Below are positions 1-64,000 of a stretch of 64,000 nt of DNA, piece by piece. A model generated the notes under the pieces. It searched no databases, had not been told where the DNA came from, and was given only the letters and a program-made list of their open reading frames with translations. Source of the stretch: Roseobacter insulae (lineage in GTDB: Bacteria; Pseudomonadota; Alphaproteobacteria; Rhodobacterales; Rhodobacteraceae). Position 1 is the first letter of the stretch. Each line of letters opens with the position of its first letter. The stretch lies in contig NZ_JAHXDN010000001.1 in assembly GCF_019375555.1 (NCBI RefSeq), positions 721,501 through 785,500 on the forward strand, read 5' to 3'. Position numbers and translations under genes: made by a program.

Positions 1-65
1 TCGGGGTCCATCTCGTCAAGAGACTTCACGCCCTTGCCGGTGGATTTGATCATCTGTGCATACAT
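1..65 (-). CDS. paaA: 1,2-phenylacetyl-CoA epoxidase subunit PaaA, N-terminal fragment
   Basis: Only the first 21 codons are inside the window; the gene continues past the left edge. It starts at an ATG (63-65 on the plus strand), 3 bases after the thiolase stop, so the two are probably co-transcribed. The N-terminus MYAQMIKSTGKGVKSLDEM resembles, from memory, the start of PaaA proteins in Rhodobacterales, the catalytic di-iron subunit of the phenylacetyl-CoA epoxidase. No catalytic residues are visible in this stretch, so the call rests on that resemblance and on the thiolase next to it, which fits a paa cluster. Confidence 0.55.
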   Translation of the reverse strand, partial: MYAQMIKSTGKGVKSLDEMDP

Positions 66-68
66 CGT

Positions 69-1271
69 TCAGATCCTTTCGAGAATGAGGGCAACGCCCT
101 GACCAACGCCGACACACATCGTGCAAAGCGCAAAGCGACCGCCCGTGCGCTTGAGCTGGTAGGCGGCTGTCATCACCAGCCGCGCCCCGGACATGCCCAG
201 GGGGTGGCCAATTGCGATGGCGCCGCCGTTGGCATTCACATGCGGCGCGTCATCCGGGACACCAAGCGCGCGCAGTGTTGCCAGCCCCTGTGAGGAGAAG
301 GCTTCATTCAATTCTATCACATCCATCTGATCAATGCTCAGGCCCGCGCGAGCCAGCACTTTTTCACACGCCGGGATCGGGCCAATGCCCATTACCCGCG
401 GGGCGACGCCCGCCGCCGACATCGCAACAATACGTGCCATCGGGGTCAGGCCATTATCCCTGGTCGCTTGTTCGGAGGCGATCAGCAAGGCTGCGGCGCC
501 ATCATTCACGCCGGAGGCGTTGCCTGCTGTAACCGTGCAGTCCGGACCGTTGATCCCACGCAGTTTGCCGAGCTTTTCAGCGGATGTATCGGGGCGGGGG
601 TGTTCATCGCGGTCAACGACAACCGGATCACCCTTGCGCTGTGGCACAAGCACGGGGCTGATTTCTTCTGCAAAAACACCGGCTGCGTCGGCGGCGGCCC
701 AGCGGGCCTGGCTGCGCGCGGCAAAAGCATCCTGGTCGGCGCGGCTCACCTGATGATCTTCGGCTACGTTATCCGCCGTTTGAGGCATGGAATCGATGCC
801 GTGGTCAGCTTTCATCTTCGGGTTCACGAAGCGCCAGCCGATGGTCGTGTCATAGACCTGATTGGCGCGTGAAAAAGCGGTTTCGGCCTTGGGCATGACA
901 AAGGGCGCGCGGCTCATGCTTTCCACACCGCCAGCGATGGCAAGGTCCATATCGCCTGCACGAATGGCGCGTGCAGCAGACCCGACCGCATCCATGCCAG
1001 ATGCGCAAAGCCGGTTGATCGTGGCCCCCGGCACCTCGACGGGCAGACCGGCGAGAAGTGCCGCCATGCGCGCCACATTGCGATTATCTTCGCCGGCCTG
1101 ATTTGCGCAGCCATAGATCACATCATCGACCCGTGACCAGTCGACCGACGGGTTGCGCGCGATCAGTGCAGCGATTGGTGCCGCCGCAAGATCGTCCGCG
1201 CGCACGGGGGACAGGCTACCGCCATAGCGCCCGATCGGTGTGCGTTGCGCGTCACAGATAAATGCCTGCAT
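69..1271 (-). CDS. paaJ: 3-oxoadipyl-CoA / 3-oxo-5,6-dehydrosuberyl-CoA thiolase (PaaJ/PcaF type)
   Basis: Thiolase of 400 residues, the usual length. It catalyses the last step of phenylacetate or beta-ketoadipate breakdown, releasing acetyl-CoA and succinyl-CoA (or a dehydroadipyl-CoA). The acylated cysteine is C89 in [10 protein letters not shown], the general-base histidine H356 in GHPLGMSG, and the second cysteine C386 in CMCVGVGQG. The stretch [18 protein letters not shown] is typical of the PcaF/PaaJ subgroup rather than of biosynthetic acetoacetyl-CoA thiolases. It sits directly upstream of paaA, which favours the phenylacetate role, although PcaF and PaaJ cannot be separated by sequence alone. 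An inverted repeat lies just upstream of its start. Confidence 0.88.
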
Positions 1272-1327
1272 AAAGCCCTCCAGGTTCGGGAGAGCTTATG
1301 GCACGCAGGGATTCGTTTCAATCATAA

Positions 1328-1365
1328 TGTTACGATTTATGCTGATTGAGTGATAATTCGTAACA
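1328..1365. promoter_or_regulatory. Inverted repeat upstream of the thiolase/paaA genes
   Basis: TGTTACGATTTAT (1328-1340) is repeated in inverted orientation at 1353-1365 with 12 of 13 bases matching and a 12-bp spacer. It lies about 55 bp upstream of the thiolase start, where a regulator of a paa-type operon would bind. The AT-rich block stands out from its GC-rich surroundings. The protein that binds it is not identified here; it could be a TetR-type PaaR, a GntR-type PaaX or another regulator. Confidence 0.5.
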
Positions 1366-1379
1366 CTTTGAGTGACGGA

Positions 1380-2099
1380 TCAGATCTGGTCCTGTGCGCT
1401 TTCAAACAGCGCGCGCAACGTGCTGCCCCCAAGTTCTTGCATCAGATCGCCGTGGCCACTGGACTTGACCATCAGATGCGCTTCCTTCGGCACGGGTTTT
1501 GCCGGGTTTGCCGTTTGTACGGCCTCCTTGATATCTTCGACCGATCTTTGCACGGTGCGGCAAATGCCACACAGACGTGTGACACGCCCGGCACTATCGT
1601 CACTGAACAGGCCCTGATCGCGTGCCGCTTCGAACATGGACACGAGATTCTGCAGTTGCATGTCAGCGAGAGAGGAAAAGAACCGGATGTTGTCGAAGGT
1701 GATCTGGTTACCATCGGCGTAACGGTCGCTGGTGACCTGAAAGGCGGTCCCGATGATCCGGTCCCCGCCGGATTTCAGCGGCACATGCTGGATAGAGGTA
1801 TCCCAATGCTGAATACCCTGCGGCATGGTCAGTGTCTCGAAGTACCGGATGTCACTGTGCAGGTCGGCGCATTGACTATACTTGCCATTGACGTTCAGCG
1901 CCTCAGGCTCCGGCAGAATGTCGCGAATACTGACATCGCGCAGGCTGGTTGACAGAAGTCCCGTTGCCGTCGCATGGGCTTCGTTGGTGCAGACTATCTT
2001 GAAAAAATCTTCTCCGTTCGAGCGTTCCGCCGCGAACATCGGTACCGAAAAGTGGTCTAAAAGGGCCGCAAGCTGGTCTGCGGATTGGGTCTCAAACAT
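1380..2099 (-). CDS. PAS-like sensory protein of unknown function
   Basis: A 239-residue cytoplasmic protein with no signal peptide and no clear membrane segment. The first ~130 residues (DQLAALLDHFSVPMFAAERS onward, with a conserved-looking NEAHATATGLL and a GGDRIIGTAFQVTSD strand) read like a PAS sensor fold. The C-terminal part is helical and carries a CGIC pair of cysteines. No kinase, cyclase, phosphodiesterase or DNA-binding output domain follows, so it would act through a partner. It is oriented toward the paa genes but separated from them by an apparent operator region, so it may be its own unit. Function unknown. Confidence 0.65.
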   Translation of the reverse strand: MFETQSADQLAALLDHFSVPMFAAERSNGEDFFKIVCTNEAHATATGLLSTSLRDVSIRDILPEPEALNVNGKYSQCADLHSDIRYFETLTMPQGIQHWDTSIQHVPLKSGGDRIIGTAFQVTSDRYADGNQITFDNIRFFSSLADMQLQNLVSMFEAARDQGLFSDDSAGRVTRLCGICRTVQRSVEDIKEAVQTANPAKPVPKEAHLMVKSSGHGDLMQELGGSTLRALFESAQDQI

Positions 2100-2340
2100 C
2101 TGGCCTCACTATGATTCAAAGCCAAAAAATGCCTGAAGTATCTTGCCAATATGTTTCGAGGAAAAAGCTGATTTTAGAAGTATTCTCGCAATTTGGCGCG
2201 CGCGGAGGTTCATGCGGGCTCTGCGATGTGCCGAATGTGCAGTCTTTTCAGAATGATGCCCGCTGAACACTTGATCCAGCGGGCCGTATTTGCCCGGATG
2301 TAAACAGTGTGTTGACGCGAATGCAGCAACACCAAGTGGT

Positions 2341-3480
2341 TTACTCAGGCAATTTGACCCATGCGGCGTTGCGCGACGAGGATCGGACACAGGCATCCAC
2401 GAACTGCATTCCGCGCAACCCGTCATGAATAGTCGGGTAGGTCACGTCGGATGCGGGTTTTTGGCCCGTGCGATGAGCGGTGATGGCTTCTGCCGCTTCG
2501 CTGTAAATATTCGCGAAGCCTTCCAGATACCCCTCAGGGTGTCCGGGGGGCACCCGGCTCATCCGCGCGGCGGCATGCCCGGCACCAGCCCCGTTGCGGG
2601 TGATCAGCCGTTTCGGTTCTCCGAAGGGTGCGTGCCAGAGATGATTGGGGTTTTCCTGCGCCCACTCAAGACCGCCGTTTTCGCCATAGACCCTGATCCG
2701 CAAGGCATTCTCGTTGCCCGGGGCCACCTGGCTGGACCATAACATCCCCCGCGCGCCACCTTTGAAGCGCAACATGACATGCGCATTGTCATCAAGCTGC
2801 CGCCCCGACACGAAGGCCTGCAAATCCGCCGCGAGACTTTCGACTGTCAGCCCGGTCACAAAGCATGCGAGGTTGTGGGCATGCGTGCCGATATCGCCGG
2901 TCGACCCGCCCGCGCCGGAGCGTTCGGGGTCGGTACGCCACGCGGCCTGTTTGAAGTCCTCGTGTTTGGTCAGCCAGTCCTGCGGGTATTCGACCTGAAC
3001 CACACGGATGGTGCCCAGTTCCCCGTTTGCCACCATCTCACGCGCCTGCCGGACCATCGGATAGCCGGTGTAGTTATGGGTCAGAATGAACAGCGCCTCT
3101 GAATCTTCGGCCGCTTTGAACATCTTCCGCGCGTCCGACATCGTCGAGGTGAGCGGCTTGTCGCAAATGACGTGGATGCCGCGCCTCAGGAACTCGCGCG
3201 CCGCGGCATAGTGCACGTGGTTGGGGGTCACGATGGCGACGGCCTCGATCCCGTTTTTGAGCCGCGCCTCGCGGATCGCCATCTGTTTGAAATCATCGTA
3301 CGTACGGTCTTCGGGCAGGCCCAGTGCTGCGCCTGACGCGCGTGCCTTTTCAGGTGTGGATGACAGCGCACCGGCGACCAGCTCATAGCGATCATCCAGC
3401 CGTGCCGCGATGCGGTGCACCGCCCCGATAAAGGCGTCGTTCCCGCCGCCGACCATACCCAAGCGAATGCGATTGCTCAT
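2341..3480 (-). CDS. Gfo/Idh/MocA family NAD(P)-dependent oxidoreductase
   Basis: A 379-residue sugar or polyol dehydrogenase of the Gfo/Idh/MocA fold. The N-terminal Rossmann domain starts IRLGMVGGGNDAFIGAVHR. The family signature EKP is present as DKPLTSTMSDA around residue 125, and the catalytic region GGSTGDIGTHAHNLACFV around residue 200 carries the D/H pair expected of active members. It is the last gene of a sugar-uptake operon, 3 bp after a TIM-barrel isomerase-like gene. That pairing is common in pathways that oxidise a sugar to a keto-sugar and then isomerise, epimerise or cleave it. Substrate unknown. Confidence 0.85.
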   Translation of the reverse strand: MSNRIRLGMVGGGNDAFIGAVHRIAARLDDRYELVAGALSSTPEKARASGAALGLPEDRTYDDFKQMAIREARLKNGIEAVAIVTPNHVHYAAAREFLRRGIHVICDKPLTSTMSDARKMFKAAEDSEALFILTHNYTGYPMVRQAREMVANGELGTIRVVQVEYPQDWLTKHEDFKQAAWRTDPERSGAGGSTGDIGTHAHNLACFVTGLTVESLAADLQAFVSGRQLDDNAHVMLRFKGGARGMLWSSQVAPGNENALRIRVYGENGGLEWAQENPNHLWHAPFGEPKRLITRNGAGAGHAAARMSRVPPGHPEGYLEGFANIYSEAAEAITAHRTGQKPASDVTYPTIHDGLRGMQFVDACVRSSSRNAAWVKLPE

Positions 3481-3483
3481 CGG

Positions 3484-4536
3484 TTAAATCCCCAGCATTT
3501 TGCGATTTGCAGCGTCATCCGTGCCGCTGTCGGCAAAATCATCGAACGCACGTTCGGTGACTCGGATGATGTGATCTTTGACAAATTCCGCCCCTTCGCG
3601 GGCACCATCTTCGGGGTGCTTGAGACAGCACTCCCACTCCACAACGGCCCAGCCGTCGAAATCGTTGGCCGCCATTTTGGAAAAGATCGCGGCGAAATCG
3701 ACCTGCCCGTCACCGAGCGACCGGAACCGTCCGGCCCGATCCACCCAGGATTGGTAGCCGCCATAGACACCTTGACGACCGGTTGGATTGAACTCCGCAT
3801 CCTTGACGTGGAACATCTTGATGCGGTCCTTGTAAATATCGATGTGGTCGAGGTAATCGAGACACTGCAAGACGAAGTGCGACGGATCATAAAGCATGTT
3901 GCAGCGCGCATGATTGTCGACGCGCTCCAGGAACATCTCGAAGGTCACACCATCGTGCAGGTCCTCGCCCGGGTGGATTTCGTAGCAGATGTTCACACCC
4001 TTCTCTTCAGCGTGATCAAGGATCGGACGCCAGCGTTTGGCCAGTTCGTCGAAAGCCGCCTCCACCAGCCCGGCAGGACGTTGCGGCCAGGGATACATGT
4101 AGGGCCATGCCAGCGCGCCGGAAAAGGATACATGGTCCGCGATGCCCATGTTGGCAGAGGCACTGATGGCTTTCATCACCTGGTCGACGGCCCATTCCTG
4201 ACGGGCTTTTGGATTGCCGTGAACCGACGGATCGGCGAACCCGTCAAAGCCCGCGTCATAGGCGGGATGAACCGCAACCAACTGTCCCTGCAAATGGGTC
4301 GACAGTTCCGTGACCTCGACACCGTTGGCCGCTGCCTGCCCCTTGAATGCGTCACAATAGTCTTTCGAGCCGGCGGCCTTTTCCAGATCGAACAACCTGC
4401 CGTCCCAGCTTGGCACCTGAACCCCCTTGTACCCACAATCGGCCGCCCATCGGGTGATTGCGTCCCACGAGTTAAACGGCGCTTCATCGCCCGCAAATTG
4501 CGCCAGAAACAGCGCTGGTCCCTTAATGGTTTTCAT
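3484..4536 (-). CDS. Sugar phosphate isomerase/epimerase (xylose-isomerase-like TIM barrel)
   Basis: A 350-residue AP-endonuclease-2/xylose-isomerase-like TIM barrel. Metal-binding-type residues can be seen in CYEIHPGEDLHD (Glu, His), YDPSHFVLQ (Asp, His), FHVKDAEF (His, Asp) and VVEWECC (Glu), spaced as in divalent-metal sugar isomerases, epimerases and dehydratases. The gene overlaps the upstream LacI regulator by 14 bp and is followed 3 bp later by the Gfo/Idh oxidoreductase, so all three belong to one transcript. Its probable role is to act on a keto-sugar or sugar acid made by the neighbouring dehydrogenase; the exact reaction cannot be read from sequence. Confidence 0.82.
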   Translation of the reverse strand: MKTIKGPALFLAQFAGDEAPFNSWDAITRWAADCGYKGVQVPSWDGRLFDLEKAAGSKDYCDAFKGQAAANGVEVTELSTHLQGQLVAVHPAYDAGFDGFADPSVHGNPKARQEWAVDQVMKAISASANMGIADHVSFSGALAWPYMYPWPQRPAGLVEAAFDELAKRWRPILDHAEEKGVNICYEIHPGEDLHDGVTFEMFLERVDNHARCNMLYDPSHFVLQCLDYLDHIDIYKDRIKMFHVKDAEFNPTGRQGVYGGYQSWVDRAGRFRSLGDGQVDFAAIFSKMAANDFDGWAVVEWECCLKHPEDGAREGAEFVKDHIIRVTERAFDDFADSGTDDAANRKMLGI

Positions 4537-5614
4537 CCTGATCTCCCTGTTGGTCGCCGGTTTCAGGCGGCAGATTTTCCTTGAGATAGACGTCGATCCT
4601 GATCCGCTCCTGAGCTAGGTTGATCGGAACGTTGTCGTTGTTGGCGCGCATGATCCGGACAGCGCTGCGCACCAGATGGCCGGAATCCTGGCTGATCACC
4701 GCATCGAACAACCCCTCCGACAATGCCCTGCGCGACAGCGGCGTCAACTCATGCGCGATGATCACGGGCGGCGGGTGTTTGACATGCCGTGCCAGATATC
4801 GAACCAGCCCGGCGTTGCCGGCGGCAGAGGAATAAATCCCGATGACGTTTCGGGCACCGGCGAAGGCCTGCGGCAACAGCTTTTCGATCAAGTCCGGGTC
4901 ATCGCGACCTTCAAGCGACGCCTTGACATCCAGATTGGGAAAGTCGCGCGCGATCACTTCGTCAAATCCCAGGCGACGCTCCAGATGATCGCGGGCCAGC
5001 ATCGAGCCGGTCAGGACCAGTATCTCTCCCGACACTGGGCCGAGGAACCGCCCCATCAGCTGTGCGGCTGTCCGGCCCGCCGCGACGTTGTCGATGCCCA
5101 CATAGGTGTTTCGTTCCGAGCTTGGAATGTCTGAAACAAGGGAAACCACCGACACGCCATGCCGCCTGAGCTTGGAAATACTGTCGCGCACCGACGGGGT
5201 TTCAGGGCCGAAAATCGCAACGCCGTCAACGGTTTCGGGGTCAAGCGAATTGATCGCCTCGGCCAGTGCCATGGGGTCAAAAGCCGGCACCCGCATGTGT
5301 GAAATCTGGGTGCGCTCCCGCTTCAGCCCGTGCGACAGATCACCGATCTGCTGTTGCAGCAGGTCGACGAATTCATTGTTCGTGGCAGGCAGTATGAACA
5401 GGAACCGGTAAATCCGCCCGCGGGCAAGATTGGCCGCCGCGGTGTCGCGCACATATCCCAGATGTGCGATCGCCCGGTTGACCTTTTCCACCGTCACCTT
5501 GCGTACGCCGGGGCGTTCGTTCAACACGCGGTCCACGGTCGCGAGACTGACCTGCGCAACACGCGCAATGTCGTTCACGGTGGGGTTCAATGGGGTGTCG
5601 CGGCTGACCTTCAT
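4523..5614 (-). CDS. LacI family transcriptional regulator
   Basis: A 363-residue repressor-type regulator. The N-terminal helix-turn-helix and hinge are clear: NDIARVAQVSLATVDRVLNE at about residues 14-33, followed by the hinge region RDTAAANLARGR. The rest is a periplasmic-binding-protein-like effector domain. It is embedded in the sugar operon between the kinase gene and the isomerase-like gene, so it is likely autoregulated with its targets. The two palindromes with a central ACGT in front of the binding-protein gene (13148-13193) have the form of LacI-family operators and are the obvious candidates for its binding site. Confidence 0.9.
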   Translation of the reverse strand: MKVSRDTPLNPTVNDIARVAQVSLATVDRVLNERPGVRKVTVEKVNRAIAHLGYVRDTAAANLARGRIYRFLFILPATNNEFVDLLQQQIGDLSHGLKRERTQISHMRVPAFDPMALAEAINSLDPETVDGVAIFGPETPSVRDSISKLRRHGVSVVSLVSDIPSSERNTYVGIDNVAAGRTAAQLMGRFLGPVSGEILVLTGSMLARDHLERRLGFDEVIARDFPNLDVKASLEGRDDPDLIEKLLPQAFAGARNVIGIYSSAAGNAGLVRYLARHVKHPPPVIIAHELTPLSRRALSEGLFDAVISQDSGHLVRSAVRIMRANNDNVPINLAQERIRIDVYLKENLPPETGDQQGDQDENH

Positions 5615-5622
5615 TGTGTCCT

Positions 5623-7257
5623 TCAGTTAGTTTGCAACGCCGATACGAGCCCTTCAAAGAGCCGCGCCACGGCCTCTGCGCCGGGGTCATTGTGACCAAT
5701 CAGGTTTTCTTCGGGAACGTAGGAGGCGCGGCCCGCCTTTGCCCGGCCCATGGAGGCCGTGCCATCTGCGCCCGTGCGTGCGGCCGCCGCGGCCGCATCC
5801 ATGCCCTGCGGCAAGGCTTCCAGCGCGGGCTGCAATGCATCGATCATCGTGCGATCACCCAGTTTCGCCCCGCCCACCTGGCTGATCCGGTGCAATCCGG
5901 TCAACAGGGCATCGGCGGTTGGCTTGCCGTTGGCGCAGGCATCCCCGGTGGCCCCGAAAAAGATCGCCAGAATGACCCCGGAAGACCCGCCCATCGTCTG
6001 GCTCAACTCGTTGCCCACGGCCCGAAAGAGCTGCGTGAGATCGGCAAGTGGCATGCGGTCCATTGATCCCTTCAGCGCCCGCGCCGCGGTGGAGAGGGTA
6101 CTGCCGGTGTCGCCATCACCCGATTTCGCATCCAGGGCGTTCAGGTCAGCCTCCGCCGCGATCAGCAGATCGCAACAGGTCTCGATAACGCGTCTGGTCC
6201 TCACGTTTTCCGAGGGGATGGGCTGGATCGGGCTGAGGCCATCGGGCAGCGGTTTGACCACAACCTCTTCGAGTGGCACCAACGCCGGCCAGTCGGCCAA
6301 TGGAATGTCACGGCTCAGCGCGTCCCCGTTGCCGCTGGTCAGCGGCAGAACCGATACAGAAAACCCATGCATGTCCAGCGACGTCATCATCGGCGCCGGG
6401 CCAATCACGGCTGTGATCCCCTTTGATTTGCCGGACGTCACAAGCGTATGCGCCAGCACGGACATTTCCAGCGGGGTGGTTCCGCCAAGATTGTTCAGCA
6501 ACGCCACGTGGGTTTTGCCCGTCATATGCGGCAGCAGCTTGTCCAGAACCATATCCATCGCCGCGGCGGCATTGCTGAAATCGACCTGTTCCACACCGGC
6601 CTCGCCGTGGATGCCAAGACCGAGTTCCGCCATGCCTTTCGCAATACGGTCCTCCTTGACGGAGCCGGGCACCGTGCAGGTATCGAGCGACATGCCGATG
6701 GAGGCCGTGTCAGAGACGACCTGCGTCGCGACATCTGTTACGGTTTCGAGGTCGGCGCCGTCTTCGGCAAGGGCACCGGCGATCTTGTGCACGAACAAGG
6801 TACCGGACACCCCGCGTGCCTGCGGCAGGTCGGGCAGGGCGATATCGTCATCGACCACGACCATCGAAACCTTCAGGCCATAAGCGCGGGCCCGTTCCGC
6901 CGCCAGGCCGAAGTTCAGCCGGTCGCCGGTGTAGTTCTTGACGATCAGCAAACAGCCCGCCTCCCCGGTGACCGCGAGGATCCCGGCCAGCACCGCATCC
7001 ACGGAAGGAGAGGCAAAGACTTCACCGCAAACGGCGGCGGTCAGCATGCCTTCGCCCACAAACCCCGCGTGCGCGGGCTCGTGGCCCGACCCGCCGCCGG
7101 AGATCAGCGCCACCTTGGATTTGTCCCAGTCGCTGCGGCAGACAACCTTGATGTGAGGGTAACCGTCGAGCCGGTAGAGGGCACCGCCCGACGTTGCGAG
7201 CAGCCCGTCGATCGCATCGGTAACAAGCGAGTCCTTGCTGTTGATGAATTGCGCCAT
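5623..7257 (-). CDS. Dihydroxyacetone kinase-type protein, DhaK-DhaL fusion
   Basis: A 544-residue ATP-dependent kinase with both halves of the single-chain dihydroxyacetone kinases. The DhaK part contains GGGSGHEPAHAGFVGEGM (residues 53-71) and the substrate-linking histidine H217 in GLGIHGEAG. The DhaL part contains the Mg-ATP aspartates in LDAKSGDGDTGS (D376, D381, D383) and GGSSGVILAIFF. I place the start at 7257 because a GGGGAGA ribosome-binding site lies just ahead; an in-frame extension to 7305 has no such site. Homologues phosphorylate dihydroxyacetone, glyceraldehyde or tetruloses such as erythrulose. In this operon it probably phosphorylates the imported polyol's keto product. Confidence 0.88.
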   Translation of the reverse strand: MAQFINSKDSLVTDAIDGLLATSGGALYRLDGYPHIKVVCRSDWDKSKVALISGGGSGHEPAHAGFVGEGMLTAAVCGEVFASPSVDAVLAGILAVTGEAGCLLIVKNYTGDRLNFGLAAERARAYGLKVSMVVVDDDIALPDLPQARGVSGTLFVHKIAGALAEDGADLETVTDVATQVVSDTASIGMSLDTCTVPGSVKEDRIAKGMAELGLGIHGEAGVEQVDFSNAAAAMDMVLDKLLPHMTGKTHVALLNNLGGTTPLEMSVLAHTLVTSGKSKGITAVIGPAPMMTSLDMHGFSVSVLPLTSGNGDALSRDIPLADWPALVPLEEVVVKPLPDGLSPIQPIPSENVRTRRVIETCCDLLIAAEADLNALDAKSGDGDTGSTLSTAARALKGSMDRMPLADLTQLFRAVGNELSQTMGGSSGVILAIFFGATGDACANGKPTADALLTGLHRISQVGGAKLGDRTMIDALQPALEALPQGMDAAAAAARTGADGTASMGRAKAGRASYVPEENLIGHNDPGAEAVARLFEGLVSALQTN

Positions 7258-7271
7258 GTCTCTCCCCTTCT

Positions 7272-8267
7272 TCAGTATATTCTGTTGCCGGTCGCGTCGA
7301 AGCACAGCGGGTCACGCGGGGCGATCTTGATTTCGGCCCCTGCTTCGTAGTCCGCATGCGGGTCTGCCAGCGTCGTGATATCGTGTCCGTCCAGCCGCAG
7401 ATGCAATCGCGTGTGATCGCCAAGATGTTCAACCCGGCCCACCTGTGCGGCGCGCCCTTCACCCTGCGCCACGTGCTCGGGCCGCAGCCCGATCTGGTGA
7501 GCGCCCTTGGGTGCCGCGCCAAAGAGATCGCCGGGCAGGATATTGATCCGGGGCTGGCCCAGCCGCGAGGCGACATAGACGGAATTGGGATTCTCGTAGA
7601 TGTCGCGTGGCGTGCCGAATTGCACCAGACGGCCCTCGTCAAGCACGCCCACGTGGGTGGCCATGGTCATCGCCTCGATCTGGTCATGGGTCACATAAAG
7701 GATGGTTGCCCCGAGGTTGGCCTGAATGCGCTTGAGTTCGATCCGCAGATCGGTGCGCAGCTTGGCGTCGAGCGAACTGAGCGGTTCGTCCATCAGGTAG
7801 ACCTGCGGCTCGCGCACCAGCGCGCGGCCAATCGACACCCGCTGCATCTCTCCGCCCGACAGCGCCGTCGCCTTGTTGTCGAGCTTGTGGGTGATCTGCA
7901 GAACCGATGCCACTTCCTCCACCTTGCGGATGATTTCCTCCTCGGGCGTGTTGAGGATCGGAGATTTCAGCGGAAAGGCAAGGTTTTCGCGGACGCTGAG
8001 ATGCGGGTAGAGCGAATACTGCTGGAAGACCATTGCCACGTCGCGTTGCGCGGGGGTTTCGTCATTGACCCTGCGGCCGCCGATGAACACCTCCCCCTGA
8101 TCGAGTTTTTCCAGACCGGAAATCAGGCGCAGGGTCGTTGTCTTTCCGGCACCTGTGGGGCCGAGCAAGACCACGAAGGCGCCATCCGGGATGATCATGT
8201 CGATATCGGCCACGCCGACGGTGTCGCCGAAGGATTTGGAGACGCCTTTCAGGACAACTTCAGCCAT
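7272..8267 (-). CDS. ABC transporter ATP-binding protein (MalK/UgpC type), first of two
   Basis: A 331-residue CUT1-type ATPase. Walker A is GPTGAGKTT, the signature loop LSGGEMQRV, Walker B VYLMDEPLSSLDA and the switch histidine is in YVTHDQIEAM. The C-terminal part after about residue 240 is the OB-like regulatory domain of MalK relatives (IGLRPEHV), shorter than usual. It overlaps the second ATPase gene by 8 bp. The two ATPases differ clearly in sequence (for example LSGGEMQRV against LSGGDRQRV), so the importer probably uses a heterodimer. Confidence 0.9.
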   Translation of the reverse strand: MAEVVLKGVSKSFGDTVGVADIDMIIPDGAFVVLLGPTGAGKTTTLRLISGLEKLDQGEVFIGGRRVNDETPAQRDVAMVFQQYSLYPHLSVRENLAFPLKSPILNTPEEEIIRKVEEVASVLQITHKLDNKATALSGGEMQRVSIGRALVREPQVYLMDEPLSSLDAKLRTDLRIELKRIQANLGATILYVTHDQIEAMTMATHVGVLDEGRLVQFGTPRDIYENPNSVYVASRLGQPRINILPGDLFGAAPKGAHQIGLRPEHVAQGEGRAAQVGRVEHLGDHTRLHLRLDGHDITTLADPHADYEAGAEIKIAPRDPLCFDATGNRIY

Positions 8268-9357
8268 GGGAAAGCACCTCCCTGTTCAGGTCCGACCGCA
8301 AGGCGCGACCGGAGTTTTCGTTGAAAAGAGTGATCGTGTCGGGCTTGAACCCGAGGCCGATCTTCTCGCCCACGGTGGCGACCTGCCCCGCGGGGACACG
8401 GGCCTTCAGATCGCCGTTCGGCGTGTCGAGCGTGATGATCTGCGTGGTGCCGAGATATTCGGTGGCGAGCACCTCGCCGCGGTAGTCGCCGGCATCGCTG
8501 AGGGTCACATGTTCGGGCCGGACGCCAAAGACCAGCTTGCCTGCTGTGCCCTCCAACTGGCGCGGAACCTGCATGGATTGGCCATTCATTTCAACCGCTT
8601 GTGCCCCTTCCGCCACGGAGCCGTCAAAGCGCAGAAAGTTCATCGAGGGAGAGCCGATGAAATCGGCCACGAACATGGTCGCGGGCTTGTCGTAGATCTC
8701 CTGCGGGGTGCCGAACTGCTCGACCACCGCGTTGTTCATCACCACGATCTTGTCGCCCATCTGCATGGCTTCGAGCTGGTCGTGGGTGACGTACACCGTG
8801 GTGGCACCCATCCGGTCGTGTAGCGCGCGCAGTTCTTCAGACATATGTTCGCGGAACTCCGCATCGAGCGCGCCCAGCGGTTCATCCATCATGAAGGCCT
8901 TGGGGTCGCGCACGATGGCACGGCCGAGGGCCACGCGCTGACGGTCGCCGCCCGACAGACCTCCCACAGGTTTGTTGAGGATCTTTTCGATGCCCAGAAT
9001 GCCCGCGACCTCCTCGACCTTGGCCTTGACCGCAGCGCGAGGCATGCCCTGGCTTACCAGCGGGTAGCTCAGATTTTTGCGCACGTTCATATGCGGATAG
9101 AGCGCGAACATCTGGAAGACGAAGGCGATGTCGCGCTGTGACGGGGGGCGCTGGCTGATCTCTTCTCCGTCAAGGTAGATTTCCCCGGATGTCGGCAATT
9201 CCAGCCCGGCAATCATCCGCAGCGTGGTGGTCTTGCCGCAGCCCGACGGGCCCAGCAGCATGAAGAATTCGCCATCCTCGATGGTGAAGGAGCTTTCCTT
9301 CACGGCGGTGAAATTGCCGAATTCCTTGCGGACGTTCTTGATGATGATCTGGGCCAA
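8260..9357 (-). CDS. ABC transporter ATP-binding protein (MalK/UgpC type), second of two
   Basis: A 365-residue CUT1-type ATPase with the full MalK-like layout: Walker A GPSGCGKTT, signature LSGGDRQRV (Asp in place of the usual Gln), Walker B AFMMDEPLGALDA, switch histidine in YVTHDQLEAM, and a C-terminal TOBE region with FGVRPEHVTL. It lies 4 bp after the small membrane-protein gene and overlaps the other ATPase gene by 8 bp. Two non-identical ATPases in one sugar importer are also found in glp-type glycerol transporters of rhizobia, which makes a small polyol a reasonable, unproven substrate. Confidence 0.9.
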   Translation of the reverse strand: MAQIIIKNVRKEFGNFTAVKESSFTIEDGEFFMLLGPSGCGKTTTLRMIAGLELPTSGEIYLDGEEISQRPPSQRDIAFVFQMFALYPHMNVRKNLSYPLVSQGMPRAAVKAKVEEVAGILGIEKILNKPVGGLSGGDRQRVALGRAIVRDPKAFMMDEPLGALDAEFREHMSEELRALHDRMGATTVYVTHDQLEAMQMGDKIVVMNNAVVEQFGTPQEIYDKPATMFVADFIGSPSMNFLRFDGSVAEGAQAVEMNGQSMQVPRQLEGTAGKLVFGVRPEHVTLSDAGDYRGEVLATEYLGTTQIITLDTPNGDLKARVPAGQVATVGEKIGLGFKPDTITLFNENSGRALRSDLNREVLSHG

Positions 9358-9361
9358 CGGG

Positions 9362-9550
9362 TTACTCCGGGAAGTGGCTGACGATGATGAACATCACCGT
9401 GCCGACAAGGGTGATGATGAAGGAATAGGTGAAGCCCCACATCACGAAGGGTTGCATCAGCATGAAGACCCCGAGGGCGATCAGGATGGTGGCCACGATC
9501 TCCCAGGGGCCGCGGCGCAGGCGCAGGAGGCCGGAGAGGAAATTGCTCAT
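9362..9550 (-). CDS. Small membrane protein within the ABC importer operon
   Basis: A 62-residue protein starting MSNFLSGLLRLRRGPWEI, with a basic N-terminus and two hydrophobic stretches (about residues 17-34 and 38-58) and ending at FPE. A GGAGG site stands just upstream of the ATG at 9550, while the longer in-frame start at 9598 lacks one. The gene lies between the second permease and the ATPase genes, 4 bp from the latter, so it is made together with the transporter and is probably an accessory membrane subunit. I do not recognise the family with certainty; small membrane proteins also occur in some glycerol-type ABC operons. Confidence 0.7.
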   Translation of the reverse strand: MSNFLSGLLRLRRGPWEIVATILIALGVFMLMQPFVMWGFTYSFIITLVGTVMFIIVSHFPE

Positions 9551-9644
9551 GAGTGATCCTCCGCAGGGGGGTGTGATGCCTGTGCACAGACTGTGCACCG
9601 GACGTGCACCGCATTGGCATATTTATCAAAATCGCATTGAGGTC

Positions 9645-10586
9645 TCATTTTCGCACCGCTCCGAAGGTGATGCCGCGCAGCAGGTGTTTGCGCAGGGCGA
9701 CGGTGAAGATCATCACCGGCAGCAGGAAGATCGTGGCGCCTGCCGCCACGGCGGGCCAGTCGAGGCCGCCGACACCGATGATCGTGGGGATGAAGGGCGG
9801 GGCGGTCTGCGCCGTGCCGGAGGTCAGCAGCACCGCGAAGGCGTATTCGTTCCACGCGAAGATCAGGCAGAAAATTGCGGTGGAGGCGATGCCGGTGGCG
9901 GCCTGCGGCAGCACCACCTTGTAGAAGGCCTGAAAGCGGGTGTAGCCATCGATGAGGGCGGCTTCTTCATATTCGCGCGGGATCTCGTCGATGAAGCCTT
10001 TCAGCAGCCAGACCGCCAGCGAGATATTGACCGCCGTGTAGAGCAGGATCATGCCGAGGTGCGTGTCGCTGAGGCCGAGCTGCCGGTACATCAGGAAGAT
10101 CGGGATCGCGACGGCAATGGGCGGCATCATGCGCGTGCTGAGGATGAAGAAGAGCAGGTCGTCTGCCAGCGGGATCTTGAACCGGCTGAAGGCATAGGCG
10201 GCGAGGGTTCCCAGCACGATGCTGAGGAAGGTCGAGCCGAAGCCGATGATCACGGAATTGAGGAAGCGTTCGCCGAATTTCGACGGACCGGCGATGACCA
10301 TGTCGCGTTCGCGCACGATCTCTTCGTACCATGTGTCGGGCGGGGGCAGGGCATCAAGCGCCTCCTGGCCCACGCGGGTGCGGGTGGTGAAGAGGTTCAC
10401 GTAGCCTTCCATGGAGGGCTCGAAAAACACCTTGGGCGGGTAGGAGATGCTGTCGGGCGGGGTCTTGAAGCCGGTCAGCATGATCCAGGCCAGCGGCACC
10501 ATTGTGATCAGTGCGTAGAGGATGACCAATGTGCCGGCAAACCATTTGCTGCGCGGGCTGGGTTCGGTGACGGAGAAGCTGCTCAT
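9645..10586 (-). CDS. Carbohydrate ABC transporter permease (MalG type)
   Basis: A 313-residue inner-membrane permease of the CUT1 family. Six hydrophobic segments can be traced, beginning WFAGTLVILYALITMVPLAW. The EAA coupling motif is EEAALIDGYTRFQAFYKVVL at about residue 205, which docks on the ATPases. There is a longer periplasmic loop than usual after the first membrane helix (about residues 45-100). It forms the transport channel with the MalF-type permease encoded upstream. Confidence 0.9.
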   Translation of the reverse strand: MSSFSVTEPSPRSKWFAGTLVILYALITMVPLAWIMLTGFKTPPDSISYPPKVFFEPSMEGYVNLFTTRTRVGQEALDALPPPDTWYEEIVRERDMVIAGPSKFGERFLNSVIIGFGSTFLSIVLGTLAAYAFSRFKIPLADDLLFFILSTRMMPPIAVAIPIFLMYRQLGLSDTHLGMILLYTAVNISLAVWLLKGFIDEIPREYEEAALIDGYTRFQAFYKVVLPQAATGIASTAIFCLIFAWNEYAFAVLLTSGTAQTAPPFIPTIIGVGGLDWPAVAAGATIFLLPVMIFTVALRKHLLRGITFGAVRK

Positions 10587-10620
10587 GATCTGGCCTTTCG
10601 GTTGAAAGCCGAGGGGCGGA

Positions 10621-10637
10621 GGGGGCTGCCTGCCCCC
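10621..10637. repeat. GC-rich hairpin between the two permease genes
   Basis: GGGGGC at 10621-10626 pairs with GCCCCC at 10632-10637 around a 5-base loop. It lies in the 118-bp gap between the permease genes, next to a short repeat (10656-10680). It could slow transcript decay or partly attenuate the operon. There is no T-run, so it is not a convincing terminator. Confidence 0.4.
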
Positions 10638-10655
10638 CGGCTTGCGCCGTCCCCC

Positions 10656-10680
10656 GGGGATATTTCCGAACCAGAGAGGC
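10656..10680. repeat. 25-bp dispersed intergenic repeat, copy 1
   Basis: The sequence from 10656 to 10680 (core GGATATTT followed by AACCAGAGA) matches 42105-42129 at 20 of 25 positions. Here it lies between the two permease genes of the sugar operon; the other copy overlaps the stop codon of dnaE2. The shared core in two unrelated places suggests a small dispersed intergenic element. Confidence 0.5.
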
Positions 10681-10704
10681 GGGGGCGGGTTGGTGCGGGA
10701 GCGG

Positions 10705-11652
10705 TCATCGTTCCTTCACCTTGTTCAGGGCTTTGACGTAGATGCTCGCCAGACCGAAGACCGTGACGAAAAGGATAATGGCGTAGGCCGAGGCGTAGCC
10801 GGTGCGCCATTTCTCGAAGGCCTCGCGTTTGAGGTTGATCGAGGTGAGTTCGGTGGTGGACCCCGGCCCGCCCCCGGTAAGCTGCACCACGAGGTCGAAC
10901 ATCTTGAAATTCTCGATACCGCGGAAGAGCACCGCGAGCATCAGGAAGGGCAGCACCATGGGAATGGTGATGGTGAAGAACTGGCGCAGCTTGGAGGCGC
11001 GGTCGATCTCTGCCGCCTCGTAGATGTAATCGGGGATGCTGCGCAGCCCGGCGAGGCAGATCAGCATCACGAAGGGTGTCCACATCCAGGTGTCGACGAT
11101 CACGATCGACCAGGGGGCGAGGTCCACGGACCCCAGCATTTCGAAGCTGGAGGGGTCCTTGCCGGTGAAGAAGGCGACGATGTAGTTGAAGAGCCCGATC
11201 TGCGGCTGGTAGAGGAATTTCCAGAAATTGCCGACAACGGCGGGTGACAGCATCATCGGCAGTACGATGATCGTGGTCCAGAGATCGTTGCCCTTGAATT
11301 TCTTGTTGATCAGATAGGCCAGTGTGAAGCCGATGAGCACCTGGAAGAAGATGGTCCAGAAAAGGAAATGCGCGGTTGCCTGCATGTTCAGCCAGATATC
11401 GCTGTCGTTCAGGATGCGTTCGTAGTTCCGAAAACCGACGTTCTTAATCTCGCGCCCGGCGCGGTTGGCCTTGTAGTCGGTGAAGCTGAGCCGGACCGTC
11501 CAGATCAGCGGAAAGATGTTGATCGCGAGCAGCAGGAAGATCGTGGGGCCGACGAAGATCCAGGCGATGGCGCGGTCACTGAGCCCTTTTATCCTGCGGG
11601 CGACGCTGGGTGGCGTCGCGCTTGCGGCTCGGGTCATCGGTGTCTCTGACAT
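10705..11652 (-). CDS. Carbohydrate ABC transporter permease (MalF type)
   Basis: A 315-residue CUT1-type permease with a cytoplasmic N-terminus of about 30 residues, then six hydrophobic segments (first: AWIFVGPTIFLLLAINIFPL). The coupling motif is YEAAEIDRASKLRQFFTITI near residue 210, and the GGGPGSTT loop common to MalF proteins follows. It comes after the binding-protein gene by 105 bp; that gap contains two hairpins. It pairs with the MalG-type permease to make the channel. Confidence 0.9.
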   Translation of the reverse strand: MSETPMTRAASATPPSVARRIKGLSDRAIAWIFVGPTIFLLLAINIFPLIWTVRLSFTDYKANRAGREIKNVGFRNYERILNDSDIWLNMQATAHFLFWTIFFQVLIGFTLAYLINKKFKGNDLWTTIIVLPMMLSPAVVGNFWKFLYQPQIGLFNYIVAFFTGKDPSSFEMLGSVDLAPWSIVIVDTWMWTPFVMLICLAGLRSIPDYIYEAAEIDRASKLRQFFTITIPMVLPFLMLAVLFRGIENFKMFDLVVQLTGGGPGSTTELTSINLKREAFEKWRTGYASAYAIILFVTVFGLASIYVKALNKVKER

Positions 11653-11689
11653 GGTGTCGGTCCGGGAATTTTGGGTGTAAGGGGGGCGC

Positions 11690-11711
11690 GTTCCAAACAG
11701 CTGTTCGGAAC
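11690..11711. promoter_or_regulatory. 22-bp near-perfect palindrome between binding-protein and permease genes
   Basis: The arms GTTCCAAACAG and CTGTTCGGAAC are symmetrical at 20 of 22 positions. It lies 38 bp upstream of the MalF-type start. In RNA it would form a 9-bp hairpin with a short AGCU loop; in DNA it could be a protein-binding site. Together with the hairpin at 11731-11747 it fits an intercistronic element that keeps the binding-protein message more stable than the permease message. Confidence 0.5.
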
Positions 11712-11730
11712 GGCCCTTGGGCGCAAAGGC

Positions 11731-11747
11731 CCCGGCATGACGCCGGG
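11731..11747. repeat. Hairpin just after the binding-protein gene
   Basis: CCCGGC (11731-11736) and GCCGGG (11742-11747) can pair around a 5-base loop, 11 bp after the stop codon of the binding-protein gene. No T-run follows on the transcribed strand, so it more likely blocks 3' decay than terminates. A similar hairpin occurs at the equivalent place in the second sugar importer operon (59914-59942). Confidence 0.5.
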
Positions 11748-11757
11748 ATCTTCGGTG

Positions 11758-13077
11758 TCAGAGCTTGCCTTCGTCCTCGAAGACTTCGGTCCAGTCCTCG
11801 ATCAGCTTATCAAGGGCTTCCTGTGCGGTGCCCTGATCTGCCACGATGTAGTCGTGCATGCGTTTCTGCATCGCGATCAGCAGTTCCGCGTAGGCAGGTT
11901 CCTGCCAGAAGTCCTGCACCGCGCCCATGGCCTCGAGGAAGTCACCCGCAAAGGGCGCCGAGTCCGGGAAGTCGGGGCTTTCCAGCACTGCCTTATGCGC
12001 GGAGTATCCTCCCAGATCCCACCATTTCTGCTGAACCGCCGGGTCGGCGAACCACTTGATGTATTCAAGAGCGGCCTCCTGCTTGTCGGAATAGGCGACA
12101 ACCGAGATGCCCTGGCCGCCAAGCGTGGAGCCTTCCTGATTTTGCGGCGGGTTCACGAAGAAGTCGATCTTCTCGCCGCCGGTATCGGGGTCCGCGTAGA
12201 GGCCGGGGAAGAAGGCAAACCAGTTCATCGCCATGGCCACCTGACCGGATTTGAACGCGTCCAGCGATTCACCCATGTAGGAGTTGGTGTAGCCGGGCGG
12301 TGTCGCTGTTTCGTAGAATTCTTTATAGAATTCAAGGGCCTCAACCGCTTCTGGTGAGTTTACCGCGCCTTCCATATCGTAGGAACCGGGGGTGTTTTCA
12401 TATTTGAAACCCCAAGGGTAAAGCGCGCCGGTCACGCCCATGGTGATGCCTTCCGAGCCCCGCTCGGTAAAGATCGCAGCGCCATAGACGGTCTGGCCGT
12501 CAATCTCGCGGCCCTGGAAGAACTGCGCGATTTCCAGCAGTTCCTTTTGTGACTTCGGCTCGCCCAGCTCACGCCCCGTGGCCTCCTTGAAGGCGGCACG
12601 AATGTCGTCCCGCGCGAACCAGTCCTTGCGGTAGAACCAGCCGTTGGCATCGCCCATCGCAGGCAGCGCGTAGTAGTTCGGCGTACCCTTGGGCCAGGTG
12701 GAATAGGCGTAGACGGTCGCTTCGGCGAAATCGTCCATCGAAATGCCCTCGGCATCGAAGAAATCGTTCAGCTTGACATAATGGCCGTTTTCGGCGCCAC
12801 CGCCGATCCACTGGCTGTCGCCGATCAGCAGGTCGCAAAGCTTGCCGCCCGAGTTCAGCTCGTTGAGCATGCGGTCGGCGAAATTGGGCCATGGAATGAA
12901 TTCGAAGCTCATGTTGTGGCCGGACTGGGCCTCGAATTCCTTGCTGAGTTCGACCAGAGCATTCGCCGGGTCCCATGCGGCCCAGCACAGTGTCAGGTCA
13001 TCGGCTTGCGCGGCTCCGCCCAAACCCGCGACGGCGAGGCTCAATGCGCTGACCGTTGTCAGTTTCGAATGTTTCAT
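11758..13077 (-). CDS. Carbohydrate ABC transporter substrate-binding protein (CUT1)
   Basis: A 439-residue periplasmic binding protein. The signal peptide is MKHSKLTTVSALSLAVAGLG followed by GAAQA, with cleavage expected before DDLTLCW. The body has the extracellular solute-binding family 1 fold, for example WPKGTPNYYALPAMGDANGW. The start at 13077 has a GGGAGGA ribosome-binding site 8 bases away; a longer in-frame start at 13164 would put codons across the operator and is rejected. As first gene of the operon it should be the most strongly expressed. Ligand unknown; aromatic-rich stretches fit a sugar or polyol. Confidence 0.9.
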   Translation of the reverse strand: MKHSKLTTVSALSLAVAGLGGAAQADDLTLCWAAWDPANALVELSKEFEAQSGHNMSFEFIPWPNFADRMLNELNSGGKLCDLLIGDSQWIGGGAENGHYVKLNDFFDAEGISMDDFAEATVYAYSTWPKGTPNYYALPAMGDANGWFYRKDWFARDDIRAAFKEATGRELGEPKSQKELLEIAQFFQGREIDGQTVYGAAIFTERGSEGITMGVTGALYPWGFKYENTPGSYDMEGAVNSPEAVEALEFYKEFYETATPPGYTNSYMGESLDAFKSGQVAMAMNWFAFFPGLYADPDTGGEKIDFFVNPPQNQEGSTLGGQGISVVAYSDKQEAALEYIKWFADPAVQQKWWDLGGYSAHKAVLESPDFPDSAPFAGDFLEAMGAVQDFWQEPAYAELLIAMQKRMHDYIVADQGTAQEALDKLIEDWTEVFEDEGKL

Positions 13078-13147
13078 GTGGTTCCTCCCTAGGTGTCGTT
13101 TCCGACCGGTCCATGCCGATTCGGTTTTCAGACACTCGAAGGCTAAA

Positions 13148-13163
13148 TGAGGGACGTACCTCA
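13148..13163. promoter_or_regulatory. Operator-like palindrome, proximal copy
   Basis: TGAGGGACGTACCTCA is symmetrical at 14 of 16 positions around a central ACGT, the form typical of LacI-family operators. It lies about 70 bp upstream of the binding-protein start. An almost identical copy is centred 30 bp further upstream. The LacI regulator encoded at 4523-5614 in the same operon is the likely ligand. Confidence 0.65.
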
Positions 13164-13177
13164 TGTCGATTGATTTT

Positions 13178-13193
13178 TGAGGGACGTACCTCT
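13178..13193. promoter_or_regulatory. Operator-like palindrome, distal copy
   Basis: TGAGGGACGTACCTCT repeats the proximal site with one change at the last base. The centre-to-centre distance is exactly 30 bp, about three helical turns, so two repressor dimers could sit on the same face of the DNA. A promoter for the minus-strand operon is expected here but I could not place its -35 and -10 boxes with confidence. Confidence 0.65.
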
Positions 13194-13283
13194 TTTATTG
13201 GCGCAAGTAAATGATAAGAAATGAAAAGTATTTTTCCGGGGTGGCGAAATCCACATGGTGAAGAGCGCGGTGACCCGGCCGGA

Positions 13284-14177
13284 TCAGACGCTGCGCTGCC
13301 GCAATTGCCGCTCGCGCCAGACAATCATCAACCCGCCGAAGGCGATCAGAAGCGCGCCGGGAAAGAGTTCCGACCAGGGGGCTTCGTCGAAGAAGATCCA
13401 CCCCAGAACGAAGGCCATCGGGATGCCGAAGTAGCTGAACGGCGCGAGGTTGCTTTGCTCGGTCATGCGGTAGGAGACCACCAGGAACAGGACGGCGGTG
13501 CCGCCAAATCCGCCCATCGCCAGAATCCAGGCGATATCGGTTGTATGAGCGATGGGGCTGAAGCCCCCGGTCGCCAGCGCGAGGATCAGCGCCCCGATCG
13601 CGGCCACGGCCGTCGAATAAAGATTGATCAGCGCCGATGGCACATCGGCGTCAACCATGCGCGCAGTGATACCGGCCAGGGCATAGAGAACCGCGGAAAT
13701 CAGGGGCAGAAGGGCCGCGGGCGCAAAGGTATCGCTGCCCGGCTTTACGATCAGCATAACGCCGGCGAAACCGACCAGCACGGCGCTCCAGCGCAGGTAT
13801 CCGACTTTCTCGCCCAGCAGGGGCACGGCCAGCGCGGTCATGAAAAGCGCGTTGGCGTAGGTAATCGAGCTGGCGGTTGCAAAGCTGAGTATGCCCAGGG
13901 ACAGGTAAAAGGCGAATTGCGCGAAGGTCAGGATCACCCCCCGCATCATCGCCAGCGGCCATTGCCGGATGTGCAGGCGCCGTCCGGCTGCACGCCACGC
14001 GGAGGAGGAGTACAGTGCCAGAACAGACGGGATCAGCCCGCATAAATTGCGATAGGCGGAGAGTTCGGCCGCGGAATAATCGGGTGACAGGTGCTTGATC
14101 ACAAGGCCCATCAGATCGAAAAGCAGGAGCGCTATCAGGGAATATGCTATTGCCAGGGTGGTGCGGTTGGGGTGCAT
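13284..14177 (-). CDS. DMT family (EamA) transporter
   Basis: A 297-residue inner-membrane protein with ten hydrophobic segments arranged as two EamA repeats, about residues 8-140 and 150-285. It starts with the segment LAIAYSLIALLLFDLMGLVI. Members export metabolites such as amino acids or nucleobases; the cargo here cannot be predicted. It is separated from the sugar operon promoter by 206 bp and faces the same way, but no functional link is evident. Confidence 0.85.
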   Translation of the reverse strand: MHPNRTTLAIAYSLIALLLFDLMGLVIKHLSPDYSAAELSAYRNLCGLIPSVLALYSSSAWRAAGRRLHIRQWPLAMMRGVILTFAQFAFYLSLGILSFATASSITYANALFMTALAVPLLGEKVGYLRWSAVLVGFAGVMLIVKPGSDTFAPAALLPLISAVLYALAGITARMVDADVPSALINLYSTAVAAIGALILALATGGFSPIAHTTDIAWILAMGGFGGTAVLFLVVSYRMTEQSNLAPFSYFGIPMAFVLGWIFFDEAPWSELFPGALLIAFGGLMIVWRERQLRQRSV

Positions 14178-14277
14178 GCGGCCTCGGAGGTGTTGCGCGG
14201 CACCCTAGCCCAAACCCGAAAAGCCGCCAGTCTAATTCGTGCGCGGCAGCGTTTTCGTGATCGGGGTTGACCACACC

Positions 14278-14700
14278 CTAGCCGTCGGGATCAACACGCC
14301 CACGCATGGCTTTGACCTCGCCGCGCACTTTCTTGTCTTTCAGGCGGCGTTTCTTCGACCCCAGGGTGGGCCGTGTCGCGATGCGCCTTTTCGGGGCGAC
14401 AAGGGCCTTGCGGATCATATCGGCCAGTCGTTTGCGGACGATTTCCCGGTTGCGCGCCTGACTGCGGGTTTCGTCGCATTGCAGGACAAGCGCCCCATCG
14501 ACGGTCCAGCGCCGCCCGGCCAGCCGTTTAAGCCGGGTTTTGACCGGCGCGGGCAGGGATGGTGAGCGCTCCGCCTCGAACCGCAGTTCCACGGCGGAGG
14601 ACACCTTGTTGACGTTCTGCCCCCCGGGACCCGATGCCCGCATGAAGCTTTCGGTCAGTTCCCAATCCTGAATTTCGATGTCCTTGTTGATCTGCAGCAT
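14278..14700 (-). CDS. arfB: Peptidyl-tRNA hydrolase ArfB, alternative ribosome-rescue factor
   Basis: A 140-residue release-factor-like protein that frees ribosomes stalled at the end of broken messages without needing a stop codon. The catalytic loop is RASGPGGQNVNKVSSAVELR with GGQ at residues 26-28. The C-terminal tail (KKRRLKDKKVRGEVKAM) is strongly basic, as needed to enter the empty mRNA channel. It lies 9 bp after a VOC-family gene and is probably co-transcribed with it, downstream of the leader and terminator at 15097-15255. Confidence 0.93.
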   Translation of the reverse strand: MLQINKDIEIQDWELTESFMRASGPGGQNVNKVSSAVELRFEAERSPSLPAPVKTRLKRLAGRRWTVDGALVLQCDETRSQARNREIVRKRLADMIRKALVAPKRRIATRPTLGSKKRRLKDKKVRGEVKAMRGRVDPDG

Positions 14701-14709
14701 GTGCGGATC

Positions 14710-15075
14710 CTACCCGTTCGCAAAGCGACCCGACACGCTGACGGAATTGCCAGACGGGTCCTTGGTATTGGCAAAAACATAGCCGTCAGCCTGGTGCAAG
14801 GGGCCAAAGGTCAGGCCCCGGGCACTGCGGTCGTCACAAAATGCAGCGACATCGGCAACGGCGAACACCAGCTTGACGGTGGACTGACCCTGTCGCTGAC
14901 CCTTGGCGGCCTTGTGCAGAAGCAGGGCGGGGCCGGTATCGCCGGGCTGCATCTCGACAATCCTGTCACCCGGAACGTCGTGCCGCACATAGCCGAAATG
15001 ATCACGGTAAAATGCGGCCATCTCGTCAATCTTCGACGTGTAGAGAATTAAACTGCCGAGCACCGGTGATGTCAT
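14710..15075 (-). CDS. VOC family (glyoxalase/bleomycin-resistance-like) protein
   Basis: A 121-residue vicinal-oxygen-chelate protein of the usual single-domain length. Two beta-alpha-beta repeats can be seen: LGSLILYTSKIDEMAAFYRD at the N-terminus, and VKLVFAVADVAAFCDDRSAR then ANTKDPSGNSVSVSG in the second half. Start chosen at 15075 (GAGTGAG just upstream); a longer in-frame start at 15129 would run through the terminator stem. Substrate unknown. It lies directly downstream of an intrinsic terminator with only about 20 bases between the T-run and the start codon. Confidence 0.8.
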   Translation of the reverse strand: MTSPVLGSLILYTSKIDEMAAFYRDHFGYVRHDVPGDRIVEMQPGDTGPALLLHKAAKGQRQGQSTVKLVFAVADVAAFCDDRSARGLTFGPLHQADGYVFANTKDPSGNSVSVSGRFANG

Positions 15076-15096
15076 GTTTCTCACTCTTCGATCATG

Positions 15097-15126
15097 AAAA
15101 AGGGCCGCACTGTGTTGGTGCGGCCC
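15097..15126 (-). terminator. Intrinsic terminator (minus strand), attenuator-like position
   Basis: A perfect 9-bp stem, GGGCCGCAC at 15102-15110 with GTGCGGCCC at 15118-15126 and a 7-base loop, is followed on the minus strand by five T residues (15101-15097). It lies between a short reading frame (15199-15255) and the VOC-arfB pair. Only 21 bases separate the T-run from the VOC start, leaving almost no room for another promoter, so VOC-arfB may depend on read-through. Confidence 0.85.
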
Positions 15127-15330
15127 CATCGAATGGTCTGAGGAGGGGAATCGGTTAGACCGAAATCCACTCTGGTAGTCTGCCCATCAAGGGCTGCCTC
15201 AGCAGGCGACCTCCAAAGCTGTTCCGACACCTCGCTCCAATACCTTTCTTGACACTGGATCACCTCCTTTACCTATCTGTTGACGTTGGAAGAATCGTCG
15301 CACAGCTTTCGGAAATCACCAAGCGTTTTT
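15127..15330 (-). ncRNA. Candidate structured leader or small RNA ending in the terminator
   Basis: After the yhhQ stop, the minus strand carries a compact run of short hairpins: GCCT/AGGC, GCCC/GGGC around TTGAT, and TCGGT/ACCGA around CTA. A CCCCTCCTC stretch near 15145 could pair with the strong Shine-Dalgarno sequence at about 15263-15268. The run ends in the intrinsic terminator. This could be a 3' processed small RNA, a free-standing small RNA, or a regulatory leader of VOC-arfB. I saw no known riboswitch consensus. Boundaries are estimates; the 5' end is unknown. Confidence 0.4.
15199..15255 (-). CDS. Possible 18-residue leader peptide
   Basis: A GTG start preceded by AAAGGAGGTGATCC, which is fully complementary to the 3' end of 16S rRNA, with 7 bases between GGAGG and the GTG. 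The frame runs 18 codons, MSRKVLERGVGTALEVAC, and stops at TGA. It is followed by hairpins and an intrinsic terminator before VOC-arfB. The very strong ribosome site argues for real translation. A GTG eight bases upstream opens a longer 60-codon frame that runs across the terminator; its start lies inside the ribosome site, so I do not favour it. Confidence 0.45.
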   Translation of the reverse strand: MSRKVLERGVGTALEVAC

Positions 15331-15333
15331 TCG

Positions 15334-15954
15334 TTAATGCGCGGGGCTCAGCCGGGTGGTGATCACGCGGAAGGGGACCAGCGCCAACAATGCGAGGGCC
15401 AGTTTCACGGACCAGTCCGCCACGGCCAGCGATACCCAAAGCGGTGCGGCCGGGCCGACACCGAGAACCGGGAGCACGTCGCCCGCCCAGCTGACGTCGT
15501 TGCCGGGTTCGATCCAGATCAGGCTGGCGGAGAAGGCGATGGTGAAGAACAGCGCGGTGTCCACCGTGCTGCCGATCAGCGTGGAGGCCAGCGGCGCGCG
15601 CCACCAGCGGCCATCGCGCAGGGCGGAAAAGATCGCGACATCCAGCAACTGGGCGGTCAGAAACGCGATGCCGGAGCCGATCGCGATGCGCAGGGTGACC
15701 AGCGGGCCGAATTCGCCCATGATCTGCGTGCCGATCAGCGAACAGATCAACCCGACACCAAAGCCGACAAGCACCACGCGCCGCGCGGCGGCGGCGCCAT
15801 AGACGCGGTTCATCACATCGGTGACCAGAAAGGCGAGAGGGTAGGTGAATGCCCCCCATGTCAGCCATTGGCCAAACAGGAATTGCACAAGAATGTTGGA
15901 GGCCACCACGATGGCGGCCATGGCAAGAATGCCGGGAAGGTGAGCGCGTGTCAT
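15334..15954 (-). CDS. yhhQ: Queuosine precursor transporter (YhhQ family)
   Basis: A 206-residue inner-membrane protein of the YhhQ/ECF-like family that takes up queuosine precursors (preQ0/preQ1) for tRNA modification. The family hallmark TYPLAFLVTDVMNRVYG is at about residues 37-53, and about six hydrophobic segments follow. I looked for a preQ1 riboswitch in the 80 bp upstream and did not find one. It may be co-transcribed with the leader/small-RNA region downstream. Confidence 0.88.
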   Translation of the reverse strand: MTRAHLPGILAMAAIVVASNILVQFLFGQWLTWGAFTYPLAFLVTDVMNRVYGAAAARRVVLVGFGVGLICSLIGTQIMGEFGPLVTLRIAIGSGIAFLTAQLLDVAIFSALRDGRWWRAPLASTLIGSTVDTALFFTIAFSASLIWIEPGNDVSWAGDVLPVLGVGPAAPLWVSLAVADWSVKLALALLALVPFRVITTRLSPAH

Positions 15955-16041
15955 ATGAGTATCCGTTTTGGCAAGGGTGCGGCACTTGGTCTGACAAGGC
16001 CAGACGCGCGGTCTTTAGGCAGTAATCACGCCAAGCGCAAG

Positions 16042-16959
16042 TCAGTCGTTCACGACATATTCGATAATATCGGTGCGCAGGACCGGCAGGAAGTTGTCAT
16101 CCGAGATCATCGTCAGCCGGGTTCGGCCCGCGGCATCCTCCCAGACCGCGAGTCCCTCCACGTTGCCATGCCGCCGCAGCGGGGTTTCCAGCAGCGTTTC
16201 CGATGCGCCGAACCCCCTTGGCGTGAGCGCCATACGGCGGACGCGGCTGCGGAATTTGAGCCGGAAAAAATCCCGCTCCAGCAGGTAGAAAAACCCGTCC
16301 GGGCCGATGTCGCCGCCCACTGGTACGAAGTCGCCCTCCAGTTCCAGCGTGAAGGGCTGATCCCATTTCTGTCCCGGTTTGCGGCGGTAAACCAGCGCCT
16401 CGGACGCTCCGCGGGACACCCCCTCGGGCACCGCGTAAAGCACCCCATCGGCATCGACGAAGAGCGTTTCCAGCCCGCGGTTCTGATGCAGGGCGCGCCA
16501 TGACCGGGTGTAGGAAGGCCAGGCGGCAGGGCTTTGCCAGGTGTCGTACCGCAACACCCGGTGCGCATGTTCAAAAGAGACGTTGAGCCGACCCTGCGGG
16601 TCCAGCGCGAGACCTTCGGCATCGGTATGGGGGAACTCCCGCACCCGTCCCTTGTCATCGACCAGCGGCCGCGCGGCGGTAACCTCGACCCCCGAGAGCC
16701 TGTCGCTTGCGCGGTTGAGTTGTCCGCGCACCAGGTACCCCCGGTCCGTCACGGCGTAAAACCTGTGCCCGTCCGCATCCACTTCGATACCGGAGAAGCC
16801 GCCGAACCAGTCTTCGTCATGCTGCCATCGAAAGGTCGACAGATGCTGCGCCGGCTGATCCCCGGCCGCGGTGGCCGGGGGCGGGGGCGGAGGATGCAGC
16901 GCGAAGACCGGGGCAACGGCCATCACGCAGATGACGGCTATTGCAAGACTGCGGCGCAT
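16042..16959 (-). CDS. Esterase-like activity of phytase family protein (exported)
   Basis: A 305-residue exported protein. It begins with the signal peptide MRRSLAIAVICVMAVAPVFA, then a proline run of six. The body reads as the beta-propeller of the phytase-like esterase domain (PF13449 type), with FSGIEVDADGHRFYAVTDRG near residue 55, TDAEGLALDPQGRL and HGNVEGLAVWEDAAGRTRL. The substrate of such proteins is generally unknown. It overlaps the mepA gene by 22 bp and is its downstream partner, so it may act in the periplasm alongside cell-wall turnover. Confidence 0.82.
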   Translation of the reverse strand: MRRSLAIAVICVMAVAPVFALHPPPPPPATAAGDQPAQHLSTFRWQHDEDWFGGFSGIEVDADGHRFYAVTDRGYLVRGQLNRASDRLSGVEVTAARPLVDDKGRVREFPHTDAEGLALDPQGRLNVSFEHAHRVLRYDTWQSPAAWPSYTRSWRALHQNRGLETLFVDADGVLYAVPEGVSRGASEALVYRRKPGQKWDQPFTLELEGDFVPVGGDIGPDGFFYLLERDFFRLKFRSRVRRMALTPRGFGASETLLETPLRRHGNVEGLAVWEDAAGRTRLTMISDDNFLPVLRTDIIEYVVND

Positions 16960-17867
16960 TGCGCGGGCAAATCGGCGAGCAGAATTTCGCGTTTTGGTCT
17001 GGGTTTGGGCGCGTTGGGGTCCGGCGGCGGCGGGTTGAGGATGTTGTTGACCCAGGCCTGCGCATCGGCGCAGCCATCACCGGCGGGCGGTGGGGCCTGA
17101 TCCACGCAGCCGCGCGCCCCGGCGGGGCAGGCCAGCCGCACGTGGAAATGATAGTGGTGCCCGTACCAGGGTCTGATTTTGCGCAGCCAGCTGCGATCAC
17201 CCCTGGCATCCTTGCACATCTGCACCTTCGCCCCGGGAAAGATGAAGATCCGCGCAACGCGGGGGTCGGATGCTGCCGCCTTGAGAAGTTCGTGATGGGC
17301 GGGTGTCCAGTTGTCATTCACGAATGCACCCTTGTTGCGGCGCATGGATATGGAAGAGATGCTTTCGCGAGTTGCTGCCGAGAGCGCAAGGTTGTCTGCC
17401 CGGCGCAGCCAGATATCCGCATCAAGGCCGATCTGGTGGCTGGCGTGGCCTGACAGCATCGGGCCGCCGCGCGGTTGGCTTAAATCGCCGACATAAAGCC
17501 CGTTCCATCCCGGCAGAGCCGCGGCCTTCGCGCTCAGTTTCCTCACGTAATCCACAGTTTCCGGATGCGCCCAGTTGCGATTGCGCGACAGCCGCATCGC
17601 CTGCCATGTCGGGCCCGTTTCAGCCAGCCGTTCGGACCCGGCAAGGCATCCTTTTGCATAGCTGCCGTAAGGCGCGGGCGCGCTCGAAGACCCTGCCGAT
17701 TTCGCCCCGAAGAGCTGCTTTGCAGGTTGGGTGCTCTTGGCGTGTCCGGATGTGCCGATGGTGGGCAGGATCACGGAGGCCTGCGACCGGGATTGCGGCG
17801 GTCCGTCCGAACAGGCGGCCAGCCCGAGACCAAATGCTGCGGTGACGGCGAAAAGGCGGAGCTTCAT
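16938..17867 (-). CDS. mepA: Penicillin-insensitive murein endopeptidase
   Basis: A 309-residue periplasmic peptidase that cuts peptide cross-links in peptidoglycan. A lipoprotein-type signal, MKLRLFAVTAAFGLGLAAC, ends in LAAC. The zinc site of the MepA/LAS family is visible as GHASHQIGLDADIWL (His and Asp ligands) and GHHYHFHVRLACP (His ligand). The start at 17867 makes a 4-bp ATGA overlap with the upstream MFS gene and has AAAGGAG ahead; the longer frame to 17897 is not needed. Cysteines near the C-terminus (CPAGARGCVD, GDGCADAQ) suggest disulfides. Confidence 0.92.
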   Translation of the reverse strand: MKLRLFAVTAAFGLGLAACSDGPPQSRSQASVILPTIGTSGHAKSTQPAKQLFGAKSAGSSSAPAPYGSYAKGCLAGSERLAETGPTWQAMRLSRNRNWAHPETVDYVRKLSAKAAALPGWNGLYVGDLSQPRGGPMLSGHASHQIGLDADIWLRRADNLALSAATRESISSISMRRNKGAFVNDNWTPAHHELLKAAASDPRVARIFIFPGAKVQMCKDARGDRSWLRKIRPWYGHHYHFHVRLACPAGARGCVDQAPPPAGDGCADAQAWVNNILNPPPPDPNAPKPRPKREILLADLPAQCAAVLQ

Positions 17868-19231
17868 GTGGTAAAATCTCCTTTCGGTTTGACCCATGCT
17901 AGCAGGATGAGCCCAAGAATGAACAGCCCGGCGACAGGTGCTATTCCCAGACGCTGACTGCCGCTCAGATCACTGGCGATGGCAATCAGCGCGGGGGCCA
18001 GAAACGATGTGGCCTTGCCCGAGAGCGCATATAATCCGAAGGCCTCGGTCATGCGGTCCGGGTTCGCCTGATGGGTCAGCATGTTGCGCGAGGAGGCCTG
18101 CAGAACACCGCCCGCCGCCCCGATCATGGCGCCCGCTACGAAGAAGGTGATATCCGGCAGCGCCGAGCCGGCCGGCAGGGCGATGCCCAGAACGGATGTC
18201 GGGGTCAGGGAGATGATCAGCCCCGAGGTCAGAACCAGCACCACGCAGCAGGTCACGATGACCGGCATTGGCCCGATGCGCCGGTCGATACGCCCGCCAA
18301 CCCAGCAGAACACCGCACCGCTGATCGCTGCGACGATGCCGAAAATGCCGATGTCGATGATTGACCAGTTGAGCACGCCCAGCGCATAGATGCCGCCGAA
18401 GGTATAAAGGCCGTTCAGGGCGTCGCGGTAAAACATCGACGATCCCAGGTAGGCCAGCAGGGAGGGATGTTGGGGCAGGCCTTTGAGCGTTTGCAGCAGG
18501 TCATGCAACCCCGCCCCCAGCCTGTAGGTGCTGGCCTGCGGGCTGGCGGGGTCTTTAACATAGAGGAAAAACGGGATCATGAAGAGCGCGAACCACACCG
18601 CCGTCAACGGCCCCACGATACGGGTGTCGGCACCGGTCTCGGGGGTCAGGCCGAACAGCGGTTTCATACCCGCCATGGTGCGCCCGGTCTCGCCCGCCTG
18701 AAAGAAGGCGATCATGATGACGAGAGCGACAACGCCGCCGACATAGCCAAAAGCCCAGCCCGAGCCCGAGATCCGGCCCCGCTCGTCCTTGCTGTCCACC
18801 AGTTCGGGCAGGAAGGAATTGGTGAAGATCGTTGCAAATTCCATCCCGATCAGGCCGAGGCCAAAAAAGAACAGCGCCCAGAAGATCGAGAACCCTTGCG
18901 GGGCGGTCCACCACAGCGCGCCCGCGCCAATTACATAGAGCGCCGAAAAGAACCACACCCAGGGGAGGCGTTTGCCGGAGCTGTCTGCGACCGCGCCCAG
19001 GACCGGGGCCAGAAGCGCTATGACGATCCCCGCGGTGGTCAACCCGTAGCCCCAGTAAGCCTGCGCCTGCGCCTTGGCGGCGCCGACATCCATGCCCTCC
19101 GCCACCAGAGACGCGGTGGCGGTCTGCGCGAAATAGGGACCAAAGATGAACGTCAGCAACAGGGTGTTATAGGGCTGGCTGGCCCAGTCAAAGAAATACC
19201 ACCCCCAGATGCGTCGTCGCGGGCTGATCAT
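17864..19231 (-). CDS. MFS transporter, UMF1 family
   Basis: A 455-residue membrane protein with about twelve hydrophobic segments. The N-terminus MISPRRRIWGWYFFDWASQP is typical of UMF1 (unknown major facilitator 1) proteins, related to the fungal vacuolar amino-acid permease Atg22. The frame is open for another 176 codons upstream, but that extension is low-complexity and Gln/Arg/His-rich, and antisense to YggT, so the start at 19231 is chosen. It is translationally coupled by ATGA to mepA. The cargo is unknown. Confidence 0.87.
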   Translation of the reverse strand: MISPRRRIWGWYFFDWASQPYNTLLLTFIFGPYFAQTATASLVAEGMDVGAAKAQAQAYWGYGLTTAGIVIALLAPVLGAVADSSGKRLPWVWFFSALYVIGAGALWWTAPQGFSIFWALFFFGLGLIGMEFATIFTNSFLPELVDSKDERGRISGSGWAFGYVGGVVALVIMIAFFQAGETGRTMAGMKPLFGLTPETGADTRIVGPLTAVWFALFMIPFFLYVKDPASPQASTYRLGAGLHDLLQTLKGLPQHPSLLAYLGSSMFYRDALNGLYTFGGIYALGVLNWSIIDIGIFGIVAAISGAVFCWVGGRIDRRIGPMPVIVTCCVVLVLTSGLIISLTPTSVLGIALPAGSALPDITFFVAGAMIGAAGGVLQASSRNMLTHQANPDRMTEAFGLYALSGKATSFLAPALIAIASDLSGSQRLGIAPVAGLFILGLILLAWVKPKGDFTT

Positions 19232-19387
19232 CGGATTGCCTGTATCACTGCTTTGCCCAAGGTAGATCAGGCCGGGCGGGTTCAGGCAAGTAAAGCTTTG
19301 GGCCGGGTCAACCAAGACACCACGGCCGCCCTTGCTTATTGGGATGGCCTTGCTTAACTGAGCAGCGACGCAAAAAGAGGTCTGTCG

Positions 19388-19675
19388 ATGCAATCCCTGT
19401 TCCAAATCCTGATGCTGCTGCTCAATGTGCTGTGGTTCTTCATCATCGCGCATGTGATCATGAGCTGGCTGATCAACTTTCAGGTGCTCAATACGCGCCA
19501 GCAGCTGGTGGCACAGATCTGGTACGGGCTGAACCGGATACTCGAACCGATCTACGCGCCCGTCCGGCGCATTCTGCCACCGCTGGGCGGGATCGATCTT
19601 GCCCCGCTGGCCGTGCTGATCGGCGTTGCGGCGCTGCGGATCATCCTTGTGAACAACTACGCGCTGTTCCTGTAG
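19388..19675 (+). CDS. YggT family membrane protein
   Basis: A 95-residue membrane protein with two hydrophobic hairpins and the family motif LEPIYAPVRRILPPLGGIDL around residues 57-76. YggT proteins are linked to osmotic tolerance and cell-envelope or division functions in several bacteria, but a molecular role is not established. It is divergent from the MFS gene (156-bp gap) and upstream of recQ. Confidence 0.9.
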   Translation: MQSLFQILMLLLNVLWFFIIAHVIMSWLINFQVLNTRQQLVAQIWYGLNRILEPIYAPVRRILPPLGGIDLAPLAVLIGVAALRIILVNNYALFL

Positions 19676-19790
19676 CCCGATCGGCCCCGCCCCGGTCACT
19701 TTCTGACAGAACCGGCACGACGGGCCTTGTTCACGATTCTTTAGTGTGGGAGTCTGCATAAAAAAGAGCAGACAATTTTAAGGTTCCCGC

Positions 19791-21836
19791 ATGTCAGGCG
19801 CTGCCACGCTGTTACAGGATGTATTTGGGTTTGACGATTTTCGGCCGGGGCAGGCCGAGATTGTCGCAGCGGTAAGCCGGGGCGAAAACGTCCTTGCGAT
19901 CATGCCCACGGGTGGCGGTAAATCCCTTTGTTTTCAATTGCCTGCCCTGCTGCGCGATGGTGTGACGGTTGTCATCTCGCCGCTGATCGCCCTGATGCGC
20001 GACCAGGTGCGCGCGCTGCAGGAAGCGGGTGTGCAGGCCGGGGCGCTGACCTCCGGCAACACCCCCGAGGAGACCGACGCGGTGTTTGACGCGCTGGAAG
20101 CCGGCACCCTGAAGCTTTTGTACATGGCGCCGGAACGTCTGGCCGCCGGGTCCGCCGTGGGTCTGTTGCGCCGCGCGGGGGTGTCGATGATTGCGGTGGA
20201 CGAGGCGCATTGCGTCAGCCAGTGGGGCCATGACTTCCGGCCCGACTACCTGCGCATCGGGGCGCTGCGGCGGGATCTGGATGTGCCGCTGGCGGCTTTC
20301 ACGGCCACGGCAGACACCGAGACGCAGGCGGAGATCGTCCAGAAGCTTTTTGACGGGGAGGCCCCGCGCAGCTTTCTGCAGGGGTTTGACCGCCCGAACA
20401 TCCATTTGACCTTTGCCGCCAAGGACGGGCCGCGCCAGCAGATTCTGGCTTTTGCCGCCGCCCGCAAGGGGCAATCCGGGATCGTCTATTGCGGAACCCG
20501 CGCCAAGACGGAGGCGCTGGCCACCGCGCTGCGCGACGCGGGACATGCGGCGTTGCATTATCACGGCGGCATGGAGGCCGAAGACCGCCGCATCGCCGAG
20601 ACCCGGTTCCAGCGTGAAGATGGTCTGATTGTCGTGGCCACGGTGGCTTTTGGCATGGGTATCGACAAGCCGGACATCCGCTGGGTGGCGCATGCCGATC
20701 TGCCGAAATCCATCGAGGCCTATTACCAGGAGATCGGCCGCGCCGGGCGCGATGGCGCGCCTGCGGAAACGCTGACGCTCTTTGGCCCCGAAGACATCCG
20801 GCTGCGCCGGTCACAGATTGACGAGGGGCTGGCCCCGCCCGAGCGTCGGGTGACCGATCATGGGCGGCTGAACGCGCTGCTGGGTCTGGCGGAGGCGCTG
20901 ACATGCCGCCGGAAAACGCTGCTGGGCTATTTCGGCGAGACCGACGTCACCTGTGGCCACTGTGATCTGTGTGACCGGCCCGCGGATGTTTTCGACGGCA
21001 CGACCGTTGTTCGCAAGGCGCTGTCGGCGATCCTGCGGACCGAGGAATGGTTTGGCGCCGGGCATCTGATCGACATCCTGATCGGCAATGAAACCGACAA
21101 GATCCGGCAGCGCGGGCACCAGTCGCTGCCAACCTATGGCGTGGGGAAGGAGTATGATCGCCGCCAGTGGCAGGCGATTTTTCGGCAGATGATGGGGCAT
21201 GACCTCGTGCGTCCCGATCCGGACCGACATGGGGCGTTGCGGATGACGGATGCAGCGCTGCCGATCCTACGGGGGGAGGCGACGATTGCCCTGCGCCGGG
21301 ACAGTATCCGTGCGGCTGCCGCGACACGGCGTCCGGCGGTCAAGGCGATGGTGTCGGACGAAGACGCCCCGCTGCTGTCGGCGTTGAAGGCCAAACGGCG
21401 GTCCTTTGCAGAGGCCTCCAAGGTGCCGGCTTACGTCATCTTCACGGACCGCACCCTGATCGAAATGGCGGAAACCCGCCCGCAAACGCTGGATTCGATG
21501 GCGCATGTCTCGGGTGTGGGCGCCAAGAAACTGGAGCGCTATGGCGCCGCCTTCCTCGAAGTGATCGTTGGCGAAGTTGAGCAGATGCACCCGACGCGGC
21601 GCAAGCTGGCCGGTCGCGAGGCGGGGTCGGTCTATGACCGGCTGCTGGCTGTTCAGGCCGATCTGGCGCGGGGCGAAGGCGGCGTTGAAAAACCGCTGAG
21701 CTGTTCGGCCTCGCTGCTCGCCAAGGTGGCGCAGCTGCGGAATGCGGATGCCTCGGCCCTGTTGCGGGTTCTGGGGGACAGGCGCGCGGAACGATTTGGC
21801 CCCGCGTTTCTGGACGTGCTGCGGGAGGCGGGCTAA
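19791..21836 (+). CDS. recQ: ATP-dependent DNA helicase RecQ
   Basis: A 681-residue 3'-5' helicase of full length. Walker A is in MPTGGGKSLCFQLP (about residues 42-55), the DEAH box is AVDEAHCVSQWGHDFRPDY, and motif VI is QEIGRAGRDG. The RQC zinc site is formed by CRRKTLLGYFGE and CGHCDLC (about residues 370-400). An HRDC domain with LDSMAHVSGVGAKKLERYG lies at about 525-600, followed by about 80 further residues. It acts in recombinational repair and restart of stalled forks. I saw no LexA box in its upstream region. Confidence 0.95.
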   Translation: MSGAATLLQDVFGFDDFRPGQAEIVAAVSRGENVLAIMPTGGGKSLCFQLPALLRDGVTVVISPLIALMRDQVRALQEAGVQAGALTSGNTPEETDAVFDALEAGTLKLLYMAPERLAAGSAVGLLRRAGVSMIAVDEAHCVSQWGHDFRPDYLRIGALRRDLDVPLAAFTATADTETQAEIVQKLFDGEAPRSFLQGFDRPNIHLTFAAKDGPRQQILAFAAARKGQSGIVYCGTRAKTEALATALRDAGHAALHYHGGMEAEDRRIAETRFQREDGLIVVATVAFGMGIDKPDIRWVAHADLPKSIEAYYQEIGRAGRDGAPAETLTLFGPEDIRLRRSQIDEGLAPPERRVTDHGRLNALLGLAEALTCRRKTLLGYFGETDVTCGHCDLCDRPADVFDGTTVVRKALSAILRTEEWFGAGHLIDILIGNETDKIRQRGHQSLPTYGVGKEYDRRQWQAIFRQMMGHDLVRPDPDRHGALRMTDAALPILRGEATIALRRDSIRAAAATRRPAVKAMVSDEDAPLLSALKAKRRSFAEASKVPAYVIFTDRTLIEMAETRPQTLDSMAHVSGVGAKKLERYGAAFLEVIVGEVEQMHPTRRKLAGREAGSVYDRLLAVQADLARGEGGVEKPLSCSASLLAKVAQLRNADASALLRVLGDRRAERFGPAFLDVLREAG

Positions 21837-21891
21837 GTCCCGTGACAAGCAAGGCGTTGAGCCTGAATGAAAGAGAGTGGGGATACACGAC

Positions 21892-22671
21892 ATGTTGGTG
21901 GTGATTTCACCGGCCAAACGGCTGGACTGGGCAGAGCGCGATGTGACCAAGACGGAGCCTGCGTTCCAGGAGGACGCGGTGCGGCTGGCAAAGACAGCGC
22001 GCAACCTGACGCTGGGCAACCTGAAAGGGCTGATGGATCTGTCCGACGATCTGGCCCGGCTCAACCGTGACCGCTTTGCCGCGTTTTCCGATGATCCGTC
22101 GCGCGACATCACGCGCCCCGCGGCACTGGCGTTTGCCGGTGATACCTATCAGGGGCTGGAGGCCACCAGCCTGGACGCGCCCGATATGGCATGGGCGCAG
22201 GATCACCTGCGCATTCTGTCGGGATTGTACGGATTGCTGCGCCCGCTCGACGCCATTCAACCGTACCGGCTGGAAATGGGCAGCAGGCTGAAGACCCGGC
22301 GTGGCAAGACCCTGTACGATTACTGGCGGGACGGGTTGTCAAAGGCATTGAATGCGCAGGCCGACGCGCTGGGCACCGATGTGCTGATCAATTGCGCCAG
22401 CCAGGAATATTTTGGTGCCGTGGCCCCCAAGGCGCTGAAACTGCGCGTGATCACACCGTCCTTCATGGAGGATAAGGACGATGGCAAGGGCCCGCGCATT
22501 GTCAGCTTCTTTGCCAAGAAAGCCCGCGGCGCGATGGCCCGTTACGTCATTCAGAACAGGCTGCAGGACCCCCAGGACGTGCTGCAATTCGGCGAGGGTG
22601 GCTATGCCTATGAGCCGTCGTTGTCCGAAGCGGACCGGCCGGTTTTCGTGCGGCCCTACCCGGCTTCCTGA
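21892..22671 (+). CDS. yaaA: Peroxide stress protein YaaA (DUF328/UPF0246)
   Basis: A 259-residue protein starting MLVVISPAKRLDW, the family hallmark. Further conserved blocks are YQGLEA, LSGLYGLLRPLDAIQPYRLE and NCASQEYF. In E. coli, YaaA lowers intracellular free iron and limits oxidative damage to DNA under peroxide stress; DNA binding has also been reported for the fold. The start at 21892 matches the family N-terminus; five additional codons upstream are not conserved. The 3' end overlaps the convergent histidine-kinase gene by 16 bp. Confidence 0.93.
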   Translation: MLVVISPAKRLDWAERDVTKTEPAFQEDAVRLAKTARNLTLGNLKGLMDLSDDLARLNRDRFAAFSDDPSRDITRPAALAFAGDTYQGLEATSLDAPDMAWAQDHLRILSGLYGLLRPLDAIQPYRLEMGSRLKTRRGKTLYDYWRDGLSKALNAQADALGTDVLINCASQEYFGAVAPKALKLRVITPSFMEDKDDGKGPRIVSFFAKKARGAMARYVIQNRLQDPQDVLQFGEGGYAYEPSLSEADRPVFVRPYPAS

Positions 22672-24977
22672 TCCGGCATATCAGGGCGCGGATGCATCGC
22701 GTCGGCAGGGCAATAGTTCAGAATATGGGCGTGCATCTCAGCCTTCCGCACGGGTTTTGACATGTAGTGATCCAGCCCGACCGCCAGAATATCCTTGTTA
22801 TCCCCCTGCATCGCGTGCGCCGTCAGCGCAATGATCGGCACATGGCGGCCGGTCTCCTGCTCTTGCCGTCGGATGGTCTGTGTCGCCTCCTTGCCATCCA
22901 TGCGGGGCATCGAGATATCCATGAAGATCAGGTCGGGGTCAAAGCTGCCATGGGCCTCGACCGCCTCGACCCCGTCGTTGGCAAAGGTCAGGTCGATATC
23001 GAAATCCTTGAGCATCTTGCGCAGAACCAGCTGGTTCGTCTTGTTGTCTTCGGCGGCCAGCACCCGCATGCGGCGCGCCTCTTTCGGGGTGTCGGCTGCC
23101 GATGTGTCCGAGGTGTCCGGGGTGTCTGCGGGACTATCTGCCGGGATATCCATGCTCCCGGCCACAGGCGGCTTTTCTGCATCGGGGCTGCGACGGTGCG
23201 AAAAGGTCGGCAGCGGAAGGTCGGGCATCGCGTTGGGGTCTGTGTCGGTCGGTGCGGCGGCACCTGCGGAAAGCCAGTGCATCACGTCGCGGCGGGGCAA
23301 GGGTTTTTGCGAGATCGCATTCACCACGCCGGTGGCAGACTCCGCGTGGGCGTGACCGACGTTTGAACTGAGCAGGTAAATCGGCATGGCGTGGCCGGCG
23401 TCGCGGGCGGTCCGCGCAAAATCCACACCGTTCATTTCGGGCATGATGTGATCGACCAGCACAACATCCACCGTGCGGTCGAGCAGGGCCAAAGCACTGG
23501 CCGCGTCCTCGCAGGCCGTCGCCTTCAGGCCAAGCTCTTCGATCTGCCGGCGCAGGACGATGCGGCTGGGTTCGAAGTCATCCACGACCATCACGTGCCG
23601 CAGCGTCGCGGGCAAGGCAGGGTGCGCGGCCTGCAGGCCGTCGGGCGCATCAAACGAGATCTCGAACCCGAAGCAGGACCCGACCCCTTCCTCCGAGGTC
23701 AGCCAGATACGTCCGCCCATCATCTTGATCAGACGCTTGGTGATCGCCAGCCCGAGGCCAGTGCCGTCGAACTGACGGTTTCGTTCGTTCTCCACCTGGT
23801 TGAATTCGCCGAAAACATGCTCGATCATGTCCTCCGCGATGCCGATACCGGTATCTTCGACCGTGACGCTCAGCGCGATCTTGCCGGTCTGCGCATCCGG
23901 CGTGCCGCGCACTTTGACCGTGACATGCCCCTGCTGGGTAAACTTGACCGCATTGCCGAGCAGGTTCGTCAGAATCTGGCGCATCCGCCCGGGATCGCCG
24001 ACGAAGCGCGATGGCAGCATCAGGTCATAGTCGAGGATCAGGTCCAGCCCCTTGTCCTTGGCGGTGGATTGCAACAGCATGATGATTTCGAGGATGGATT
24101 GTTCGAGGTCGAAGGGTTCGGGGTGCAGGTCCAGACGCTCCGCCTCTATTTTGGAGTAATCCAGAACGTCGTTGATGATGACGAGCAACGCTTCGCCGGA
24201 ATTCTTGATGGTGTCGACATACAGGCGCTGTTCCTCGCTCAAGGGCGTGTCGCCCAGCACATCCGCCATGCCGACAACGCCATTCATCGGAGTGCGGATC
24301 TCGTGGCTCATGTTGGCAAGGAACGCGGATTTGGCGCGGTTGGCGATTTCCGCGCTTTCGCGTGCCGCTTTCAGTTTCTCCTCGTATTTGACCGTCGCGG
24401 TGATGTTGAGACCCAGCGAAATGATATCGCCATCCGGGCCGCGCTGGTCGATCATCTTGATGTATTCGCCGTTCCACAGGCGGATGATGACCGGTTCCGG
24501 ATGTGGCGATTGCACCCGCTCGATCATCATCTGGCGCCAGGCGGCGGGAGAGGTATCGCCGGTGTTGACGATCCCCTCATCGGTCAGGACCTGCAAAATG
24601 GTCACATAGCTCACGCCCGGCTGGATTTCTTCGAGCTTGTCGAACACGGCGAGGTAGGAGCGGTTGGCCATGATCATTTCCAGATCCGGTGTGAAAAAGG
24701 CAAACCCGTCGTTGATGGTTTCAATCGAATGCCAGAGGCGCCGCTCGACCAGTTCGATCTTTTCGTGCGCCGCCGACAGGTCGGATTTCACACGCTGGTT
24801 TTCATCGCGTACAGTCGCCACTTCGGCCCGGGTTTCGACGATTTCGTGCGACAGGGCCTTGGCGTGTTCCCCGAGTTTTCGGTTGGCGGCAAAAAGCTCC
24901 GCCTGCTTGAGTTCAAGCAGGCGTTCTGCAGCCAATCTGCCACGTCGTTCCTCGGCCAGTTTATTGGCGAGACTCAT
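22656..24977 (-). CDS. Hybrid sensor histidine kinase with two receiver domains
   Basis: A 773-residue cytoplasmic hybrid kinase with no membrane segment. Order: coiled-coil (about residues 1-95), PAS domain (about 95-220), HisKA with phospho-acceptor His in FLANMSHEIRTPMNGVVGM, HATPase with VEDTGIGIAEDM and FDGTGLGLAITKRL, a first receiver (VMVVDDFEPS, acceptor Asp in VVLVDHIMPEMNG), a Pro/Asp/Thr-rich linker, and a second receiver (VLAAEDNKTNQ, acceptor Asp in FMDISMPRMDG, KPV). It is a phosphorelay protein similar in layout to BarA-type kinases without the membrane part. Start 24977 chosen because upstream codons look non-coding. The output regulator is not nearby. Confidence 0.92.
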   Translation of the reverse strand: MSLANKLAEERRGRLAAERLLELKQAELFAANRKLGEHAKALSHEIVETRAEVATVRDENQRVKSDLSAAHEKIELVERRLWHSIETINDGFAFFTPDLEMIMANRSYLAVFDKLEEIQPGVSYVTILQVLTDEGIVNTGDTSPAAWRQMMIERVQSPHPEPVIIRLWNGEYIKMIDQRGPDGDIISLGLNITATVKYEEKLKAARESAEIANRAKSAFLANMSHEIRTPMNGVVGMADVLGDTPLSEEQRLYVDTIKNSGEALLVIINDVLDYSKIEAERLDLHPEPFDLEQSILEIIMLLQSTAKDKGLDLILDYDLMLPSRFVGDPGRMRQILTNLLGNAVKFTQQGHVTVKVRGTPDAQTGKIALSVTVEDTGIGIAEDMIEHVFGEFNQVENERNRQFDGTGLGLAITKRLIKMMGGRIWLTSEEGVGSCFGFEISFDAPDGLQAAHPALPATLRHVMVVDDFEPSRIVLRRQIEELGLKATACEDAASALALLDRTVDVVLVDHIMPEMNGVDFARTARDAGHAMPIYLLSSNVGHAHAESATGVVNAISQKPLPRRDVMHWLSAGAAAPTDTDPNAMPDLPLPTFSHRRSPDAEKPPVAGSMDIPADSPADTPDTSDTSAADTPKEARRMRVLAAEDNKTNQLVLRKMLKDFDIDLTFANDGVEAVEAHGSFDPDLIFMDISMPRMDGKEATQTIRRQEQETGRHVPIIALTAHAMQGDNKDILAVGLDHYMSKPVRKAEMHAHILNYCPADAMHPRPDMPDQEAG

Positions 24978-25104
24978 ACGATCACCGGCATTTCCTATCC
25001 TTGGGCGCGCATGATCCCACAGATGTGGTGAACATCTGTTTAATTTGAGCCTTGTTTGCAAGGGGATTGCCCTTGCCATGGGCATGGCGAAGGGTGGTAA
25101 AGAC

Positions 25105-27147
25105 TTACCTGCGACCCTCGCGCAGCCAGGCGGCAGTGATCAGGCCCGCCGACAACAGCAGAACCAGCCAGCCGGGCAGCAGGTTAGACTGCCGGACGTC
25201 CCGGGTTTCAAAGGCATCGCGCGGGGTCAGTCCGACCCAGCCACGCCCCGCGGCGGGACGCCCGAGGCGCACGTTGCGTATCCGGGGCAGCCCGTCTTCG
25301 ATCCGGATGGTGCCACCGCGCAGACCGGCCAGCACCGGTGCCAGAACATCCGGCGTCGCGATGGTCTGCTCAAATTCGCGCGGCGCGGCGGGACCAAGCC
25401 CGATGACCGCTGTCTGATCGCCATTCTCCAGCCGGTAGAGCCCGATTTCCGGGCCTTCGAACACCCCTTCGAACACCCCGGGACTGGCGTCGCGCAGGGT
25501 CAGTTCAGAGACGTTTCCAGACGGGTCTGTCAGGGTCAGCGGCGGCACTGTATCCTCCAGCGTGCGCCGGCGGATGCGCATGGTCTGGCCGGTGGCCTCC
25601 GCCGTCAGAGACTCTTCTTCCAGTTCGGGTTCCTTCATCATCCAATGTGCCAGACGACGCAGGAGTTCGAGCTGCGGCCCGCCGCCTTCGTACCCGCGGT
25701 TCCAGAGCCAGGCGTGATCGGAAGCCAGAAGGGCGACCCGGCCCTGACCCACCCGGTCAAGCACTAGAAGCGGTCGTTCCGCGATGCCGGACATCACAAC
25801 GTTGCCCCGCGCTTCGGCCACATCGACCTGACGCAGCCATCGGCCCCAATCCCCGCCCCCCGGCAAATCCGTTGTCACCGGATGACGCTGGCCCAGGTCG
25901 GTGATGGCCGGGAGATAGGGTTCTTCCAGAACACGCGCGGTCGGGGCGGCGGGCAGAACCGTGCCAAGGGGAGAGCGGAAAATGCTGTCGGCACCGGCGA
26001 AATCCTCGCCCGCGGCCACCAGCACGGCGCCGCCCTGCCGGATGTAGTTGGCGACATTGTCGAGGTAGAGCGCTGGCAGAATGCCCCGGCGTTTGTAGCG
26101 ATCGAAGATGATCAGGTCGAAGTCGTCGATCTTTTCAAGAAACAGCTCCCGGGTCGGGAAGGCGATCAGCGAGAGTTCGTTGACCGGGACGCCGTCCTGC
26201 TTTTCCGGTGGGCGCAGAATGGTGAAATGCACCAGATCGACGGAGCTGTCCGATTTCAGCAGGTTGCGCCATGTGCGCCCGCCGGGGTGCGGCTCTCCGC
26301 TCACCAGCAGGACGCGCAGACGGTCGCGCACGCCGTTCATCTGGATCAGCGCGGTGTTGTTGCGGTCGGTCAGCTCGCCCGGCGCTTCCGGCACGGTGAA
26401 CTGGATCACATTGCGCCCGCCGTGGGGCAGGGTCACCGGCAGTTCGATGTCCTGGCCAAGCGGCACCTGAAAGCTTTGCGGGGCGTCACCGTCGACCGAT
26501 ATTTCCAGCGGCGCAAGCCCGGTGCCGTCGGGTGCCGCCCCCATGTCCTCGATGCGCAGGGTGAGCGTCACAGGTTCGCCGATGATGGCGAAGGCCGGGG
26601 CATTGCGAATGCTCAGGCGGCGGTCCCAGTCGGTGGATTTGCCGGTCATCAGCAGGTGCATCGGTGCCGGCAGTTCGAGCGGCAGATCCGCATCATGGAT
26701 GCGGCCATCGCTGACGGCGAGAATACCGGCAATGCGCGCGCGCGGTTCCTCTGCCAGGGCCTTGGAGAGGGCGGTCATCAATTGCGTGCCCGCGTCGCCT
26801 TCGCCATCCGGGACGGTGACCCGGCGGATTTCCGTGTTCGGGCGCGCGGCGATCCGTGCGGCAAGCGTGTCGGCGGCAAAGGCCACCTGATCCGCCCTGT
26901 CAGACAGGTTCTGGCTCGCGCTGTCGTCTTCCAGCAGAATGACAATATCGGTCAGCGGTGCGCGGTCTTCCTGCTGATACGACGGTCCGGTGAGCGCGCC
27001 GATGATTACAAGGGCGGCAAGCGCGCGCAGGCCCCATCCGTTCAACCGCCGCACGGCGGCCAGCATCACGCCGATCAGCGCGACGACAGCCACCATGGCC
27101 AAGAGCGACCACGGGATGAGCGGATCAAAGACGATGCTGCCGGTCAT
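25105..27147 (-). CDS. Membrane protein with glutamine-amidotransferase-like domain (MoxR operon)
   Basis: A 680-residue protein with two N-terminal membrane helices (about residues 12-32 and 38-55), a VWA-like segment (TDIVILLEDDSASQNLSDRA), beta-rich Ig-like regions, a class I amidotransferase-like fold in the middle (FPTREL to LVAAGEDFAGAD, about 325-390), and one C-terminal membrane helix (LLPGWLVLLLSAGLITAAW). Such proteins close BatA/DUF58/MoxR operons; the amidotransferase-like fold normally lacks enzymatic residues and may be structural. It is coupled by ATGA to the DUF4159 gene. Probably a membrane-anchored component of the MoxR chaperone system facing the periplasm. Confidence 0.8.
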   Translation of the reverse strand: MTGSIVFDPLIPWSLLAMVAVVALIGVMLAAVRRLNGWGLRALAALVIIGALTGPSYQQEDRAPLTDIVILLEDDSASQNLSDRADQVAFAADTLAARIAARPNTEIRRVTVPDGEGDAGTQLMTALSKALAEEPRARIAGILAVSDGRIHDADLPLELPAPMHLLMTGKSTDWDRRLSIRNAPAFAIIGEPVTLTLRIEDMGAAPDGTGLAPLEISVDGDAPQSFQVPLGQDIELPVTLPHGGRNVIQFTVPEAPGELTDRNNTALIQMNGVRDRLRVLLVSGEPHPGGRTWRNLLKSDSSVDLVHFTILRPPEKQDGVPVNELSLIAFPTRELFLEKIDDFDLIIFDRYKRRGILPALYLDNVANYIRQGGAVLVAAGEDFAGADSIFRSPLGTVLPAAPTARVLEEPYLPAITDLGQRHPVTTDLPGGGDWGRWLRQVDVAEARGNVVMSGIAERPLLVLDRVGQGRVALLASDHAWLWNRGYEGGGPQLELLRRLAHWMMKEPELEEESLTAEATGQTMRIRRRTLEDTVPPLTLTDPSGNVSELTLRDASPGVFEGVFEGPEIGLYRLENGDQTAVIGLGPAAPREFEQTIATPDVLAPVLAGLRGGTIRIEDGLPRIRNVRLGRPAAGRGWVGLTPRDAFETRDVRQSNLLPGWLVLLLSAGLITAAWLREGRR

Positions 27148-29921
27148 TGGCCCAGCCTGTCGAGCAAGGCAGGCACATGCACCTGATCGGATTTATAGTT
27201 GCCGGTCAGCACGTGCATCACGAGGTTGACGCCGAACCGAAAGGCAATTTCGCGCTGGCGTTCGCCGGTAAATCCGCGCCCGATCGGCACCAGCGGGGCG
27301 CCGCTGGAGGTCACCGCCCAGGCCGCTGCCCAGTCATTGCCGCCGATGACAACCGGTGTCACGCCGTCGTTCAGATTGCGGAACGGCATGCCCTCGACCT
27401 GCTCGGCATCCGGCGGGGCAGCTTCGACCCAGACATCCCGGCTGGCGTGACGCCCGGGGAAGTCCTGCAAGAGGTAGAAGGTGCGGGTGAGCACATGGTC
27501 TGCGGGCAGCGGTTCCAGCGGCGGAATGTCCAGCGGGGCGGCAAGATCCTGCAACTTGCGCCCGTTCGGGCTGGCCGCACCGAAGCGCGCAATGTCAGCA
27601 TCGCGGGTGTCGAAAAGGATCAGGCCGCCGGAGCGCAGGTATTCGTTAAGCTTGGCATAGGCTTCGGAGGAGGGGCGCGGCTGGTCCGGTGTTATCGGCC
27701 AGTAGAGGATCGGGAAGAACGCCAGCTCGTCCATTTCCAGATCGACGCCCATCGGGGCGGCGGGTTCTACCGACGTGCGGAAAAACAGCGTGTCGGACAG
27801 GCCGCGCAGCCCGGCTTCGGACATCTCGTCCACCCGCTGATTGCCGGTCTGCACATAGGCCAGCGCCAGCTCCGCCGTTGCATCAAGCGCAAAGAGATCG
27901 GCCTGCGGTGTCTGGGCATGGCCGGTCCCGGGCGTCATCACGCCCGCGGTGACCGCAAGCGCGACCATGGCGGCGCGGTTCACGGTTCCCAGCAGGCGGC
28001 CCGAGAGCGACAGCGAGGCGACCACATCCGCCAGCAGAAGCAATATCGCCAGGCTGAGCAACCACCCGGCCACGGGCTGTTCCGGCGGCACGGCGAACCC
28101 TTTGACCGGGATACGTACGGGCCATGTCACCGGCGTGATCGTCGTCTCAGCCTCGATGACATTGCGCGCAAGGCGGCGGTCGCCCGAGGCGTAGATGCCC
28201 GGCTGCATGTCCGGGCCGGGCGGCGCGTTAAGCAGATCGGGACCCGGCACACCCGGCAGCGTTCCGGCATCGCGCAGCGCGCCGAAGCCGTCCATCACCA
28301 GTTCGGGCGTCCATGTCGTGCCCTCAAGCTGGGTGACGCTGGGCCGTGTTGCGGAGGTCGATACCGCGAGCCGTTCCAGCATCTGCACAAAAAGACCGGA
28401 CAGCGGCAGGGTGGACCAATCCGCCGTTGCGGTGATGTGGAACAGCACGATCTGCCCCTGTTCGCGCATCTTGCGGGTGACCAGCGGCGTGCCATCGGTC
28501 AGTTCGGCGATCACGCGGGCGGCGAGCGTCGGGTCAGGCTGCGCCATGACCTGGCTTGTCACCTGCACGTCATCCGGTATCCGCAGCCCGAAGAAAGGCG
28601 ATGTTTCCCGGAAGGGCGCGAGCTTTTTCGGGGCGCCCCAGCTCATCGCGCCGCCCACGGTGCGGCCACCCGAGCGCAGGCGCACCGGCATCATCGGGTC
28701 CTCATCGATCCGGCTGACATCGCTGGCGGCAACGCGCGGGCCGGCAAAGCGCACCAGCATGCCGCCTTCGTCGATCCATGCGCCGAGTTGTTCGGCCTCT
28801 GCCGGGGCGAGGGTCGCCACATCCGCCAGCACGATCACATCCGGATTGGCGGGCAGCACATCGCGCAGATCCCCGCGAATGAGGTCAGCCGTCGGCAGCA
28901 AAGCCTGTTCGATGTAATGCATCGGCGACAGGAGGGGCAAACCCTCGCGGTTTTCACTGCCGGTGATAAGCGCAACCTCGCGCCGTCTCAGGCCGTCATC
29001 CGCAAGCGTCGTTGTGCCCGCCGAGCGCTGCCCCTGAAGATCAAAGCGGGTAATGCGGGCGCGCAACTCGGATGGCAGTGCCAGCGCAGTGGTGGCAATG
29101 GTGTTGCCTGCCTGAAATGTCGCGGAGGCGGTGGCCAGAATGCTGGCATTCCCGGCCGGGTCGCGCCCGTTCGCCTGAAAGGTCACTTCACGTTCGGGCC
29201 CGGCGGCGGCGCGCAGGGCGGTCAGCTGCACCGCGCCATCCTCGAAACCCGCCGGCGCCAGGGCCAAGACATTGGCCGCCGTCTGGTAGACTTCGACAAA
29301 TCCCCTGGACTCAAAAGCCGCCAAGGCGTCTTCACGACCGGGATAATCCAGACCGTCGCTGAACCAGAGCGTGTCAAACCCGTCCTGCGCGGCGGCGAAG
29401 GAGACCGCCTGGGCCGCGCGGGCGGCATCAGGCTGCCAGGGTGCCGGACGGAACCCCGGCAACCGGCTGCGCCAGACATCCGCGGTCTGGAAGACGGGCG
29501 GTTCGGGGCGCGCCATGTCGAGGAAAGCGACCGTACGCCCGGCGCGGCTGGCGCGGGTCAGTTGTGCCGCAATCGCTTCTTCCTGTTCGGTCCAGCGGGT
29601 CGCGCCCGCCCAGCTTCCGTCCAGAACGATCAGCAGGGGGCCATCGCCCTGTGCCTGATCCTCACTGGGGTTCAGCACCGGGCCCGCCAGCCCCAGAATG
29701 ATCGCGGCGACCGCCAGCATGCGCAGCAACAGCAGCCACCACGGCGTGCGGTCCGAAACGGTTTCATCGTCTTTCAGCCCCAGCAACAGGGCGACCCCGG
29801 GAAAGCGCCGACGGATCGGGGCCGGGGGCACCGCGCGCAGGATCAGCCAGAGCACCGGCAGCACAAGCAGCGCCAGAAGCAACCACGGGGCCGTGAACCC
29901 TATGCCGCCCAAAACGGTCAT
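27144..29921 (-). CDS. BatA-like N-terminal plus DUF4159 membrane protein
   Basis: A 925-residue protein. The N-terminus (PWLLLALLVLPVLWLILRAV, then RRFPGVALLLGLKDDE) is the BatA/aerotolerance-type membrane anchor, and a second helix is at LLLLRMLAVAAIILGLAGPV. A VWA-like region follows (LLIVLDGSWAGATRWTEQEE). Membrane helices return around residue 650, and the last ~220 residues form a DUF4159 domain (LFALDATAELALAYVQTG, DELAFFPILYWPITPDQ). Start at 29921 gives a 4-bp ATGA overlap with the DUF58 gene; codons upstream are unsupported. An equally long open frame on the opposite strand is a composition shadow. Confidence 0.87.
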   Translation of the reverse strand: MTVLGGIGFTAPWLLLALLVLPVLWLILRAVPPAPIRRRFPGVALLLGLKDDETVSDRTPWWLLLLRMLAVAAIILGLAGPVLNPSEDQAQGDGPLLIVLDGSWAGATRWTEQEEAIAAQLTRASRAGRTVAFLDMARPEPPVFQTADVWRSRLPGFRPAPWQPDAARAAQAVSFAAAQDGFDTLWFSDGLDYPGREDALAAFESRGFVEVYQTAANVLALAPAGFEDGAVQLTALRAAAGPEREVTFQANGRDPAGNASILATASATFQAGNTIATTALALPSELRARITRFDLQGQRSAGTTTLADDGLRRREVALITGSENREGLPLLSPMHYIEQALLPTADLIRGDLRDVLPANPDVIVLADVATLAPAEAEQLGAWIDEGGMLVRFAGPRVAASDVSRIDEDPMMPVRLRSGGRTVGGAMSWGAPKKLAPFRETSPFFGLRIPDDVQVTSQVMAQPDPTLAARVIAELTDGTPLVTRKMREQGQIVLFHITATADWSTLPLSGLFVQMLERLAVSTSATRPSVTQLEGTTWTPELVMDGFGALRDAGTLPGVPGPDLLNAPPGPDMQPGIYASGDRRLARNVIEAETTITPVTWPVRIPVKGFAVPPEQPVAGWLLSLAILLLLADVVASLSLSGRLLGTVNRAAMVALAVTAGVMTPGTGHAQTPQADLFALDATAELALAYVQTGNQRVDEMSEAGLRGLSDTLFFRTSVEPAAPMGVDLEMDELAFFPILYWPITPDQPRPSSEAYAKLNEYLRSGGLILFDTRDADIARFGAASPNGRKLQDLAAPLDIPPLEPLPADHVLTRTFYLLQDFPGRHASRDVWVEAAPPDAEQVEGMPFRNLNDGVTPVVIGGNDWAAAWAVTSSGAPLVPIGRGFTGERQREIAFRFGVNLVMHVLTGNYKSDQVHVPALLDRLGQ

Positions 29922-30823
29922 CGCAGGCCCCCGGTATCCAGAGCCCGGTAGAGCCACAGTAACGCCGATTGCGCGGATGCATCCGTGTGGTGAAGACCAT
30001 ATTGCCACCCTGTCAGGGCGCAGAGTTTCTGCAACTCCGATTTCCGCGCGGCCAGGCGTTCGAGGTAACGATCCTTGAGTTCACTGGCCTTCAGGGTCTC
30101 GTGGCTGAGGCTGCCACCGACGCTCTCGAATATCGTGCGACCCCGGAAGGGAAAGGCTTCTTCGGAGGGGTCCAGAATATGCATCAGCACGCCCCGCACA
30201 CCGCGGTCGGCGGCTTTTGTCAGGGCCAGTCTGACCTCGTCGATATCCCCCATGAAATCCGAGATGAACAGCGCCCGGGCCGAGGGGATCATCGCACGAT
30301 GCTCCGGGGGGGCGTAGTCTTCGGCGGCGTCCTGGGTGAACATCTCCGCCAGCCGCAGGATTTGCGCGTTCCCGCGCCGTGGCGGCAGGGCGGTGCCCGT
30401 CAGGCCCACGCGTTCGCCACCGCGCACCAGCAGGATGGCCGTGGCCAGGCCGAGCAGACGCGCGCGATCCGCCTTCAGAGGCAAATCATCCGCGCTGGAG
30501 AACCGCATGGAGGCGCCCTGATCCACCCAGAGCATGACCGATTGCGCGATCTGCCATTCGCGTTCGCGCACAAATTCCTGATCGCCGCGCGCGGACCGCC
30601 GGTGGTCGATCAGGCGACGGCTATCGCCGCTTTGCGCCGGCCGGTACTGCCAGAAATCATCCCCCATGCCAGCGCGCCTGCGCCCGTGATCCCCCAGCAG
30701 GACGGCACCGGCCAGATGTTCGGCGCGCGCCAGCAGGGCTGGCAGCGATGCCGCCTGCGACTCGGCGTCCGCCCGCAGGGCCGTCGGTCTGGAGCTGTCC
30801 TGAGAGAGTGTCGAGGGGGTCAC
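29918..30823 (-). CDS. DUF58 domain protein
   Basis: A 301-residue soluble protein of the DUF58/VWA-like family. The diagnostic stretch is YRPAQSGDSRRLIDHRRSAR (about residues 62-81), followed by VWA-like blocks such as MLWVDQGASMRFSS and ARALFISDFMGDIDEV. DUF58 proteins work with MoxR ATPases, probably presenting clients or binding metal through the VWA fold. It is coupled by 4-bp ATGA overlaps on both sides. Confidence 0.88.
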   Translation of the reverse strand: MTPSTLSQDSSRPTALRADAESQAASLPALLARAEHLAGAVLLGDHGRRRAGMGDDFWQYRPAQSGDSRRLIDHRRSARGDQEFVREREWQIAQSVMLWVDQGASMRFSSADDLPLKADRARLLGLATAILLVRGGERVGLTGTALPPRRGNAQILRLAEMFTQDAAEDYAPPEHRAMIPSARALFISDFMGDIDEVRLALTKAADRGVRGVLMHILDPSEEAFPFRGRTIFESVGGSLSHETLKASELKDRYLERLAARKSELQKLCALTGWQYGLHHTDASAQSALLWLYRALDTGGLR

Positions 30824-31827
30824 GCGGCTGCTTTTGACCCCGCCAGTTGGGCGGCGGTGGCATCGATGAGGCCGGACAGGCTGTCACCCCGGGCGCGGGC
30901 CGCAAAGTTCAGCGCCATGCGGTGGCTGAGCACGGGGCGCGCCATGTCCAGCACGTCCTCTGCCGAGGGCGCAAGCCGGCCTTGCAGCAGCGCGCGGGCG
31001 CGCACGGTCAGCATCAGCGCCTGTGCGGCGCGGGGTCCCGGACCCCAGGCCACGGTTTCACGCACCTGTTGCGAAGCGCTGTCCTCTTCGGGCCGGAACG
31101 CCCGCACCAGATCGAGGATCATTTCCACCACGCTGTCGCCCACGGGCATGCGGCGCAAAAGGTGCTGGGCCGCGATAAGCTCCGCCGCGGTGAACACTTC
31201 GGTGGATTGCGCCTCTGTGTCGCCGGTTGTCGCCAGCAGAATGTCCCGCTCGGTGTCGCGATCCGGGTAATCCACGTCGATCTGCACAAGGAAACGGTCG
31301 AGCTGCGCTTCGGGCAGCGGATAGGTGCCTTCCTGTTCGATCGGGTTCTGCGTGGCCAGAACGTGAAACGGCACGCCCAGTGCCCGGTTCTCACCCGCGA
31401 CGGTAACGGTCTTTTCCTGCATCGCCTGCAACAGCGCGGATTGCGTCCGCGGGCTGGCGCGGTTGATCTCGTCCGCCATCAGCAGCTGGCAGAAGATCGG
31501 ACCCTGGATGAACCGAAACGCCCGGCTGCCGTCGGCGGCGGTGTCGAGAACTTCGGAGCCAAGGATATCGGCGGGCATCAGGTCCGGTGTGAACTGCACC
31601 CTGTTGCCATGCAGCCCCATCACGGTCGACAGCGTCTCGACCAGCCGCGTCTTGCCCAGACCCGGCAGGCCGATCAGCAGACCATGGCCGCCACACAAGA
31701 GCGCGGTCAGCGTCAGTTCGACAACGCGCTCCTGCCCGATGAACCGCTTTGTCACCGAGGCTTTCGCCTCGGCCAGCTTGTCGCCGAGGGCCTCGATCTC
31801 TGCGACCAAATCTTCTGCTTCACTCAT
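30820..31827 (-). CDS. MoxR family AAA+ ATPase
   Basis: A 335-residue AAA+ ATPase. Walker A is LLIGLPGLGKTRLVE (about residue 50), Walker B LLMADEINRASPRTQSALLQ, sensor 1 VLATQNPIEQEGTYPLPEAQ and the arginine finger region QLDRFLVQI. MoxR proteins act as chaperones for assembly or metal insertion of VWA-containing complexes. It is the first gene of a four-gene operon linked throughout by ATGA overlaps. The start at 31827 is preferred; the open frame upstream to 32028 overlaps the divergent DUF1285 gene. Confidence 0.92.
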   Translation of the reverse strand: MSEAEDLVAEIEALGDKLAEAKASVTKRFIGQERVVELTLTALLCGGHGLLIGLPGLGKTRLVETLSTVMGLHGNRVQFTPDLMPADILGSEVLDTAADGSRAFRFIQGPIFCQLLMADEINRASPRTQSALLQAMQEKTVTVAGENRALGVPFHVLATQNPIEQEGTYPLPEAQLDRFLVQIDVDYPDRDTERDILLATTGDTEAQSTEVFTAAELIAAQHLLRRMPVGDSVVEMILDLVRAFRPEEDSASQQVRETVAWGPGPRAAQALMLTVRARALLQGRLAPSAEDVLDMARPVLSHRMALNFAARARGDSLSGLIDATAAQLAGSKAAA

Positions 31828-31885
31828 GACAAGCCACTCCGATGAAATATATATGTTAGATGTAACTCTATCGCGCGTGAGGGAA

Positions 31886-32473
31886 ATGGCAAAAGCAATG
31901 AGTGGACAAAAAACCGTGACACCTTCGGCAGAAAGCCTTGCCGCCTCTTTAACTGCCGCGAAAACACGCGGTTTGCCGCCTGTACACCTGTGGAATCCGC
32001 CGTTTTGCGGCGATCTGGACATGCGCATCGCGCGTGACGGTACATGGTTTTATCAGGGCACACCGATCGGGCGCCCCGGATTGGTCAAATTGTTTTCATC
32101 GATTCTCAAGAAAGAGGGCGAGAAGTATTTTCTGGTCACGCCTGTCGAAAAGGTCGGGATCGTTGTCGATGATGCCCCCTTTGTCGCCGTGGATTTCGAA
32201 GCGCGTGGCACCGGGCAGGAGCAGGTTCTGACATTCACGACCCAAGTGGGCGATGTGGCGGTTGCCGGTCCCGACTTGCCGATCCGCGTGACGCGTGACG
32301 ACGCCACCGGGGAGCCGTCGCCCTACGTGCTGATCCGGGCCGATCTCGAAGCCCTGATCGACCGCAAAAGCTTTTACCGCCTCGTGGATCTGGGCGAGCA
32401 TTTCGAAGACTGGTTCGGGGTGTGGTCGCAGGGGACGTTTTTTCGCATCATTCCCAGTGCCGAACTGCCATAG
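31886..32473 (+). CDS. DUF1285 domain protein
   Basis: A 195-residue protein of the DUF1285 family, with HLWNPPFCGDLDMRIARDGT near residue 37, GTPIGRPGLVKLFSSIL and YFLVTPVEKVGIVVDDAPF. Function unknown; the gene is regularly found divergent from the MoxR operon in alphaproteobacteria, as here, with a gap of about 58 bp. The start is uncertain: ATG 31886 and ATG 31898 are both possible and neither has an ideally spaced ribosome site (GAGGG lies at about 31879-31883). Confidence 0.85.
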   Translation: MAKAMSGQKTVTPSAESLAASLTAAKTRGLPPVHLWNPPFCGDLDMRIARDGTWFYQGTPIGRPGLVKLFSSILKKEGEKYFLVTPVEKVGIVVDDAPFVAVDFEARGTGQEQVLTFTTQVGDVAVAGPDLPIRVTRDDATGEPSPYVLIRADLEALIDRKSFYRLVDLGEHFEDWFGVWSQGTFFRIIPSAELP

Positions 32474-32572
32474 CGACGGGGCGTGAAAAGGCGCACAAGC
32501 ACTGTGCGATGACAGGCCTTTGGAAACCCCGGCACCGTGCTAATTTAAAGTTGTCACAACAGGGAGATGAGC

Positions 32573-33259
32573 ATGGGCAAGGGCACGGCCGTTATCATTG
32601 GCGCAGGCAGCGGGCTGTCCGCGTCGGTGGCCCGCAAACTCGCGGCACGGGGCTACAATCTGGTTCTGGGCGCGCGCGACCCGGCAAAGCTGTCGGATCT
32701 GGCGGCGGACACCAAGGCGACAACCATCGCCCTTGACGGCAGCGACCCGGCGCAGGTCAAAGCCCTGTTCGACGGCCTTTCCGGCCCGCTGCGGGTAGCG
32801 GTCTACAACCCTTCGGCCCGGGTGCGCGGCAGCATTGCCGAGCTCGACCCGGACACGGTCCGCAAAGCCATCGAGGTCACGGCGTTCGGGGCCTTCCTGA
32901 CCGGCCAGCAGGCAGCACGGTTGATGCTGGAAAACGATGGCGATGTGAAAGGGACGATCCTCTTCACCGGCGCGTCTGCCGGGGTCAAGGGGTTTGCCAA
33001 CTCCGCCCCTTTTGCGATGGGCAAGTTTGCGCAGCGTGGTCTGGCGCAATCGATGGCCCGCGAACTGCATCCGCAGGGCATTCACGTGGCCTGGGTCAAT
33101 ATTGATGGCGCGATTGCAAACCCGGGTCGCGCAGAGGACGGCGGCGACGGGATGTTGGACCCCGATGCGCTGGCCGTGGCTTATCTGCAACTGATCGATC
33201 AGCACCGGTCGACCTGGAGCAGTGAAATTGCGGTGCGCCCTTGGGTGGAGCGTTTCTGA
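32573..33259 (+). CDS. SDR-family protein with Tyr-to-Phe change at the catalytic site
   Basis: A 228-residue short-chain dehydrogenase/reductase. The nucleotide-binding motif is VIIGAGSGLSASVARKLAAR. The serine of the SDR active site can be seen in ILFTGASAGVKGF, but the usual Tyr-x-x-x-Lys reads FAMGK, so the catalytic tyrosine is phenylalanine. Relatives of this subgroup seem to share the Phe, so this may be a family property rather than a mutation, and the protein may have another activity or only bind nucleotide. The ATG at 32573 has AGGGAG six bases ahead; an ATG at 32567 lies too close to it. Confidence 0.82.
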   Translation: MGKGTAVIIGAGSGLSASVARKLAARGYNLVLGARDPAKLSDLAADTKATTIALDGSDPAQVKALFDGLSGPLRVAVYNPSARVRGSIAELDPDTVRKAIEVTAFGAFLTGQQAARLMLENDGDVKGTILFTGASAGVKGFANSAPFAMGKFAQRGLAQSMARELHPQGIHVAWVNIDGAIANPGRAEDGGDGMLDPDALAVAYLQLIDQHRSTWSSEIAVRPWVERF

Positions 33260-33293
33260 TCCCTAGTCTGGTTGACAAACAGGCTGAGGATTC

Positions 33294-34058
33294 ATGTTCA
33301 AAATCGCTGCTAACCTGAGCCACCTGTGGCCGGAACTGCCGTATCTGGACCGTTTCGGCGCAGCCGCGGATGCGGGATTTGACGGCGTGGAAGTGCTGTT
33401 CCCATATGACATGCCGGCGAAAGACACCCAGCGCGCCCTGATGCGCTGCGGTTTGCCCATGGTGCTGATCAACGCACCGCCACCGAATTACACCGGCGGG
33501 CCGCGAGGGTTTGCCGCTGTGCCCGGCAGTCAGGCGCGATTTCGTTTCGATCTGCGGCGGGCGGTGCGCTATTGCGACGCCCTGCGCGTCCCGACCCTGC
33601 ACATCATGGCCGGTGTCGCGCATGGCCCCGATGCCCGGGCCACGTTGCTGGAAAATCTTGCGGTGGCGGCGGATACCGTGCCGGATACCATGACCCTGAC
33701 GCTGGAGCCTTTGAACGGCACCGATATGCCGGGGTACTTTCTGGACAGTTTTGACCTGGCCGTCGAGATACTGGAGGAGTTGCAGGCGCCCAATGTCGGC
33801 CTTCAATTCGATACCTACCACGCGCAGATGATCCACGGTGACTGCCTTGCCGTATTCGAAGCGCACAGGAAATGGGTGCGGCATATTCAGATCGGCGATG
33901 CGCCGGGGCGCAGCCCGCCTTTCAGCGGACAGGTGGATTTCGACCGGTTTTTCGCCGCCGTGGGGGCCAGCGGCTATGCGGGCTGGATCAGCGCGGAATA
34001 CACGCCGACGATGCCCACCGAAGACAGCCTTGGGTGGCTGCAGGCGCTGCGACGCTGA
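33294..34058 (+). CDS. Hydroxypyruvate isomerase family TIM-barrel protein
   Basis: A 254-residue protein of the Hyi/OtnI group. It begins FKIAANLSHLWPELPYLDRF, has a metal-binding Glu in LTLEPLNGTDMPGYFL, Asp and His in LQFDTYHAQMIHGD, and the HIQIGDAPGR stretch typical of hydroxypyruvate isomerase (converting hydroxypyruvate and tartronate semialdehyde). The related OtnI isomerises 2-oxo-tetronates, so the exact substrate is open. It follows the SDR gene by 34 bp, but no glyoxylate-carboligase or kinase genes are nearby to settle the pathway. Confidence 0.85.
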   Translation: MFKIAANLSHLWPELPYLDRFGAAADAGFDGVEVLFPYDMPAKDTQRALMRCGLPMVLINAPPPNYTGGPRGFAAVPGSQARFRFDLRRAVRYCDALRVPTLHIMAGVAHGPDARATLLENLAVAADTVPDTMTLTLEPLNGTDMPGYFLDSFDLAVEILEELQAPNVGLQFDTYHAQMIHGDCLAVFEAHRKWVRHIQIGDAPGRSPPFSGQVDFDRFFAAVGASGYAGWISAEYTPTMPTEDSLGWLQALRR

Positions 34059-34152
34059 CATCGGCAAAAACGGCGATACATCTGTGCACCAACGCGCATG
34101 CACTTTGCCGCGGCGCATCTTAGGTAGTGTGGACTGCGCAAGGAGACCGGCG

Positions 34153-34383
34153 ATGATACCCGCACGTTACGCATATTTCGTTTTTGGCTTCGTCCTGTCC
34201 GGCCTGATGTCGATGATGGTTTCGGGGATCGCGACATACCGGACAGTCGGCATGATCGACGGGTTCGTGACCCTCTGGCTCGGCAACTGGCTGCCGAGCT
34301 GGATGGTCGCTTACCCCACGCTTCTGGTTGTCTCCCCGATTGCCCGACGGCTTGTCGCGAAACTCACCCGGCTGGACGCGTAA
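34153..34383 (+). CDS. DUF2798 small membrane protein
   Basis: A 76-residue protein with two hydrophobic segments: YAYFVFGFVLSGLMSMMVSG and WLGNWLPSWMVAYPTLLVVS. Both are typical of DUF2798, whose function is unknown. An AAGGAGA site precedes the ATG at 34153. The same frame is open for a long way upstream, antisense-like within the isomerase gene, and that extension is not supported. Confidence 0.78.
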   Translation: MIPARYAYFVFGFVLSGLMSMMVSGIATYRTVGMIDGFVTLWLGNWLPSWMVAYPTLLVVSPIARRLVAKLTRLDA

Positions 34384-34443
34384 GCCAGGCCGCGCGTCCG
34401 CGCGTCGCAGACCGTGGCGGCCGCTCTACAGACCGTCGGTTGA

Positions 34444-37245
<2,802 letters not shown>

Positions 37246-37284
37246 AATAGGGTGCCCTCATTGTCGACCGTTGGAGACGTGCAT

Positions 37285-37761
37285 GTGTTATCTCGTATCG
37301 CGCCGGGCGCTGCAATCATCGTTTGCGCGACGCTGGGAATAGCGGATGAGGCGGCTGGTTTTGGCTGCCAGTCCGATGTTGGCGCTTCGGAGGTTTGTGT
37401 GCCGTTTGTGGGTTGCGTCGGCGAGCAAGGGGATTTTTTCACAGGACGCGCCCTGGGGCGCAGCGAAGGGACCTTGGCCGTGGAAACCGACAGTGGCACT
37501 TTTTGCTCAGGTGAATGGGTGCCTCGCAATTTTATCGGCGTGGGACAAGCCAATTTCTCGTGCGACGATGGCAGGATTGGCATCGCCTATTTCACCTACC
37601 AGGATCCCAGAACCGGCACGGCCACCGGTCATGGGCTGTTGTCCGACGGATCGAAGCTGCGGGTTTGGACCGGTAACAACATCCGACAGTTCCTGGCCGT
37701 TGACCCGAACAACCCAAATGGAAATCTGACCTGCGCAAATTCAGTGGTGCCAATCAGCTGA
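37285..37761 (+). CDS. Small exported cysteine-rich protein, unknown function
   Basis: A 158-residue protein starting at a GTG with GGAG eight bases ahead. Its N-terminus MLSRIAPGAAIIVCATLGIA looks like an export signal. The mature part has six cysteines (for example EVCVPFVGCVG, GTFCSGEW, NFSCDDGR, NLTCANS), enough for three disulfides, and it is Gly/Asn-rich with a beta-strand-like pattern. In-frame codons continue far upstream antisense to polA, but those are composition artefacts. I do not recognise a family. It is divergent from polA across about 40 bp. Confidence 0.6.
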   Translation: MLSRIAPGAAIIVCATLGIADEAAGFGCQSDVGASEVCVPFVGCVGEQGDFFTGRALGRSEGTLAVETDSGTFCSGEWVPRNFIGVGQANFSCDDGRIGIAYFTYQDPRTGTATGHGLLSDGSKLRVWTGNNIRQFLAVDPNNPNGNLTCANSVVPIS

Positions 37762-37812
37762 ACCACGCCAGCCGGGCTCAATATCCGGGGCCTGACCGAA
37801 CCGACGGACAGG

Positions 37813-38262
37813 TCAGCCGAGAATGGAGTCCAGATTCTGCATGATGCCGATCAGAAGCATGACACCGGCGACAATCAGCGCCACGAGCAGGATGACCTGT
37901 ACAAAGATCGCGGCAACGCTTATCGCCATGCCGCAGGTCGCCGCCCGTTTGGGTTCGCGGCGGATGTAGGCGATGATCGCCATAACCACGCCAAGCACGC
38001 CCATCGCAGGCGCTGAACCCATGAGGATGCGGTCGATGTCCCACGTGGGTTGCACGATGGTCTCTTCGGGCTGTGGCCGGCCTTGCAGGGCACGTTGGGC
38101 CGCGGCTTTCATATTGCCTGCGATCTCGCCAATCGAGGTGCCGATATCGGGTTGCGGCGTGAAGGGGCCTGCGTAGAGCACGAACAGTGCGGTAAACATA
38201 CCCAACGCGCCAAATGCGATGGCAGCATAGGAGAATGTCATGCTGCGGTCATCGGTTTCCAT
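37813..38262 (-). CDS. Predicted membrane protein, unknown function
   Basis: A 149-residue protein with three or four hydrophobic stretches: FSYAAIAFGALGMFTALFVL, then a soluble loop rich in Gln/Pro, APAMGVLGVVMAIIAYI, and a long C-terminal stretch IFVQVILLVALIVAGVMLLI. The start at 38262 has GGAG seven bases ahead; a longer frame to 38586 runs through the neighbouring zinc-finger gene. No family is recognised and no motifs suggest an enzyme. Confidence 0.65.
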   Translation of the reverse strand: METDDRSMTFSYAAIAFGALGMFTALFVLYAGPFTPQPDIGTSIGEIAGNMKAAAQRALQGRPQPEETIVQPTWDIDRILMGSAPAMGVLGVVMAIIAYIRREPKRAATCGMAISVAAIFVQVILLVALIVAGVMLLIGIMQNLDSILG

Positions 38263-38326
38263 CGGGCCACTCCGGTTTGTTTCAATAACCGGGTAGACTA
38301 TAATAATGGCAGCTTTTTGTTGCGCG

Positions 38327-38503
38327 TCAGCCTTTTTCGACAAAGTCCTTGTGCACGAATTTGCAGTCGCAATAGCCGCATTCGACCCAGCCCGTGTCCC
38401 GTGGGATCTGAAGCCAGACCCGGGGATGGCCCAGCGCCCCTTCGCCGCCATCACAGGCGATGCGGAAGCTTTCAACAGTCTTCGTTTCGGGCGGTTTCTG
38501 CAT
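38327..38503 (-). CDS. CHCC-type zinc-finger domain protein
   Basis: A 58-residue protein of the zf-CHCC family, related to the complex I assembly subunit NDUFS6. The zinc ligands are Cys in [18 protein letters not shown], His in GHPRV and the Cys pair in [11 protein letters not shown]. The start at 38503 fits the family N-terminus (METxxVxxxxxxCDGG pattern). A longer in-frame start at 38668 would overlap the upstream DUF1203 gene and is rejected. Confidence 0.88.
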
Positions 38504-38582
38504 GATGGGCCTGTCCTTTGGGTCTGCGATGCAGTTATGACCAAAGCGCAGGCGCGGAGCAAGCCCATGCAGCGGCAATTGC

Positions 38583-39050
38583 TCAATCTCGTTCGATCCG
38601 CGCCTGATAACAGTTGTTGCGGGCGGAACGCACGTGAATGAATGCGACGTCGGGGTTTCGGAAAACATCCGCGACCTTGGCTTTTATCGCCTCGGTCGCC
38701 ACGACTTCGCCGGTGCCGTACACGATGCGCTCGTCCGCCGAGTAGCCCTTGACCAGATAGTCGGGAGAGGTGGTCAGTACATGCGGCAAGTCGCCGGTAT
38801 CACCGCCCCGCGCGCAGGCGCTTGCGCATAGAAAGATCGGCCCGGTTTCAGCATAGGCATGGACCCCTTCGAAAGGCCGGTGCGCGAGAATCAGCATTTC
38901 CTCTCCGGCTGGGATTTCTTTCAGGCAGTGGCGGCAGGGGTTCCCTTTGCCATCTGAAATCCTGCGGTCAGGCACCTGGCCATGAACGTCCGTTCCGCCG
39001 TTTTGCCAATGGCGCACCATATCAGTCTCTAATGCGATGAATTTGGGCAT
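38583..39050 (-). CDS. DUF1203 domain protein
   Basis: A 155-residue protein. It has a zinc-binding-looking [20 protein letters not shown] near residue 40, then CASACAR, then [19 protein letters not shown], which I associate with DUF1203. The start at 39050 is preceded by AAGGA; longer frames to 39662 run antisense into dnaE2. Function unknown. Its promoter region is shared with dnaE2 (132-bp divergent gap). Confidence 0.8.
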
Positions 39051-39151
39051 TTCTGTTTCCTTCTGGGGTGATTTCCCTGGGCGCTGGTTATCTCCGTTTG
39101 AGCACGGAAAATCGATCCGAATGATGCGCTTTCGAAAGGGACTCCAAATAA

Positions 39152-39166
39152 GAACAAAAGGTGAAT
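39152..39166 (+). promoter_or_regulatory. LexA-box-like site upstream of dnaE2
   Basis: GAAC followed by seven bases and GAAT, one base away from the alphaproteobacterial SOS box GAAC-N7-GAAC. It ends 17 bp before the dnaE2 start, where a repressor would block expression, and dnaE2 is SOS-controlled in other alphaproteobacteria. On its own a 7/8 match is weak; the position gives it weight. Confidence 0.5.
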
Positions 39167-39182
39167 ATAATAGGCCTTTGTC

Positions 39183-42116
39183 ATGTTTGCCGAACTCAAC
39201 ATCACCTCGAATTTCTCCTTTCTGAAAGGAGCCTCGCATCCGGAGGAATACATGTCCCGGGCGGCGGCGCTGGGCATGCGGGCGATAGCGATTGCGGATG
39301 AGAATTCGGTTGCGGGCATTGTGCGGGCGCATGCGCGTGCCCGCGAGATCGGCAGGCAGGTGCATGAGCGGGAGGCGTGGGAGGCAGCGCATGGCCCGGT
39401 TGGCCCACCTGCGCCGGAAGGTCTCGCTGCGTCCGGTAATCTGCTTCATGTCACGCCGCGGCTGATCCCGGCGGCCCGCCTTGTGTTCACCGATGCCTGC
39501 CCGGTGACCGTGCTGCCGGAAAACCGGAAAGGCTGGGGGGCGCTGTGCCGCATCCTGTCGACGGGACGGCTGCGTGCGGAGAAAGGTGCCTGCGATCTGC
39601 AACTGGCGGACCTCATGGAATTGGGCGCGGCCCTGCAACTGATCCTTTGGCCACAGGCACATGGGTCACCGCGCGGCGCGGGCGGATGGGTGCAAACGGC
39701 GCAAGCGCTGACGCGCCGCTTTGCCGGGAAAATCCACATTGGCCTGTCACCGCAATACGATGGTCGCGATCCAGAGCGTTTTGCAGCCCTCACGGGTCAG
39801 GCGGCGCGCCTCGGGATGCCCACGCTGGCCAGTGCCTGCCCGCTGATGCACCACGGCGCGCGTCGCAAGCTGGCGGATGTGGTCACCGCCATCCGGCGGG
39901 GGTGCAGGGTCGATGACCTGGGCCGTGAGGCGCTGCCCAACAGCGAGGCGCGCCTGCGCTCGGAGACCGAGATGCGGCGGCTCTTTGCAGGGTTCGAAGA
40001 TGCGGTTGACCGCGCCTATTCCCTGTCACAGAGCCTGACTTTCTCGCTGGATGAGCTGCGCTACGAATACCCGTCGGAAGGCAGCGAAACCGAAACCCCG
40101 TCCGAACGTCTGCGCCGTCTGGCCTACGAGGGGCTCAACTGGCGCTACCCGCAGGGCGCACCCGAAAAGGTACACAAACTGCTCGATCACGAACTCACGC
40201 TGATCGCTAGGCTGAAGTACGAGCCCTATTTTCTGACCGTACGCGACATCGTGCACTTTGCCCGATCGCGCGACATCCTGTGCCAGGGGCGCGGGTCAGC
40301 GGCCAATTCGGTGGTCTGCTACTGCATGGGGGTGACCTCTGTTTCGCCGGAAGTCGGCACCATGGTTTTCGAGCGGTTTGTCTCCGAGGCGCGCAACGAA
40401 CCGCCGGACATAGACGTGGATTTCGAGCATGAACGTCGTGAAGAGGTGATCCAGCACATCTATGAACGCTACGGTCGCCACCGCGCGGGCCTGTGCGCCA
40501 CAGTGGTGCATTACCGGGGCAAACGTGCGATCCGCGAGGTGGGTCGCGCGATGGGGCTGACGGAGGATACGATTTCCGCGCTGAGTTCGCAGCTTTGGGG
40601 GTTTTTCTCCACCAAGGGAATCGAGGCGGAGCGCATGGCCGAGATCGGCCTTGATGCACGCGACCGCCGCCTGCAGCAGACGCTGGCGCTGGTTTATGAG
40701 ATCAACGGTTTTCCGCGGCATCTTTCCCAGCATGTGGGCGGTTTCGTCATCACCGAAGGGCGGCTGGACGAGCTGGTCCCCGTTGAGAACGCCACGATGG
40801 AGGGGCGCACGGTCATCTGCTGGGACAAGGATGATATCGAGGCGCTGGGGATTCTCAAGGTGGATGTGCTGTCGCTGGGGATGCTGACCTGCATCCGCAA
40901 GGCCTTTGATCTGCTCAGGATGCATCATAACGCCGGTTACACGCTGGCCACGCTGCCGCCCGAAGACCCGGCGGTCTATGACATGCTGTGCGAGGCTGAC
41001 AGTATCGGGGTCTTTCAGGTCGAATCACGTGCGCAGATGAATTTTTTGCCGCGCATGCGCCCGCGCTGTTTCTATGACCTGGTGATCGAGGTGGCGATCA
41101 TCCGGCCCGGGCCTATCCAGGGGGATATGGTGCACCCTTTCATCCGTCGCCGGAACGGAGAGGAGGAAGTTTCCTTTCCTTCGGACGAGTTGGGCGCCGT
41201 GCTGGGCAAGACTTTGGGTGTGCCGCTCTTTCAGGAGCAGGCGATGCAGATCGCCATCGTGGGGGCGGGCTTCACGCCTGACCAGGCGGACCGGCTGCGA
41301 CGTTCGCTGGCGACCTTCAAGAAGCACGGCAATGTCAGCGAATTTCGCAGCCTGTTCTTACGCGGAATGAAACGCAAGGGATATGAGGACGATTTTGCGG
41401 AGCGCTGTTTTTCCCAGATCGAAGGCTTTGGGTCTTACGGTTTTCCTGAAAGTCACGCGGCAAGTTTTGCCCTGCTGGTTTACGCGTCCAGCTGGATCAA
41501 GTGCCATCATCCGGGGATTTTCGCCTGCGCGTTGCTGAATGCGCAGCCGATGGGGTTCTATGCCCCTGCGCAGATCGTGCGGGACGCGCGGGAGCATGGG
41601 GTGGAGGTGCGCCCGGTCTGTATCAACGCCAGTTTCTGGGACAATACGATGGAGCCTGACGGGCAGGGCGGACTGGCCCTGCGGCTGGGGTTCCGCCAGA
41701 TCAAGGGGCTGAGCGAGGAGGATGCCACGTGGCTCACCGCGGCTCGCGGCAACGGCTACCGGTCGGTGCGCGATGTCTGGCGGCGCGCCGGCTTGCCACC
41801 CGCGATGGTGCAGCGTCTGGCGGAGGCCGATGCCTTCGCGGCTCTGGATCTCAGCCGTCGTAACGCGCTTTGGGATGCACGGGCGCTGGTGCCGGGTGCG
41901 CCCTTGCCGTTGTTTGCGGCAGATTTGGATGGTGAGGCGATTGACGAGCCTGCGGCCTTGCTGCCGGAAATGACGTTGGGCGAGGAGGTTGTCGAGGATT
42001 ACGTGGCGATGCGGCTGACACTCAAGGCGCATCCGCTGGCGCTGCTGCGGGACCGGTTGACACCTGGAGCAGACGCTGGGCCAAAAGAATTTCATGCCTT
42101 CGGCGAGGATATTTGA
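39183..42116 (+). CDS. dnaE2: Error-prone DNA polymerase DnaE2 (ImuC), C-terminally shortened
   Basis: A 977-residue C-family polymerase used in damage-induced mutagenesis. The N-terminal PHP domain starts MFAELNITSNFSFLKGASHP. The polymerase core has the catalytic aspartates in PPDIDVDFEHERREEV, and a helix-hairpin-helix region lies near residue 850. The family normally continues for about another 100 residues with an OB-fold, but here the frame ends soon after LKAHPLALLRDRL with a short unrelated tail made of a dispersed repeat (42105-42129). The 91 bp before gpmI encode no OB-fold. The usual partners imuA and imuB are absent upstream. Core motifs are intact, so it may still polymerise, possibly with altered DNA binding. 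Confidence 0.88.
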   Translation: MFAELNITSNFSFLKGASHPEEYMSRAAALGMRAIAIADENSVAGIVRAHARAREIGRQVHEREAWEAAHGPVGPPAPEGLAASGNLLHVTPRLIPAARLVFTDACPVTVLPENRKGWGALCRILSTGRLRAEKGACDLQLADLMELGAALQLILWPQAHGSPRGAGGWVQTAQALTRRFAGKIHIGLSPQYDGRDPERFAALTGQAARLGMPTLASACPLMHHGARRKLADVVTAIRRGCRVDDLGREALPNSEARLRSETEMRRLFAGFEDAVDRAYSLSQSLTFSLDELRYEYPSEGSETETPSERLRRLAYEGLNWRYPQGAPEKVHKLLDHELTLIARLKYEPYFLTVRDIVHFARSRDILCQGRGSAANSVVCYCMGVTSVSPEVGTMVFERFVSEARNEPPDIDVDFEHERREEVIQHIYERYGRHRAGLCATVVHYRGKRAIREVGRAMGLTEDTISALSSQLWGFFSTKGIEAERMAEIGLDARDRRLQQTLALVYEINGFPRHLSQHVGGFVITEGRLDELVPVENATMEGRTVICWDKDDIEALGILKVDVLSLGMLTCIRKAFDLLRMHHNAGYTLATLPPEDPAVYDMLCEADSIGVFQVESRAQMNFLPRMRPRCFYDLVIEVAIIRPGPIQGDMVHPFIRRRNGEEEVSFPSDELGAVLGKTLGVPLFQEQAMQIAIVGAGFTPDQADRLRRSLATFKKHGNVSEFRSLFLRGMKRKGYEDDFAERCFSQIEGFGSYGFPESHAASFALLVYASSWIKCHHPGIFACALLNAQPMGFYAPAQIVRDAREHGVEVRPVCINASFWDNTMEPDGQGGLALRLGFRQIKGLSEEDATWLTAARGNGYRSVRDVWRRAGLPPAMVQRLAEADAFAALDLSRRNALWDARALVPGAPLPLFAADLDGEAIDEPAALLPEMTLGEEVVEDYVAMRLTLKAHPLALLRDRLTPGADAGPKEFHAFGEDI

Positions 42117-42129
42117 AAACCAGAGAAGC
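42105..42129. repeat. 25-bp dispersed repeat, copy 2, overlapping the dnaE2 stop
   Basis: This copy matches 10656-10680 at 20 of 25 positions (core GGATATTT, then AACCAGAGA). The dnaE2 stop codon (42114-42116) falls inside it, so the last residues of the polymerase (GEDI) come from the repeat rather than from family sequence. The neighbouring bases 42085-42104 may belong to the same element. Confidence 0.5.
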
Positions 42130-42207
42130 AGGCGCGCGGGAAAGAGGTTCACCCTGCGCGCTGCACCGGTTACAACGCGGCAAAACCTGCAGAGGAGAGA
42201 TGGGCAG

Positions 42208-43725
42208 ATGGGCACAGGCAAACCGGTGGTTTTGTGCATTCTGGATGGATGGGGCATAAGCGATCGGCGTGAAGGTAACGCGCCGTTGCTGGCGACAACA
42301 CCCACGATGGATCGCCTGATGGCGACCTGTCCAAATGCGACGCTGACCACTTTCGGGCCGGACGTCGGTTTGCCCAAGGGACAGATGGGCAATTCCGAAG
42401 TCGGGCACACCAATATCGGTGCTGGCCGCGTGGTCGCGATGGATCTGGGGCAGATTGACCTCGCGATTGAAGAAGGGGCTTTTGCGCAGAATGCGCGGAT
42501 CCTCGCCTTTGCCGAGACCTTGAAATCCACCGGCGGCACCGCTCATTTGCTTGGGGTTGTGTCCGATGGCGGCGTTCATGGTCATGTCAGCCACATGATT
42601 GCTGCGGCCCGGGCGTTCGACGCATCCGGGGTACCCGTTGTGATCCACGCCCTTGCGGACGGACGTGACGTGCCCCCCTCTTCCGTCAGGAAGTACATCG
42701 CGGTCCTGCAGGAGGGATTGCCGGAGGCCGCACGTGTCGTCACGTTAACCGGGCGCTACTACGCGATGGATCGGGACAACCGGTGGGACCGCGTGGCCAG
42801 GGCCTATGCCGCGATTGTCAGTGGCAAAGGGGAGGCTGCGGCCTCCGCGGAGGCGGCCATCGATGCGGCCTACGAGCGGGATGAGACCGATGAGTTCATC
42901 TCTCCCACCGTGATCGGCGGCTACACCGGGGCGCAGGCGGGCGATGGTGTCTTTTGCCTGAACTTCCGCGCCGACCGCGCCCGCGAGATCATGGCGGCCA
43001 TCGGGGATCCGGAGTTTGATGCCTTTGACACCGGCAAGCGACCGCAGTGGGCGGCGTTGATGGGAATGGCACCCTATTCGGACCAGCACTCCGCGTATAT
43101 GTCGGTAGTGTATCCGAAGCCCGAGATCGTGAATACGCTGGGCGACTGGGTCGCGCAGAAGGGGCTGCGCCAGTACCGGTTGGCGGAAACCGAGAAATAT
43201 CCACATGTGACATTCTTCCTCAATGGCGGAGAGGAGGTTTCCTTTGCCGGTGAAGACCGCAAGATGCCAAAGTCGCCGGATGTCGCAACCTATGATCTGA
43301 AGCCCGAGATGTCCGCGGGGGAGGTCACGCAGGCCTTGGTAGGTGCCATCCGGAGCGGCTATGATCTCATCGTTGTCAATTACGCCAACCCCGACATGGT
43401 GGGGCATACCGGCGATCTGGAGGCGGCGATCAAGGCCTGTGAGGCCGTCGATGCGGGCCTTGCACAGGCTCTGGATGCGCTCCGTGATGTCGGGGGGGCG
43501 ATGATCGTCACGGCGGATCACGGCAATTGCGATGTGATGATTGATCCCGAAACGGGCGGGCCACATACGGCCCATACCCTGAACCCGGTGCCCGTTGTTG
43601 TTGTGGGCGCGCCCGAGGGTGCGACGCTCAGGAATGGGCGACTGGCCGATCTGGCACCCACTGTCCTGCATCTGATGGGGATCGAGACACCGTCGGAAAT
43701 GACCGGAGAGTGTTTGCTGGCATGA
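42208..43725 (+). CDS. gpmI: 2,3-bisphosphoglycerate-independent phosphoglycerate mutase
   Basis: A 505-residue glycolytic enzyme interconverting 3- and 2-phosphoglycerate using manganese. It starts VVLCILDGWGISDRREGNAP with metal ligand D13. The phosphorylated serine is S63 in QMGNSEVGHTNIGAGR, and the second metal cluster shows NPDMVGHTGDLEA and VTADHGNCDVM. The start at 42208 has AGAGGAGAG upstream; the frame upstream of it comes from the dnaE2 3' end. It is coupled by ATGA to the EnvC-like gene, part of a conserved alphaproteobacterial gpmI-envC-ctpA unit. Confidence 0.95.
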   Translation: MGTGKPVVLCILDGWGISDRREGNAPLLATTPTMDRLMATCPNATLTTFGPDVGLPKGQMGNSEVGHTNIGAGRVVAMDLGQIDLAIEEGAFAQNARILAFAETLKSTGGTAHLLGVVSDGGVHGHVSHMIAAARAFDASGVPVVIHALADGRDVPPSSVRKYIAVLQEGLPEAARVVTLTGRYYAMDRDNRWDRVARAYAAIVSGKGEAAASAEAAIDAAYERDETDEFISPTVIGGYTGAQAGDGVFCLNFRADRAREIMAAIGDPEFDAFDTGKRPQWAALMGMAPYSDQHSAYMSVVYPKPEIVNTLGDWVAQKGLRQYRLAETEKYPHVTFFLNGGEEVSFAGEDRKMPKSPDVATYDLKPEMSAGEVTQALVGAIRSGYDLIVVNYANPDMVGHTGDLEAAIKACEAVDAGLAQALDALRDVGGAMIVTADHGNCDVMIDPETGGPHTAHTLNPVPVVVVGAPEGATLRNGRLADLAPTVLHLMGIETPSEMTGECLLA

Positions 43726-44852
43726 AAAGGTTGCTCTGCGCCCTTTGTCTTTTCGCGCCGACCGTTGTCTGGGCGCAACAGGACAGCGCCGAGCGCGCGC
43801 GCGTTGCGTTGGCGATGCTGGCCGATGCATCGGCTCAGCTGGCGGAGGCCGAAACCGCGCGTGACAGGGTGCGCGCCTTGACAGAAACCGTTCAGGCATT
43901 CGAAGCGGGGTTGAGTGCCCTGCGCAGCGGGTTGCGCCAAGCGGCGATACGGGAGGAACAACTCGCCACCCAGCTGCAGGTGCGCGACGAGGAAATCGCC
44001 GCCCTTCTGGCCGTGTTGCAGCGGATGGGGGACAGGCCGTCGCCGGTGGCACTTCTTCACCCCGGTGGGCCGACAGGCACCGCGCGGGCGGGCATGCTGC
44101 TTGCGGAAATGACGCCTGCACTCAACGCGCGGGCGGTATCCCTGCGCAGCGATCTGCAGGATCTGCAAATTCTGCGGGGTATGCAGACGGACGCGGCAGA
44201 GCGTCTCGCGGATGGTCTGCAGCAGGTGCAGGACGCGCGCACCGCGTTGAATCAGGCCATTGCTGAACGCACGGAGTTGCCCAAGCGCTTTGTCAACGAC
44301 CCCGTGCGCGAGGCGATATTGATCGCCTCCGCCGATACGCTGGAGGGTTTCGCAAGCGGATTGGAACGCATCAGCGTTGACCAAACGGCCGAGGCGCCGG
44401 CCTCGCTGGCGGGCGAGAAGGGCGACCTGCCCCTGCCCGTTCAAGGCATTCTGCTGCACGGCGCGGGCGAGGCGGATGCCGCAGGTATCACCCGGCCCGG
44501 CATTATTCTGGCGACACGTCCACAAGCCATCGTCACCAGCCCGGTTGCCGCCACGATCCGCTATTCGGGGCCGTTGCTGGATCTTGGTCAGGTGGTCATC
44601 CTGGAGCCCCAGGCGCAGGTTCTGTTCGTATTGGCCGGTCTGGACATCGTTTACGGCACCGCCGGAGAAGTCATTGACGCGGGCGCTCCCTTAGGGCTTA
44701 TGGGCGACGCTGCGGCGAAAAAACGGTCAGAGTTGTCAACAGATGGTGATGACACTGGCGCAGAGCGGTCAGAAACGCTCTATATAGAGGTAAGACAGGA
44801 CAATCTGCCTGAGGACCCGAGCCTCTGGTTCCGAACCGACAAGAATGGATAG
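43722..44852 (+). CDS. Murein hydrolase activator, EnvC-like
   Basis: A 376-residue exported protein. A signal peptide (MKRLLCALCLFAPTVVWAQ) is followed by a long coiled coil (about residues 20-210, Ala/Glu/Arg-rich) and a C-terminal LytM/M23-like domain (about 235-370, SPVAATIRYSGPLLDLGQVV). The zinc-binding His/Asp residues of active M23 peptidases are not seen, as expected for EnvC, which activates cell-division amidases rather than cutting. It overlaps gpmI by 4 bp and is 6 bp before ctpA. Confidence 0.87.
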   Translation: MKRLLCALCLFAPTVVWAQQDSAERARVALAMLADASAQLAEAETARDRVRALTETVQAFEAGLSALRSGLRQAAIREEQLATQLQVRDEEIAALLAVLQRMGDRPSPVALLHPGGPTGTARAGMLLAEMTPALNARAVSLRSDLQDLQILRGMQTDAAERLADGLQQVQDARTALNQAIAERTELPKRFVNDPVREAILIASADTLEGFASGLERISVDQTAEAPASLAGEKGDLPLPVQGILLHGAGEADAAGITRPGIILATRPQAIVTSPVAATIRYSGPLLDLGQVVILEPQAQVLFVLAGLDIVYGTAGEVIDAGAPLGLMGDAAAKKRSELSTDGDDTGAERSETLYIEVRQDNLPEDPSLWFRTDKNG

Positions 44853-44858
44853 AGAACG

Positions 44859-46196
44859 ATGAAAAAATTTGCCATGGCGGCACTGGGGGGCACCCTTGCG
44901 GGCGTCATAGCCACGACCCAGATCGCAGGCCCGTTGCTGGCGCAGGAAGCGGCGAAATCGAGCAGCGTCTATGAGCAGCTGGATTTGTTCGGGGACATCT
45001 TCGAACGCATTCGGGCACAATATGTCGAAGAGGTCGAAGCCGGGGAACTCATCGAGGCGGCGATTGACGGGATGCTCACCTCGCTTGATCCGCACTCCAG
45101 TTACCTGTCGCCCGACGATGCGGCGCAGATGCGGGTTCAGACACGGGGCGAATTTGGCGGCCTTGGCATCGAGGTGACGCAGGAAGAGGGCTTCGTGAAA
45201 GTCGTCTCTCCCATCGACGGCACGCCTGCGGATGAGGCGGGCGTTGAGGCCGGTGATTTCATCACGCATGTCAATGGCGACTCGGTCTTGGGCCTGACCC
45301 TCGACGAAGCGGTCGAGATGATGCGCGGCCCGGTGGGCTCTGAAATTCTGATCACCATCGTGCGTGAGGGCGAGGCGGAACCCTTTGACATCTCGATTGT
45401 CCGCGACACCATCAAGCTGACGGCGGTGCGCACGCGGACCGAAGGCGATACGGTGGTTCTGCGGATCACAACCTTCAATGATCAGACGTACGGCAACCTC
45501 GAAGCCGGTCTGAAGGAACAGATCGAAGCCGCGGGTGGCATGGACAAGATCAACGGCATCGTCGTCGATCTGCGCAACAACCCCGGCGGCTTGCTGACGC
45601 AGGCGATCCGGGTCTCCGACGCTTTTCTGGATGAGGGCGAGATCGTCAGCACCCGGGGCCGCGAGATTCAGGATGGCGAGCGGTTTAACGCAACCGAGGG
45701 CGATCTGGCCGAGGGGAAGCCCATCGTGGTGCTGATCAACGGCGGATCCGCGTCGGCGTCTGAGATCGTCGCCGGGGCGCTTCAGGACCACCGCCGCGCG
45801 ATCGTCGTCGGAACCAAGAGTTTTGGCAAAGGGTCCGTGCAGACCGTGATGCCGCTGCGGGGTGATGGCGCGATGCGGCTGACCACAGCGCGGTATTACA
45901 CACCGTCGGGGCGGTCTATTCAGGCGTTGGGCGTTTCACCGGACATCGTTGTGCAACAGCCCCGTACCCGTCCCGGTGAGGAGGATGAAGACGAAACCCC
46001 TGCACGTCTTCGCAGGTCCGAAGCGGATTTGCGGGGCAGCCTGAACAATGACAGCCTGTCCGAAGACGAGATCAAACAGATCGAAGCGGACCGGGCTAAG
46101 GCCGAAGCCGCGGCGGCCTTGCGGGAGGAAGACTACCAGCTGGCTTATGCTATAGACATCCTGAAGGGGCTCAACGCTCTGGTGCCGGTAGAGTAG
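44859..46196 (+). CDS. ctpA: Carboxy-terminal processing protease CtpA (S41 family)
   Basis: A 445-residue periplasmic serine protease. It has a signal peptide ending near GPLLAQ, an N-terminal helical region, a PDZ domain (about residues 95-180, with GGLGIEVTQEEGFVKVVSPI), and the S41 catalytic core. The nucleophile is in the INGGSASASEIV segment (about 293-304) with the lysine in GTKSFGKGSVQT (about 318-329). It trims C-termini of exported and cell-wall-related proteins. It is last in the gpmI-envC-ctpA unit and followed at once by a terminator. Confidence 0.94.
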   Translation: MKKFAMAALGGTLAGVIATTQIAGPLLAQEAAKSSSVYEQLDLFGDIFERIRAQYVEEVEAGELIEAAIDGMLTSLDPHSSYLSPDDAAQMRVQTRGEFGGLGIEVTQEEGFVKVVSPIDGTPADEAGVEAGDFITHVNGDSVLGLTLDEAVEMMRGPVGSEILITIVREGEAEPFDISIVRDTIKLTAVRTRTEGDTVVLRITTFNDQTYGNLEAGLKEQIEAAGGMDKINGIVVDLRNNPGGLLTQAIRVSDAFLDEGEIVSTRGREIQDGERFNATEGDLAEGKPIVVLINGGSASASEIVAGALQDHRRAIVVGTKSFGKGSVQTVMPLRGDGAMRLTTARYYTPSGRSIQALGVSPDIVVQQPRTRPGEEDEDETPARLRRSEADLRGSLNNDSLSEDEIKQIEADRAKAEAAAALREEDYQLAYAIDILKGLNALVPVE

Positions 46197-46221
46197 TCAT
46201 TGCCTGCCCCGGGCAGACCGC

Positions 46222-46255
46222 AAAAAAGCCCCGCGTCACCACGCGGGGCTTTTTT
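46222..46255 (+). terminator. Strong intrinsic terminator after ctpA
   Basis: AAAAAAGCCCCGCG and CGCGGGGCTTTTTT are perfectly complementary around a 6-base loop, with six T residues at the end and a matching A-run on the other side. It ends the gpmI-envC-ctpA transcript 25 bp after the ctpA stop and, having A/T runs on both sides, could work in either direction. Confidence 0.95.
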
Positions 46256-46306
46256 GTGCCTGAACAGGACATCTGCAAGCGTGTCTGGCATTGATCTGTG
46301 ATATAT

Positions 46307-46321
46307 GTTCACGTATTGTTC
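46307..46321 (+). promoter_or_regulatory. Perfect alphaproteobacterial LexA-box match upstream of a GFA gene
   Basis: GTTC, seven bases, GTTC: an exact match to the alphaproteobacterial SOS box GTTC-N7-GTTC. It lies 39 bp upstream of the ATG of the GFA-family gene, in the promoter zone after the ctpA terminator. With eight fixed bases, about two chance matches are expected in 64 kb over both orientations, so position rather than the match itself makes it notable. Confidence 0.5.
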
Positions 46322-46360
46322 TATTCACGAAGCAATCACTTTTCCGGGAGAAACTGTCCG

Positions 46361-46756
46361 ATGATTAGCGCAAGCTGCTGCTGTGGAAAGATCAGGTTCG
46401 AACTCTTGGCGAAACCGACGATGATGGGAACCTGTCATTGCTCGCGATGCCGCAAGCTGGGAGCGAGTACATTCGTATTCATCAAGAAAGATGATTTGAA
46501 GTGGATAGAAGGCCGGGATCTCGTTCAGCTTTTCGCGCCGGTTGCGCCTTACAAATACGGGCGCTGCTTTTGCAAAACCTGTGGCACGTCGCTGGGTGAA
46601 ATCCTTTCGGAGGCGGAGAGCTTTCCGATCGCGGCCAACACCCTCGATGGGGATCTGGATCTGCAGAACCGCTTTCATGAGTTTGTCGCCGAAAAACCGG
46701 CATGGTCCCATATTTGTGACGATGCACAGCAGTTCGATGGCCATCCCGTCACGTAA
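46361..46756 (+). CDS. GFA (CENP-V/GFA) family zinc-binding protein
   Basis: A 131-residue protein of the glutathione-dependent formaldehyde-activating enzyme family. Zinc-ligand cysteines appear as ASCCCGKIRFEL (CxCG-type), TCHCSRCRKLGAS and CFCKTCGTSLGE. Most members outside true Gfa have unknown substrates. The start at 46361 has GGGAG upstream; the longer in-frame start at 46298 would run through the LexA-like box. It is a single-gene unit. Confidence 0.88.
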   Translation: MISASCCCGKIRFELLAKPTMMGTCHCSRCRKLGASTFVFIKKDDLKWIEGRDLVQLFAPVAPYKYGRCFCKTCGTSLGEILSEAESFPIAANTLDGDLDLQNRFHEFVAEKPAWSHICDDAQQFDGHPVT

Positions 46757-47296
46757 TCAGGTGCGGGCACGTCCTGTCGGGCGGTGCCGCGCGCGATCCC
46801 GCGCAAAGTCTCGGACCATGGGGGCGGCGGCGTGGGTTTGGTGCGGCGCATGGCGGCAGGCGCGGTCCCTCTGCACCGCAGCGCGGGCCTGCGTTCCGGC
46901 CTCAGCCCAACGGTCTCAGCCGCCTTCTCGGGCGGCGCCATCTCCTTTCCAACTCCGGATTTTGAGTTTCACTGAATACGTGTAAACTGAGGGGGCAAAA
47001 CATCGCCACAGTGCCGGGGAAGGAGGGGGGCCGTGTTTTTCTCAGTATTGGAACGTGAGACGCCCGAGAGACATTATTTTGAGACAAGCGATGGGCGATT
47101 AACGCCAGGTATCGCTGACCGTTCTCAGCTTGTGGCCCGCGTCATTCGGCGTGGCGACATCGTGAATGGTCAGAGGCATGACCGGGCCACCAGCTTTTTA
47201 TACCGCAACTTTTTAGCATCTACCGAGGTCTGAGACAGCGCGATGCACGTCCGCAAGCTGTCGACTCTCAGATCAATTGCAGAGGAGAATTTCAGA
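46757..47296. other. 540-bp region with no confident gene
   Basis: Between the GFA gene and the protease operon I see no well-supported gene. The first ~180 bp are very GC-rich with several reading frames of odd composition, and a hairpin (GCCGCC/GGCGGC) sits at about 46919-46936 with no T-run. From about 46960 onward the sequence is less GC-rich and holds a 66-codon frame with a strong ribosome site (47033-47233). It may hold remnants or the promoter of the protease operon. Confidence 0.4.
47033..47233 (+). CDS. Possible small protein upstream of the protease operon
   Basis: A 66-codon frame starting at GTG with AAGGAGG six bases ahead, which is an unusually good ribosome site. The product (MFFSVLERETPERHYFETSD onward) is charged and soluble, with no motif I recognise. 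The gap to the metzincin start is 63 bp. The ribosome site is the only real support; codon usage is not clearly that of a gene. Confidence 0.3.
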   Translation: MFFSVLERETPERHYFETSDGRLTPGIADRSQLVARVIRRGDIVNGQRHDRATSFLYRNFLASTEV

Positions 47297-48112
47297 GTGA
47301 CACCAAGTCTATGTTTGATCAGCCGTATGACGCGTGGGGCCATCTTGTGTCTTGCGGCCACAAGCCTGTCTGCGCAGGAATCCAAGATCCTGAACGATAT
47401 CGACTGGAACGAAAAGACCGAAGGCAGTCTGTTCTCGGTCCCGTCTGGTAATGAGGCCCCCGAAATCGGTGCCTCCGGTGACACCGAACTCTTTTATGGC
47501 ACGCTGACGGCAGAGCAGGAGGCCAATATCGTCGATAAGGCCTTTCCCCTGATGGCGGCAAAGTGGCCACAAAACTATGCCACCGAGGGGATATTCGTGT
47601 GCTGGGAGGATTTTGACGAGGCCCATGAACACGACCGGAAGGTGGTGCGTGATGCCGTTGCGCAAAGCTGGGAAAAGCACTCCGCGCTGACGTTCATTGG
47701 CTGGGACGAATGCGTTGACGGCCAGGAGGGTATTCGGATCGGCGTCGAGGACAGCAACCCGAGGGTCCGGTATCTGGGAAAGAAGGTGAACGGCGTTCCC
47801 CGCGGGATGATCCTGAACTTCACATATGGATTTTTCAGCCCGACCTGTGCACAGGAGGATTTGAAAGATCAGTGCACCAAAATGATTGCCGTGCACGAGT
47901 TTGGCCATGCAATCGGCTTTGCCCACGAGCAGAACCGGCACGACACCCCGGAAGAATGCACCAAGAAACCGCAGGGTACGAAAGGCGATACGATGCTGAC
48001 GCCCTGGGATAAGGACTCGGTCATGAACTACTGCAATCCGGTTCAAATGGGGAACGGAAAGCTCAGCGAGCTTGATATCCTCGCGGTGCAGTACATCTAC
48101 GGGAAGGATTAG
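47297..48112 (+). CDS. Exported metzincin-type zinc metalloprotease
   Basis: A 271-residue exported protease. GTG start with GAGGAG nine bases ahead, then a signal peptide (MTPSLCLISRMTRGAILCLA) with a likely cut near SAQ. The zinc motif is VHEFGHAIGFAHEQNR: ligands H200, H204 and H210, catalytic E201, and the Met-turn SVMNYC with M243. Extra cysteines around the active site suggest disulfides. No propeptide cysteine switch is evident. It is the first gene of a three-gene operon (4-bp gap to the serine protease) whose third gene carries a dead copy of this same domain. Substrate unknown. Confidence 0.85.
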   Translation: MTPSLCLISRMTRGAILCLAATSLSAQESKILNDIDWNEKTEGSLFSVPSGNEAPEIGASGDTELFYGTLTAEQEANIVDKAFPLMAAKWPQNYATEGIFVCWEDFDEAHEHDRKVVRDAVAQSWEKHSALTFIGWDECVDGQEGIRIGVEDSNPRVRYLGKKVNGVPRGMILNFTYGFFSPTCAQEDLKDQCTKMIAVHEFGHAIGFAHEQNRHDTPEECTKKPQGTKGDTMLTPWDKDSVMNYCNPVQMGNGKLSELDILAVQYIYGKD

Positions 48113-48116
48113 AAAG

Positions 48117-49415
48117 ATGGGCACTTTCGCGAAACTTGTCTTGCTGGTGGCACTTTTGGTGGTTGGTACATCAGGCGCATCGCGCGCCGAACCGCATGAG
48201 ATCGCCCGCCCTTCGCTGATATTCATCGAAACCAAGGGCACCGCGCAGATCGGCCCCAATGCGAAACTGAAGGATGAAATCCAAACGCAGGCAACCGGGT
48301 TTGTGATCACCGACGACGGGTTCATCCTGACCTCGCATCACCTGCTGGACGAGCATATCAAATTCCAAAGCCTGCGGCTGTCGATTACCGGTGTGCAGGC
48401 TGACTATGATGGCGACAGGTTGAACCTGACCGTGGTCGAGGCAAACCCGTTCATGGACCTTGTTCTGCTCAAAGCGCGGCTGCCGCACGGGGAAACGCTG
48501 ACCCCAATGAAGCTTGGCAACGGCGCGGAAAACCTGACGCCCTCGACGAAGCTTTACACATCGGGCTTTCCCGGACCGACCTACCAGCCCGACGATGGCT
48601 ATTTCGTCGATGACCAGGGAACCACGCCGCACCTCAAGCAGGTGAAGTTTTCGGTGGAAAACGGCCAGAGTGGCAGCCCGGTGTATCTGGAGGACGGCAC
48701 TGTTATCGGGGTGGTGAAAGGGTCTTTGAAAAACTCGGATACCGGTGCGGTCATTCCGCAAAAGTCGGTGTTTGTCCCGATCGAGCTTGCCGCCTCGCTG
48801 ACCAGCCACATCCGGCTGAAAGAGTTGGAACAACGCAATCGCGAGCTTTCCGCAGCAATTGAGTGGCTCAAAAAGGCCGTTGGTGACATGGGGGATGATA
48901 TCCCGGAGGGCGGAGACGCACATTCGCGCATCGGCACGGTGGAGGATCACATCGAAGCGGTCGCCAGCAATTTCAACTGGAATGCCGAAATTGATGACAG
49001 GGGCGATTTGCGGATCGAATACCGCAAGCTGTTGGGCGGCGAGATTCAGATTGAGAACATCGGGTTGCTGGTGACGCCGCTATATAACCAATTTGCCTAT
49101 GATGCGTCGCTGGACAAGGAAGCGGTTTCACCTATCGAGTTGCCGCCCCTGATCGCGAATACAAAGAAAGAAAGCTGGTTCACGAGAAAAGAAATACTGG
49201 ACAAGGATCGCAGGGGTGTTTTCATCATCGACACATTTCGGGAAAAGCTGAACAAGAAGCTCGCCGAGGAAACCATAAAGGCCGTTCCCAAAGGTACGGC
49301 AAAAGTGGTGTCCGTGGATGTCACGATCGTACCCTTCACGGAACCGCAACAGGAACGGGGAGCGCCCGTGACACTAGCCATTACCTGCGAATTGTCGGAG
49401 TGCCTGAACAAATGA
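48117..49415 (+). CDS. Exported trypsin-like serine protease
   Basis: A 432-residue protein. A signal peptide (MGTFAKLVLLVALLVVGTSG) is followed by a trypsin-like peptidase domain with H74 in FILTSHHLLDE, D114 in NPFMDLVLLKA and S185 in ENGQSGSPVYLEDG. The triad looks complete, with GQSGSP in place of the usual GNSGGP. After the protease come a short coiled coil (about 232-256, LKELEQRNRELSAAIEWLKK) and a ~170-residue C-terminal domain of unknown fold with no PDZ, unlike DegP-type proteases. It is 4 bp after the metzincin gene and overlaps the third gene by 4 bp (ATGA). Confidence 0.85.
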   Translation: MGTFAKLVLLVALLVVGTSGASRAEPHEIARPSLIFIETKGTAQIGPNAKLKDEIQTQATGFVITDDGFILTSHHLLDEHIKFQSLRLSITGVQADYDGDRLNLTVVEANPFMDLVLLKARLPHGETLTPMKLGNGAENLTPSTKLYTSGFPGPTYQPDDGYFVDDQGTTPHLKQVKFSVENGQSGSPVYLEDGTVIGVVKGSLKNSDTGAVIPQKSVFVPIELAASLTSHIRLKELEQRNRELSAAIEWLKKAVGDMGDDIPEGGDAHSRIGTVEDHIEAVASNFNWNAEIDDRGDLRIEYRKLLGGEIQIENIGLLVTPLYNQFAYDASLDKEAVSPIELPPLIANTKKESWFTRKEILDKDRRGVFIIDTFREKLNKKLAEETIKAVPKGTAKVVSVDVTIVPFTEPQQERGAPVTLAITCELSECLNK

Positions 49416-51397
49416 AACATCTCATCATTTTTTGCGCCGCTCTTGTGACCTGGCTGGCCTTGCCAGCCGCGGGATATGCCCAGTCGGTATCGAAATTCCA
49501 GGCCGCGCCTGCGCCGCTTGCCTTGACTGACACGTGGAGTGTTTCCGGCCCGCTTCAGTACGTTGGGTTCATCGATGATGGCGAGCATTATTTCACCTAT
49601 CTGGGTGATGAAAGGTCCGGACTGCTGCAAGTCTGGCGCCTGCCGGAAGTTGATGATGAGCCACGCGATATCGTACCCGAACTCGTGGCGGATCAGGTGA
49701 TTGACAGTGGGCGTGTCGTCGACATCCAGACCGTTGACGATTTACTGTTGGTGCTCAGCAGCACGTTCGAAGGGCAGGCCAAACTGGAAGTCTTCAACCG
49801 CAACCTTGACCTGATCGATGTCGGAAAGATGGCGGTTGTCGGCACGCCGCTCTTCAGCACAACGACTATCGAACGCAATATGCTCATAAGCTATGCCAAT
49901 GACTACGAGGCGGGACTGATCATCCTGCGGCCGTTTGAAGGTATGCAAAGAGCGGGTGCATACCGCCTTGTCGGCGCAGTGGGTAAAGCATGGGAACACC
50001 CGGCTTATGACAATTTTTTTGTCAATGTGTTGGGCGGATCGCAGCTTGTCGCCTATCCCAAACGAGGCGGGCGAACCGCTGTTCATGGCTATGAAAGTGG
50101 TTTTTCCAGTTCTCTGCCCAGTCTGCATTTTGCCGTCGACGGGCGCCATCTGACCGGCGAGTGTGACAGTGTGGGGGTTTTTTACGACAGCCCGTTTATC
50201 GTGGCCGACTACAGCCAGGGAACAATCACCGCCGTGACATTCAGCGAATTCTTCGAGCAGTTCGAGATCAAGTCGCTGGTGCAAAAACGGGCACTGGCGA
50301 GCAGGTCTGTGACCATCGACAGGTACGAAGGGGTCCGATACTCTCGAACGCCTATGCGGGTCTCCGCGAGTTGCGACCGTGCGCGCATTCTGGTCACGTC
50401 AAATAACGCGCGCGAGGTTTTGCAGCTGTCCTACAATGCCGGCTTCGAAGTTCTCGACAGTCTGCCATCGGTGGAAGTGCCTTTTGCGCCTAATCTGCTT
50501 GCGATATCGCACACCGGGAACCGGGCGCTGGTCGCCACCAGCCGGACCGGAGAGATTGCGCTTCTGGAGCCGCGCGGCACAGCCGACCCGCAGATCGCGA
50601 CATTACCGGACAGGGGACCGGCGGTGCGCGACCTGCAGCGCGTGCTGGCATCGCTTGGATACTCCGTCGGTGCGATTGATGGTCTGATGGGGCAACGCAC
50701 CGAAGCGGCAATCCAGCAGTTGGAAGGCGATCTCGGAGTAAAGCTGTCACGGGACGATTTCGGCGAACTGGCGACGTTCATCGAAGCAATTGCAGTGGGG
50801 ATCACGCAACGCAGTTCCTCCACGAGCGAAAGCTTTTTGACCCGAATGTGGCTGCAGGACACCATTCCCGTATGTTGGGAAAATCCCAGTCCCGAACATC
50901 AACCGGCAATGGATCTTGTTCGCAAATCGGTCAGCGACAGCTGGGAAGCACACTCCCGGATCACGTTTGTCGGGTGGTCGAAATGCACGAGCACGGCGAG
51001 TGGTGTCCGAATTACCATCGAGGATTCGGGGCCTTGGACGAGAAGCCTTGGCAGACGGCTCGCGGGTCTTGAAAGTGGCGTCGTCCTGAACCTGACCTTT
51101 GAAGAGCATGCAACGGGATGCAAGGCTCACCCGGAGACATGCATCCGCGGTTTCGCTGTCTATGAATTCGGCAAAGTGCTGGGGTTCGTCCTTGAAAACA
51201 GCCGGCCGGACACACCGTTGGATTGTGATCTTCCGCGTGGCGGACACAGTGATTTCTTCTTCCTGGGGTTTCCATATGACCCGGAGTCGGTGATGAACCT
51301 CTGCAATCCGAAGTTTGCAAATCGCGGTGTTCTCAGTGAGGGAGACAAGCAGAAGCTGAGTTTTGTTTACGGCGATCAACGACTTCCGCTCGAGTAG
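49412..51397 (+). CDS. Exported propeller-like, peptidoglycan-binding and pseudo-metzincin protein
   Basis: A 661-residue exported protein. The signal peptide is MKHLIIFCAALVTWLALPAA, ending near GYAQ. Residues about 40-390 form repeating beta-rich units that read like a propeller. Residues about 400-445 (RGPAVRDLQRVLASLGYSVG, then DGLMGQRTEAAI) are a peptidoglycan-binding type 1 motif. Residues about 487-661 are a paralogue of the metzincin two genes upstream, sharing PVCWE, the SWE.HS.ITF.GW block, VLNLTF, SVMNLCNP and the YG near the end. The zinc motif has become YEFGKVLGFVLE: all three His ligands are lost (Y584, K588, L594) while the Glu remains, so it cannot bind zinc in the usual way. 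It is coupled to the serine protease gene. Confidence 0.82.
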   Translation: MKHLIIFCAALVTWLALPAAGYAQSVSKFQAAPAPLALTDTWSVSGPLQYVGFIDDGEHYFTYLGDERSGLLQVWRLPEVDDEPRDIVPELVADQVIDSGRVVDIQTVDDLLLVLSSTFEGQAKLEVFNRNLDLIDVGKMAVVGTPLFSTTTIERNMLISYANDYEAGLIILRPFEGMQRAGAYRLVGAVGKAWEHPAYDNFFVNVLGGSQLVAYPKRGGRTAVHGYESGFSSSLPSLHFAVDGRHLTGECDSVGVFYDSPFIVADYSQGTITAVTFSEFFEQFEIKSLVQKRALASRSVTIDRYEGVRYSRTPMRVSASCDRARILVTSNNAREVLQLSYNAGFEVLDSLPSVEVPFAPNLLAISHTGNRALVATSRTGEIALLEPRGTADPQIATLPDRGPAVRDLQRVLASLGYSVGAIDGLMGQRTEAAIQQLEGDLGVKLSRDDFGELATFIEAIAVGITQRSSSTSESFLTRMWLQDTIPVCWENPSPEHQPAMDLVRKSVSDSWEAHSRITFVGWSKCTSTASGVRITIEDSGPWTRSLGRRLAGLESGVVLNLTFEEHATGCKAHPETCIRGFAVYEFGKVLGFVLENSRPDTPLDCDLPRGGHSDFFFLGFPYDPESVMNLCNPKFANRGVLSEGDKQKLSFVYGDQRLPLE

Positions 51398-51616
51398 TTC
51401 TGACGGCTCTGGCGATTGACGGATCGTTCGCCTTGTGTCCGGAGGGGGGCGCCGTTGCCCGGATGGCGGGTTAGCGGTTCCCATGGTCTTGACGCTTCGA
51501 TCGTCTGCAAGGCGCTGGTTCAGCGAAGATACGGTGAGATGCCCGGGATGTGACCAGAACGGCGACATCACAGTGCGTTGGCGGCGCGCGAGTTGCGTGA
51601 CCGCCTTGGCCGCTGT

Positions 51617-52390
51617 CTACAGGATGCCGCGGTCCCTGAGGTGCGGCACGAAGGTTCGCCCGATTGGCACGAGGCTGCCGTCAGACATAACAAAACCGGG
51701 GCGACCGCGGATGCGCTTGGATCCGGTGACAGCGTGCAGGGCTATCCAGTGCGATCTGTGAACCTGTGCGCCTGTGACCGGTGCGGTCTCTGCCATGGCA
51801 TCCCGGAACCGCATGGGGAGCAGCGTTGTGCCCTTGTCAGTGACGACCTCCACGTAGTGATCCTGCGCGGAAATGCGGATCAACGTGCCGCGTTTTGCCC
51901 CGGGAAGCCGTTTTATCAAACCGGATTCGCGCGGAAGGGCGGTTTGCGCGCCGGTGCCTTCCACGATGGAAAAAAGACATGACAGGCAGAGTATGACAAG
52001 CGTGCACTGTCCGTAGATAGTTGCGGCATCAACACTGGTCGGGGACAAGCCGAACGCACGCGCAATGCCCAGGACAATCGCGCAGATCGGAATGCCCGCA
52101 AGCGCGGTACACACGGGCAATCGCCAGACCTTGGCCGCCGGGCCGGGCAGGAGCCGCTCGACGCTTACAATCGCGAGGTATCCGACAGGCGCCGTAAGCC
52201 CAACAATCACGGCCCAATAGGCATAGCGTTCGACCGTTGCGAGCGCTGAATAGGTCCCGAACGGACCGAAGAATCCTGCCATGAACGCCGCCAGCGCCAG
52301 TATCGTGAGGCATTTCCGTGAGCTGAAGACCTCCCGGACCTCGCGCATGGCCGGAACCGCTGCCGTGTCGTTCACGAAGCCTGATGGCAT
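51617..52390 (-). CDS. Membrane-anchored LytTR family transcriptional regulator
   Basis: A 257-residue protein with four membrane segments in its N-terminal half (TILALAAFMAGFFGPFGTYS, YAYWAVIVGLTAPVGYLAIV, PVCTALAGIPICAIVLGIAR, GQCTLVILCLSCLFSIV). A LytTR DNA-binding domain follows, from about residue 155 (RISAQDHYVEVVTDKGTTLL, then QVHRSHWIALHAV). Such proteins control transcription from the membrane, often in response to signals or a partner. The ATG at 52390 has AAGGAGG ten bases ahead; ATGs at 52399 and 52438 fit less well. It is convergent with the protease operon and divergent from the Ntn-hydrolase gene. Confidence 0.85.
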   Translation of the reverse strand: MPSGFVNDTAAVPAMREVREVFSSRKCLTILALAAFMAGFFGPFGTYSALATVERYAYWAVIVGLTAPVGYLAIVSVERLLPGPAAKVWRLPVCTALAGIPICAIVLGIARAFGLSPTSVDAATIYGQCTLVILCLSCLFSIVEGTGAQTALPRESGLIKRLPGAKRGTLIRISAQDHYVEVVTDKGTTLLPMRFRDAMAETAPVTGAQVHRSHWIALHAVTGSKRIRGRPGFVMSDGSLVPIGRTFVPHLRDRGIL

Positions 52391-52477
52391 TTCGCGCATT
52401 CCTCCTTGCGTTCGGATGGGACGATCCTCCAATCGCACCCGGTTGAATTCGATACTACCAGAAAAATGGAGCGTTCG

Positions 52478-53575
52478 ATGGGTTTGGTGGGATTTTTGAC
52501 GAAGCGGTCAAGGCGTCAGCCTGCAATGGCAACGGTTGGCTTTATCTTATGCGCGTCCGGCGCCATCGCATGTACGACGATCGCGCTTGGCAGGCCGGAT
52601 GCAAAACTGGTGGCCTACAGCTATGACGTCGCGGGACGCGGCGTGGGTCATCTGATCGTCAATCCGTCAGATGTGTCGCGCGTGTCCATCATGGACGGGA
52701 AGGTGGCCGCGTGGCAGGCACGGTATGGCAGCGTGACATTTAACCAGATCGGGCCGGGCATGCCGACCGCCGGTATGAACACGGCAGGTCTGGTGGTCAC
52801 GCTGATGTGGAATGATACCGTCACCTACCCGCGCGGTGTGTCCGGGCAGATCGTCAACGAACTTGAGTTCATTCAGCGACTGCTCGATGTCAACGACACC
52901 GTCGACGCGGCGCTGCGGTCTTTGTCGGCGGTGCGTATCGAGGGTCTGGTGCCCCTGCATTTTTTTCTGGCGGACCGAAGCGGTGCGACTGCGGTTGTTG
53001 AACCCACCGCAAATGGATTCCTGCATTATTCCTCGACCAGCCTGCCAGTCCCGGCGCTGACCAACACCTCTTATTCCGACCTGATCAGGCTCGGCGACCA
53101 AGAAGAAGTTATGGGGGGTGAGCCCGGCGCGTCCGGATCGACAGCAGGTGCAGAGCCGACAAGCCTTGAACGATTTGCGATTGCGACGCGGGCCATCCTC
53201 GCTTCGGGCGACACCGTTGGTCCTGAGGAAGCTTTTGGCGTGCTTCAAGAGGTGGAGAATTCGGAAACGCGCTGGCAGATCGTTTTCGATCCCGGGGCGG
53301 CGGAAATTCATTTTCGACACGCAGGCCGCTTGCAGACCCAGGTCATTGAAATGACGAGTTTGGATTTCGATTGCCGCGACATGCCGCTCAGCCTGAACCT
53401 CAGCGACAGCGATGGGGCCGCGATACCATCGCGATTGACGCCACTGACCTCAGATGCGCTCTCCCCCGTTCTGGGCGAGGTGCTGGCCGGGTTTTCTGAT
53501 GTCATCGGAATCGGGCCTGAAGTGGCCGATGGTCTGGCGATGGGATTGCTACAGTCAGCGACCTGCATTGACTGA
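52478..53575 (+). CDS. Exported Ntn-hydrolase, choloylglycine / penicillin V acylase-like
   Basis: A 365-residue linear amide C-N hydrolase. The nucleophile C32 follows a signal-peptide-like N-terminus (MATVGFILCASGAIACTTIA), so cleavage would expose it, as these enzymes need. Other active-site-type residues visible are Asp in YSYDVAG, Asn in AGMNTAGLVVTLMWND and Asn in LTNTSYSD. Relatives cleave bile salts, penicillin V or N-acyl homoserine lactones; the substrate here is open. ATG 52478 has GGAG six bases ahead (52466 is the alternative). It is divergent from the LytTR gene with an 87-bp gap, suggesting it may be that regulator's target. Confidence 0.82.
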   Translation: MGLVGFLTKRSRRQPAMATVGFILCASGAIACTTIALGRPDAKLVAYSYDVAGRGVGHLIVNPSDVSRVSIMDGKVAAWQARYGSVTFNQIGPGMPTAGMNTAGLVVTLMWNDTVTYPRGVSGQIVNELEFIQRLLDVNDTVDAALRSLSAVRIEGLVPLHFFLADRSGATAVVEPTANGFLHYSSTSLPVPALTNTSYSDLIRLGDQEEVMGGEPGASGSTAGAEPTSLERFAIATRAILASGDTVGPEEAFGVLQEVENSETRWQIVFDPGAAEIHFRHAGRLQTQVIEMTSLDFDCRDMPLSLNLSDSDGAAIPSRLTPLTSDALSPVLGEVLAGFSDVIGIGPEVADGLAMGLLQSATCID

Positions 53576-53693
53576 GATTGCAGGCTGTGGCGACGGGCAG
53601 CTTTTGGCATTGAATGCCTGGCGCTCACCCGCGTGTTTCTGATCCGGTTGGTATCTGTCGACAGACGGAGTTCAAGGGGATGACATTTTCCAC

Positions 53694-53722
53694 TTGCCAG
53701 CAATGGAACGTTCCAGTAGTAA
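53694..53722 (+). promoter_or_regulatory. Predicted promoter of the plus-strand catabolic operon
   Basis: TTGCCA at 53694-53699 and TAGTAA at 53717-53722 are separated by 17 bp, a good sigma-70-type spacing. One operator palindrome lies inside the spacer and the second starts right after the -10 box. The boxes are only 4 to 5 of 6 matches, so this is a prediction supported mainly by the operator geometry. Confidence 0.5.
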
Positions 53723-53736
53723 TTGGAACGTTCCAA
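53704..53736. promoter_or_regulatory. Paired perfect operator palindromes
   Basis: TGGAACGTTCCA occurs perfectly at 53704-53715 and again at 53724-53735, the second extended to the 14-bp TTGGAACGTTCCAA (53723-53736). Centres are 20 bp apart, about two helical turns. A central CG in a short palindrome is typical of LacI-family operators. They differ from the sites at 13148-13193, so a different regulator, probably encoded past the right edge, is expected. Confidence 0.7.
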
Positions 53737-53749
53737 ATGGAGTGGGATT

Positions 53750-54754
53750 GTGAACTGGATTTTCGTAGGTGCCAGCACCATCGCGGCGCAGCACATGATC
53801 GGCGCCGTCAGGGCGCAATCGGGTCACGATGTGTCATGGATTGTCAGTGGCTCCGCGAGCCGTGTCTCACGCTGGGCAGGTGATCATGGCATCAGCAACG
53901 CGACCAGTGAGCTGTCGGAGGCCCTGGCCGATGACAGCGCCAGCGCGGTTTACATTTCGTCGACAAATGAGAAACACTTTGCGCAGGCCATGGCGGCGAT
54001 TTCCGCGGGCAAGCATGTTCTGTGCGAGAAACCTTTGGCGCTCACGCCGACAGAGGCAGCCGAAATGGTAAAGGCTGCCAAGAATGCGGGTGTGGTTTTT
54101 GGCACCAACCATCACCTGCGTTGTTCCGGCTCACACCGCAAGGTGCGTGATCTGATCTCGTCAGGTCGGATTGGAAAGGTGCTGTCGTTGAGGCTGTTTC
54201 ATGCCGTTCACCTGCCGGAAAACCTGCAGGGCTGGCGGATCAATGATGCGTCCGCCGGTGGCGGCGTGATCCCGGACATCACCGTGCATGACGCGGATGT
54301 GGCGCGTTTCCTGCTGGGAGAAGACCCTCAGGACGTTGTCGCGCAGATGGTGTCGTCCGGCATGGGACGCGGCGTCGAGGATTCCGCCATGTCTGTGTGG
54401 TCAATGCCCTCTGGCGCCATGGTCATGTCTCACGAAAGTTTCACCCATCCCTTTGCCGGCAGCGGGTTGGAGGTGCACGGCGATGCGGGGTCGGTTTTTG
54501 CGACCGGGGTGATGACGCAGGAGCCTGTCGGCACCGTGGAGCTGGTTACTGCCAGCGGGCGCGAGGCAATCGCCTTTTCGGGCCATTCTCTCTACGCACA
54601 GGGTGTCGCCGAGTTTGTCGAGGCGATGTCCGGCACGGAGCGCCCGGCAGCGGACGGGGTTGACGGGATCAAGTCTCTGGCCGTTGCTCTTGCCGTTCGG
54701 CAGGCCGCACAGACCGGCACCCGCGTCGAGATCACCTACGGAGAGTTCGCGTGA
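53750..54754 (+). CDS. Gfo/Idh/MocA family oxidoreductase
   Basis: A 334-residue NAD(P)-dependent dehydrogenase. The Rossmann start is WIFVGASTIAAQHMIGAVR, the signature CEKPLALTPTEA is at about residue 95, and the catalytic region GGGVIPDITVHDADVARFLL has the Asp and His expected. The GTG at 53750 is seven bases after GGAG; an ATG at 53723 lies inside the operator. First gene of the operon, overlapping the CoA-transferase gene by 4 bp (GTGA). It probably oxidises a sugar, polyol or cyclitol taken up by the transporter encoded downstream. Confidence 0.85.
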   Translation: MNWIFVGASTIAAQHMIGAVRAQSGHDVSWIVSGSASRVSRWAGDHGISNATSELSEALADDSASAVYISSTNEKHFAQAMAAISAGKHVLCEKPLALTPTEAAEMVKAAKNAGVVFGTNHHLRCSGSHRKVRDLISSGRIGKVLSLRLFHAVHLPENLQGWRINDASAGGGVIPDITVHDADVARFLLGEDPQDVVAQMVSSGMGRGVEDSAMSVWSMPSGAMVMSHESFTHPFAGSGLEVHGDAGSVFATGVMTQEPVGTVELVTASGREAIAFSGHSLYAQGVAEFVEAMSGTERPAADGVDGIKSLAVALAVRQAAQTGTRVEITYGEFA

Positions 54755-56322
54755 CGAAGGTTGTGTCTCCGGCCGAGGCGGTATCGCGCATACCGGATGA
54801 TGCGGTTCTGACCGTGTCGTCGTCGTCGTCGCTGGGCTGCCCCGATCTGGTGCTGAAGGCGATAGGAGAGCGCTTCGAGAACGAGGCGCATCCGCGCAAC
54901 ATTACCTCGCTGCATCCGATTGCGGCCGGCGACATGTACGGTGTCAGGGGCATGGATTACCTTGCCAAGGACGGGCTGCTGACCCGGGTGCTCGCGGGCT
55001 CTTACCCGTCGGGTCCCTCTCACCTTGAGATGCCCGAGATTTGGCGGATGATCGTCGAGGACCGTGTCGCGGCCTACAATGTGCCGTCCGGTATCATGTT
55101 CGACATGCATCGTGAAGCGGCGGCGCACCGTCCGGGCGTGCTGACACAGGTCGGGATGGAAACCTTTGTTGATCCGCAGCGTCAGGGCTGCGCGATGAAC
55201 AGCCGTGGTGCCGCCGCGCCGATTGTGTCGCGCGTGCGTTTTGCCGGGGACACATGGCTGCATTTCCCGAATGTCGTGCCAACGGTCTGCATCCTGCGGG
55301 CCACGACAGCGGATGAGCGTGGTAACCTCACCTATGAACATGAGGGCGCGTACCTTGGCGGGCTGGAGCAGGCCATTTGCGTGCGAAACAACGGTGGTCT
55401 GATCATCGCCCAGGTAGAGCGCGTCACGGCGACGGGCAGCCTGCGCCCCCACGATGTACATGTGCCCGGCCATCTGGTCGATCTGGTGGTCATCGACCGC
55501 GATCAGAAGCAAACCTGCGAAACCCGGTACGATCCGGCCATTTCAGGTCAGGTGATGCGCCCCTGGGACAGCTTTTCGCATGCCGAACATGGTGTCGAAA
55601 AGACCATCGCCAGACGGTCCGCGCAGGAGTTGCGCGCCGGGATGACGGCCAATCTTGGTTTTGGGATCAGCGCGATGGTGCCACGCATCCTGCTGGAAGA
55701 AGGCCACCCGGACGCCGTGACCTGGACGATCGAGCAGGGTGCTGTCGGGGGCGTGCCGCTGACCGGTTTCGCCTTCGGCTGCGCGTCCAACGCAGATGCG
55801 TTTGTTCCGTCGCCGCAGCAGTTCATCTACTTTCAGGGGGCGGGTTTTGACCTATCCTTTCTGTCCTTTCTGGAAGTCGACATCCAAGGCAACGTCAATG
55901 TCTCCAAGCTTGGCAAGAAACCGTATCTCACGGCAGGCTGTGGGGGGTTTGTGGATATCACCGCGCGCGCGCGGAAAATCGTCTTTTCCGGCTGGTTCGA
56001 GGCGGGTGCCGAGATCGAGATGACGGAAGAGGGCATCAAGGTCGCGAAACCCGGTCGCTTTACCAAGATGGTTGAGCAGGTGGAACACGTGACCTTTTCG
56101 GGCGACAGGGCCCGCGCGCAGGGGCAGGATGTTCTCTATGTCACCGAACGCTGCGTGATCCGGTTGACCGAGCACGGGTTGGTCGCGACCGAAATCATGC
56201 CCGGCATCGACGCGCAGGTTGACATCGTCGGCGCATCCGGCGGTCGGGTGACAGTCGCCGAAAATGCGGTGCCCATGCCCGCATCGCTGTTGTCAAAAAG
56301 CCCGATGGGACTGACGTTATGA
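54751..56322 (+). CDS. Acyl-CoA:acetate/3-ketoacid CoA-transferase (YdiF-type, fused subunits)
   Basis: A 523-residue class I CoA-transferase with alpha- and beta-type halves in one chain. The catalytic glutamate is in WTIEQGAVGGVPLTGFAFG at about residue 330, inside the second half, and the first half has VSSSSSLGCPDLVLKAI and GNLTYEHEG. It would move CoA onto an organic acid produced in this pathway. Starts at a GTG overlapping the previous stop and is coupled by ATGA to the enoyl-CoA hydratase gene. The acid is unknown. Confidence 0.87.
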   Translation: MTKVVSPAEAVSRIPDDAVLTVSSSSSLGCPDLVLKAIGERFENEAHPRNITSLHPIAAGDMYGVRGMDYLAKDGLLTRVLAGSYPSGPSHLEMPEIWRMIVEDRVAAYNVPSGIMFDMHREAAAHRPGVLTQVGMETFVDPQRQGCAMNSRGAAAPIVSRVRFAGDTWLHFPNVVPTVCILRATTADERGNLTYEHEGAYLGGLEQAICVRNNGGLIIAQVERVTATGSLRPHDVHVPGHLVDLVVIDRDQKQTCETRYDPAISGQVMRPWDSFSHAEHGVEKTIARRSAQELRAGMTANLGFGISAMVPRILLEEGHPDAVTWTIEQGAVGGVPLTGFAFGCASNADAFVPSPQQFIYFQGAGFDLSFLSFLEVDIQGNVNVSKLGKKPYLTAGCGGFVDITARARKIVFSGWFEAGAEIEMTEEGIKVAKPGRFTKMVEQVEHVTFSGDRARAQGQDVLYVTERCVIRLTEHGLVATEIMPGIDAQVDIVGASGGRVTVAENAVPMPASLLSKSPMGLTL

Positions 56323-57086
56323 GTGATGTGACGCTTCGCAAGCAAGGATCTGTCGTTGTGCTTACCTTGCAAAATCCCGACAAGCTCAACACCTTGACGC
56401 TGCCGATGCTGGAGGCGTTGGAAGGTCATCTGACCGCGATTGAACGCGATACATCGGTGCGCTGTGTCCTGGTCACCGGAACAGGTGATCGCGCCTTTTG
56501 CTGCGGTGCCGATATTGCCGCCTGGGGACATCTGACGCCTGCCGAGTTTGCACGCCATTGGGTCCGTGACGGGCATCGGATATTCGATCGGCTAGCGCGG
56601 CTGTCACAGCCCACAATTGCCGTGCTCAACGGACATGCGTTTGGCGGTGGGCTGGAATTGGCCTGTGCCTGCGACATCCGCGTCATGGCGCCGCAAGCAA
56701 CGCTGGCCTTGCCCGAAGCACATGTCGGTATCGTGCAGGGGTGGTCCGGGACGCAGCGCGCGGTGCGGCTCTTTCCCGAACCCGTGGTGAAGGAAATGGC
56801 TCTGTTCGGGCGGCGCATCCCGGCTGCCCGTGCCGCATCTTTCGGATTTATCGCCGAGGTCGCCGACAATTACATGGAGCGGGCCACGGAAATTGCAGAG
56901 GCATTGACCGGGCTGTCGCCGCGCGCCACGGAGGTGTCGAAGTACATGATACATGCGGCGACCGGTGAAGACAGGGCCGCAATGGTTGAGGCCCTGGGCA
57001 GTGCGGCGGTTGCTGGCAGCGCCGACCGGCAAGAGGGTGTGGCGGCATTCCTCGACAAGCGCCAACCCAGGTTCTCGGGACAATGA
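56319..57086 (+). CDS. Enoyl-CoA hydratase/isomerase (crotonase family)
   Basis: A 255-residue crotonase. Oxyanion-hole residues appear in AFCCGADIAAWG and GHAFGGGLELACACDI. Both catalytic glutamates of hydratases are present: one in GGLELACAC and one in LALPEAHVGIVQGW, so it can probably hydrate an enoyl-CoA or act as a lyase. It follows the CoA-transferase with a 4-bp overlap and precedes the aldehyde dehydrogenase with another, so the three should work in sequence. Confidence 0.88.
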   Translation: MSDVTLRKQGSVVVLTLQNPDKLNTLTLPMLEALEGHLTAIERDTSVRCVLVTGTGDRAFCCGADIAAWGHLTPAEFARHWVRDGHRIFDRLARLSQPTIAVLNGHAFGGGLELACACDIRVMAPQATLALPEAHVGIVQGWSGTQRAVRLFPEPVVKEMALFGRRIPAARAASFGFIAEVADNYMERATEIAEALTGLSPRATEVSKYMIHAATGEDRAAMVEALGSAAVAGSADRQEGVAAFLDKRQPRFSGQ

Positions 57087-58642
57087 CGATGAAGGAAATG
57101 ACGATTAACGCCGCAGTGCCTGTGGACATGCCCCCGCCATTCGAAGGGCGGCATCTGATTGACGGTGCATGGAAGGCGAGCGCGGATGGCGCGATGTTCG
57201 AGCGGATGTCGCCGTCGCATGGCGTGGTGGTCAGCCGGTCCGCTCTCGGCGGGGTGCCTGAAGCCCAAGCTGCAATCGGCGCGGCAAAGCGTGCGTTCGC
57301 AGCTGGTGCATGGAGCCGTATTTCCGGTCAGCAACGTGCCGGTATCCTGCTGAGGGTCGCAGAGCTGATCGAATCCAATGTCGAACGGATCGCTCTTCTT
57401 GAAACGCTTGAAAGCGGCAAGCCGATCAGCCAGTCGAGAGGTGAGGTATCCGGCGCTGCGGATTTGTGGCGCTATGCTGCATCGCTGGCGCGGTCCACTC
57501 ATGGCGACAGCCACAACACGCTGGGCGACGACATGCTGGGCGTGGTTCTCAAGGAGCCGATCGGCGTTGTGTCGATCATCACGCCCTGGAACTTTCCGTT
57601 CTGGATATTGAGCCAGAAACTGCCGTTTGCCCTCGCCGCCGGATGCACGGTTGTGGTCAAGCCATCAGAAATGACGCCCTCTTCGACCGTGATGATGGGC
57701 GAACTTTTGATGGAGGCGGGCCTGCCCGCAGGTGTGTGTAACATCGTTTTGGGGCATGGACAGCCGGTGGGCAGCACCTTGTCTACCCATGAAGATGTGG
57801 ACATGGTGACCTTCACTGGGTCCACGGCCGTTGGCAAGATGATCACCCAAGCCGCCTCGGGCACATTGAAGAAGGTGGCGCTGGAACTGGGCGGTAAGAA
57901 TGCGCAGGTGATTTTCCCCGACGCCAATCTTGAAGACGCCGCCGATGCGGTGGTTTTCGGGGTCTATTTCAACGTCGGCCAGTGTTGCAATTCTTCCAGC
58001 CGGATCCTCGTGCACGAGGATATCGCGGACTCGTTTGTCGAGCGGATCGTCGCCTTGTCGCGCGATGTGGCGTTTGGCGACCCGCTCGATCCGGAAACGC
58101 AGGTCGGGGCGATCGTCACGCCGGAGCATAACAGCAAGATCCACGCCTATGTGGCGGATGCCGCTGCCGCGGGCGCAGTGGTTGTGCTTGGCGGTGCCCC
58201 GATGGATGTGCCCGGGCTTGGAGACCAGTTCTATCAACCGACCATCATCAGCGGCGTCACGGCGGACATGCCCATTGCGCGGGAGGAAGTCTTTGGGCCG
58301 GTGCTGGTGGTTCAGACGTTCCGCACCCTGCCAGAAGCGATAGAGCTGACCAACGCCACGGAGTTTGGCCTCTCGGCAGGTGTCTGGAGCGAGAACGTGC
58401 ATACCTGTCTAGCATTTGCCAAAGCGGCACAGACCGGTACAGTTTGGACAAACACATGGATGGACGGTTACCCGGAATTGGCGTTTGGAGGCATGAAACA
58501 ATCTGGCCAGGGACGTGAAATTGGCCACTACGGGTTCGAAGAATTCCTTGAGGTGAAATCGGTTGTGATGCGCATCGGGCGCACGCGGACCTCTTGGGTG
58601 AAAACACGCGACGAAACGCGTGAAGACATTGTTACGCAATAA
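57083..58642 (+). CDS. Aldehyde dehydrogenase
   Basis: A 519-residue NAD(P)-dependent aldehyde dehydrogenase. The substrate-handling Asn is in [12 protein letters not shown] (N170), catalytic Glu E268 in [11 protein letters not shown], and the nucleophile C301/C302 in [13 protein letters not shown], with [10 protein letters not shown] further on. It is of betaine/aminobutyraldehyde-like length with an N-terminal extension of about 20 residues. It oxidises an aldehyde to an acid, which the CoA-transferase could activate. Coupled by ATGA to the hydratase gene. Confidence 0.9.
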
Positions 58643-58655
58643 GGGAGGAAACCAA

Positions 58656-59906
58656 ATGCGTGCATTTCCAAAGACAAAGGCAACAGTTGTTGCTGCCTTG
58701 ATGACATCGGCAACCATGGTTGCGGCGGATGACGTTGAAGTTCTGCACTGGTGGACATCGGGTGGTGAAGCGGCCGCCCTGAACGTCCTGAAGCAAGATC
58801 TGGAAGGTCAGGGCATCGGCTGGACGGACATGCCGGTTGCCGGTGGCGGCGGGGAGCAGGCGATGACTGTTCTGCGTGCCCGGGTAACCGCCGGCAATGC
58901 GCCGACGGCGGTGCAGGGGCTGGGGTTTGACATTCTGGACTGGGGCAAGGAAGGCGCCCTGGCCGATCTGAACGAGGTCGCGGCCAAGGAAGGCTGGGAC
59001 GAGGTGGTGCCGGATGCTCTCAAGGCTTTTGCCAAGGTCGATGGCAAGTGGGTATCTGCACCCGTGAACGTGCATTCCACCAACTGGGTCTGGGCGAACA
59101 AATCCGTTCTGGACGCCAACGGCATCGCGGTGCCGACGTCATGGGAAGACTTCACCGCCGCTCTTGAGACGCTGAAGGCGGCCGGGATCACTCCGATCGC
59201 ACATGGTGGGCAGGCGTGGCAGGAAGCGACCGTCTTCGATGCGGTTGCGATGTCGGTGCTGGGCCCGGATGGCTACAAGGCGGCCTTCGTCGATCTGGAT
59301 GAGGCAACCCTCGGATCGGACGCAATGAAGGAGGCCTTCGACCGCATGGCGGTGATCCGCGCCAACGTGGATGACAATTTCTCGGGCCGTGACTGGAACC
59401 TTGCCACCGCGATGGTGATCAACGGCGAGGCTGGTTTCCAGATGATGGGTGACTGGGCCAAGGGCGAATTCCTGAATGCCGGGAAAGTGCCGGGCGAGGA
59501 CTTCCTGTGCTTCAGGTTCCCCGGTACCGCCGATCAGGTCACATTCAACGCCGACCAGTTCATGATGTTCGATCAGGGTGGCCCGGTTTCAGCAGAGCAG
59601 GCGGCGCTGGCCTCTGCAATCCTGTCTCCGTCCTTCCAGTCGGCGTTCAACGTGGTCAAGGGCTCTGTGCCAGCGCGCACCGATGTCAGCGATGCTGACT
59701 TCGACGCCTGTGGCAAACAGGGGATGAAAGACCTTGCTGCCGCGGCCGCATCGGGCAACCTCTTCGGCTCGATGGCACACGGGCATGCTGCCCCGGCATC
59801 GGTCAAGAACGCCATTTATGACGTGGTCACCGCGCATTTCAACGGCGAATTCGACAGCGAAACAGCTGTTGATGAACTCGTCGATGCGGTGTCGATCGCC
59901 AAGTAA
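58656..59906 (+). CDS. Carbohydrate ABC transporter substrate-binding protein (CUT1)
   Basis: A 416-residue periplasmic binding protein with signal peptide [20 protein letters not shown] followed by MVAADD. The body starts [18 protein letters not shown], similar to glucose/mannose-type binding proteins of the GtsA group. AAGGGAGGA stands just ahead of the ATG at 58656, which is preferred over a longer frame from 58620 overlapping the ALDH gene. Ligand is unknown; the similarity favours a hexose-sized compound or glycoside. Confidence 0.9.
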
Positions 59907-59913
59907 TCCTCCC

Positions 59914-59942
59914 GGCGGGGCGGTACGTTGCATCGCCCCGCC
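59914..59942 (+). repeat. Perfect hairpin between binding-protein and permease genes
   Basis: GGCGGGGCG (59914-59922) and CGCCCCGCC (59934-59942) pair over 9 bp with an 11-base loop, just after the binding-protein stop. No T-run follows. The same layout, a hairpin directly after the binding-protein gene, occurs in the importer operon at 11690-11747. It fits differential mRNA stability that yields excess binding protein. Confidence 0.65.
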
Positions 59943-59993
59943 ACCCCGCGTCCCACGCGAAACGATCAAAACGGCTCATGAGGAGGGCGCGTT

Positions 59994-60887
59994 ATGGCGC
60001 ATTCGGCCAACGCGGATTTCAAGACACGTCTACAGAACTGGATCCCCAAGCTGGTGTTGTCGCCCTCGGTGGCCATGATGCTGGTGTTCGTCTACGGGTT
60101 CATTCTGTTTTCAGTCTACCTGTCATTTACCGACAGCCGCCTCCTGCCCAGCTTTGGATGGGTGGGCCTGGAAAACTACTCCAAGCTCTGGCGTCTGAGC
60201 CACTGGGAAGTTTCCATCAAGAACATGGGAATTTTCGCGGCCCTCTACATCGTGATCTGCACCACCATCGGCCTTGGGCTTGCCATTTTTCTCGATCAGA
60301 AAATCCGCGGCGAGGGTCTGCTGCGCCCCATCTACCTTTATCCCATGGCGCTCAGCTTCATCGTGACCGGCACCGCATGGAAATGGTTTCTGGACCCCGG
60401 CATCGGGCTGGAAAATGTCATGCACTCATGGGGATGGGAAAGCTTTGAATTCAGGTGGATCAAGGACAGGAATTACGCCATCTACACCGTTGTGCTGGCC
60501 GCCGTGTGGCAAACCAGCGGGTTCGTGATGGCCATGTTCCTTGCCGGTTTGCGCGGCATAGATAACGAAATTCTGAAAGCGGCCCAGATGGACGGGGCCA
60601 GCAACTGGAACCTCTATCGCCGGATCATTATCCCACAATTGCGGCCCGCCTTCCTGTCGGCCTTCGTGATCCTGTCGCATCTGGCGATCAAGACCTTCGA
60701 CCTTGTGATCGCATTGACGGGCGGCGGGCCGGGGCGCGCAACGGAGCTGCCGGCGACCTTCATGTATTCCTACACGTTTTCCCGCAACCAGATGGGCATC
60801 GGTGCGGCCTCGGCCACGATCATGCTGATGACAATCGCCGCCATCATGATCCCTTACCTCTACTCTGAACTGCGGGAGAAGCGCTGA
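59994..60887 (+). CDS. Sugar ABC transporter permease (MalF/GtsB type)
   Basis: A 297-residue CUT1 permease with six hydrophobic segments (first: PSVAMMLVFVYGFILFSVYL). The coupling motif is ILKAAQMDGASNWNLYRRII near residue 200 and the GGGPGRAT loop is present. GAGGAGGG precedes the ATG. It overlaps the next permease gene by one base (TGATG), so the two are translated together. Confidence 0.92.
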   Translation: MAHSANADFKTRLQNWIPKLVLSPSVAMMLVFVYGFILFSVYLSFTDSRLLPSFGWVGLENYSKLWRLSHWEVSIKNMGIFAALYIVICTTIGLGLAIFLDQKIRGEGLLRPIYLYPMALSFIVTGTAWKWFLDPGIGLENVMHSWGWESFEFRWIKDRNYAIYTVVLAAVWQTSGFVMAMFLAGLRGIDNEILKAAQMDGASNWNLYRRIIIPQLRPAFLSAFVILSHLAIKTFDLVIALTGGGPGRATELPATFMYSYTFSRNQMGIGAASATIMLMTIAAIMIPYLYSELREKR

Positions 60888-61768
60888 TGTCCGTAGCGTC
60901 TCAAGATACCGCCATCCGCACGGGCCGCATCACCCGCACATTGATCTACGTCGTGCTGATCCTGTTCGCCCTGTTTTACATGCTGCCGCTTTACGTGATG
61001 CTGGTCAATTCGGTGAAACCGTTGTCGGAGATCACCGGCGGCGGCATGATGAATCTGCCAGAAGAGTTCACGCTGGAGCCTTGGTTCAAGGCATGGTCCT
61101 CGGCGCAGATCGGGGTGGAGCCGACAGGGCTGGCGCCCTATTTCTGGAATTCGATCAAAATGGTCGTGCCCGCCGTGGCCGTCTCCACCGTTCTGGGCGC
61201 GCTGAACGGCTACGTGCTGACCAAGTGGCGTTTCAAATACGACACCATCCTGTTCGGGCTGATGCTATTTGCCTGTTTCATCCCGTTCCAGATCGTGCTG
61301 ATCCCGATGGCGCGCATGCTGGGCCTGATGGGGCTTGCGGGGACGACATGGGGGCTGGCGCTGGTGCATGTCGTCTATGGCATCGGCTTCACGACCCTGT
61401 ATTTCCGCAACTACTACGCGGTTTTCCCGACCGAACTGATCCGGGCGGCACAGATCGATGGCGCGGGGTTTTTCCAGATATTCTGGCGCATCCTCCTGCC
61501 CTCCTCCGGACCCATCGCCGTGGTCTCGATCATCTGGCAATTCACCAACATCTGGAACGATTTCCTGTTTGGGGCGTCCTTTGCGGGCGCGGATAGCCAG
61601 CCGATGACCGTCGCTTTGAACAATCTCGTGCAGGCCTCGCATGGCGTGAAGGAATACAATGTTCACTTCGCTGGCGCGATCCTCGCGGCAACACCAACTC
61701 TGCTCGTCTACATCGTGGCTGGCCGATACTTCGTCCGCGGTCTGATGGCAGGCTCCGTGAAAGGGTGA
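60887..61768 (+). CDS. Sugar ABC transporter permease (MalG/GtsC type)
   Basis: A 293-residue CUT1 permease. Six hydrophobic segments begin with LIYVVLILFALFYMLPLYVM. The coupling motif is LIRAAQIDGAGFFQIFWRIL at about residue 186. It forms the channel with the preceding permease. The next recognised gene, the ATPase, starts 103 bp later, with only a very short frame in between. Confidence 0.92.
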   Translation: MSVASQDTAIRTGRITRTLIYVVLILFALFYMLPLYVMLVNSVKPLSEITGGGMMNLPEEFTLEPWFKAWSSAQIGVEPTGLAPYFWNSIKMVVPAVAVSTVLGALNGYVLTKWRFKYDTILFGLMLFACFIPFQIVLIPMARMLGLMGLAGTTWGLALVHVVYGIGFTTLYFRNYYAVFPTELIRAAQIDGAGFFQIFWRILLPSSGPIAVVSIIWQFTNIWNDFLFGASFAGADSQPMTVALNNLVQASHGVKEYNVHFAGAILAATPTLLVYIVAGRYFVRGLMAGSVKG

Positions 61769-61771
61769 GGG

Positions 61772-61867
61772 ATGGCTTTGCATCACGAAATGAACGGCGC
61801 AAGTGACGCGTCACAAGGACCAGACGCGCGGGGCCATCGCACCGCGCCGGGTAATCTGAAGGATTGA
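61772..61867 (+). CDS. Possible 31-residue reading frame between permease and ATPase genes
   Basis: An ATG three bases after the permease stop, with GGGTGAGGG ahead, opens a 31-codon frame (MALHHEMNGASDASQGPDAR onward) that ends 4 bp before the ATPase start. It has no hydrophobic stretch and no motif. It could be a tiny protein, a translation-coupling frame that carries ribosomes to the ATPase gene, or chance. Confidence 0.25.
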   Translation: MALHHEMNGASDASQGPDARGHRTAPGNLKD

Positions 61868-61871
61868 GACC

Positions 61872-62984
61872 ATGGGTTTTCTCGATATCGACAACACCAC
61901 CAAGTCTTACGGCGCGGTCGAAGTGCTTCACAACGTGGATATCTCGGTGCAGGAAGGTGAGTTTCTCGTGCTGGTCGGGCCGTCCGGCTGTGGTAAATCC
62001 ACCCTGCTGAACATGATTGCGGGGCTGGAAGAAATCACCAGCGGCGAAATTCGCATCAAGGACAGCGTGATGAACGGCGTTCATCCCTCCAAGCGCAATA
62101 TCGCCATGGTGTTCCAGAGTTACGCGCTCTACCCGAACATGACGGTCGGTCAGAACATCACCTTCGGGCTTGAGATGCACGGCACGCCGAAACCGGAACG
62201 GGAAAAGGCGATGCGCGAGGTCGCGAAGCTGTTGCAGATCGAACAATTGCTGGACCGCAAACCCGGGCAGTTGTCGGGCGGTCAGCGGCAGCGTGTCGCG
62301 ATGGGCCGGGCGCTGGTGCGCAACCCGGATGTGTTCCTGTTTGACGAACCGCTCTCCAATCTCGATGCCAAGCTGCGCGTGGATATGCGCACCGAGATCA
62401 AGAAGCTGCACCAGAAACTTGGAACGACCATCGTCTATGTCACCCACGATCAGATCGAGGCGATGACCCTCTCCACGCGGATCGCGGTGATGAACGGAGG
62501 CTACGTTCAGCAGCTGGGCACACCTCAGGAAATCTACGACAGTCCGGCAAACATCTTCGTTGCCACCTTCATGGGATCACCGGCAATGAACGTGCTGCCG
62601 GCGCATGTCCGCCTGCAGAAAGATGCGCCGCATGCCGAGTTCTCGCTGCATGACGGGTCGTTGGCCCTGTTGCCGTTCAGTCAGAAAAACCTCGCCGCCT
62701 GGGAGGGGAAGGAAATCCTGCTCGGCATTCGGCCGGAAACCCTGACGGACGTGGACGGCGCAGACCGGAAATCATCCAACATCGCCGAGATGACGAACCG
62801 TATCGTGGTGACCGAACCGGCGGGCTCGGACACTTTCGTATCAATGCAACTGGGTGGCAAGGATGTGATTGCACGGATGCGGTCCGATGCCGAAGTGCGG
62901 GCGGGGCAGGATTTCACCTTTGCCGTCAACATGGAAAAGGCGGTCGCGTTCGACCCTGAAACCGAAGCCCGCATTGCGCCCTGA
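61872..62984 (+). CDS. ABC transporter ATP-binding protein (UgpC/MsmK type)
   Basis: A 370-residue CUT1 ATPase. Walker A is VGPSGCGKSTLLNM, signature LSGGQRQRVAMGRA, Walker B VFLFDEPLSNLDAKL and the switch histidine in YVTHDQIEAM. The C-terminal TOBE region is present (LGIRPETLTDVDG, then VTEPAGSDTFVSMQL). A single ATPase serves this importer, unlike the two in the operon at 2.3-13 kb. It overlaps the GMC oxidoreductase start by one base. Confidence 0.93.
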   Translation: MGFLDIDNTTKSYGAVEVLHNVDISVQEGEFLVLVGPSGCGKSTLLNMIAGLEEITSGEIRIKDSVMNGVHPSKRNIAMVFQSYALYPNMTVGQNITFGLEMHGTPKPEREKAMREVAKLLQIEQLLDRKPGQLSGGQRQRVAMGRALVRNPDVFLFDEPLSNLDAKLRVDMRTEIKKLHQKLGTTIVYVTHDQIEAMTLSTRIAVMNGGYVQQLGTPQEIYDSPANIFVATFMGSPAMNVLPAHVRLQKDAPHAEFSLHDGSLALLPFSQKNLAAWEGKEILLGIRPETLTDVDGADRKSSNIAEMTNRIVVTEPAGSDTFVSMQLGGKDVIARMRSDAEVRAGQDFTFAVNMEKAVAFDPETEARIAP

Positions 62985-64000
62985 TGCAACCCGACGTGAT
63001 CATAGTTGGCTCTGGAATGGGCGGGGCAACGCTGGCCGCGGCCCTTGCGCCCAGCGGCCGTCGTGTCCTGATCCTTGAACGCGGTGAGAGGTTGCGCCCC
63101 TGCGCTGCCGACCGCGACGCCGGGGCGATATTCGCGACTGGATTTTTTCGACCGGACGAGCAGTGGGTTGATGGCGACGGCACCAGCTTCAGTCCCGGGA
63201 ATTACTATTGCGTCGGCGGCAACTCCAAATTTTACGGCGCCGTCCTGATCCGATATCGCGAAGCTGACTTTGCACCGGTTGAACACCTGGGAGGCCGGAC
63301 GATTGGCTGGCCCATCGCATATGCCGACCTCGAAAAGGATTACCTTGCTGCTGAACACCTCTACCAGGTGCGTGGCAAGGCTGGTGAAGACCCGACGGAA
63401 CCGCGCCGCTCGGGCAGCTATCTGCACGGGCCGGTCGCGGATGAGCCGGACATCGTGGATGTGCGGCACCGCCTGGCCGGTATCGGCCTGCACCCCGCGT
63501 CCCTGCCTTTGGGCGTGGACGTTGATCACTGGCTGGCCAACGGCCAGACGCCTTGGGACGGTCATCCCGACACCTGCGATGGCAAGATGGATGCGGAGAC
63601 GGTTGGCATCAAGACAGCGCTTGAGCATCCCAACGTCGAACTGCAGACCGGGTGCTGCGTGTCGGGCCTTACCATGCACCCGGACGGGCGCGTTGCGGGC
63701 GTGAAATGCGTGGTAGACGGGGTGGCCCAGACGTTTCAGGCGCCGCTTGTCGTGGTCGCGGCGGGGGCGGTTCAAAGTGCGGCCTTGCTGCTGGCATCGG
63801 CAAACGACGATTATCCCACCGGTCTGGCAAACACCTCCGATCAGGTGGGTCGCAATTTCATGAACCACAATTGCTCGGCTGTGCTGGCGCTGCACCCGCT
63901 GCGCAAGAATCGTGCGATCTATCAGAAAACCCTGATGGTCAATGACTTTTACCTGTCCGGCGGGCAGGGTGGCGCCCCGCTTGGCAATGTGCAGTTGCTT
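62984..64000 (+). CDS. GMC family oxidoreductase, cut by the window edge
   Basis: The first 339 codons of a flavoprotein with no stop before the edge. It starts at an ATG within the TGATG junction after the ATPase. The FAD-binding motif is VIIVGSGMGGATLAAALAPS at residues 5-24, then LILERGERL, a GMC-type GGNSKFYGAVLIRYR near residue 80, and LVVVAAGAVQSAALLLAS around residue 255. It would oxidise an alcohol group of a sugar, polyol or glycoside (glucose-3-dehydrogenase-like enzymes belong here). The catalytic His region of GMC enzymes lies past the edge. Confidence 0.87.
   Translation, partial: MQPDVIIVGSGMGGATLAAALAPSGRRVLILERGERLRPCAADRDAGAIFATGFFRPDEQWVDGDGTSFSPGNYYCVGGNSKFYGAVLIRYREADFAPVEHLGGRTIGWPIAYADLEKDYLAAEHLYQVRGKAGEDPTEPRRSGSYLHGPVADEPDIVDVRHRLAGIGLHPASLPLGVDVDHWLANGQTPWDGHPDTCDGKMDAETVGIKTALEHPNVELQTGCCVSGLTMHPDGRVAGVKCVVDGVAQTFQAPLVVVAAGAVQSAALLLASANDDYPTGLANTSDQVGRNFMNHNCSAVLALHPLRKNRAIYQKTLMVNDFYLSGGQGGAPLGNVQLL

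Follow-up and report, generated by a model that had tools for sequence, protein, structure and literature searches.

The locus lies within a window of 64,000 nucleotides (the whole stretch of DNA that was analysed) from Roseobacter insulae, and it holds three genes that are all read from the forward strand. Gene 1 (47297-48112, +) encodes an astacin-like metzincin, assigned from its open reading frame, its Pfam matches and its hydrophobic N-terminus, and gene 2 (48117-49415, +) encodes a trypsin-like serine protease with the HtrA fold and a C-terminal region that is specific to the trio. Gene 3 (49412-51397, +) encodes a protein of 661 amino acids, the length given in the initial annotation, with a probable propeller, a peptidoglycan-binding motif and a pseudo-metzincin domain. 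The genes are as tightly coupled as had been claimed: the junction of genes 1 and 2 is +4 bp, and genes 2 and 3 share a 4-bp ATGA overlap. Gene 1 starts at a GTG codon with the Shine-Dalgarno sequence AGAGGAG at 47281-47287, and an alternative ATG is present at 47327. Scans for promoters and terminators gave no matches above the chance level. All three products have a hydrophobic stretch of the signal-peptide type at the N-terminus, in agreement with the signal peptides that were proposed earlier, and we infer that all three proteins are exported.

The first protein has the appearance of a working enzyme. Its zinc-binding motif HEFGHAIGFAHEQNR (HExxHxxGFxHE; 47894-47938, +) is the same in all five metzincins of the trio, and the alignment of relatives places the Met-turn SVMNY at 48017-48031 (+); the two motifs bear out the earlier description of a metzincin with an intact zinc motif. 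In Pfam the protein matches Astacin at 31.3 bits (cut-off 22.5), aligning residues 189-217 only (about 30 residues), and Peptidase_M10 at 25.2 bits (cut-off 24). Two features of family M12A can be found in it, namely the motif HExxHxxGxxHE, in which the third histidine is followed by the family glutamate, and a Met-turn SxMxY with the tyrosine that serves as the fifth ligand (here SVMNY). Between the signal peptide and the catalytic domain there is neither an FxGD aspartate switch nor a cysteine switch of the myroilysin type. The missing FxGD does not take the protein out of the astacin family, because myroilysin is also without it. Ahead of the catalytic core, at 47495-47557 (+), there is a segment conserved in all five trio metzincins with the motif F[IY]xxLTx[EQ]QExxIxD[KR]A[FY]PL, which the alignment shows neither in the pseudo-domain nor in the solitary relatives. 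This segment, with its invariant D[KR], is a possible pro-segment and activation site, and the invariant aspartate within it is a candidate for such a switch. Judging from its intact active-site residues, we take the gene 1 product to be an active-looking astacin-like metzincin.

The second protein matches Trypsin_2 in Pfam (E=1.2e-14), and the family alignment shows a triad of H75, D114 and S185 that is invariant across the relatives. The initial annotation had named D114 and S185 correctly and had placed the histidine at position 74, while the invariant one is H75. In a structure model of moderate confidence, the best Foldseek matches in the PDB are HtrA (HtrA1), DegP and DegS, with a probability of 1.00. 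A search for a PDZ domain in the protein gave no match, the NCBIfam models of HtrA, DegP and DegS score far below their cut-offs, and MamE gives a weak match (E=2.5e-5) that is also far below the cut-off. The protein is of the fold class of HtrA and is no DegP orthologue. Trypsin-activated astacins are known, and HtrA-type proteases need not have trypsin specificity. By analogy with the trypsin-activated astacins, it is plausible that the serine protease activates the metzincin of gene 1.

Gene 3 is a composite. Its part from 49502 to 50611 (+) is a probable beta-propeller by homology to four other gene 3 proteins, which have sub-threshold matches to Lactonase, a seven-bladed propeller (E 0.002-0.011). 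Profile searches of the PDB with the region give weak matches to lactonase and to the designed propeller protein SAKe, and the structure model reaches a pLDDT of 42 from an alignment with too few relatives, so that its fold is not usable. The propeller-like region that had been pointed out earlier is thus backed by homologues with Lactonase matches, on a basis that is weak since these matches are sub-threshold; an N-terminal propeller is probable on this weak evidence. The peptidoglycan-binding motif that follows (50612-50734, +; residues 401-441) matches PG_binding_1 at E=1.1e-7 and 32.3 bits (cut-off 23) with 41 of the 57 model positions aligned, as had been claimed, and the region also matches peptidoglycan-binding domains of lytic transglycosylases in the PDB. 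The motif is found in five out of five gene 3 proteins, of which one (that of G443, from another genus of the family) scores below the Pfam cut-off. Gene 3 encodes a fast-diverging protein that is predicted to bind peptidoglycan.

The remainder of gene 3 contains a pseudo-metzincin domain at 50864-51373 (+; residues 485-654) that was recognised by its homology to gene 1. The two align with 39% identity over 173 amino acids (E=4e-41), which confirms the proposed relationship and excludes chance as the source of the likeness. The counterpart of HExxHxxGFxHE in the domain is YEFGKVLGFVLE, where all three zinc histidines are replaced; in the degenerate motif YEFGKVLGFVLENSR (51161-51205, +) they have become Y, K and L, and the glutamate is kept. 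The loss of the ligands is established by this alignment, and it is selective. Among 13 active-looking relatives 32 positions are invariant; 28 of them are retained in the domain, and the losses are H190, H194, H200 and A195, the alanine being adjacent to one of the histidines. In other words, three of three zinc ligands are gone, as against one of the 29 remaining invariant positions, and the chance of finding the three histidines among four random losses is about 8e-4. All six cysteines are retained, as is the methionine of the Met-turn, with its tyrosine changed to leucine; at the variable columns the domain is identical to gene 1 at only 44 of 164. By alignment, the pattern is that of a fold kept and a metal site removed, although the same pattern could also arise soon after activity is lost. 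The residues suggest a metzincin pseudopeptidase, predicted to be inactive and free of zinc.

The origin of this domain is addressed with a tree of 15 rows of metzincin domains, in which it is not placed with gene 1. It had earlier been called a dead copy of gene 1: the zinc ligands are indeed lost, and descent as a copy of gene 1 is rejected, for forcing the two together costs 12.9 units of log-likelihood (AU p=0.0096), a result to be read with the caveat of a long branch. The test does not reject a place somewhere within the trio clade as a whole (p=0.126). The branch of the domain (2.12 vs a median of 0.67) is the longest among the well-aligned rows, and its exact place in the tree is unsure because of this length. 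From the alignment and the tree together, the domain is a dead paralogue of gene 1. The other four gene 3 proteins stop after the peptidoglycan-binding region, and the protein in the window is extended exactly there. Since those four are without the domain, it must have been added in this copy alone and at the native C-terminus, and the simplest account of it would be that a separate metzincin gene, lying downstream, became fused to gene 3. The GC3 of the domain (0.608) is the lowest of the operon.

We turn to the distribution of the trio, which occurs in five clusters from four genomes and two orders, always in the order metzincin, serine protease, and propeller and peptidoglycan-binding protein. 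The five are the cluster in the window, a second one elsewhere in this genome, on contig C14 (L005), one in G006 of the same genus, the one in G443, and one on plasmid pCB3126_1 of Sinorhizobium terangae. The trio is a genuine cassette, though a rare one. No paper describing it was found in the open-access literature (the only literature covered), as the initial annotation had supposed. The pseudo-domain is found in one cluster only, the present one, and the claim that a pseudoprotease is built into the operon does not hold, as four of the five clusters are without it; it follows that the domain is not essential to the cassette in general. With respect to co-occurrence, which had been suggested as a check, every cluster in which the gene 3 propeller or the gene 2 C-terminal region turned up contained all three genes, so that independent occurrence, named earlier as a refuting result, was not seen for genes 2 and 3 in the genomes searched; the metzincin also occurs alone.

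Among 395 genomes of the family a profile of the metzincin gives only two strong matches, and within the genus it is matched in two of 19. The propeller of gene 3 is found in none of 345 other genomes of the family, and the C-terminal region of gene 2 in none of 288 other genomes of the class; all these samples contain one genome per species, and the latter two apparently left out G443, so these absences are approximate. No relative appears in the viral contigs and phage records searched, and a pattern scan of the genome contigs, derived from the metzincin alignment, reached only the two known relatives. Trees of genes 2 and 3, with five sequences each, do not resolve and give no backing to inheritance of the trio as a unit. 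The metzincin is also seen in other company: Bradyrhizobium plasmids from peanut symbionts (L062:5881-9091) have a related metzincin beside a trypsin-like protease that is different and divergent, with a different third gene, an alpha/beta hydrolase of DUF900, so that another trio is formed around the same pair. Solitary relatives without genes 2 and 3 occur as well. In a Caballeronia protein (L066:5872-7635) a related metzincin is fused to a long C-terminal region, which has no Pfam match and looks repeat-like by eye. These varied partners indicate that the metzincin is the older and more widespread element and that its partners change.

The surroundings of the trio in the window fit an acquired segment. 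Its GC content is 55-57%, compared with about 60-64% in most neighbours, and synteny with five congeners ends just after ctpA, at about 46.19 kb; the low GC content and this break fit an acquisition of the trio. In the five congeners, none of the window genes of 46190-64000 turned up in the roughly 9 kb next to ctpA. Beside the trio are a membrane regulator of the LytTR type (51617-52438, -) and a choloylglycine-hydrolase-like protein (52469-53575, +), and no signs were found that either belongs to the trio. In the clusters of C14, G006 and G443 the operon continues with genes for a RoxA-like di-haem cytochrome and a cytochrome P450 (L005:1123-4185, L038:1485-4547, L044:680-3751). The clusters of the window and of Sinorhizobium have no such continuation.

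Combining these observations, we arrive at a model for the function of the locus. The cassette would be a horizontally mobile set of exported proteins encoded in one compact operon, in which the gene 3 protein may act at the cell wall as a dock for both proteases or for their substrate. Only in the present copy would a metzincin gene nearby have been joined in frame to gene 3 at its native end; the fused metzincin would then have lost its zinc ligands and retained its fold, leaving a tethered pseudo-metzincin. This domain may serve as a binding module that holds a substrate or a partner for the active metzincin; alternatively, it may compete with the active metzincin for the serine protease. 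Either binding mode would regulate the active protease pair. A regulatory role of the pseudo-domain is what we infer from its sequence. The initial annotation had proposed a wall-anchored scaffold, decoy or regulator for the metzincin, with activation or trimming by the serine protease; this proposal is supported in part, by the cassette and by the homology of the pseudo-domain to gene 1, and its anchoring, decoy or regulator function and activation would be predictions. To the reading as a whole, a wall-docked cassette of two proteases whose docking protein has gained a pseudo-metzincin, which by binding the active proteases or their substrate would regulate or direct them, we assign a probability of roughly 0.4. 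The narrower proposition, that the C-terminal domain of gene 3 is a working pseudopeptidase, tethered to the wall and controlling the active metzincin of its own operon, is more doubtful and is put forward tentatively. The fixed order of the trio, the selective loss of the zinc ligands and the fusion at the native end of gene 3 count for the reading as a whole, and the single example of the pseudo-domain, together with the four clusters that are without it, counts against it.

The strongest competitor, although we consider it somewhat unlikely, is that evolution has simply left the pseudo-domain behind as an inactive, decaying metzincin with no role of its own, the plain trio being the functional unit. 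The four other clusters do without the domain, one of them in the very same genome, and both the long branch and the low GC3 noted above would suit a sequence on its way out. A decaying sequence would hardly be expected to keep its frame open throughout, however, and the loss of every zinc ligand with the six cysteines and 28 of the 32 invariant positions kept is unlike unfocused decay, although activity lost only recently could leave the same picture. A role in binding without regulation has a still lower probability in our estimate. Here the trio would be a plain secreted set for nutrient scavenging or surface processing, anchored at the wall, and the pseudo-domain would bind a substrate (e.g., collagen or a glycoprotein) for targeting. 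In animals, inactive metallopeptidases of M12 and M14 serve chiefly as modules for binding or assembly (PMC11266112), and the Caballeronia protein, in which the same metzincin carries a long C-terminal region, points the same way; a regulatory and a targeting role, however, look alike in sequence.

Quite improbable, in our judgement, is a conflict or defence system, in which a protease cascade would use the inactive enzyme as a decoy. Trypsin-like proteases and enzyme versions without catalytic activity are described in conflict systems of prokaryotes (Kaur et al., PMC7159879), the trio is patchily distributed and in one case located on a plasmid, and protease models of PADLOC match gene 2. 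These matches cover the protease fold only, however, and those conflict systems have NTPases or GTPases at their core, combined with variable effectors, whereas none adjoins the trio. No phage or defence gene was seen beside it either, and the three products all look exported.

Returning to the reading of a wall-docked cassette with a regulating pseudo-metzincin, we compare it with known systems. What Roseobacter relatives and a Sinorhizobium plasmid have in common appears to be an undescribed cassette of exported proteases, and the trio without the dead domain in the same genome is a natural control for what the domain adds. With the astacins (M12A), including the bacterial myroilysin (PMC9848320), gene 1 shares HExxHxxGxxHE, the Met-turn with tyrosine and the signal peptide. 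It differs from them in a Pfam match of only ~30 residues, in having no FxGD and no pro-segment cysteine, in its six-cysteine core, and in its link to a serine protease and a peptidoglycan-binding protein. The pseudo-domain resembles the inactive ADAM pseudopeptidases (M12; PMC11266112), which have the metzincin fold, replaced zinc ligands and a retained methionine in the Met-turn. These act through binding, but they are animal membrane proteins with disintegrin domains and are related at the superfamily level only; the 2024 review of inactive metallopeptidases covers mostly eukaryotic examples.

Closer in arrangement are two bacterial systems in which an inactive relative controls an active protease. 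In Clostridioides difficile, CspB works with the pseudoproteases CspA and CspC (PMC6464247, PMC4619724), so that an active protease of the exported type is regulated by relatives without activity, and one of these is produced as a fusion. These are, however, subtilisin-like serine proteases of spores with no sequence relation to the trio, and their fusion joins the pseudoprotease with the active enzyme, whereas here it is joined to the peptidoglycan-binding partner. In the alphaproteobacterial Magnetospirillum, the active HtrA-type protease MamE has an inactive relative, MamO, that activates proteolysis (PMC4794232); MamO is of the serine class and itself binds metal, whereas the present domain belongs to the metzincins and no longer has its metal site. 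By analogy, the trio would work like CspB/CspA/CspC or MamE/MamO and would be a member of neither, both being of the serine type. The bacterial pseudoproteases that control an active relative in the literature compared here (CspA/CspC, MamO) are all serine-type, and the trio, if our reading is true, would be their bacterial counterpart among the zinc proteases.
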